Shown here piece by piece: positions 1 through 64,000 of a stretch of 64,000 nt of DNA (its first letter is position 1; each line of letters opens with the position of its first letter). A program made the position numbers and the translations under genes. Source of the stretch: Berberis thunbergii. Lineage: Eukaryota; Streptophyta; Magnoliopsida; Ranunculales; Berberidaceae. The stretch is from contig QNQO01006269.1 in assembly GCA_003290165.1 (NCBI GenBank), positions 1 to 64,000 of the forward strand. The letters are read 5' to 3'. The notes under the pieces were generated by a model. The model ran no database searches and had not been told where the DNA came from. It worked only from the letters and a program-made list of their open reading frames with translations.

Positions 1-43
1 AGAAAATACAGCAATTGAGCGAAATAATAAGTATTCAACTTAC

Positions 44-3000
44 CGGTCTCATGGGCAGACCCAGGGGACTGAGAACAGGAGCTTTTGACATTCGGTTCTT
101 GGGGTGATGAAACCTGCAAGCTGATCTGTATTTGCAATCTCCAGTTTTCATGAAGTACTGGCACTCCTTTTGCCCTGGTCTCTCAGGGAAGTCATCAACT
201 GGCATATGTTGTAGACGAGGTGTATAACCATCTGAGTTTCTTGTGGAATCATTGAAGATCAAACTCATAGGTGGGGGTACATTCCCTTTAGGTGAATATA
301 ATGGGCTTACTGCCGGGGATGCCTATAAGAAAACAAAAAGAAAGAAAAAAATAATAATTAATTTAAAAAAAATTTAATTAATTGCAATCAGTGCAGATTT
401 GTAGCTCAATCAACTTAGTTTGTTGTTGACCTAAAGAAAGTACATACAACTCCAAGTAGTCCAAATATTACCATATACAATCAGACATAAGCAATACCAC
501 CCGGCCCTCTTAAAGAGCAACAACAATCAAAATATGAGAACCACAACACAGATAGAATGGCATTTACTTCTCCAAGAGGGGCAATGAAATTCATTTGATA
601 TGGGTTCAACATGGTCAGAGCATATGGAGTGGGGTTACTATAAAATAAAAACAAAAACGAAAAGAGAGAGATGTAAACTCATCAAGCAATTATTGAACGC
701 CAAAAATAAAAACCCTAAATCCAATGCAAAAAAAAATTTAATAATAAAGCACAAACATTAGACATCGAAACTCTAAAATCAATTGGGGATATATACCTAA
801 TTGCATAGTAGTAAATGAACAAGCTCAAGCAGATAGAGAAAAAATAAAGACAAACACCATCAATATAAAACAAATGGGTTACTTGTCAAACGAAGGAGTT
901 GAAAGATTTTAGTGGATTGGAGATTGACATGTATCGAGGAAGGAAAGGGAAATTAAATAGAATACTTTTTTCCTTAGATAATTAAATAACGTTGAGGAAA
1001 GTTGGTGTAGTTGAGGGAGGGAAGCAGCCCAAGTTCATTAAAAAACTTTATAGTATTATCACGATTTAAATAAATAAAAATGGTCGGACCACACACAAAT
1101 AATTCTACTTTGGTTGGGTAGGTTGAGAAGTCAGACCAAGCCCAAGTACAAAACCACACAACCTGAGGTTTATCAAGTAAAACCATGGGTTGTCCAACAT
1201 CAAATTACATCATCCTATAGGCCAAAAATTTTGGGTCGGGTTCAGGTTTGGCTTATCCCTTCTAAGTTGCACTCTTACTCAAAATTCAATAATAAATAAC
1301 AATCATTGAAACTTTATAAACTTCTCATGAGAAAAGTTTTAATCATTGTCAATCACTGCCAACCCAGTTATAAATAATGTTAGATTTCTCTGGTGATGTG
1401 CTACACAATCACAAATATTTGAAATCGCGAGACAACTTTCAGTTTGGTGTCTTCAAAGTTGCAACCATACATACTCATCGTCACAAGAATGGACCATCAA
1501 GAGACCAAAAACTAAAAAATTCAAGTGACTCAGAATTGGAACCTAATATAGTGCAATAACCCAAGGGAAACATTCCATGTTGGCTTGAGTCGCAACTGTA
1601 CATCCCAACCAAAGAAAGAAAAAGAAAAAGTTGACTTTCTTGATCAGTGATCCTAGAAACCAAAACATGGAAGTGATCCAAATTCCTTCCTGCTATTATT
1701 TCTCAGCTCTAATATCGACCTTTTCTATTGACCTCTCCACAAATTTTTATTGGAGACAGGATTCCTCCTCAGGTTGTTCAACGGAACATACATAAATGTT
1801 GGGAATGCAAAATTTGGGCTTATCTAGGCACCAGATCTGATTCAATGAAAGGTACAGTGAAACCCAAAGTCTGATTTGTTGACACCCTAAGGCATGACCC
1901 AGTTTGGATATGTAAATGGTTTCACTGGCTAGAGTCGCTCTAATACCAAGTTAAAATACCATCTCAAACTTGAAGAGAGAGGGGAGGCACACACACACAG
2001 ATACACCCCCTTTACTCTCATGTATCAATATGAATACTAATATTTAGTTTACATCCAACAATTCTTATCTATCACCACATGGCTAACTACCACCACAAGT
2101 TATAACATAAAATAAGAAAAACTCTCCACAGTATAGAATCAGCTGCATTCTTCAAAGTTATTTACACATTCAGACTAGCTGTTTTTGGAAAACCACAGCC
2201 AGGTCTTAGGAATCTTTGATTCACTCCAGCCAGGAAACCAAGAAATGGTAAAAGATGAGCACCTGACACAAAGTGTCTGCACTAGATTATATATGCATAA
2301 CAGAACACAAACAGATGACCTTGAGGAGTTTGTCACAGAACCCCCATCCAATTTCACTCAAGGATTTGCAGATATCTGGCATTATGTGTTTAATGAAAAC
2401 TTAGATCAACCATGCAGTAACTTTTCAATTGAACTTTTCAAGGAAAAACCAAATCTTTCTCTAATCATAACAAAACTGTATTTGATAAAACAGAAGCACA
2501 TGATGGGATTTAAGATGGCAGTCCACGGTTGCAAAATAATATGCGAATGCATGTAGGCTCCGTTAAAATACCATCATGATCGATAAAGTGGCATGTGAAG
2601 AAATCATATTCTCTGGAAGATGGACCATGGTAAGCATATCATGATAAAGGAAGGGAAACATATTAAAAACTAGTTACCACATTCATAGAAGCAAGTAACT
2701 GCAATTTAGACAAGGCATAATACCACAACTTACCTGGTATCCATTCCACTCTAGGCTTGAGTGCATGCCTTGAGGAGGTGGGATCATCATTGGCACATAA
2801 GTCGGTGCAGTGCCAACATAAGGAATAGCTGCATTTGAGGCTCTCGGTAAAGACCAGGATGCCACGGTGGCTGTGATTCCAGAGAAGAAATGGAACAGAG
2901 CCACTTTATCATATCCAGGATCAATCCTCCAGAAGCAGTAGGAATCGGGTGGTTGAAACCTGCAACTAGTTCCAAATTTGCAAGATCCCGTACGCATGTA

Positions 3001-6000
3001 GAAGGGGCACTCCTTTCTCTCCCCTGAGTAGAAAAAGGTGTCTTAGCAAATTCGAAACTTAAGGACGATGAACCAACATCTATACCACACAGTCGAAATA
3101 CATGGATATCTCATGTGCTATATATCAAATATTTGCAAAAAGAAAATGCATTTAGGTTAGCATTTCATGTTTTCGCTAAAAAAATATACGCAAAGAAAAA
3201 GGAGAATGGAATGGGACATAAAGGTATTACGGGATACAGTATCGGCAGTCCCCAGAAAGTTAAATTCCGACTGGTGCGTTTCATTTGTATCTTTTTTCTC
3301 TGGTAGTGATCGTATCTACAAGCTTTTCCAAACTTACAACCTCCTGTGCGAAGGTAATACTGCAAAATCCAGACCTTAACATAAATGACAAACTTATAAG
3401 ATAATGAATTCTAATTATTCAGTCAAAGACAATATCAAGGAATAAATAACTAGTCACCCATAAGTTGTTTGAACCCTGATCAAACGTGCTGAATGAATTC
3501 GTTCCGAAAAAAAAGCAAACTTTCTATAAATGCATTGGTGAACTATTCAGCACAGACAATGAACTATTCAGCACAGCACAAACTTTATATGTGATGACAA
3601 AAAAAAAAAAAACTTAGCCTATACATATGCCGTTTCAGGCCTATTTGTAAACGCATGAAAACATACGAAATATTTTTATATTAAAACTCGTTAGTGAACT
3701 ATTCAGCACAGACAATGAACCAGAGGAAATTAAAACCATAGAGACCCCCTCCCCTCGATATTGACCAAGGATTTGGCTGACCCAACCTCACTAAAAATTG
3801 CATCTCAAGAACAAACCCACCGTCCTCCCCAATAAGTCCAAGAACAATCAATTTGGCTGACTCTGCAGTTCGTGCCTCAGTAAACATAAGATTTCTGTCA
3901 CTTTAGTATTTATTACCATGATACCATAAAAAGGTTTTATACTGACTACAGCAAAGGTAAAATTGTTTTGCAAGTACAGTGTAAGACGAAAGAAACTCTG
4001 AGCCAAATATTTTGTACATCCTTTTATTTGATTGAGTTCTTTACCAGTGCATGTTGATCAGCCAAACAGAGAATGTATTGATGAATAAAACCAAAGTGAC
4101 TAGAAAGACACAGGCTGACAGTACAAAGGTATAATAGAAAGAATTGCTTTTTGCAGAATGAAGAATTTGTAGGAATGTAAATGGCTTATCCTCAGCCAAT
4201 CGATCTGTCGCAGTTAACACAACGTTTATAATGCTGATATAATCCGATATAACGCTTAACGGGGGTGAGTCGTTTACGTTATGAGGATTATCACGTTTTG
4301 TATGACGGTTCCGATTATAACGCCATTATATGGCCATTATTAAGATAATGTTTTTTTCAATAACGCAGTTATAACTTTTCTTCTAATATATAAATTTTTT
4401 TATAAAAAAAATCACCCATTTCATTTTCAATCGAAGGACCAAAGCTCGCCATCGTCGATCGATACAGAACCAGACCTGTCGGTTGACAGTGAACAAGAAA
4501 ATATGAAGGGAAAAAGACGAAGAGTCAATCGCACTCTCCGTTGCGATCTCACTCTCATACGAAGGAAATATGTTTTTTATTAATGTTTTGATGTTTTTGA
4601 ATTCAATGTTACCGAACATGATTTACGTTTTTCTCTATAATACATCAATGCTTTGTGGGAATATTAAAAATATATTTAACAAAATATTCCGTTATATACC
4701 ATTATATCTCGTTATAACCTATAACGATCCTGGACCGTTATAGGTTCATTATCCGTTTTAACTACATAGCAATCGATACAATCTTCACAGAAAAGGAAAA
4801 CAGTTTGTTTCTCCAAGCAGGTTTGTCTTCTCGACTTTTATAAACCTCTTTCTTTTCCTTATGTTCTTCTCTTGTCAATATGTTTTCTACAAAAGCACGA
4901 CGGAGAACTGTATTCACTCTAATTGATTAGAACCTGTAGAATCAAGATTTATCACCCAAATTGCTACCATGTGAACCATGATGCTTAACATGCATGTTCA
5001 TTTTTGTTTGATTTAATCACGCGCTAAAGAAGATAATGATGGGTTTTTTTCAAGTCGAGAAGATAATTTCCATGGATTTCCTTTTTGGTGAAGATTTCAA
5101 TACATCAGCTGACCATGACCCACCTTTTCAACTTCATACTCCTTAATGAGTAGATATCCCAACCATTGGATTTTAGAGAATCTAATGGCTAAATAATTGA
5201 TGAAATAGAAATGGTAAATAATTAAACCCCCCCTTTGAAAGTAAATATTTGGGAAAACTATGAGATAACAAAAACTAAATAAAGAAACGACCTTGCATTC
5301 CTGCTGCCCCGTCTTGTCATGATATTCGTCCCCATCTTTGACAACCTTGTAAGAAGCAAAAGAAAATGTATTAAACAAAATAATTTGAATGGCTCAATAA
5401 TCAAACCAAATTCCTACATCATTAATGTCTCTCATAAACTTTTTTTCCTTGAAGTCATCTAGCAAAACACAATCAATCACACACGTGTCTCAACTGAATA
5501 AACACAATTCTAATATCAAATAGCAGGTACGTGGAAGATACAAAGCCGAGTATGAGATGTCTGACACGAAAAGTCCAAAACATAAGTTCCAGGAACACAA
5601 CAATGTATATTGTGTATTAAAATATTTGCAATTGTTGACATAATATACTAAGCGATGTGTAACTACAAAACATAAATGTTTCATGATGTAATGTCACCAT
5701 GCAAGAGACATGATGACATGATAATCTTATGTTTATAAGGAACAAGATAAGTTGTCCTTCGAAAGTAGTTTGTTTACAACTATTATTACTTATTAGTTAT
5801 TAGTTATGGTTCAAAGAGAAGGTAGTTTTGGTTTTGAAAAACTTCCTATTTTATTTGCTTTTAGAGACAAAATGGAAGGGGAACAAGGCTAAAGATTTAG
5901 GAGGGTTCAAACTCTTCTATTCTGGTAAAGATGAAACTAGGAACGGTGAGAGAATAGTGGTAGATAAAGTTTTAAAGGATGCAATAGTCGACGTTAAGAG

Positions 6001-9000
6001 GTTTGGGGATAAAATCATAAGTATTAAATTAGCTTTAGAAACTAGAGATATATACATGTTATTAGTGTGTATGCACCCCAAGTGGGTTTGGACGAGGAGA
6101 CTAAGAAGGATTTTTTGGGACTCTTTTAGAGGAGTTTAGTTCTTGAAATCCCTCTTTCGATAGGGTTTTCCTAGACGGGGATTTGAATGGGCCATGTCGA
6201 TAAGGATAGAGTTGGGTATGAATGGTACATGGGAGGTCAAGGAATTTGGAAATCGAAACACTATGGAAATTTCTATTATAAATTTTGCTTTAAGCTCAAG
6301 ATTTTTGGATCGTAAGTACTTTTTATAAGAGGGAAGATCACTTGGTGACCTTTTGCGAGTAGGGCGCAATAGAAGTCAAATTAATTATTTTTGTTAGAAG
6401 ACACGATTAGGTAGGTGTAAAATTGTAAGGTTATACCAAGGAAGTGTCTGACAAATCCAACATAAGCTGTTAGTTCTCGATTTTTGTCTAAAAGTAGGGG
6501 TCGTATTGCATAAATCAGGTTAGACCGAGAACTAAGTGTTGGACCCTTACAGTGAAATGTATGCCAAAAATTTAGAAAGAAGATTGGGTGGCAAGTCAGT
6601 TTCAGAGGGTTGGGAGAATCTCGAACCAAAGGATAGGACTAGTAACACGGATCTTTTTGAACGTTTGGCAAATCGAATAAGAAGATGTGCGAAGGAAGAG
6701 TTAGGAGAGGCCAATAGATGAGGTTTATATGGTAAGGAGACATGCTGGTGGAGCGTTGATGTACAACAAACCATTGCGAAAAAGAAAATATGCTTTAAGC
6801 GAGTGGCAAAAAGATAGGTGCCTAGAGTCTTATGAGCTTTATAAGCAAACTAAGAAGTTGAGTAGTAAAGCAGTAGGGGAAACTAAAAGAAGAGAGCATA
6901 TGATGATCTTTATAATAGGTAAGGTACAAAGGAAGGGGAGAATGATATTTCAAGATAGCTAAAGCTAGAGAACGAAAAACTAGAGACTTGAGTTATGTTA
7001 AGTGTGTTAAGCATAAGGATGGAAGAGTTTTAATGCATGATAAAACTATTTTAGATAGATGGAATGATTACATTTGGAACCTACTCAATGGAACACATGT
7101 AGGGGAGTTAAACTTGGGGGGGTATGCTTCACAGGAAGGGAGAGATCGTGTGTTCCATCGCAGAGTTAGTGCCACAGAAGTGAAAGAAGCTTTAAAAATA
7201 ATGAAGACAGGGAAGGCCATTGGACCGGATGATATACTAATTGAAGCATGAAAATGTCTGGGAAAAGTTGGGATTCAATGGCTAACTAAGCTCTTTAATA
7301 GGATTTTGAAAACTAAAAAATGTTCAAATTCATGGAGGCATAACATTGTGATACCAATTTATAAGAACAAAGGGGATATCCAGAATTGCTCGAACTATAG
7401 AGGGATAAAGCTTATGAATCATACGATGAAACTTTGGGAGAGGGTTATAGAACAAAGATTTAGAAGTTTAACCACGGTTTCGGAGAATCAATTTGGATTT
7501 ATACCGGGTAGGTCTACTACGGTGGTCATCTTCCTGCTTAGGCAAACTATAGAAAAATACCGAGAGGCAAGTACGAGTTTGCATATGATTTTTATTTATC
7601 TGGAGAAAGCATGTGATTAGGGTCCCTAGGGAGTTAATTTGGTGGGTGCTTGAAAGGAAAGAAAAGTGTCTCAATGTTATGTCGATATAATTAAGGATAT
7701 GTATGAAGGTGCTGTAACAAGTGTTCGCGCAGTAAGTGGGATGTCCAGTGAATTTTCAGTGTCAGTAGGACTACATCAAGGGTCAGCGTTAAGTCCATAT
7801 CTCTTTGCTTTGGTCATGGATGAGTTGACGAGACATTTGCAAGAAGATGTATCTTGGTGCATGTTATTTGCCAGATGATATTGTCTTAATTGATGAGACT
7901 AGTGCAGGTTTAGGTCAGAAATTAGATAGGTGATGGGTGGCTTCAGAAGTAAAGGTTTTAGAATTAGTTATTCGAAGACGAAGCATCTAGTGTGCAACTT
8001 TGATTGTGAACCACGAGGGAGAAGTAATGCAATTGAGATCGAAGGTGTAGAGGTCCCAGAGTGTGAGGCTTTTCGATATCTAGGATCTATAATTCAAAAG
8101 AATTGGGCTATTGGAGAAGATGTAGATCATAGGATTAAAGCTAGTTGGTTGAAATGGAGAATGACGTTTGGAGTATTATGCAATAGAAGGATGTCTGCAA
8201 CGCTAAAAGGGAAATGTTATAAGACAATTGTTCGATCAGCCATGCTATACGGTTCAAAATGTTGGGCTACTACGGGACAACATACGCATAGGATGATAGT
8301 AGCAAAAATGTGTATGTTAAGGTGGATGTGTGGTAAAACTCGTAAAGATAAAATTAGAAATGAAAGAATTATGAGATACTTAGGTGTAGCACCAATTGAG
8401 GACAAAATTAGAGAAAGACGTTTAACTTGGTTTGGTCATTTGCGAAGGAGACCAAGCACGGGCGCCAATTAGAAAATGTCTAGATTGGCAAGTTAATGGA
8501 GGGTGTAGACGGAGGGGAAGACCGTTGAAAACTTGAATGAAGGCAGTGAATGAAAATATCATTGAGCTTGGATTAGGCGAGAATATGTGGGAAGACCGCA
8601 TTGCTTGGAGAACCAAAATCCATATAGCCGACCCCGAAAATATCGGGAATGGGCTTTGATGATGATGATGATTTGCTTTTAGGTTTCCGCTTGGTACATT
8701 GTAAAATAATGCATATGCATTAGTTTGCAATGCACTACTTTACGGGCGATTGATAGTAACTAAAGAAAATGTATGCAAATTAGAAAGTGATTCTAGGTGA
8801 TGTTGATGATGGTAGTAATTGTAATTGAGGCATTGTCATTGTAGCAGTGATTGTGGTTGTGATTGCGATTGTGATTGCGACTGTAGGTGGTGGTGGTGGT
8901 GGTGGTGGTGGTGGTGGTGGTGGTGGCGGCGATCATGGTTGTGATGGTTGCGTAGGCTATAGTGGTTGCGGCGGTGGTAGTGAAAGTGGTGGTGGTGATT

Positions 9001-11709
9001 ATATTATAATGGTGGTGGTTATGCTATGGGAGTTGTGGTAGTAGTGATGGTGCCAACAATGATGGTTATGGTGGTAATAGTGAAGTTGGTGGTGATTGTG
9101 GTATGTCATGGTGGCGGTGGCTATGGTAGTAGACTGGTAGTGATTGTGATGGTTTCGTAGTGGTGGTGGCTATGGTGGTTGTGATAGTAGCAATGGTAGT
9201 GGTGGTAGTTGTTATGTTATAATGGTCGTGGTGGTGGCACGCAACGACGACGGTTATGGTATTAATAGTAAGGTGGTATTGATAGTGGTGATTAAGCTAT
9301 GATATTGATGGTAGTGGCATGGTCTTGGTGGTATTACGATGGTTATGGTTTGGTGGTGGTACTGGCGACAATGGAAGTTGTGAAGGTAGTGGTGGTTGGA
9401 GTGTTTATGAAGAAGTTGAGAGTACTCAAGGAAGTGATGAGAGTTTTGAAAAGTAATGCGACAGAGTTTGTTCCGCAAAGTTTTGCAGAATTTTATAACT
9501 AGGTGATGCAAAGGTCCTGAATTCAAATTTCAATAATTGTTTTCCACAAAATCCACCAAGCACCCAAATTTATGCAACCGCCGTAAACTTTTGCATTATG
9601 CATTTTTTACTGTGTAACATGCGGAGCCTTAATTTAAGAGAGCGAAAGAGGACATACTTTTCATTAAAACTTGCGTTGTAAAACTATTTCTTTTTGGAAG
9701 ACAATATCCCATTAATTACAAAGAGAAGTTTTTTTCATATCTAATACATGTCTTCCATTTATCATTTGTTGTAATTTGTAACAGACCTGGACCTCCATGA
9801 AAGCTATATGAGAAATTGAAACGTTTTGTATCTTGTCTTTGTTCCAATATTTGTCTCATTCTTTCTCTACTTCTACAACCATATCTTTCTTTCATATCTA
9901 ACTAAAATGTTAGAAAATTTTGTTTTCACAAGAATGTCAAAAACAAGAGTAATTCTACAGGGCTGGGTCCCCCAGCCTGGTTTGCTGCTTGAGGGGGCAA
10001 AAATACAATTTTGCCCCTCCCCCCCTCTTTAAACACCTTCTCCAAAAAGGATGTTAAAAAGGGGAGGGGCAAAATTGTCTTTTTGCCCCACCCAGGCAGC
10101 AGCCTCGCTCCTTTCCCAGGCCAGCTAGAATTTGGGCAAAAACAAATATCTATACTCTAAGATCTTGTCCATGTCTGAATCAGTGTTCACATGTATGGAC
10201 ACATGCTTCTTTAGAAGCCCTGACGAATCAGTGCAACCCAGCAAAAGATAATTAAAATAAGCCATGTTTTGTTTGCATTTTATAACTGATACTTTCTTAT
10301 GTCTAACCTCTTATGTAAAAATGACGTGATTTTTATTTATAAAACAAAAACATCCTCAGATACGTATCGGATAATCCGACAGCAGGACACTCCACGCATA
10401 GATCATTAACTCTTTATAAAGATTATGTATGGAAATGGAAGTAATTGATGTACGATCAAAGAAGTGTATTGTAGCAAATGATATCAGACAATACAAAAAT
10501 CAGAGTACAGTATGAAAATCAAAAACTTTCCTGTATTGGTAGATTTTCTAGTCGCATTGTCGGACACTTTTTTTATGACTCAGACACCAAAAACTGTATT
10601 GGTATCCTTGTTATGTAATAACCCTAAATGTGAGAATTCTGTAATGGAGGATACGAAGGAAATTTGGGGTCAAAAAACACTTTTAATCGGTTAAAGAAAG
10701 CTATGCAACTTAAAAAGAGAATGGCAAACACTTGTTTGTATCACAGCCAAAAAGTCGTAAATAAATAATTCTAGGGCACGTAAATAAAATCTTTAATGCA
10801 GATGCTAATAGTAGCATTATCATTTACAAAAAACAGGAGGTATTAAAGGAATTTACAGCTAAGTAACTAACCTGAACTGGGTCTGCTAAATCTAATGATG
10901 GTCTCACCTGCAAAAGAAAATTTCAATCACTTAAAACACCCAACACAAGGCACTAAAATTCAACAAAAACTGATTCCAAAATCAACAAATACATGATTTT
11001 TTCTTGTGCTAGGGTGATTGAATTTGCAATTGGATCCATAACGACAAGTTCCGGTGCGAAGATAATACGCGCAATCAGGCTCATCGGGTCTTAAAGGATA
11101 ATGTTGAAATCTTCCAAATTTGTCCTCCTTCACTGCTACAGTCTCTCCTCCCCAATTCTCGCTTCCAATCTTGTTCTCATTCTCCTGTTGAATCTCCTTG
11201 TCGTTCAAGCTCCTCTCATCTTCGGCCCAATTATTAATCACTTGATCTTCGAATTTGATCCCATTATCCTTCACTTGATCGTCTTTGTCTCCCTTCTTAT
11301 CATCATCATCATCCACTCGATCCTCTCCCTTACCATCATTAACTCCGGGTGGATCCTCTTTGTCTCCCTCACCATTCACCTGATCTTCTTCTTCTTCTTC
11401 TTCTTCTTTATTCCCATTACTATTCACTTGATCTTCGTCTTTGATCCCACTATCATCATCATCCACTTTATCCACTTTCTTTCCATTATCATTCACTCCA
11501 TCATCTTCGATTTTCAGAACATGCACTTCAATCTTTACTTTTTCTTCTATATTTGAAAGCTTTTTATTTAGGGTTTCAGCCTCAGCCTCAGCCTCACATG
11601 AGTGAACGTAAACATCGGCGGGTGACGGCTTCTCCTCCTCCTCGGGAGATTGAGAGATGGAATTGACTTCTTCTTCTTCAGTGTGCTCCATTCTCCCTCC
11701 GCATTTCAA
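44..11709 (-). CDS. CCCH zinc-finger protein, C3H43/C3H67-like (partial, 3' end outside window)
   Basis: Predicted nucleic-acid-binding protein with tandem C-x8-C-x5-C-x3-H fingers. Exons read from splice sites, all phase 0: 10993-11709, 10872-10907 (36 bp), 5292-5345 (54 bp), 3231-3359, 2734-3018 and 44-322; the last exon(s), expected to hold finger 5, lie beyond base 1. Exon 1 encodes an acidic Asp/Glu/Asn-rich region and finger 1 ([20 protein letters not shown]). Finger 2 is split between exons 3 and 4 (C-K then [18 protein letters not shown]). Finger 3 (exon 5) reads [20 protein letters not shown] and lacks the final His. Finger 4 (exon 7 region, 44-322) is [20 protein letters not shown]. 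Order and linkers match Arabidopsis C3H43/C3H67. The start is either 11709 or the internal Met at 11691. The exon 4/5 junction uses an AG five bases inside the more obvious one to keep frame, so the gene may be damaged. The 5.5-kb intron 2 hosts a LINE, and a Mutator-like element sits about 300 bp upstream. Confidence 0.82.
323..2733. other. Intron of the CCCH gene, no feature recognised
   Basis: AT-rich intron between the exons at 2734-3018 and 44-322. Short poly-A runs and a CA-rich stretch near 1990 are present. No gene or intact mobile element was recognised. An open stretch at 568-637 flanked by AG and GT is discussed under rejected items. Confidence 0.6.
4205..4769. mobile_element. hAT-type non-autonomous element (565 bp)
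   Basis: The segment is flanked by perfect 8-bp direct repeats CAATCGAT (4197-4204 and 4770-4777), the TSD length typical of hAT transposons. Its ends are imperfect inverted repeats: the left begins CTGTCGCAGTTAACAC and the right, reverse-complemented, begins CTATGTAGTTAAAACG. The interior is rich in ATAACG-type motifs and has no transposase. It lies in the intron of the CCCH gene between the 5292-5345 and 3231-3359 exons. Confidence 0.65.
5865..8670 (+). mobile_element. RTE-like LINE retrotransposon, degenerate copy
   Basis: Non-LTR retrotransposon in intron 2 of the CCCH gene, opposite in orientation to the host gene. Perfect 12-bp TSDs (ATTTGCTTTTAG) lie at 5853-5864 and 8671-8682. The 3' end is a TGATGATGATGAT tail rather than poly-A, as in RTE-clade LINEs. 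The translated pieces run in order through a remnant AP-endonuclease domain (about 5870-6450), reverse transcriptase (about 7140-7990) with RT blocks such as [11 protein letters not shown] and [12 protein letters not shown], and a C-terminal tail ending near 8660. Frameshifts and stops break the frame throughout, including at the catalytic FADD position near 7870. It is 5'-truncated and dead. A sister copy lies at 24749-26760. Confidence 0.9.
8810..9400. repeat. GGT/GAT-rich low-complexity tract in intron
   Basis: Long purine-biased run of degenerate TGG, GGT and GAT triplets, with a clean GGT microsatellite at about 8886-8927. It starts about 130 bp after the GAT-repeat tail of the LINE. Several short open frames (poly-Gly, poly-Val) arise only from the repeat and are not considered genes. 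Confidence 0.8.
9947..10136. mobile_element. Mutator-type MITE (190 bp)
   Basis: Foldback element with perfect 9-bp TSDs CAAAAACAA at 9938-9946 and 10137-10145. The left end starts GAGTAATTCTACAGGGCTGG. The right end, reverse-complemented, runs CCCAAATTCTAGCTGGCCTG. Inner arms pair as GGGGCAAAAATACAA with its near-complement further right. There is no coding capacity. The GAGTAATTCTA terminus resembles the ends of three other Mutator-type insertions in this window. Confidence 0.75.
10146..10871. other. Remainder of CCCH intron 2
   Basis: AT-rich intron sequence leading to the 36-bp micro-exon at 10872-10907. No gene or repeat family was recognised. Short open frames here have no recognisable domain. 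Confidence 0.5.
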
Positions 11710-12010
11710 AACCCTAGTTTAGCTTTTCGAGTCAAGTAAAGGAACTAGAAGTGTGAACGAGAGAAAAGAAATTGTTCCTGACAATCACTAAGGAAGGAAG
11801 GTGTGTGCTTGTACGGGTTTATAGAGCGCACTGGGCCTACCACTGTAGCATCCACTACCCAATATTTGACGCGGGGACACGTATTGCGTCCAGATCGAGG
11901 ATTGTCATTTCGTTTTTCTAGTTATAGCCCTTCTAGGAGCCGAGGAAATGGGGACTCGTTTCCTCACTGGTTCCCTTGCCATTTAGAAAAAACGTTCCAG
12001 ATAATTTTAT
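11710..12010 (-). promoter_or_regulatory. 5' upstream region of the CCCH gene, truncated by a transposon
   Basis: About 300 bp between the presumed CCCH start codon (11709 or 11691) and the left end of the Mutator-like element at 12011. The 5' UTR and core promoter should lie here. I see no unambiguous TATA box. Any promoter sequence further upstream has been displaced by 6.7 kb. Confidence 0.45.
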
Positions 12011-13927
12011 GAGCAATTCTAGATGTCGAGGGTTTGGGCGAGGGAAGTGCGTCGCACGCGAGCAGGTGAAAAAAAAAAAAAAAAAGATTTGCGAGGGAAA
12101 TGAAAATTTTCGGCGAGAAGAAGAGGGAATGGGAAGCTCGAAACCTCATTCATTCCCTCTCTCGCTCCCTCTCCCTCTCCCTCTCCCCATTTTCGACAGA
12201 TTCGACCTCCCTCTCTTCTCTTCAAATCAAACTCTCTCTTCTCCCTCGACCCTCCCTCGACTCCTTTCTCAATCTCTTTCGCAAACCCTAGACCTAGCAA
12301 AGCTCCCTTGAAAGAGGAAGAAGAATGAAGGAAGAAGAAGAAGTGAAGATTGAGAAAAAGAGCAAAACATGTTGATTTTTCTTCTTCTTCTTTCAGATCT
12401 TTTCAAAGCAAAACAGGTTGATCTTTTCAGATCTGTTCATCTTCTTCTTCTTTCTGATCCCCTCTTGTTTTTCAGATCTCTTCTTCTTCTTCCATTTTTT
12501 TTTCTTCTTTCGGCAGAGCAAAACAAGTTGATCTTTTTTTTTTTTTTTTTTCGTGGGTATACGCAGAGAAGAAGAACTGAAGAAGAAAGGGAAGAAGAAC
12601 CAAAGAAAAAAGAAGAAGCAGATCAAGATGGCTCTCCCTTTTCCTACCTTCCTTCAAACCAAATCAAAGGTATGTTGTATCTCTTCTTCTTCTTTTTTGT
12701 TTCAGATCTCTTCTTCCTTTTTTAGTGTTTTTTTCGGTAAAATTTAGCCATCACAAGCCATGTTCTGTGGGTATACCATATGCATGCTCTGTGGGTATAG
12801 CATATCTGATTTCTGATGTTGAAAATTCTTTATTTCAAATCTCTTTTTCTTCCTTTTTTTTCTGGGTTTTTTTATGTAATTTGAGTATGAGCCATGTTGC
12901 CTAACTTACAAGCTTGACTCTGTTTTTTTTTAGATAATCTTCCCTTTTTTCTGTGGTTTTTTTTATGTAATTTGGGTGGTAGGCTTATATAAGGTGGTTT
13001 GGGAGTGATTTAGAAGTCTGGGTGTTGTTCATAATTGAGTTTTACAACAGTTTTGAGGTCTGGGTATCTCTGATTTTGATAGAAAAGTGTGGGATTTAGG
13101 ATCATTTTAGTGAAATTCAAGGAAAGTTGGGTTTTTTTTTTGTGATGCAAATGAGATAGATCTGGGAGACATTTTTTGTGTGAATCTTACAAAGAGTTAG
13201 AAGATTCTTGTTGAATTTCCCCGGTTTTGGATTTTTTACATTTTAATTTTTTTTTGTGTTTTTTCATTATAAAGGGGTTAGTGGTGATTTGGTTTTTTAT
13301 TCCCGTGAGAAGTTTTAATGACAAGAAAGGCATTATTGAGGAAGTTCATCAGTTGAATGTTCAACTATACTTGTGAATGAATCAACTTTAATTCATTCAA
13401 TTATATTTATTGTGTTTTGAGTTTCTTATTTAAGGTGAACTGAAGGAGGGGTTCATCTTATTGTTCATGCATTTCGGGTCCGGCTAGATAGTTCCCTTTC
13501 CTTCATCGTCTGATAGTTCTCACACTCACAGTGAGTAGTGAGAACAAAGTATGTTGTAGATCATAGAAGTGAGGAGTCCTTGGAAAATAGTGGTATGGGA
13601 AAGAAGAAGAGAAAGAAGAAGAATCATGTTTTCCTCCCAAATTTGGTTTCTCTTTTTTCACCATTTTCCATGAGATATTTTTCTTGAAAACCAGACAGCT
13701 ATAAATTGAATAATCAGCTTACCTTACTAGGTGTGCTCATTTATATAGAAGGCAGTATGAAGCAGATGTTCTAAAACATTCAATCAATTTACATTCTTTC
13801 ATTACATTCACTAGCACATCAACTAACAAACATAAGTCTGCTACCTTGACCAATTGTTGCAAGAATGACATATGAGAATAGCATTGACAAGATATATCTT
13901 TATCTGTTGAGTACTTGAAAACCAATC
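12011..13927. repeat. Left terminal inverted repeat of the Mutator-like element
   Basis: Matches the reverse complement of 16749-18677 from GAGCAATTCTAGATG inward to the GATTGGTTTTCAAG junction. The outer 300 bp are GC-richer, followed by CTCTCC and CTTCTT runs and T-tracts. A start-like segment at 12628-12669 (MALPFPTFLQTKSK) is followed by a GTATGT donor, so the arm may contain a transcription start and a first exon. This is suggestive only. Confidence 0.88.
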
Positions 13928-14230
13928 AAGCTTCTGCTACCATGAAAAGATGGTTGAGGCCTGAGGTAAGATGTTCTCCTCATTGGGTATTCATATATCT
14001 AGCTTGGTTGTGTTGTTTGATTGACTGTTTGTGTGTTTGATGAACGTGCTTATAGTTTTCGGTATGGTAATATGACACAAAGCCTTTGCAGTACTACTTT
14101 AATAAGTATTTGCAATATATGTTGTTAGCATATAGAATTAGCGAAAGATAGATGCAACAGGGAAGAAGATTCAAAACAAGATTTGTTGATTCAATTTTGA
14201 TTTGGTTTCAGGGTTACAAAAGAGAACAGA

Positions 14231-14359
14231 ATGGCTGGAATTCTCGACAACCATGCTGAGGGTGAGAAGTATGTTGTTCACGGAGTCAGGAAATACATTC
14301 AGGGCAGAGCCCCTGAGATCATGCCATCTCTGAACAAGTTCTTTTCAGATCCCAACTAA
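14231..14359 (+). pseudogene. Exon-like segment inside the Mutator-like element, unidentified
   Basis: A 42-codon open stretch from MAGILDNHAEGEK to a TAA, ending KFFSDPN, preceded at 14210 by a pyrimidine-rich TTTCAG acceptor. Codon use looks protein-like, unlike the flanking AT-rich DNA. I do not recognise the family. A possible upstream exon ending GAG|GTAAGA near 13965 would join in a different frame. It may be a second captured gene fragment (inference). Confidence 0.4.
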
Positions 14360-15290
14360 ACGATGCCTGCAATTCGTCATTCGGAGTATGCTGCATTGCT
14401 AGGCTTATAGAAACATCTCATTATTGTTAGTTGATGAATGCTTTAAACTTCATTAAAAGTTTACATTTATAAATTTGTGATTCTAGACTTCATTAAAAGG
14501 TACATTCTTGATCACAATTTTCCCCCTCGGTGTACTAGTACTTGCCTGTGATGTTTAGTTTGCCTTTTTTTTCCGCAATAATGCTCATGGATTATGGGGA
14601 AGCCCATAAATTGTTGATCTAGTAACTATGAAGTATTTTGAAGTTAATCTTAGTGAGGATGTTATATTACTCGTAAGTCTAGTTGTTTTATTTGCAAGGG
14701 CTTTTGCAACGGTGTCTTTGTGGCATTTTTTCTAGTATCATTGATGTAAATTGAACTTCCATTGCCTATGGGGCTTGACTAGATTTACATCATATTTCAC
14801 CTTGGGTATGTCCACAGCAATCCCCTCTGTGAATTCATGGCTTAGTTTGTACCGAGCAGCTGATACAAACAAAGATTTAACCCACATATCTGCTTCCACT
14901 TGATGTATGAAAACGTTGTCCTTCTATAACTTTGAGCTTGTAGAAAGATCAACAATTTATACAAAATACGTGCTCCACGTCTGTGTAAGCCGACTATTCA
15001 TATATCATTTGTAGCTCTCCACAGAGCTCAAGATACTCTCTTTCACAACATTCACAAGACTGCTTAAAAGACAACAAATTTACAATTGTCGATTCTATTG
15101 ACCAAGAATAGCTAAATGTTCCAGTTTGTATCATATAAAAGGTAAGAGGTGACTGTGTACTTAATGTTAAACTTGTAAACAATTTTGTTTCTCGCTGCTG
15201 CTGTCATGCTATTGTGGTCGTTGGTATTTTGTTCTTTTTGTTACTTCTTGAATAAAAATAAGTTGATGCATGGTATCCACCCTTGGCCTT

Positions 15291-16560
<1,270 letters not shown>

Positions 16561-16748
16561 TCAACTCCATTAGTTTGCAAGGATTTGTAAAAAAAAAATT
16601 GATTTAGGAGGCAGAAATTTAAAGATAATGCATGCTAAACAGAAGTAACAAGAACAATATGAAACACAAATTTCATCATATAATCAAACATATTACATTA
16701 CATATAATTGCATCATTCGCCCAAGAGCTTTCTCATTCTGACAGTTTT

Positions 16749-18677
16749 GATTGGTTTTCAAGTACTCAACAGATAAAGATATATCTTGTCAATGCTATTC
16801 TCATATGTCATTCTTGCAACAATTGGTCAAGGTAGCAGACTTATGTTTGTTAGTTGATGTGCTAGTGAATGTAATGAAAGAATGTAAAATTGATTGAATG
16901 TTTTAGAACATCTGCTTCATACTGCCTTCTATATAAATGAGCACACCTAGTAAGGTAAGCTGATTATTCAATTTATAGCTGTCTGGTTTTCAAGAAAAAT
17001 ATCTCATGGAAAATGGTGAAAAAAGAGAAACCAAATTTGGGAGGAAAACATGATTCTTCTTCTTTCTCTTCTTCTTTCCCATACCACTATTTTCCAAGGA
17101 CTCCTCACTTCTATGATCTACAACATACTTTGTTCTCACTACTCACTGTGAGTGTGAGAACTATCAGACGATGAAGGAAAGGGAACTATCTAGCCGGACC
17201 CGAAATGCATGAACAATAAGATGAACCCCTCCTTCACTTCACCTTAAATAAGAAACTCAAAACACAATAAATATAATTGAATGAATTAAAGTTGATTCAT
17301 TCACAAGTATAGTTGAACATTCAACTGATGAACTTCCTCAATAATGCCTTTCTTGTCATTAAAACTTCTCACGGGAATAAAAAACCAAATCACCACTAAC
17401 CCCTTTATAATGAAAAAACACAAAAAAAAATTAAAATGTAAAAAATCCAAAACCGGGGAAATTCAACAAGAATCTTCTAACTCTTTGTAAGATTCACACA
17501 AAAAATGTCTCCCAGATCTATCTCATTTGCATCACAAAAAAAAAAACCCAACTTTCCCTGAATTTCACTAAAATGATCCTAAAGCCCACACTTTTCTATC
17601 AAAATCAGAGATACCCAGACCTCAAAACTGTTGTAAAACTCAATTATGAACAACACCCAGACTTCTAAATCACTCCCAAACCACCTTATATAAGCCTACC
17701 ACCCAAATTACATAAAAAAAAACCACAGAAAAAAGGGAAGATTATCTAAAAAAAAACAGAGTCAAGCTTGTAAGTTAGGCAACATGGCTCATACTCAAAT
17801 TACATAAAAAAAAAACCCAGAAAAAAGGAAGAAAAAGAGATCTGAAATAAAGAATTTTCAACATCAGAAATCAGATATGCTATACCCACAGAACATGGCT
17901 CGTGATGGCTAAATTTTACCTAAAAAAACACTAAAAAAAGGAAGAAGAGATCTGAAACAAAAAAGAAGAAGAAGAGATACAACATACCTTTGATTTGGTT
18001 TGAAGGAAGGTAGGAAAAGGGAGAGCCATCTTGATCTGCTTCTTCTTTTTTCTTTGGTTCTTCTTCCCCTTTCTTCTTCAGTTCTTCTTCTCTGCGTATA
18101 CCCACGAAATCAAAAAAAAAAAAAAAAAAAAAAGATCAACTTGTTTTGCTCTGCCGAAAGAAGAAAAAAAATGGAAGAAGAAGAAGAGATCTGAAAAAAC
18201 AAGAGGGGATCAGAAAGAAGAAGAAGATGAACAGATCTGAAAAGATCAACCTATTTTGCTTTGAAAAGATCTGAAAGAAGAAGAAGAAAAATCAATCTGT
18301 TTTGCTCTTTTTTTCAATCTTCACTTCTTCTTATTCCTTCATTCTTCTTCCTCTTTCGAGGGAGCTTTGCTAGGTCTAGGGTTTGTGGAAGAGATTGAGA
18401 AAGGAGTCGAGGGAGGGGTCGAGGGAGAAGAGATAGTTTGATTTGAAGAGAAGAGAGGGAGGTCGAATCTGTCGAAAATGGGAGAGGGAGAGGGAGAGGG
18501 AGCGAGAGACAGAGGGAGCGAGAGAGGGAATGAATGAGGTTTCGAGCGTCCATTCCCTCTTCTTCTCGCCCAAAATTTTCATTTCCCTCGCAAATCTTTT
18601 TTTTTTTCACCTGCTCGCGTGCGACGCACTTCCCTCGCCCAAAACCTCGCCCAAACCCTCAACATCTAGAATTGCTC
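16749..18677. repeat. Right terminal inverted repeat of the Mutator-like element
   Basis: Reverse complement of 12011-13927 with few differences, for example a short duplicated GGGCGAGG segment near 18640 and small poly-A length changes. It ends in CATCTAGAATTGCTC, immediately followed by the 9-bp TSD. Confidence 0.88.
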
Positions 18678-18686
18678 TAATTTTAT

Positions 18687-19945
18687 TCTCCTGGTTTTAA
18701 GAAATATTTTGGTATGCCAAAAAAAAATGTAAAAAATTCTAAAAATACAGGGTATGTGAAATACATGAAAAAAAATAAGATGTAAGTAATAAATATATTA
18801 AACACATTAAATGAAACCTAAATACCTATAGTTTAGGAGTAGTTTCAAAATTAATATATCTTTCTTAACGAAAATTGTGCTAATGGTGAAGCAGCTTACT
18901 ATGTCATGTCGCATTTTCTTTCCAAAATGCCCTCCTCAATTTTCACAATTCTTTGTGACATTTTCTTCTCTAAAGATGAAAATCTCAATTTTTTTACCTC
19001 TTAATGAAGCAAATAAAGTAGGAGAAACTTTTATAGAACGTCAAGCACGTATCTGACCCACCCGCCAAGATCGATGAGGAGGAAGGATGGTCCTTATCTC
19101 TCAGCCAAAAGTGGACCCCACTGTGGGTATACACACTCATTCGTGTATGGATAATAAATTTAGTGTCAAATGTAAAACAAACAAACAAACATATTAACCA
19201 TGTCAGTCCAATCAAATGCCAACACAAACAATACCTCACACTACCAATGAACAGAGCTTTGTCTCATCTCACTTTATGTCTTCAACTTCAACCGCTCTCT
19301 CTCCTCGCTCAATGTTTTCTTCAATCAAACACAACATAATCTTTCCACAAAAATTACACCTAAATCAATTCAACACCCAATAATCTCTCCGAAAGGTTAG
19401 AGACTCCATTGTTTGAATGGGATTAGCTCGGATTGGATCGAGAAGTTGTTGGTTTGAAGAGATGAAGTTAGAGACTCCATCGTTGCAGAAATGGAAAGAG
19501 AGTAGTGGTTGATGTAGACTTTGCAACACACTTCAAGCACCACCATTTCTTTCTTTTTCTCTCTCTAATTTATGGAGACTTTCAATTGTTACTTTATCAT
19601 GAGTTCTCATGTGTGGTGAAGTTTAGAAATTGTTCGTTCCCCTGTGAAACCATAATCAATTAAAAGCACATTTCAATGCATTATCTGATAATAACACCAC
19701 AAATGTGTGAGTGGTGGATGCATTATATAATAATAAACACCACAAATGTGTGAGTGGTGGGTGTTGGGGATTAATTTTGTTCATATGATGATGGGTTGAG
19801 ATGGTGATTGCAGGTGAGATGGGATGAAGGTGATACAAATTAGATGGGGTGGAGTGTGGAGTGTGGAGGTGGTGGTGTTGTTTGATGTATGGGGTAAAGG
19901 TAGTGGGGAAGGAGGAATTGGGGGATTTCATGGACCTTTGATGTT
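18687..19945. other. Intergenic spacer
   Basis: AT-rich sequence with no recognised gene. A short tandem duplication centred at 19690-19765 repeats the segment CACCACAAATGTGTGAGTGG twice. Confidence 0.6.
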
Positions 19946-19953
19946 GTGAGAGA

Positions 19954-22063
19954 TAAGGCTGTTAAACGGTTCAAATGGTTCAATTTTGTACCAAAATCGA
20001 AATCGAACCAAGCTCAAGTTCGATTTTCAGTTCGATTCGGTTATCCAATTTTAAATTAAAAAAACCAAAATTGAACCAAACCATGCGGTTCAATTCAATT
20101 CGGGTTTTTTTCGATTTTTCGTAACAAAATGTTTCACTGTAATTTCAAAATACAATCCTAAAATTCAGTCCTATAAATAGTCCTAAAATGCAGCCCTGGA
20201 AGAATAGCCCTGGATTATTGCAGTCCTATAGAATAGCCCTGGATTATTGCAGTCCTATAATTTTAAAAGCAAAATTACAGTTGCAGCCCTATAATTGCAG
20301 TCCTTAATATACAAAATAGCAAAATGCATCCCTGTAATTGCAGCCTTGTCATTTCAAAATACAATATATGTGAAGCAACCTTTGGGAGCGTCTTTCCTTC
20401 AACAAAAAAACACCAAGAACCCCCTACTAGGAGTAGAAGCAATTGTTATCATTTTTGTTTATGTTCATATTCATATTCCCACATAAACAAGAACATTTAA
20501 GTGATATCAATTAAAAATCAAGGCTTTGACTTACATTTAGTGATATGTACCTCTCATAATCGAGTAGATATGCACCTAGCCCTACAAAATCCTGTAGCAG
20601 GTGATATGTACCTCTCATAATGATCCCAAACATGAGACTGTTGTCGTAGTTCCAATTTAGTGAGAAGATTTGATGCCTCATTCGACCCACCTCCGCATTC
20701 ACTCACCTTTGGAGTTTGTTGGCTTGATGTTGAGTCAGGTTGAAGTGTCGGTGACGATGAATGACTTACAATTTCTGTCTACATAAATCCATATAAAAAA
20801 GATCAGTTGATATTAAGTTTAACATAAACATACAAAAAATCAAATGATATTAACCTATGTTTACCTAAGACAATGTTCTCTTTTTTTATGAACTTTCTGA
20901 TTTCTTCGTAATCACCATTGGGATTGACTGCAGTCAGCATCATTTAAAAATAGTCAGCAAAGAACCAACAAAAAAAACTACAAAAAACACATTACAAGTT
21001 TACAACCAATGTGGAACAATTAAGGTTGAGAAGGGACACAACCTCACAAAAAAAAGGACAACTATACTCTGGAAGATTGGTTATGGTTATTGAGTGATAG
21101 AGAGAAGTGAAGAGAGGAATTTGCTGTTGTTTGAGCTCGCACTCCACTCACCACCTCCTCAATCGAAACCCCACCAGCGCCACCGTCACCAATCCACCGG
21201 CCTTCGTCAACCCATTTCCAAGCTTATTCAAATCGCCAACCTGCGATGTGCGAAAACCCCCCACCCCACAAATCGCAAAACCCCCACCCAATTAACGATG
21301 TGCGCAAAAACCCCCACCCCACAAATCGCCAACCTGCGATGTCGATGTGCGATCTGCGAAAAACCCCACTCCACAGATCATAGGACCGTGGAACTAAAAA
21401 ATGAAGAAGAATAAAGTAAGAAGAAGAAAATAATAATAAGAAATCAAGAAAACATGAGATATTGAGGGGTTGAAGTACTTACATGGTCTTGAGAAGAAAC
21501 AAATCCTTCTTCTATTGCATTCTTCAACTGATCTGAAGCTGTGATCTCTGAAAGCAAAATAAAAACAGTAGATCTTAGCTAGCTATTGAGATAGAGAAAA
21601 AAAAAACTAAGAAAAAATTAGGAAGAAATGATAACGAACCTGAAGCTGAAGAGAAGAAAGGTCTCATGAGCTCTGAGATCAAAGGAACTCAAACAAGAAG
21701 ATGAATAAATCTGAGATATATGGGAAGGGAGTGGAGATTTGAGAGAAAAGTTGGAAATAAAGGAAGGAGGCGGTGGCTTTTTTGGCATTTGAGAATTGAG
21801 AGTGAATGAATACTTATATATGGACTTTGTGAGAATAGTTAGTCAATTTAGGGTTGTGATGGTAATTGTAGAAATTTCTCTTTATATGGTTTGATTTGAT
21901 TATTTCGGTTTTCAAAATTTTGAAAATCAAAACCGAACTGAACTTCATTCGATTAAATTCGGTTTTTACTATTCGATTACGGTTATTTTTCGGTTTGATT
22001 ATTTATTGGTTCAATTCGATTCGACTAGTTTGGTCGGTTTTCAGAAACCAATTAACAGCCCTA
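19954..22063. mobile_element. hAT-like non-autonomous element (2.1 kb)
   Basis: Terminal inverted repeats TAAGGCTGTTAAACGGTT (left) and TAGGGCTGTTAATTGGTT (right, reverse-complemented). Flanking 8-bp direct repeats GTGAGAGA (19946-19953) and GTGAGATA (22064-22071) match at 7 of 8 positions, as for hAT. Subterminal regions are rich in CGGTTCAA-type motifs on both sides. The interior has a duplicated ATAGCCCTGGATTATTGCAG unit near 20205-20250 and C-rich repeats near 21240-21370. No transposase domain was recognised. Confidence 0.7.
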
Positions 22064-22071
22064 GTGAGATA

Positions 22072-24643
22072 TATGTATTGCTTAATTTGTTTTCTAAAAC
22101 AATAATAAATAACAAAAATTTTGAATTAATGTAGACCCATCACACAACTATCAACTCATATTTTTTTCTTCGTGAAATTTAAATTTTTAACTAAAACAAT
22201 AGCAATCATTCTTGAATAATCAAATTATAATCATTTTTTTTGTATCATTAGAATTAGATATAAGTTATTAAAAAATACTCAGTCATATGATCATGTGGTT
22301 GTGTAACTATGCTTTTAAAATAATAAAAAAACAATTGTGATCGCACATAGTGTGCGTCCAGGGCCAGCCAGGAAACTACAGTGCTCTATCTTTAGTTCCA
22401 AAACTACCCTTTATCTCATTATATCCCTTTACAAATTATTATTAATTACTCTGTATATCCTTTAATTGGCATGTGAAGCTTAAGTCAAGCACAATGAGTC
22501 TTGAAAGAATGGCGATTCCACAAAGCAACCTGATTTATTGTGAGTTTTACCAAAAACAAAACAAATAGATTGTCAAAAAAGGTTAATTTTCAAAGTTGTG
22601 ATAATATTGCAATAAAATCGTCTTTTAGCATGTGTGACATGACCAATTTTTATCAATTTGAGGGTTTTTTTTTATATAATTTACAATTAACAGAGGGTCT
22701 TAAAATATGTTATGTTGAGGTATGTTTTGTAAATCATGTGACAAGATGTTGTGATTTTTTTTAATCGTAATCCATAATTTGTTTTCATATTTTGTAATTT
22801 AGTGACTTATTTGGAAAGTGTCGAAGGCATGACCTAAGGATTAGGCATGCCACTATACTCATGCCAACGGCACGGATACACACTGTGAAAAGTGTATGGT
22901 CGTGTCGTTGGTAGGTTGGTACACTAGTATAAGTAAAAGAAAGGATAATTAGAAAATTAGGGGTGGTTTCAAAAGTCAATAAATAATTAGAAAAAAAACT
23001 CTGAAATTAACGAAAAAAACTCAAAATTTTCAAAAAATGTAAATTTTTCTTTCCCCTTTTTTCGTAATTTCAAAAAAACAAAAAATTCGACGAAATTTCA
23101 CGAAAACACAATCCTTGCTAAGGAATAACTCTATTCACCCCCTCTATTTACATCTATGTCCCCCAAAATCTCAAGGGTATTAGTTTACCCTTGTTGTAGG
23201 TCTATTGGGCAACCAAGAGGAAGATAAATGCAAAAGCAACCGTATAGGAGGGGCATGAGAGGGAAAGAGAAATATGGATTGGAAGATAATTGCTTCTGAA
23301 ACCGCTCAATGCATCTACATGTTTCTCTGGTGAAACATGAGATGGATACAAATTTGCAGTCACTGACTAGTGTAAACTTATTCTAAAAAATCATTAGAAG
23401 CGTAGAAACTAAACTAAAGTACGATGAACTAAATTTAGTTAGATATTAAATAATTAATATTATAAAGCACGAATATTTTAATTAATAGATCATATTGGAG
23501 ACAATCTTAAATTTAACTCATACTTATTAGTTATTATGTTATAGATTTTACTAAAGTTGACACTATAAGAGTATTTCAAATGGAGAGCTTAACCACAAAC
23601 TCAAATTCCAAGTGGCATAAGATAGGTGAAACAATTTGAGCCTTGAGGTTGAGGGTGAGTGCACTCCAATAAGAGATTTAACAAAATCAAAATATGATTT
23701 TCACGGGAAATAGTCATTATTCTTTAAACCCCAAAGAAGAGTCAAAATAGGCATTGGGTAAAGCACGCAAGATAGTCCTATGCACACACATGACTATTTC
23801 ATGTGCCTAGCTTCGCCCAAATGAATCAAGTTCATACAGTTTTCTAACAATGGATCTGGTCATGCATTGAATATGAAATTGCACCCTCAGTTCTGAATCG
23901 AAAACCAAATTTATTTGAGCTTACCCATTGGAGATGCTTTAGAGGTTGAGGGTAGTTCTACTCCAATGGATCATTCAACAAAATCTCAAAATGATATAAA
24001 TATAACTTTTGGGGTGTAAATACTAAATAGTAATTTTATACTATTTGTTTACTAGATAGAGGTAATCATTGGGATTAGACGCCTAAAACTATTTTGTGTG
24101 CTTGGCTCAGTTCAAATCTAATCGGCTCATTCACCTTTCTAACAATTGTTTGGGTTAAAACCTCAAAACCATTGAGCTTTGCGTTTTCCATTGACATATA
24201 AATCCATCATCAAAGCCCAAACAAAAATCATATTTGGTTTTTGAGCTTGCCCATAAGAGGTGTTCTTGAGGTTTAAAAAATAGAAAATATTTCAAAGGAA
24301 GAAATATTCATGTGATTAGTGAGACCGAGAATTGTCAATGTAAACAACAGTGCTTATGTAAAAGAACGGGAAAAAAATTGTTTTCCATAGTGGAAAACTA
24401 CCAAATAAGAAAAACAATGCTCTATAAATTTAAATTCTTGAGTTGATAAAACACCTATTGTTTATTAACTGAATATTCTAAAAAAATCCAGAAATCGAAA
24501 ACAAATAATGCGTCCTCCGACATTAGCCTATAATTACTAATTGGTAAGGAAATTTGTCAAAGATTTTTAGTGCAAATAATCTTTGCAAAAATCAGATGTA
24601 TAAACTTTGAAATGACTATTTTAATAAAAGTCATTGTTGATGT
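22072..24643. other. Intergenic spacer with decayed repeats
   Basis: AT-rich. Related segments containing ACTCCAATRGAT-like and TTGAGCTTGCCCAT-like strings recur between about 23575 and 24280, suggesting decayed MITEs, but I could not define their ends. No gene seen. Confidence 0.5.
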
Positions 24644-24652
24644 TTTAGAAAA

Positions 24653-24698
24653 GGTGACTACTAAATAACACCACCATTTATCCTGATGGACACCACCA
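24653..24698. repeat. Left terminal inverted repeat of the giant element
   Basis: Starts GGTGACTACTAAATAAC directly after the 9-bp TSD. It is paired with 44449-44494. A LINE inserted about 50 bp further in, at 24749, cuts the subterminal region. Confidence 0.72.
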
Positions 24699-24748
24699 TT
24701 TACCTATTTTTTTCTAAATCTACTGAAGGACACCGACCACTAGTATAT

Positions 24749-26760
24749 CATCATCATCAAAGCCCATTCTCGATATTTTTGGGGTCGGCTACATGGATTT
24801 TGGTTCTCCAAGCAATGCAAGTTTTCAATGATATCTTCGCCTAATCCAAGCTCAATGCTATCTTCACTCACCGCCTTCATCCAAGTTTTCAACGGTCGTC
24901 CCCTCCGTCTATACCCTCCATTAACTTGCCAATCTAGACATTTTCTAATTGGCGACGTGCTTGGTCTCCTCCGCACATGACCAAACCAAGTTAAACGTCT
25001 TTCTCTAATTTTTCCCTCTATGGGCGCTACACCTAAGTATCTCCTAATTCTTTCATTTCTAATTTTATCCTTACGAGTTTTACCACACATCCACCTTAAC
25101 ATACGCATTTCTGCTACTGTCATCCGATGCGTATGTTGTCTCGTAGTAGCCCAACATTCTGAACCGTATAGCATGACTGGTCGAACAATTGTCTTATAGC
25201 ATTTCCCTTTTAGCCTTGCAAGCATCCTTCTATCACATATATACTTCTGACGTCATTCTCCATTTCAACCAACCAGCTTTAATCCTATGATCTACATTTT
25301 CTCCAATAGCACCATTCTTTTGAATTATAGATCCTAGATATCGAAAAGCCTCACATTTTGGGACATTTACACATTCGATCTCAATTTCATTACTTCTTCC
25401 TCGTGGTTCACAACCAAAGTTGCACACGAGATATTCCGTCTTCGAACGGCTAATTCTAAAACATTTATTCTCTAAAGCCTCCCGCCACCTATCTAATTTT
25501 TGACCTAAACATGCACTAGTCTCATCAATTAAGACAATATTATCTGCAAATAACATGCACCAAGGTACATCTTCTTGCAAATGCCTCATCAACTCATCCA
25601 TGACCAAAGAAAAGAGATATGGACTTAACGCCGACCCCTGATGTAGTCCTACTAACACTGGAAATTCACTGGACATCCCACCTACTGCGCGAACACTTGT
25701 TACAGCCCCTTCATACATATCCTTAATGATTTCAACATAACATTGAGAAACTTTCTTCCTTTCAAACACCCACCAAATTAACTCCCTGGGGATCCTATCA
25801 TATGCTTTCTGTAGATCAATAAAAAACATATGCAAACTCTTACGTGCCTCTCGATAATTTTCTATAGTTTGCCTAAGCAGAAAGATGGCCTTCGTAGTAG
25901 ACCTACCTGATATAAATCCAAATTGATTATCCGAAACCGTGGTTAAACTCCTAAGTCTTCGTTCTATAACCCTCTCCCAAAGTTTCATCGTATGACTCAT
26001 AAGCTTTATCCCTTTATAGTTCGAGCAATTCTGGATATCCCCTTTGTTATTATAAATTGGTACCACAATGCTATGCCTCCATGAATCTTCCATTTTTCTA
26101 GTTTCCAAAATCTTATTAAAGAGCGTAGCTAGCCATTGAATCTCAACTTCTCCCAGACATTTCCATGCTTCAATTGGTATATCATCCAGTCCAACGACCT
26201 TCCTTGTCTTCATTCTTTTTAATGCTTCTTTAACTTCTGTGGCACTAACTCTGCGATGGAACACGCGATCTCCCCTTTCTTTACCTAGCCTATTATAAAG
26301 ATCATCATATGCTCTCTTCTTAGCTTCCCATACTGTTTTATTATTCAACTTCTTAGCTTGCTTATAAAGCTCATAAGACTCTAGGCACCTATCTTTTCGC
26401 CACTCCTTAAAGCAACTTTTCTTTTTCCGTAATGGTTTGTTGCACATCAGCGTTCCACCACCATGTCTCCTTACCGTATAAACCACCTCTTTTGGCCTCT
26501 CCTAACTCTTCCTTGGCACATCTTCTTATTCGGTTTGCCAAATGTTCAAAAAGATTCGCGCTACTAGTCCTATCCTTTGGTTCGAGATTCTCTCAACCCT
26601 CTGAAACTGTCTGGTCACCCAAAATCTTCTTTCTAAATTTTTGGCACACATCTCCCTGTAAGGTCCACCACTTAGTTCACGGTCTAACCTGTTCTATAGC
26701 AATACGAACCCTACTCTTAAGACAAAAATCAAGAACTAACAGCCTATGTTGGTTTGTCAG
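24749..26760 (-). mobile_element. RTE-like LINE, 5'-truncated copy
   Basis: Same family as 5865-8670, here on the minus strand. Its 3' end is a TGATGATGATG tail at 24749. A 7-bp direct repeat AGTATAT flanks it (24742-24748 and 26761-26767). The reverse-transcriptase frame is open for 417 codons (25233-26486) and continues in another frame at 24740-25225 after a frameshift. The catalytic box reads MLFADNIVLID, with Asn replacing the second Asp, so it cannot polymerise. Compared with the other copy it lacks about 200 bp between GKERG and DRVFHRRV, and it has lost the endonuclease by 5' truncation. Confidence 0.88.
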
Positions 26761-26767
26761 AGTATAT

Positions 26768-27143
26768 AATAAAAAAAATAGTTTTTTATTCTTTTCTCCC
26801 AAAACCAGCGACTCCTCATCCTTCAGTTGCACTAACTGACCCCTATCCCACCATTTTCTCCTCCTAATCTTCGCCAAATCAGAACCGTCAGCCACCGTCG
26901 TCAGCTTCCACTTCCCTCTCTTATTCGTCTTCATCCTCCATCTCCCATTTTACCGCTTCTTTTGCTCTCTCTCGTGAGAAAACACGTCTTAAACCGCCCT
27001 TCATTTTCCATCAAAGTTGGCTTCCCTTTTTTGTCTTCTTCCTCACTCCCAACATCAGCTTCACTCCCTCTCTTCAATATCTTGTTGTCTTCTCTCTATG
27101 TTCATCTTCCTTAAGTAAGGTTTTAGTGAAGTTTTATATAGAA
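26768..27143. other. Leader of the giant element
   Basis: Pyrimidine-rich stretch between the LINE insertion and the first Met of the transposase remnant. It resembles a 5' UTR. No other feature seen. Confidence 0.4.
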
Positions 27144-29529
27144 ATGGATGAGTTCGGTGAAAGTGAGGTTGGCAGGCTTCAAGTTGATAATGTTGCAGTT
27201 GAGAGCCAGCATTGCAGTCCATTTACAGATGGCAACGAAGAAGATGGGCATTTTCAATACGAAGAACGACTCATTCCACTTGAGGTACACTCTCAACTTG
27301 AGATGAACTTGCATGGGTATTTTTATTTTTTTGTTATTATCGTAATATTATTTTTAATTTCCTTTTTGGTTTATGTGAAGCAGCATGACTATTTTTAGGG
27401 TTAATTGTTAATATTTGAACCCTAAAATTTGCTTATTTGTAGGGTTAGTTTCATTATTGTTGTTGTTGACTGTTGTTATTATGTGCATAGAATGTCATCA
27501 CCGATCTTATAGATTTTGAGATACCTTGTCATGTAGAGGACCCGGAGGAACTTAAAGCATATTTGGAAGAGACAAACCTTCTAGAGTTAAACTTTGTCTT
27601 TAATGATTTGTTAAACTTTGTCTTTAATGATTTTATTCTTTACCTTAATATATGATTAAAATAACAAATATTTTTATTTACTTAAATTAGAAGAATGATG
27701 ATGTTGAAGCCAATGACGCACAAACACTAGAAGAAGTAGTAGATGATGGTTACTTGTTTATGACGGAAGAGGTAAGGTTAATTATCTTAGGCATTACATT
27801 ATTTAACCTTGTTTCACAAGTTGATTGATTATGTTCCTAATGTGAGTATGCATTATTTTTTTTGTAGGTATTCACATTAAATTCATCCTTAGTATCTTAG
27901 TTTCAAGGTATTGGCAAGGAGAATAACATTGTTCTGATTATCACAAAATTGAAACCTGCTGATAGTAGACACAAAGGAAGGTTCCACTTGGGATGTGAGA
28001 GGGGAGGGGGATGAAGAATGTTCAAAAGTAAAAAGTTGAGGCAAGTCGGTCTACAAGTTCAAAAAAGTGTGGGTGCTCATTTCAGTTGAGAGGGGTGTCA
28101 CTTGGTAATGATCATTGGAAGTTGCAAGTGATATGTAAAACCCACAATCATCCAGGATCAAAATCTCTTACTGGCAATTCCTTTGCCGAGAAACTAAAAT
28201 GAAGATGAGATGGCTTATTAGCTTAATATGTCCACATCTGGTGTAGCCCCTCGGTACATATTGTCTGGTTTGAAACAAATGTTCTCAAACAACATGTCAT
28301 ATTTGAAGACTGTTTACAATGCCATTTAACACCAAAGGACAGTCCAACTTAAAGGCAGGACAACTTTGTAGGCCACAATGCACTTGTTGAGCGAAAATGG
28401 TTACTTTGAGAGGCATATAGTAGATGATGAAAACACAGTGACAAATATTTTCTGGTATCATCTCCAGTCAATTCAACTCGCCAAGTGTTTCCCAGTGGTC
28501 ATGCTTATGGATTGCACCTACAAAACCAATCGCTACATAATGCCTTTATTTAAGGTTGCAGGTGTCACATCAATCAACATGACTTTCAATGTTGGTTGTT
28601 GCTTTATGTCGTCTGAAACCGAACAATCATGCACTTGGGCATTGGAAAAGTTACTGGTATTATTTGAGTCAGAAAACTTGTTAGAGGTGTTTGTCACAGA
28701 CAGAGAGCTTGGGTTGATAAAAATCATTGAGCAAGTCTTTCCACAAGCAATGAGGTTGTTGTGCCAGTGACACATAAATACAAATATGGAAAACAAATGC
28801 AAACAATATTTTGAGGACAATGAATGATGACAGGAGTTTGTTGAATCTTTCTCAGACTTATATAGATCATCTACAGAGCAAGAATGGGACAATGACACTA
28901 TTGACTTCGAGAGAAGATAGGCATCACATCCCAAGTGTTTGGAGTATCTGCAAATTATTTGGTATCCATATAAGGAGTTCTTTGTGAATGCATGGATCGA
29001 AAAGTTTATGCATTTTGGCCATCGGAGAATCGGTCGCGTTGAAGGTGCACACTCTAGGTTGAAGAAGATGTTGGAGAATTCTTAATGGACATTTCATAAT
29101 GTATGGATGAGAATGCATGACATGATCGAAGGCCAACTTTTAGAGATTGAATCATATTTCCGAAAAAGTCTCACGAAGGTGAAGAAATAGCACATTGTTC
29201 CACTATTTAAAAAACTTCATAGATCTGTGTCTCATAAGGCTCTTGACTTGATACTATCTGAAATTAGTAGGTCTGATGTTGAATTTTTTGACGTCAACCA
29301 AGTGAAGTGTCGATGTGTGTTGAGAATCACTAATGGGTTGCCTTGTGCTCACGAAATGGCCCAATATTTCAATCCCAATGGTCAACATCCATTGTCTATG
29401 TTACACAAGCACTGGATGCAACTTGGCATAATACCTATTTGTGCAAGTGCGAAAGTGATTATTGATCTAGTGGTAGACGCCGTCAAGGAAAAGTTCTTAC
29501 AATCCACCCAGAAAGAAGAAGTTGTCTAA
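27144..29529 (+). pseudogene. Mutator-like (MULE) transposase remnant with FAR1-like, DDE and SWIM regions
   Basis: Transposase of the giant element, which would act in the nucleus to cut and join element ends. Exon-like pieces at 27144-27310, 27491 onward and 27691-27771 encode an acidic N-terminus. A cysteine/histidine region at 27960-28170 (KCGCSFQLRG, then THNHP) fits the FAR1/WRKY-GCM1 zinc finger. The catalytic core follows at 28378-29160 with all three expected acidic residues: MDCTYKTNRY, VTDREL and RVEGAHSRLKK. A SWIM finger (CRCVLRITNGLPCAHEM) lies near 29310-29360. Multiple stops (TGA after LLCQ, TGA after FEDNE, TAG after DFERR, TAA after LENS) and frameshifts in the N-terminal half make it non-functional. 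Confidence 0.85.
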
Positions 29530-29689
29530 GCATGAGAAGTCCACAAAAAGAGACCCCTCTGGTCATGAGTACACGAAGACACAATAAAAGCTTAAAAATC
29601 AAGCTAGTGTTTCTAAGGAAAAAGATAAGGCGACAAAGTTGAAATCAAGGTATATGAAGCAAATTCTTCTTTGGATTCGAGACTATATT

Positions 29690-30186
29690 TAAGACATTCA
29701 GAATGTACTTGCCAATGACAATTGTGAATTCAGATGCATAAACAACTTCTTAGGTTATGACGAGAACATTGGTTGGAGCAAGTGAGACATGAGCTACTAA
29801 TGGAGATTGAAGGTAACCATGACTTTTGGGGTTCAAATATTGAATGACATAGGGGTGAAGCTTGTGAAAGATGCTCTGACAATTCCTGAAGGTATTGTAC
29901 GCATTGGCAATGACAAATGGTTGATTGAACCAGATATGTTGGAATACATGTTTTCCGTATTTTCCATAGCCATCAAACTTTGAACAATGTACGTATATGT
30001 TTCATGACACACCTTCCACAAAGTAGACACTTTGTGTTGCTTCTTATGACACCAACACCACCACTACGTCTGATAGTACCAACTTGGCCTTCACATATGT
30101 TTCCAAAAGCCTCATCATGGAAGAGTTCGTTTGAAACCCAACTGCATATAGGTGACGTGATGATACAATGCATCAAAACCAAATAA
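29690..30186 (+). pseudogene. OTU-like cysteine protease segment following the transposase
   Basis: The three-frame translation contains NDNCEFRCINNFLG, then IGWSK with RHELLMEIEG in the adjacent frame, then GNDKWLIEPDML and RHFVLLL. This order matches the OTU domain found in some plant MULE proteins, where the Cys box is DGNCGFR and the His box is HFVQV. Both the Cys and the His are still present. Frameshifts and stops break the frame. It lies about 150 bp after the transposase stop in the same orientation and was probably a C-terminal extension of that protein (inference). Confidence 0.65.
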
Positions 30187-30589
30187 GAAGTCGGAAGTGA
30201 TTGTTGAATCAAACCAAATAAGAAGTCGGAAGTGATTGTTCTACTTGAGGATTGAAACATATTTTGTAAATTTTTGTACATTTGTAAATGACATTTTGTA
30301 TACATACGATGATCAAATTGTAAAAGAAGTCATTTTTTTGTAGTCTTGACTTGTATATTTTTTATCATTAAATATCAACAAATTATATTGTACATTTCAT
30401 GAAGATTTGTATTGGTTTTGTATTTTTTATGGATGGATGAGTAGTTTAATGAATAATTTATATCTTGGCAATGGGTAAAAGCAACAGAATAATAACATAA
30501 ACATAAGCAAAAATGCTGATTGCAAAAATCCAGAGTGCAAAATTTTATATATTGCAAAGTCTGAAATTTCTGATGTCAAAAAAAATTCA

Positions 30590-33190
30590 GACACTAAACG
30601 CACAAGCCGTTGTGAAATGATGCCAAAACAACGCATGAACCGTTGCGAGCTCGAAATAAAAAAAATTAAAAAAAAAAAACACACACACACACACAGCGGC
30701 TTGTGCGTTTGGGTCCTGAAAATTTTTAGACATTGATTGACATCCAACGCAACGGCTACAACGACCAACATAATTGACGTTGCTGATGCGATTTGTTTGC
30801 CTATTATCGCAAAAGTCGCTGCATTTGGACAGAAAACAAATTTTGTCCATTTTTTCAAAATTTTGAAATTGATGTTTTTTTTTCACTTCCTATAGGTTTG
30901 ATACAGTATTTGTCATAAATATTTATTGCTAAACTCAACTTTTGAACACCCAATGTTGAGAAGGTCAAAAGTTGGGTTTAGTAATAACCCTTTATTGTAA
31001 ATACTGTATCAAACCCATAGAAATTCAAAAAAAACATCAAATTCAAAAAAAATGAAAATTTTGACAGAGCCTAGATCTTTGTAAAAAACGCAGCGGTTTC
31101 TGCGATTTATTGCCCTAAAATCACAGTAGCCGCTACGTTTATATACAAAACAGACTCTGTCCAAATTTTCAAAATTTTTGAATTTGAATTTTGTTTTCAT
31201 TTTTTGCAATTCCTATGGGTTTGATACAGTATTTGCAATAAAGATTTATTGCTAAACCCAACTTTTGAACATCCAAAGTGTAGAAGGTCAAAAGCGAGGT
31301 TTAGCAAAAAATCTTTATTGCAAATATTGTATAAACCCGTACGAATTGAAAAAATAAATGAAAATTTGGATAGAGTCTGGATCTCTGTCCAAACGCAGTT
31401 GCTGCTACGATTTATTGTCCTAAGATCGCAGCAACCATTGTGTTTGGACAGAAAACATACTCTATCAATTTTCAAATTTTTTAGTTTGAAATTTTCTTCC
31501 ATTTTTTGCAATTCTTATGGATTTGATAAAGTATTTGCAGTAAAGATTTATTGCTAAACCTCACTTGTTACCTTCGCAACTTTGGGTGTTCAAAAGTTGG
31601 GTTTAGCAATAAATATTTATTGCAAATATTGTATCAAATCTATAGAAATTGAAAAAAAATAAAAATTTGGACAGAGATGGACAGAGTCTGGATCTCTGCC
31701 CAAACACAGTGGCTTCTAGGGGTGGGCACGGGACGGGATGTGACGAAATGGACCCATCATGTTCATTCGGGATCGGGATGGGTTGAACACGTACTAAATA
31801 GTCTTCCAATAAAAAATAAAAGTAAAAATATCTTACATTACTCACACACCAATAATTTCAAATTTATATATATATATATAACTTACATCATAAATAATAA
31901 TAGATATTAAATAAATAAATATCAAACTTTTTTTGGAAGGCAAGTAAATATTAAATTTCATTTAGAATTAATGATTCAATTCAATTAGATTTCATATAGA
32001 ATTTCATCTTACATTGATTTAATTTCAACATGTCATAAACTTTAATTTAGAAGAGTATTTTGATTAAAATTAATAATTATTATTATTAAATAAATAAATT
32101 TGGGACGGGACGGGATAGACAGGATTGAAAATCTCCATCTCGATCCCATCCGACTCTACATCAGGACGGGACCGAGATGAGTTTGATCAATTCCAAAAGG
32201 ACCCCAAAAAATCGGGACGGATTCGGGATCGCGGGATGGGATGCCCAACCTTAGTGGCTTTTGCGATTTATTGGCCTAAAATCACAGCTGCCGCTGCGTT
32301 TGGACAGAAAACAGACTCTGTCCAAAATTTCAAATTTTTGAATTTAAAGTTTTTTTTGCAATTCCTATAGATTTGATACAATATTTGCAATAAAGATTTA
32401 TTGCTAAACCCAACTTTTGAACACCCAAAGTTGAGAAGGTCAAAAGTGTGGTTTAGCAATAAATCTTTATTGCAAATACTATATCAAACCCATAGAAATT
32501 GAAAAAAATGAAAAATAACTTCTTGGTGAAAATTTTCAAAAAATGGACAGAGTCTGGATTTTGGCCTAACGCAGCGGTTGTTGCGAAAGATGTACTAGTC
32601 ATCACGGTGATCATTGTGTTTGGACAGAAATCAAGACTTTCAAAATTTTGTATATTTGTTCTAACGCAGCGGTCACCTCAATCATGGGTTCTATACTTGC
32701 AGCAATCGCGACTTTTGGACAAAATCCATACTCTATCCACTTTTTCAAATTTTTGAATTTGAAATTTTTTTCTTCAGATTTTTTAATTCCTATGAATTTG
32801 ATAGGCCGTTGATTAATTTGATTTATTGCAAAACTCAATTTTTGAACATCCAAAGTTGAGAAGGTCAAAATGGGGTTTAGCAAAATATCAAATATGCCAA
32901 TGGTATATAAGACTCATATGAATTGTAAAAAAATAAAAATAAAAAAGGTTCATATACAAAAAATTCTAAATTTTGACAGAGTTGTTTTCTATCAAAACAC
33001 AAGGACCATTGCGGCATAAGTTGAATGTATCGTGTTAGTCGTTGCGATAGTTTGTCTATGCAACACATGAGCGGTTGCGTTTGGTGTTATTTTTGTGAAG
33101 TCAGATTTCAGGACCCAAACGCAACGGTCAATGTGAGCTTTTTTTTTTTACACTCGCAACGGGTATTGAGTTTGTAAAAAAAAATGGCAG
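30590..33190. repeat. Tandem array of about 300-bp palindromic units
   Basis: Five imperfect palindromes at about 30898-31018, 31216-31338, 31520-31640, 32370-32492 and 32796-32900. Each reads GATACAGTATTTGCAATAAA on one side and the complement on the other, around a core containing AACTTTTGAACACCCAAAGT. Start-to-start spacing is about 318, 304, 305 (after removing the hAT insertion and its TSD) and 426 bp. The linkers contain a second inverted motif around ACGCAGCGG and GCCGCTGCGT. It sits between the two convergent gene remnants of the giant element. No coding capacity. Confidence 0.8.
31717..32253. mobile_element. hAT-type MITE (537 bp) inside the palindromic array
   Basis: Left terminus TAGGGGTGGGCA; right terminus reverse-complemented TAAGGTTGGGCA. 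The 8-bp flanks GTGGCTTC (31709-31716) and GTGGCTTT (32254-32261) match at 7 of 8 positions. GGGACGGG-type subterminal repeats occur at both ends. No coding sequence. It interrupts the palindromic array. Confidence 0.8.
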
Positions 33191-34304
33191 ATTTTGTGTT
33201 TTACGCCATTTTGTGTCAAAATTTTCATGGCTTTTGATACAATTTGTTACTTATACTTGGACTACAGTTAACATTACAACCATCACTGAATATACATAAA
33301 TACTGATGCAAATAATAATTTAGTATTATAAACATATAGTCATCATAACGAACAATTGTCTGGAAATTGTTTCTGAAATCACTAACTAACTACATAACAA
33401 GGCATAAATCAATTCATCTTTGTCTTTTTTCGAGGTTCTTTTTTAGGCATACTCTTCTCATGCCTCTTCTTGGTTCTGCCCTAAACGCCACCACCAACAA
33501 AAACTTCACTGTCACCACCACCACAACCATCACCGCTTCCTCTACCACCACCAACAATACCAGAACCACCATCACCCCTTCCTTTACAAACAACACCATC
33601 ACCATCACCCCTTCATCTACCAGCAACAACAAAAACAACACCATCACCCCTTCCTCTACCACTAGCACCAACACCACCATCACCCCTTCCTCTACCACTA
33701 GCACCAACACCACCATCACCCCTTCCTCTACCACCACCACCAGAACCCCTCCCCTACCACCACCACCACCCCTAACCCCTGCCACAACCACCACCACCAG
33801 TCAGAGCACTACCACTGGGAGTAACACCAGCTGGAGCACCACCACCATCACCAATTTGACTAGGTTGTTGCTCTTCCTCATTATCTCTTAAGGAACAGAA
33901 ATTATGAGTAAACATTTGTCTTAGCAGCTCCCTTATTTTATTGACCAACACACCCTTATCCATATTTCATCCTTCATTAGAGGCGTCCACCAACTGAAGA
34001 GCCTCATCAACCAACTTGTTATGCAAGGAAAACATTGATCTTAATAAAATAAAATAAAAACAAAGAAATTATGTTATTTCAAATGTAAGCAAATTTGTTA
34101 AACTATATATCAATTACCCGATTGTGAGATATGAACAATTTATTTGTTAAGGGTTGTGTCCTACTAGACTTTGGTGGTTGGATGAACGGATGACTAATCT
34201 CATGAAGCCACTCCAAGTAGTCGTTGCTGCAATCCCGTGGAAGCTTCACTGGCGCTCCTTGGTTTTCGTGATTATGCCAAGTTGCAGCAAATGAAGATGG
34301 TATC

Positions 34305-37300
34305 TGTCACGGCCGGATTTTCGAAGAAAACGAAAAATCCTAAAATCCACGTAGGATTATCCGTTTCCCCAAAACTCGGGACGTGAAAATTCAATAACAA
34401 CATAAACAATTAGCGGCAACAACTAAAACATAATTAAATTACTGAACAAATAAAACTCTAACCCGTAAAGACTCTGACGTAGGAACTCCAGTAACGCTGC
34501 CCAAAAATCTCTAAACCTGAACGGTTAATCGGCTACATTCCCAAAGGAAGGTACCCAAGAACTAAAAGCTCACTTGGGTCAGCAGCAATAAAGCTGATGT
34601 TAAAAATCTTCATTCAAGAATTAATAAATTCGCACGTGATAACATCAAACAAAACAAATATAATAAGCAACCACACCAACAGGTAGTTCCTCAATTGAGG
34701 CAAGGGGGTCATACAAGAAAAACACAATTCAAAGAATTTAGTTCCTCAACAAGGCAGTCATGTCATCCTCCTAATAAGTAAATATGCATTTACTTGTACT
34801 TACACTGTAGAAGTTGACTATGACAAGTCTGACCTGCAGAAATTATGAGTGGACTTGCCATCCTACATGAAAAGGTTAGAAACAACCAGATAATAATTCT
34901 AAGTTATCCATCCTCATAAATGTCATTTACTTTCAAACAACGATACAAATCATAGTCATATTAGGCTATTATTGAAATATTAACAAAATGCATTTTCTGC
35001 CTTTAGGAAGACATATAATTCTCATTCAATAGTCAAATGAGCATTTAGTTTCTTCCTTTAAGGTAATCATGCACATACACAAAAAAGAAATCTCGCTTCT
35101 TTTCCACAATCGCATTATCCTCCTTGTGCCGAGCACACCTCACCCAAGTGTGCCTCCCTTGCCTTTGAAACCAATCGGAGCATACATGTACCAAGTGGGG
35201 TGCCACATCGAGGAGCATGTCATCTCACCTGAAGCTCAATCCATGGCAAGCATTTCCTAAATCTACACATACAACCGAACTCACATGGAACGGTGCACCG
35301 ATATGCAAGCAAGTCGGCATACCCAAAATAATATCACACGTATACAAGCAAGTCTGTATACATAAATTAAAATTTCTTTTCTTTTCACATTTTTTTTCGG
35401 AGTTGTGGAAAAGAGCTTAAAAAAATCCTCAATATACTAAACCATCAAATGACCAACATTATTTTGAACAGATCAATTAAGCTTCACATTTGTTATAATA
35501 GAAGACCTAAAACTGATCCTATTCTGAGTTACAGAAAGGGGACGACATCCTTCTTATCTTAGTATATGATTGGCAATAGAAAATAAAATCAACTGATTGA
35601 TTTAACACAACATAGAAGAATACAATTCAAGTTACAATAAGGAACTCATTAAACACTCCAATTCATTCTCATATGTTCCTACATGAAAACCCACTCAACT
35701 CCTGTACAAATATAATCCTTTATTCTCCAATAACAATGCTATAGGAGAAAAGCAGAGATATATTTCACCAAAAAAAAAAAAATTGTTATAGTTTCAACCC
35801 TTCACAACCACCCTTTTATGTATGTTAAAATGTCTTTGCAGTCTAATACCATAATCCAATATCCATTGACCCCAAGAACTAATTCCACAAATGAAGTTCT
35901 CCCAATACCACTAAAGCCCAGAGCAACAAACCCAATACAACATCCATGATCCACTATTTAAATAAAAGACAAATACTTATCAGTCCAAGATGGCATTTCC
36001 TGTGACAATACCATTTATTCATTAAACTTCACAAAGACTTGAATTACTTCCAAATAAAGAAAGATGGGGGAAGTCCATGAAGACATGCTAAATCTTATTT
36101 GACGGGCAAACAAATAAACCCAGATGCCCCTGCATCGTAATAGAACTCAGATCTTCAAAGCCAGATTGATATTTAAGTAACGGTTATTATTTCCAGGATA
36201 AGATAATTCTTCCCAGTATCCTAAAAATAGAAATGCAAAGAGTTCATACATAAAGAGAAACTTTGATAAGAATTCAAAAAAAAAAAAACAAGTTGAATTC
36301 AATTCGAAATCAAGACATTAAACCCATATCAAAGAACAAATACGAGATACCCACCAAAACACGACCCCAAACCCCATAAACCCAATCCTTAAAATTGAAT
36401 TAAATTCATCCCTAAACGATGTCTCTAAACAAAACACGGAATAAAGTCACATAAATCGATGAAAGAGAAATCACAGGAGAGGTCGCAAACCGTAAAGGAT
36501 TTCACAACAGATCCACGCAATTACCCTTCACAACCAATGCCATCATCCCATTCCTCTTGCTCTTAATCAACCACTCCAACCACTGCTCCCTCATCTATTT
36601 CTCATAAACCGATGGCATCTCCATCGGACCACCACGCAGCCCCAACATCGATCGCCATCAGCAGGTTGATTGCAACCCCTTTTCCCACACAAACCCTTTC
36701 CCTCGCCTGATCTCTCTTTGTCCAGCCATCTCTCCATCTGCACAATCTCTCTGTCGCACAACCATAGAAACAAAACAGCAACAAGAGCAAATAGTCGTCC
36801 TCGTCGCATACCATCCCCCACCATCGAACCCTCTCTCTCACGCTGCATCAAGAAGAAGAAAACGTGAAGGGGAGAAAAATATGAGGAAAAAGGAGAATAA
36901 AAGAAGGAAGAAGGAAGAGATATGGTTTCTCTTTATAAGGTGGGTGGTTATTCGCCCCCACTAAAATTTTAAGGGCAGTCCATCTTTTAACTTTACAAAA
37001 TAAAACCCTAATCATTAGTTTAATAAAAGCCCAAAACCAAGCCCAAATACAATTGAGTAACAACCCATCAACATTAGGGTTTAATTAGAGATATGTACAC
37101 CCCCCCCCCTTTTTTTAGAGTGTGGCTAATTAGTTTACTTAAGACAAACTCTTTCATTAAGTTTTATTTTTAGGATTTCCTAAATTTGGCAAAACACACT
37201 CTCACACACCAACACACTTTATTCTATTTAGCAACGGAAACAAAACAAATTTTTTACCCAATAGATATAAGATTATAATATTATCACAGATTAATAAATA

Positions 37301-37337
37301 ACAATATTTATATCTATTTAATTAAGCGGGTATTACA
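34305..37337 (-). repeat. Left LTR (3033 bp)
   Basis: Direct repeat of 37944-42098 once the hAT insertion there is removed (3033 against about 3020 bp). Scattered substitutions and small indels separate the two copies. Short open frames inside (for example near 35069 and 36591) are repeated in both LTRs and are not considered genes. Confidence 0.88.
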
Positions 37338-37943
37338 ACATATACCACTCAAAAGAATCTCGTCCCGAGATTCGGTAGAGGAGGATAAGTAGGTAATTAA
37401 TCCTACAATAAACAAACTACCTTCTGAAAGAAACAACACTATAGTGCAAATAATAAACCATTCCAAAAATAAATTTTCTACTAACCCTCCTTAAGAAACA
37501 AAGCACAAATCACATGGACAAACAAATAACTCATGCATATGCCCATAACTTCATGAAGACAATCACACAAAGATATATATGAAATTTAATAAATATTTAA
37601 AAAATACGGGTTGCTACAATATATACAACTCAAAAGAATCTCATCTCGAGATTTGCAAAAAGGGTGAACTAAATATTCAGGATAACAAACCGCTACAAGG
37701 AAACTACATGGAATAATGTCACCCACTATTGACATTAAAATAAGTTATGATTAGCCCCGAATACATAAGTCAAAGGAATCTCATCATGAGATTCACGAAG
37801 AAAAGAAACAATACTAAAAGTTCAAGGTTCACCCTTGTCACTTTATCTCTAGACATTTACATTATTACTCTCCCATATCCACATTCTGAGGATCACCTAG
37901 ACTCTACCTCAGCCTAGGCCAACCAAATGCTCTGATACCAAAC
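37338..37943 (-). other. Internal region of the LTR element, with primer-binding site
   Basis: 606 bp without coding capacity. The initiator-tRNA-Met primer-binding site is at 37929-37940, minus strand. Three near-palindromic copies of GAATCTCRTCYYGAGATTC occur at 37355-37373, 37636-37654 and 37776-37794, each preceded by CTCAAAAGAATCTC-like sequence. In related gypsy elements this motif lies once, next to the 3' LTR. Confidence 0.75.
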
Positions 37944-40900
37944 TGTCACGGCCCTATTTTCGAAGAAAACAAAAATCCTAAAATCCATGTAGGATTATCC
38001 GTTTCCCCAAAACTCGGGACGTGAAAATTCAATAACAACATAAACAATTAGCGGCAACAACAAAAACATAATTAAATTACTGAACAAATAAAACTCTAAC
38101 CAGGAAAAACTCTGATGTTGCTAGCCCCACTAATGGAACTCTAGTAACGCTGCCCAAAAATCTCTAAACCTGAAAGGCTAATCGGCTACATTCCCAAAGG
38201 AAAGTGCCCAAGAAGCAAAAGCTCACTTGGGTCAGCAATAAAGCTGGTGTGAAAAATCTTCATTCCAAAATCAATAAATCTGCACGTGATAACATCAAAC
38301 TAAACAAAAACAATAACGAACCACACCAACAAGTAGTTCCTCAATTGAGGCAAAAATGTCATACAAGAAAAACACAATTCCAAGAATTTAGTTCCTCAAC
38401 GAGGCAGTCATGTCATCCTCCTAATAAGTAAATATGCATTTACTTGTACTTACACTATAAAAGTTGACTATGGCAAGTCTGAACTGCAGAAATTATGAGT
38501 GGACTTGCCATCCTGCATGAAAAGGTTAGAAACAACCGGATAATATTTCTAAGTTATCAATCCTCATAAATGTCATTTACTTTCAAACAATGATACAAAT
38601 CATAGTCATATTAGACTATTACTGAAATATTAACAAAACACATTTTCTGCCTTTAGGAAGACATATAGTTCTCATTCAATAGTCGAATGAGTATTTAGAT
38701 TATCCTTTTAAGGTAATCATGCACATACACAAAAAAGAAATCTCGCTTCTTTTCCACAATCGCACTATCCTTCTTGTGTCGAACACACCTCACCCAAGTG
38801 TGCCTCCCTTGCCTTTGAAACCACTCGGAGCGTACATGTTCCAAGTGGAGTGCCACATCGAGGAACATGTCATCTCACCCGAAGTTCGATCCATGGCAAG
38901 CATTTCCTAAATCTACACGTACAACCTAACTCACATGGAACAGTGCACCGATATGCAAGCAAGTCTACATACCCAAAATAATATTACATGTATACAAGCA
39001 AGTCTGTATACAAAAATTTCTATTAGTTTCACAATTTTTTTTTTTCGGAGTTGTGGAAAAGAGCATAAAAAAATCCTCAATATACTAAACCATCAAATGA
39101 CCAACATTATTTTGAACAGATCAATTAAGCTTCACATTTATTATAATAGAAAACCTGAAACTGATCCAATTCTGAGCTACAGAAAGGGGACAACGTCCTT
39201 CTTATCTTAGTATATGATTGGCAGTAGAAAATAAAATAAACTGGTTGATTTAACACAATAAAGAAGAATACAATTCAAGTTACAATAAGGAACTCATTAA
39301 ACACTCCAATTTATTTCATATGTTCCTACAAGAAAACCCACTCAACTCCAGTACAAATATAATCCTTTATTTTCCAATAACAATGGTATAGGAGAAAAAC
39401 AGAGATATATTTCACCCAAAAAAAAATTTGTTTTTGTTTCAACACTTCACAACTACCCTTTTTTGTATGTAAAAATGTCTTTGCAGTTCAATACCATAAT
39501 CCAATATCCATTGACCCCAACAACTAATTCCACAAATGAAGTTCTCCCAATACCACTAAAGCCCAGAGCAACAAACCCAATACAACATCCATGATCCACT
39601 ATTTAAACAAAAGACAAATACTTATCAGTCCAAGATGGCATTTCCTGTGTCAATACCATTTATCCATTAAACTTCACAAAGACTTGAATTACTTCCAAAT
39701 AAAGAAAGATGGGGGAAGTCCATGAAGACATGATAAATCTTATTTGACGGGCAAACAAATAAACCCAGAGCCCCTACATCGTAATAGATTTCAGATCTCC
39801 AAAACCAGATTGATATTTAAGTAACGTTTATTATTTCCAGGATAAGATAATTCTTCCCAGTATCCTAAAAATAGAAATGCAAAGAGTTCATACATAAAGA
39901 GAAACTTTGATAAGAATTCAAACAAAAAAAAAACAAGTTGAATTCAATTCGAAATCAAGACATTAAACCCATATCAAAAAAAAAAAATACGAGATACCCA
40001 TCAAAGCACGACCCCAAACCCCATAAACCCAATCCTTCAAATCGAATCAAATTCATCCCTAGATGATTTCCCTAAACAATACATGGAATAAAGTCACATA
40101 AATCAATGAAAGAGAATTCACCGGATAGGTCGCAAACTGTAAAGGATTTCGCAACAGATGCACGCAATTACCCTTCACAACCAATTCCATCATTCTATTC
40201 CTCTTGCTCGTAATCAACCACACCAACCACTGCTCCCTCATCTATTTCTCATAAACCGATCGCATCTCCATCGGACCACCACGCAGCCCCAACATCGGTC
40301 GCTAGGGGTGGGCACGGTCCGGATCGGTTCCAAATTTGAAGGAACCTAACTCGAACCGTTATATTTTAACGGATCCGGTCCGGTCCGGATCCCTTCATTT
40401 TGATAATAGGAACCGAACATAACTCGAACCGTTTAGAACGGTTCGGTTCCACGGTTCCAAACAGTTCCAAACTTCCAGAAATCGATCATATGATTCATAT
40501 TCATACAATAAACAGAAAATCGATCATATTCCAGAAATAGATCATATTCATACAAAAAAATTTTGAACAGAAATCATACAATAAGAGATCCAAGAACAGA
40601 AAAAATTTGCATTCAAAAAAAAAAACAGAAAAATAAACATCGATCTAGAAAATTTGCATACAATAAGAGATCCAAGATCCAGAAATCATCGATCTCTCCA
40701 CTCCTTCCTCGCTGATCTCGCTGATCTGCTTCTTCTCGCTGATCTGCTTCTTCAGCGAGTGTTGATCTCGCTGATCTCTTCTGCTTCTTCTCGCTGAGCT
40801 CGGTTTCCTTCACCATAACTTCAAATCAAGCTCGGTTTCCTGTTCGACAGAGAAAGGAGTGGAGAGGAGAGGGAAATCTCCTTCTCGAGACAAAGACAGA

Positions 40901-42098
40901 GAGAGGAGAGGGAGATCTCCTTCCCCTTCTCGAGACAGAGACAAAGACAGAGAGAGGAGAGGGAGATCTCCTAGCGTCTCTTCCTTCTCTTCCTTCTCTT
41001 CTTCTCCTCTTCTTTGTTGCTTCTTCTTCTTACAGAGAGAGAGAGAGAGGGGTCTTTGACTCTTTGTTGCTTCTTTGCTTCTTCTTTGCTTCTTCTTTGG
41101 TTTATATAGAGACAGAGAGACAGAGGAGTCTCCTGACCTCCTCTTCCTTTTCTTCTACTACTTGAATTGAAAGGGGACAGAGAGTCAGAGAGAGAGAGAG
41201 AGGGGTTTTGGTTTTAGTAAAAGTAAAGAAAAAAAAATGTAATTTGAAACGGGTCCAACCCGGACCGTTTCATTTTAAAAAATTGGAACCGGGACCGGAC
41301 CGTTTTATAACGGATCCGGACCGATCCGAACCGTACCAAAAAATTCATATATAAAATCCGGACCGTTTAGAGCAAAACGGTCTGGTTCAGTTTGAACCCG
41401 CGGATCCTCGACCCGTTTGCCCACCCCTATCGATCGCCATCAGCAGGTTGATTGCAACCCCTTTTCCCACGCAAATCCTTTCCCTCGCCTGATCTCTCTT
41501 TGTCCAGCCATCTCTCCATCTACACAATCTCTCTGTCGCACAACCACAGAAACAAAATAGCAACAAGATCAAATTGCCATCCTCGTCGCATACCATCCCC
41601 CACCATCGAACCATCTCTCTCACGCCACCATCAAGAAAAAGAAAACGTGAAGGGGAGAAAAATATGAAGAAGAAGGAAGAGCTATGGTTTCTCTTTATAA
41701 GGTGGGTGGCTATTTTCCCCCACTAAAATTCTAAGGGCAGTCCTTCTTTTAACTTCACAAAATGAAACCCTAATCATTAGTTTAATAAAAGCCAAAAACC
41801 AGGCCCAAATACAATTGAGTAACAACCCATCAACATTAGGGTTTAATTAAAGATATGTACACCCCCCCCCCCTTTTAGAGTGTGGCTAATTAGTTTACTT
41901 AATACAAACTCTTTCATTAAGTTTTATTTTTAGGATTTCCTAAATTTGGCAAAACACACTCTCACACACCAACACACTTTATTCTATTTAGCAACGGAAA
42001 CAAAACAAATCTTTTACCCAATAGATATAAGATTATAATATATATCACACATTAATAAATAACAATATTTATATCTATTTAATTAAGCGGGTATTACA
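37944..42098 (-). repeat. Right LTR (about 3.0 kb plus a 1.1-kb hAT insertion)
   Basis: Starts TGTCACGGCCC on the plus strand and ends GGGTATTACA. It is the LTR adjacent to the primer-binding site, so it is the 5' LTR in element orientation. It is interrupted at 40303-41429 by a hAT element. Confidence 0.88.
40303..41429. mobile_element. hAT-type non-autonomous element (1127 bp) inside the LTR
   Basis: Perfect 12-bp terminal inverted repeats TAGGGGTGGGCA. Flanking 8-bp repeats TCGGTCGC (40295-40302) and TCGATCGC (41430-41437) match at 7 of 8 positions; the empty site in the other LTR near 36645 reads TCGATCGC. Subterminal GGTCCGGAT-type repeats are present on both sides. The interior (40680-41200) has CT- and GAGA-rich low-complexity DNA giving Ser/Arg-rich open frames that I do not regard as genes. 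Confidence 0.88.
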
Positions 42099-44448
42099 GT
42101 ATCTCGTGCTTCACCGAGTAGTTGTGGTCAGATCGACCTATATTCTTCATTTTGGCTTGAATGGGTGGACTTGGAATGACATGTGCCCTTCCATCTGTCT
42201 CATCACTTGATCAAGGTGATAGAGTTCTTCAACATCAGGGCATATCAAGTAGCCTTAGAACCATGTAATGCTGTGAAATGAAGTTATTCGCTTGGATTCT
42301 TCATAAGGGTCCCAAATAACATGACAATACAAACATGAACTTATTAAATTTACTGAAATGAAACATGAATTTAACTGACTAACTTTTACCTCTACAGAAG
42401 ACATGTCATCAATATTCTCCCTAAGAGTCAAAATTTTTAAAGTCACGACCCCGCTAAGTTGGGGGCAATCCCACTTAGCCATGGTGGGGAGAAGATCCAT
42501 CCACAAGTATTGAGTCGTACCCCAAAGGTTAAAGTGATCAGCACTACAAAAGAATTAAACATATCAATATAAATAATAAATATATGAAACACTAAAAAGA
42601 TAATTAACTGAACAATTAACCAAAAATTGTACCTCCAAAAGCGGCAAGTATCCAGATATTTGTTTGGTAACCATTTTGCTAGCACAACCAAGTTGACGAT
42701 ATAAGAACGCCAACGTACCAACTCCCCATGCGTACTTCCCAATATCATCCACTTTCGTCAGCAACTTCAAATATTCGGTGCGCACATTGGTTCCAGTCTT
42801 ATCAGCGAAGATCGTCATGCCCAGAAAAATAACAAGTAACCCCGTGCAACTTGTTGTTTCTTTTTAAGAGAATCACTTGTACTCAGTTTCCCACAACAAT
42901 GATCCTTAATAAGTCTCATCTCCACGTAACTTTGATGCTTCTGGACATGCTTTTGTGCTTCGCTTTTTTGAATCCCCAAACAATTAACCAAAAGTTGAAC
43001 ACACTCATCTGGCTTCATTTGATTTTCTTTACCATATCCGACTTACCAACAATCGGCAAATGAGTGATACGATAGACATCATCGATGGTGATTGTCATTT
43101 CTCCAAAAAGGAGGTGAAAAGTGTTGGTCCTAGGTTGCCAATGTTCGATGAAAGCACAAATTGTGACCCTATCGATATGATCCTTACAATGGTCTATCAA
43201 CAATCAGAGACCACTCTTATAGACCATTGAAATAACTTTTTTCGGCTCCTCACGCAACCTCCAATCTATAAAATTCTTGTACTGATGTCAACATCTCAAC
43301 TCCCCTCGCTCCTACACAAATAAGAAAAACTAGTCAGTGTCCAAATAATGTTAAATCATTTCGTTTGTATATTGAAAATAACTTGAAAATTTTATAAATA
43401 CCTCCTGACCAGACCAAATGGAGTGAGCAACATGGCCATCATAATCATTTAATAAGGATGCATCATTAGGACCACACAGGATAAGAAACTTTGCCAAGTT
43501 TTGGATCTTCATCAGGACCAGGTTCTGCAGAAACTACATCTTCATTTGGATCCCCTTGAGCTTGTGCATCTCACTGACCGTGCTCACCTTCCTCATCCCC
43601 TGACCCTCCATACCCCCTGACCATGCTCAACCTTCTCATCCCCTCACGTTTTCTTAACCTTCTCATCACCCTCATCTCTATCGCCCTTATCTGCTCATCA
43701 ACATCACGAACCACACTACTTTGACTTTGAGATAACAATAGGTGTGTCTGAGCTTCACCCGCGAATCATTTCCCATTGCATTTTCTCTCCTCTTCAACTC
43801 ATTTTCCCTCCTTTTTCTCTCCATTTCTTTCTCTTTCCGTCGTTCGATTTTTTTTCTTATCAATACCAGTTCTTTTTTTTACAGCTAAGACCTTTCTGAA
43901 AGACATTGTCATTGGTTGTCTTTCAATTGGCACCATCACCCCCACCTACACTACCCCCAACGTCACCACCAACACCACCACCACCAACCTCCTCGACAAC
44001 ATATTTGTTTGTCTTTGCCATACTAAACATTTAAAATAAATATGAAACAATTAAAACAATACAATTGAACACAACGAAGGGAAGAGAATAGAGGTTTACC
44101 TGAATTCGTTTGGGTTTGGTTGAACAATCGAACACAACGAAGACCACACACTAAATCGAACCAACTGGGCCCTAGAATCGCACACAAACTTACTGATTCG
44201 CAAATGGATCCCAAATCGCACGATAACCTCCAACCTTTGAATCACACACCAACGGTAGAGGGAAAGAGTAGAGAGTAGAACAAGTGAGCAGGGGGAAAAT
44301 GAGGACGGGTAGAGTTTCTGTGAGAAGTTCAAACGTTGGGAATGGGAGAGGGAGAGACTGTGTGGGAGACAAAAGGGGGAATGCTTTAAGGGTTTTTATA
44401 GGTGGTGTCCTTCAGAAATATGGTGGTGTCCTTCAGAAAGTAGCCTGA

Positions 44449-44494
44449 TGGTGGTGTCCATCAAGAGAAATTGTGATGTTATTTAGCAATCGCC
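44449..44494. repeat. Right terminal inverted repeat of the giant element
   Basis: Reverse complement begins GGCGATTGCTAAATAAC. Further subterminal copies of GGTGGTGTCCTTCAGAAA lie at about 44403-44440. It is followed directly by the TSD copy TTTAGAAAT. Confidence 0.72.
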
Positions 44495-44503
44495 TTTAGA
44501 AAT

Positions 44504-46430
44504 ATAATGGCATAACATTGACAAACTTATAAGACACTTGGTAATTTATTTTTTTAATCTTTTAACAATTATTATGAGGCTTTTCAGGTAACACTAATGA
44601 AGGAAAAGTTGGTGAACAAATAAAAAGTAATCAAATTTGAATTTGTGGTACGTAACCTTTGATATGATATGACATGAATTTGGACTATTATAATGCATGC
44701 AGCCTTGGATGAATAGTGAAGTGTATTCAACCTAATTTTAGGGTTTCAATTTTGCCCTCCCAACTTTATAATATTTACAAGCAAAATAAAAAATGGGTAA
44801 AATGTAATATGGTTGTTTGTCTTTCAAATGAAAAAACACTATTACATTTTTTTTTACCATTTCGCGCTCCATATGTCATACTTTTTACAATCAAAACCAG
44901 CTCCTCTCACAACAATGTTAATTATACTTAAGCTTCTAAAATAATGTATTTGAAAACTCCAATTATTTATAAACTATAAATATGCCCTTACAACCTTACA
45001 TATAACTTTTGGACTTTTCATTTTACCCTCCACATTTCATATTTTTTAAATCAAAATCAGCCCGAGCCCCTCTCAAAATTGATTAATTATATCTAAACTC
45101 CAACATAATTTATTTGAAGCCCCTTAATTATGTGTAAACTACAAATAAGCTTTTACAATGGCGAGAGTGTAATCTTTTTAGTTGCTTTGATTTTCTTATT
45201 TTATCCTTTAAACTTTACGTTAATAATTAAAAGCTTTGTCAAACACTAATACATTAACCCAAGAAAATCATAGTGCAGGTTGAGGACATACAACACATGT
45301 ATTTTCTATTTTAGCCTCTGAGCTTTAGATTGTATAGTCGAAAGCTCTGTCAAATACTAAAATATTAACCCAAGAAAAAAAATGTCGCACAGATCAATGG
45401 CATGCAACACGTGCATTGCTTGCTTATTAACGAGAAAAAAAATCTTTAATCAAATCCTCTATTTATTTTTTTTACTTGCTATTGAATTTTTAAAATAAAA
45501 TTAAAAACAATATTGAACTATTATTGAACTGTTATTGATAGAAGATTTTGTTGAACAAACGCATTTGCGTTTTGAAAGGACATAATGGTAGAAAGCTATA
45601 TTGAACTGTTATTGTTGACTTAAGTAAGATTTGCAGCGGATTTAACGCAATTGCATACCATGTTCTCAAATGTAATCGAACTACTAATTATATGTTGTTC
45701 ATATCATGTTTCCACGTATTTAGGACATCCACATGCAACCTGATATTGTGATATTTGGTAGGAAATATTGTTTAAAGGCTCCGGTCAACCTAAAAACAAA
45801 AAACAAAAAAAAGTTCTACGTGTACCCGACTATTTGGCTCATGCCCCCACTTTATTTTTTAGGCTTAGCATTTAAAAATTATTTGGTGGATCCAATCACA
45901 TCATGTTTACCTTAAAACAAAACATCTAGAGAAGAGAATTACTCCTGTTATTGATTGGGGACTTTGTATAAAGGATTCTTAATTTAAGTTTTTGGATGTA
46001 ATTTTTTCGAAACAATATAATAGTTGTTGCAATTATGAAATTATGTATTTTTTTTAATTTATTATTTTAATAAGTATTTGTTTTGTCAACCCCTCTATGG
46101 TTGATGAACTCAACAAAATTTAATGAATGTTTGACTGAATTTTAGTTTTTTAGATAATGATTCTTTTTATTCTTTCATTCAACTCTTAATTAATGTTCCT
46201 AAATGAGAAAATTCAACTATTAAATGTTTTTTTATTAATAAAAAAACTAATAAGTCGATGTTACGTATGTTAGGTTGGTGCAACAAAATCGAAACATTCC
46301 AAAATTTCGATGAGTTGGTGGCTTGATGCTACCAAACCAAATAGTCGGATACACGTAACAACTATATCTAACACTACTCATTAATGCCCTTCCGGATGTG
46401 TGTGCGAGATATGAGGGAGCTTGAAGAATT
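44504..46430. other. Intergenic spacer with decayed tandem duplications
   Basis: AT-rich. Roughly 170-bp segments at about 44850-45010 and 45020-45180 are diverged copies (both contain CAATCAAAACCAGC-like and TATAAACTA-like strings). A 110-bp segment at 45190-45300 is repeated at 45300-45420 (shared AAAGCTYTGTCAAAYACTAA). No gene recognised. Confidence 0.55.
45813..46363. repeat. Possible small inverted-repeat element (about 550 bp)
   Basis: The left segment TCTACGTGTACCCGACTATT and the reverse complement of the right segment (TTACGTGTATCCGACTATTT) match closely, giving a foldback pair about 550 bp apart. No convincing TSD was found, so family and exact ends are uncertain. Confidence 0.4.
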
Positions 46431-47044
46431 TCAAGTGTTGTGAGATGGCAAACTATCTATGATAGGGCATTGCCAAGTGAGAAGCTACCCCAGCTTTTGT
46501 TTGTGGTGCTCACAGATTTGACACGAGCGACCCTAAACAACTTTGGAGGCTGGTACTTACAAGTTGAATTCTCCTTCACCATTTTCTCCTTCCTTCAACA
46601 TTACAACCCAAAAATGGGAAACTGCCCTTGCATAAGGGAGATGCACAGCACGGTTGTGGGTGACCTACTTGTCTGAGAATCTGTCTTCTGTCTGCGCAAT
46701 CTAGCTCATCTGAGCACAAGTAACAAAACTTATTTTCAGCAAAAATCAATCTAGCCAAACCATTTAGTTACCTCAACACAGGCAGACAGTAAAACATACC
46801 CCAAAAAGGAAATCTCATTCAAAAGCAGCCCAATTAGATTGACCCAAATTTGATTTTGTGTTCAGTTTCAATCAATTAATCTTGAGATTAAATTGAATCA
46901 GGTACAATGAGACATAAATGGTTCAAATGTTAATCTGAAAGAAGGATAAAATAAAAAACTGAGTTTCAGTAGCCCCTATCTAACCTATCAATTAAACAAC
47001 TATTTCATCCCCAACATTAGTTTACCAATCATCCTCACTTTCTG
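46431..47044 (-). other. Probable REF6 3' UTR and downstream region
   Basis: Immediately follows the REF6 stop codon at 47045. No separate gene seen. The 3' UTR probably lies here, but I could not identify a definite polyadenylation site. Confidence 0.4.
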
Positions 47045-59929
<12,885 letters not shown>

Positions 59930-60250
59930 TAATGGAGATTGAGATTCTTCATGAAATTGAGATGATGAACAAGTAAAGAAGAGCAGAGACAGAAGGTGAA
60001 GAAGATGATGGGTTTGTGAGGGTTTCCTCTTTGGTTTGCTTTTAGTGCGTCTCTTGTTGTGTTCTGCTCTCTCTCCGCTTTGGCTTCTCTGCTCTGCTTT
60101 TCTCGAGCGCAGAAGAGAAATAAGGGCAAGTGGAAGAGCATAGGAAAGCCAGAGCGGGTGTGGGGGTGTCTTGTGTGCTGAGGTTTTATGCTGGTTTTGA
60201 CACAAGGGTTGAAACTGGACTCTCTTTTTCAACTTTGATGTCATTATTAA
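59930..60250 (-). promoter_or_regulatory. REF6 5' UTR and proximal promoter region
   Basis: Directly upstream of the REF6 start codon. The first frame stays open to about 60244 without a good alternative conserved start, because conservation begins only at MASTVAEPP. CT/GA-rich runs such as the TTCTTCAC stretches on the sense strand are common in plant leaders. No TATA box could be assigned with confidence. Confidence 0.4.
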
Positions 60251-61938
60251 AAAAAAAAATTAATAATAATATGACTCTAATTTGTTCGGTTACACCAATT
60301 TTTGTTTTATTGATATTTTTGGATGTTTTAACTTTGTTACCGCAGCTTAAATATATAATAGCGACTTGTCATATTTTATAAAAAACCATTTAGCACTAAG
60401 CTATAAAATCAAGTTCAATCACGCAGTTGTTGAATTACAAACATTAAAGAGACTTTAACCACCATCATAATCATTTATTATGAAAATCATTAACTTACCA
60501 ATAAAGCTCTATAAACAAGTGGTATATGTCAAAATACATTTTGTTTTCCACACATACTCACGAGGTTAGAGTATTTAACCCGCATATGCACCCACCAACT
60601 TTGTTAGTTTCTTATATTACTAGTAAAATCAACAATTATTTATTAGAATATACGAATAAAAACCAAAATATGATATCCAAGGGCTTCACATGTGAATCTT
60701 ATATACCACCATATGGTATAAACACATAGTGGGAAATTCTCTCTTCGTCGTGCATCTAATTTAAAGTGCAGAATTATACAATTAATGTGTTTGTCAAACA
60801 TAAAGCGGCTAATAAAACCAATACGTAATAAAAATAATAAGTTTTTGAAATTTTTTACTCAAGTACATGAATTTCAAAAACGATTTGCAATTATATCATA
60901 TACTGAAATGGCATTTAAAACACACACACACACAAAAAAAAAAACCCTATAAACAAAAAGTTGCAATAAAATCCTTCATACAAAATCTTCAATCAACAAT
61001 GTGAATAATCTAGTTTTGATTTTGGGTTCACAAAACATGGTTGGGTATACCAACTAATTTTCAAAAGCTAAAGTTGGGAGCATCATGCCGGACACTCTAG
61101 TACATGTAGCAACTCCCTTAAAAAATATCAAACTTTTTTAAACAAAAAAATATTTTTTATATTTTATGGGATTAATATATTTCATGATTATAAATTATTA
61201 CACAAACTAAAATTTTAAATTTTATTGTCGAAAGAAAATTAATAATTACTATTGTTAGAGTAGAGGATTTTAAATGAATCCGTTTACAAGTAATTGTTGG
61301 AGTAGAGGATTTTAAAGGAATATTTTGACAACTTTATAAATCTGCTCCTAGTTTCACTGGAAACTATTGAATTTCTTTCGATAAAGAGTATGCGGTTGTT
61401 ATGATTTTGCATTATACCAAGTTTATTTAACGAAAGATAAGTTACTTTGCATTAGTCTTATGAATGATGATAGTCAAGCATTGGCTCAATATTCAATATT
61501 TTTTTTTAGAGTTGGGTATCACGAATTTAGAGTACTCGTGATCATAATTATTAGATGAATAATGGATCATAATCGTCAAATGAAATGAATCATTTATTTC
61601 TAAGTCAAGTCCTGAAAGAGATGAAGAATATCATCCTTAAACATAAATATTTTGTAGCCACGCATTTGTTCATCAGAGAGGTGAACAAAACGAACTGAAC
61701 TGAACTGAACTGAGATAAGCAAAACTGACTTCTTTCAGATATTAATTGTGATTGGTTATGTTTGTCATTAATAATAAAAGTTTGATTGGTTGTTGGTTTA
61801 GAGGGTTTTGAAACTTCTTTCAAAATCATACATATATGGAAACGATATTATTTATATATTATACGGAAGTGGAATCAAATAGAAGAAAAAGTTGATATTT
61901 CATAGTTTTTTTTTTCTTCTTCAATTTTGGATCAAGCT
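60251..61938. other. Intergenic spacer
   Basis: AT-rich, with a short ACACAC run near 60925 and a tandem ACTGA repeat near 61690. No gene recognised. Confidence 0.6.
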
Positions 61939-61947
61939 TATATAGTC

Positions 61948-62465
61948 GAGTAATACTACAATGCACTGCTAAAGTGTCTGGTAGCCACCAAGCAAGTTTT
62001 TTTTTTTTTTTTTTTTTTTTTGTTTTTTTTTTTTTTTTAAAAAAATTTGGGTCGTTGACCCTTTTATTTATTAATCCATGCCCGAAGGCTACATGACTGA
62101 CCCAATAGGGTTAACCAAACCAGACCCGAAGGCTACAATATTGTTGCTACTTAATGTCCCCGTCGCCTCCATCTCGCATAGAGACTTGCTTTCGCTCCGA
62201 TCCATTGCCTCCACCTTGCATGAAGACTCGCTTTCGCTTTCCGATCTAGTCCATCTAAGCAGCTGCATTCAATACCCGAAGGCTTATCAACGGCGGAGCA
62301 AATGTGCTCCTAATAATCGGGCGAAAACTCACAAAATCCTAACTGGTGAGTCTCGAACCCGTGACCTCTCACAAGGAGAGTGAATGTCCGACCAACTGAG
62401 CTACAATTGGTGGACGCCACCAAGCAAGTTACCAGGCACTTTAGCAGTGCACTTAAGAAAAACTG
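61948..62465. mobile_element. Mutator-type MITE carrying a nested SINE
   Basis: Perfect 9-bp TSDs TATATAGTC at 61939-61947 and 62466-62474. The left end starts GAGTAATACTACAATGCACT. The right arm, reverse-complemented, contains CTTAAGTGCACTGCTAAAG. Arms pair with each other and resemble those of the MITE at 50470-50629. Without the 417-bp SINE and its duplicated target the MITE is about 86 bp. Confidence 0.78.
61999..62415 (-). mobile_element. tRNA-derived SINE with poly-A tail
   Basis: Flanked by a perfect 15-bp TSD GCCACCAAGCAAGTT (61984-61998 and 62416-62430). The minus-strand 5' end is tRNA-like, with an A box TAGCTCAGTTGG (about 62394-62405) and a B box GGTTCGAGACTC (about 62348-62359), the internal RNA polymerase III promoter. 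The 3' end is a poly-A tail seen as T-runs at 61999-62038. Length and structure fit a plant SINE. Copies of CCCGAAGGCTAC occur twice in the body. Confidence 0.88.
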
Positions 62466-62474
62466 TATATAGTC

Positions 62475-64000
62475 TAATTAGGTTCCCAAGACCAACTAGC
62501 AAATTAAAGTCATTGTGATTAGGCTCAACAAACGGTTGATTTTTACTTTTGCATAACCCTACTATCAACATGTCCGTTGTTTCGTTGAATTGAATTTTTA
62601 TGACTAGATTTCCAAATGTGTGAGTTAAAAAATATTATGGACGAAATGAAAATCTTGCATTTTCTATAGTTGAATGCTTAAAAATATCATTTGATTCATG
62701 ACCATGCCAACTAAGTAGATTTTTGGAACATCTCTTTTATGGGGCTTCACTGCATACACATGTAAATACTAAAAACAAAAATTGTGTAGTCATAAGTAAA
62801 TGATTGAATTCATGTGGTAACAAAGACACTTTTGGCACTACCAAAAATTTGTTTATATTAAAAAGGTAAAATCGTCCTTTATAAAAAAATTGGACACCAA
62901 AAAAAGGTGAGAAGTTCATTATTTTATTCAAAAATCAACTAAAACCATTATACTCAATTAAAAAATAATAAATAAACATCGCTAACAATCCGCCTACTAG
63001 CCCTCCAAGTGTCACTTCAAGCCTTTGCAAATTTGTTTACCTTTTGGTTCCCCAAATTATAAAAAGAGGAGATTCCGAAATTTTTGTAGCCCATCGTATC
63101 CCGCTCTATTTATTCTTAAATTGTTTCTTACTTTTTTTTTTTTTTCTTTTCACTAAACTTTACCTTTTGTAAGTAACACGATAATCTCTTAAACTCCCAA
63201 AGTCTACCCAAATTACCACATCTCTAACTATTTTCTCCCCTTTCTCGACCCCTATTCATTGCAGTTTGGTTTTCACCATAACTATAGTCCACCCCCTCCC
63301 CCGATTTTTAAACCACTTCATTAAGGAGGAAACTGTTTTAGTTGGGGAGTTAACTCGAGTTAAACAAATGAGGTGTCAAAAACTTGGCTTGGACCATATT
63401 CACCATACCATGCTCCATGGATCAGCTGATCTGCACTCCTGTTTGGTAACATTTCAAATTTAAGGGGTTTACCAAGCTTATTTGTGAGACATTTTTTTTA
63501 ATGGGAGCATATAATTTGAAAGACAACACCAACTTACAACCAACCAAATATCATCATTGCACATGCCTCATGTCAAGTATATTAAAAAAAAATTGAAGAG
63601 AATTTTTGCAAGTAGATAAAAATCATGTTTCGTGTATGAATATGCGATTTGATTATCATTTGTTCGATGGTGTACAAGTAAACTTAAAGATCATAAAATG
63701 ACTTTTTATTTTTATTTTTATCAATGTTGTCTATCTAGATGTACACCATTACCTTTTCTTTAGAAGCGAGAATCTATGATCAAGGACTATTGGCAATTGC
63801 CTCTTGGTTGATGGAGTTTGGCCACTCCCAGTCGTGTTATTGGTGTCGTTAGTGCCATGGCTGAATGACTCCCCCATTTCATTCATCGTTTACTTTAGCT
63901 CAAGCTACCCGATCTACCAAGTTGATTGACTTGTAATATAGTCGAATTCTGCTCTTCTTGACCTTGATCTGAACCTGCACAGGGAACACACATGAGACAA
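62475..64000. other. Intergenic spacer to window edge
   Basis: AT-rich DNA with poly-T runs near 63130. At 63900-63985 the minus strand has a short open stretch after a TGTGCAG (VQIKVKKSRIRLYYKSINLV) that could be an exon edge of a gene beyond the window, but it cannot be supported. Nothing else recognised. Confidence 0.45.

Follow-up and report, generated by a model that had tools for sequence, protein, structure and literature searches.

A transposase gene, made up of a DDE core and an OTU-like tail, and a convergent plant mobile domain (PMD) gene move together in the genome of Berberis thunbergii between the same inverted termini, with 9-bp duplications. One such copy lies at 24653-44494 of the window (the whole 64,000-nucleotide stretch analysed, part of contig C6245), and its anatomy as described below is close to certain. 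Our explanation is that it is a dead copy of an autonomous family of Mutator-like elements (MULEs) with terminal inverted repeats (TIRs), whose PMD protein would have acted as a VANC-like anti-silencer, and we put the probability of this explanation as a whole at roughly 0.5. The presence of PMDs in MULEs is already known and is not new here; the part worth following is the link in fold between PMD and VANC.

Termini, later insertions and overall anatomy

The left TIR (24653-24699, + strand), on the transposase side, was aligned with the reverse complement of 44448-44494, the right TIR (- strand) on the PMD side. Over the outer 46 bases (24653-24698 versus the reverse complement of 44449-44494) 39 of 46 positions are identical, whereas the left 46-mer scores only 26 at its second-best site on the window's minus strand. 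Comparison of the flanking 9-mers gave a target-site duplication, TTTAGAAAA at 24644-24652 on the left and TTTAGAAAT at 44495-44503 on the right, identical at 8 of 9 positions with one base different. Both the near-matching termini and the 9-bp direct repeat claimed in the preliminary description were therefore borne out, and both are features of MULEs, whose target duplications are 8-11 bp. The other haplotype (C142) also has the element, with its two fetched ends 99.5% and 98.3% identical.

Two later insertions lie outside the original unit, and without them the element runs from one terminus through the transposase gene (+), the hairpin array and the PMD gene (-) to the other terminus. One is a LINE (non-LTR retrotransposon) at 24752-26760 (- strand), recognised by its reverse transcriptase (PF00078 RVT_1, E 2.7e-30) and with ends taken from copy L053. 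A second LINE copy, approximately 89-91% identical and in the opposite orientation, is present at 6447-8669. The other is an LTR retrotransposon at 34305-42098 (- strand), defined by its LTR pair (approximately 3 kb each, 92% identical, with an interior of just approximately 0.6 kb) and by the 5-bp duplication GTATC on both sides; it splits the PMD gene and is missing from copies L009, L018 and L053. GCTCTGATACCA adjoins its LTR and looks, on the minus strand, like a primer site for tRNA-Met. The second LTR itself holds an insert of approximately 1.1 kb (40302-41429) with ends TAGGGGTGGGCA/TGCCCACCCCTA and, by eye, near-matching 8-bp flanks, which we take to resemble a non-autonomous hAT element.

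The transposase gene and its OTU-like tail

The decayed transposase gene (27060-30330, + strand) was delimited by Pfam, by its relatives and by eye, and comprises a DDE domain, a SWIM-like motif and an OTU-like tail. The DDE piece at 28372-28767 matches the MULE transposase domain PF10551 (E 6.1e-21, 75.1 bits against a cut-off of 27.6), which places the gene among MULE transposases. A SWIM-like CxC...CxH was seen by eye near 29300-29360, in a piece (29191-29526) without a Pfam match, and the OTU-like tail lies at about 29650-30180 (+), where Cys and His motifs were picked out only by eye. Pfam gave no match to an OTU domain in the window piece and, in five relatives, one otubain match only (E 0.12), and hence the OTU assignment rests on the relatives. 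A profile of 15 full-length relatives, searched against PDB sequences, matched OTUD5 (E 0.001) and, with its N-terminal part, the DNA-binding protein AFT2 (E 5.8e-8). The best relative found with a read-through of the broken gene, all of which it covers, is from Rosa (P0021, 32% identity). One part of its AlphaFold model matched the ISCth4 transposase, and in a separate match the model fitted many OTU structures, in several cases with probability 1.00. The tail of these relatives therefore looks like an OTU protease, with a predicted protease activity. Of the transposase/OTU remnant previously claimed, the MULE transposase on the + strand stands as described, while the OTU part holds by way of full-length relatives. 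The named protein relatives are from plants except for one weak fungal match (some records are nameless).

The PMD gene and the hairpin array

A PMD remnant on the opposite strand had also been claimed, and this is confirmed by two pieces in different frames that match PF10536 with 59.2 bits (a piece assembled by hand across the frame change) and 48.3 bits, above the cut-off of 34.9. The decayed gene body extends over 42100-43560 (- strand), as judged from Pfam and the matching genome places, with a GT-AG intron near 43312-43401 (by eye). Beyond the LTR insertion, reading frames and tandem repeats at 33400-33966 (- strand) encode the Gly/Arg-rich (RGRGDG) C-terminal repeats, and comparable open reading frames are present in other copies. 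The PMD of copy L048 keeps 14 of the 15 columns that are invariant among 17 relatives.

Repeat comparison found an array of five repeat copies (30779-33001) in the stretch that separates the genes at their 3' ends, confirming the palindromic array reported where the genes converge. The repeats are 302 to 850 bp apart, four of the five have a short-loop hairpin, and two other copies of the element have inverted repeats at the corresponding place.

Co-movement of the two genes

A search of the genome (2.24 Gb in 11,732 contigs) for other loci with both termini and the same gene order found two, with the genes again convergent. The copy at C247:537261-546336 (9,076 bp) keeps the gene order and the two termini, with a duplication matching at 8 of 9 positions; it has neither the LINE nor the LTR insertion and is without most of the DDE and SWIM region. 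The copy at C262:462222-470955 (8,734 bp by coordinates) has the PMD gene (87%), the array, the OTU tail and the DDE region (83%) within a perfect 9-bp duplication (9 of 9), and its reading frames are broken too. The preliminary description had given 19.8 kb for the element and about 9 kb before later insertions; the second figure is close to these copies and to the approximately 10 kb of the window element, while the first is inflated. The term "giant element" was rejected, as the LINE and LTR insertions explain the length and approximately 10 kb remains.

Apart from the window and the other haplotype, the PMD part was found at 83-89% in at least 36 more places. The places listed are the best 38 of 2,479 candidates for PMD, the best 40 of 1,296 for OTU and the best 40 of 2,458 for DDE, and for this reason the share of copies with a PMD gene is not derivable from them. 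Among the matches listed, PMD, OTU and DDE places lie no more than 16 kb apart on 13 common contigs, forming 18 pairs of which every one is convergent (chance expectation 0.12); six contig pairs with near-identical spacing were taken as alleles, giving 7 unlinked loci including that of the window. Also among the matches listed, 29 of 40 OTU places and 33 of 40 DDE places are without a PMD partner. Eight of the OTU places, a non-random choice from those without a listed PMD (a terminus is listed near C237 and C93), were probed and yielded a convergent PMD at four, a PMD tail at one (only 44 bp of the PMD gene, C4997), a PMD on the same strand at one and nothing at two (no element sequence within the 2.4 kb probed, C93 and C276). 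The same-strand case (L055, C112:53000-55400) is unlike the listed pairs and is perhaps a neighbouring or rearranged copy; the conclusion for the family does not depend on it.

These data bear on whether an unrelated PMD-bearing element could have become nested in a MULE by chance. PMDs are described in Gypsy elements too (PMC5418596), nested insertions abound in the window and C112 is perhaps an instance of such nesting, but the same arrangement recurs at the 7 unlinked loci among the matches listed, and we regard chance nesting as extremely improbable. For the family it was rejected on the copies in C247 and C262, with their termini and duplications, and on the table of convergent pairs, which together support the single bracketed multi-gene transposon family that had been suggested.

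The terminus itself belongs to a large family: a 34-nt pattern allowing up to 3 mismatches found 569+643 places in the genome (1,212), compared to 0+0 for the reversed control. When 30 PMD loci were reduced to 17 insertions (by taking 13 pairs less than 2% different as alleles, which is an inference), a terminus scoring at least 45 was present in the flank fetched for 11 of these and absent for 6, one of the 6 having a terminus further out; on the transposase side of C1636 the 1.6 kb fetched contained no terminus. Termini lie as close as 1.7 kb at C9, and such close-spaced ends suggest non-autonomous relatives. Loci L012, L013/L017, L015/L020 and L016/L021 have the same terminus with little else of the element in the 10 kb fetched, some of them holding fragments of the hairpin array, and are probably non-autonomous relatives. 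Outside Berberis, the longest contig given is 479,423 bases for two Camellia proteins alike, the MULE-OTU protein P0029 and the PMD protein P0081; the shared length suggests that their genes are on one Camellia contig but says nothing of their order.

Relation to known PMD-bearing and VANC-bearing elements

Fusion of PMDs to MULE transposases, with the guess that they counter silencing, was described by Ikeda et al. 2017 (PMC5418596), and the anti-silencing idea is repeated in a review, the relevant part of which treats VANC21 separately. Antisense PMDs are tabulated for five plant MULE groups by Dupeyron et al. 2019 (PMC6446971, Table 1), where half of the VANDALs are also listed with a PMD and/or a DUF. 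According to a 2021 review (PMC8616336) the plant mobile domain is of unknown function, yet it is carried by Gypsy and MULE transposons and by host silencing genes.

Like the window element, the five groups MULE-Solanaceae_1, MULE-Monocots, MDR, MUDRAVI2 and MUDR combine a MULE transposase with a PMD, which is sometimes, often or mostly antisense, and they have 9-bp duplications where these are given (PMC6446971); OTU has no mention in that paper, whereas the window element has an OTU-like tail. The PMD-C MULEs of grasses and Amborella (PMC5418596) likewise join a MULE to a plant mobile domain for which anti-silencing has been proposed, but there the PMD is fused to the transposase, while here it is a separate gene on the opposite strand in all 18 listed pairs, which sets the element apart from that type. 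VANDAL21/Hiun, with VANA, VANB and VANC (Hosaka et al. 2017, PMC5735166), is again a MULE with a further gene and, as here, has repeats in its non-coding DNA, and the VANC fold is predicted for a PMD relative. It differs in that VANDALs have TIRs that are lacking or short and degenerate (PMC6446971), compared to 39 of 46 identical positions in the window, and in that VANC carries DUF1985 and the VANC21 motif is not enriched in the window element. Searches of the open-access PMC literature found no report of DUF1985 together with the plant mobile domain and, among the matches listed, no report of OTU and PMD in one MULE and none of a PMD-VANC fold (the paper behind 9lnj lay outside the search); the matched passages on both VANC21 and the plant mobile domain draw no link between them.

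Fold of the PMD and its possible role

The predicted structure of a Camellia PMD relative matched the fold of VANC21 in a fold comparison; the modelled protein is 34% identical to a family PMD and has a mean pLDDT of 60.8. VANC21 was the sole solved structure well matched by this model, and the absence of matches to other folds is no evidence against those folds. Only the fold comparison gave this match, as a profile of PMD relatives found no relevant solved structure among PDB sequences, and DUF1985 (PF09331) scored 16.7 bits in the window piece and 16.9 in P0003, below its cut-off of 35.1. A fold in common does not show a function in common, but the predicted VANC21 fold lends structural support to the anti-silencing idea.

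We propose that the element would have been moved by its own transposase and that the OTU domain may remove ubiquitin, possibly that attached to the transposase itself. For the PMD protein we propose a VANC fold and sequence-specific DNA binding to repeats of the element, by which the protein would relieve its own family of host silencing, the role that VANC21 has for VANDAL21; we hold this VANC-like role at slightly worse than even odds. The hairpin array is most likely the binding platform, as yet an unproven candidate. The VANC21 motif YAGTATTAY had no match in the array and one in the element and so is not enriched, and another family may differ in its motif. Counting against the explanation, the host PMD proteins MAIN and MAIL1 promote silencing (PMC5418596), which is opposite to the proposed effect. 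The OTU and DDE places with no listed PMD partner, the probes at C112, C93 and C276 and the loss of the selection signal described below also speak against it.

Those host proteins raise another reading, in which the PMD protein would be a decoy of host MAIN/MAIL1 silencing complexes and not a sequence-specific DNA binder. The element PMD shares its domain family with MAIN and MAIL1, both of them active in silencing (PMC5418596). In a tree, however, its branch is long (1.54 changes per column) and separate from the Vigna and Glycine MAIN and MAIN-LIKE rows, in a place that is unsure owing to odd composition and an open fork, and the model of its relative matches a DNA-binding anti-silencer by fold, so that a decoy appears distinctly unlikely.

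Alternatively, the PMD gene may be a transposition helper in the position of mudrB in maize MuDR, serving integration and not anti-silencing. The Gly/Arg-rich tail would suit a nucleic-acid-binding helper. The mudrA and mudrB genes of MuDR are convergent. MuDR has, as here, a transposase and a second gene, and mudrB is apparently required for integration (PMC6446971), a point in favour as the PMD gene is the second gene of a MULE. The single well-matched solved structure for the PMD model is, however, an anti-silencing protein, and we consider a helper role unlikely.

If the PMD is a VANC-fold DNA-binding domain, as in the anti-silencing reading, what has been a guess could be tested directly, through binding and methylation, and a biochemical activity becomes likely for MAIN and MAIL1. 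It is possible, if doubtful, that MULE PMDs and VANDAL VANCs form one superfamily of transposon-borne DNA-binding anti-silencers, each with repeats of its own element, and that MAIN and MAIL1 put the same fold to the opposite use.

Family history and selection

The closest non-allelic pair among the 17 PMD insertions is 8.9% different. Substitutions between copies are spread nearly evenly over codon positions (0.134, 0.108 and 0.128 per position), so that selection by codon position was not seen among these insertions, as would be expected if the copies arose in a burst and then decayed. Among substitutions confined to a single insertion, 73 of 303 are synonymous (24%, with 27% expected), which looks neutral, compared to 31 of 82 synonymous (38%) for those common to at least 3 insertions (Fisher p 0.017; p 0.029 without CpG-like contexts), a signal that was lost when the class was widened to at least 2 insertions (p 0.15). 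The synonymous excess is weak evidence that the PMD protein was maintained during the spread of the family. Two of the 17 insertions have neither stop nor gap within a 681-base stretch of the PMD exon.

Neutral decay of copies after insertion would also suit a PMD gene that was a captured passenger without function for the element, and MULEs do capture host genes (PMC5418596). Against this, the PMD gene is convergent in every listed pair, antisense PMDs recur in several plant MULE groups (PMC6446971) and the public PMD relatives are at most 40% identical to the element PMD and thus give no sign of a recent capture, although a Vigna PMD query (best 74 of 3,315 candidates, 33-41% identity) did not lead to recognisable MAIN-like genes of the host itself. 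A passenger is, we judge, very unlikely.

Neighbouring sequences in the window

The transposon lies approximately 2.5 kb beyond the 3' end of a host gene (47045-60259, - strand) with jmjN and JmjC pieces at 59066-60259 and C2H2 zinc-finger pieces at 47048-49180, presumably a demethylase of the ELF6/REF6 kind. Among the pieces of this gene is a long trinucleotide-type repeat (54189-54620), one frame of which gives Leu and Tyr runs. On the other side of the element, an inverted repeat of 1.9 kb (12001-13929 and 16747-18686, 95% identity) has approximately 2.8 kb between its arms, where an ABC-transporter piece (16016-16495) lies near the second arm.
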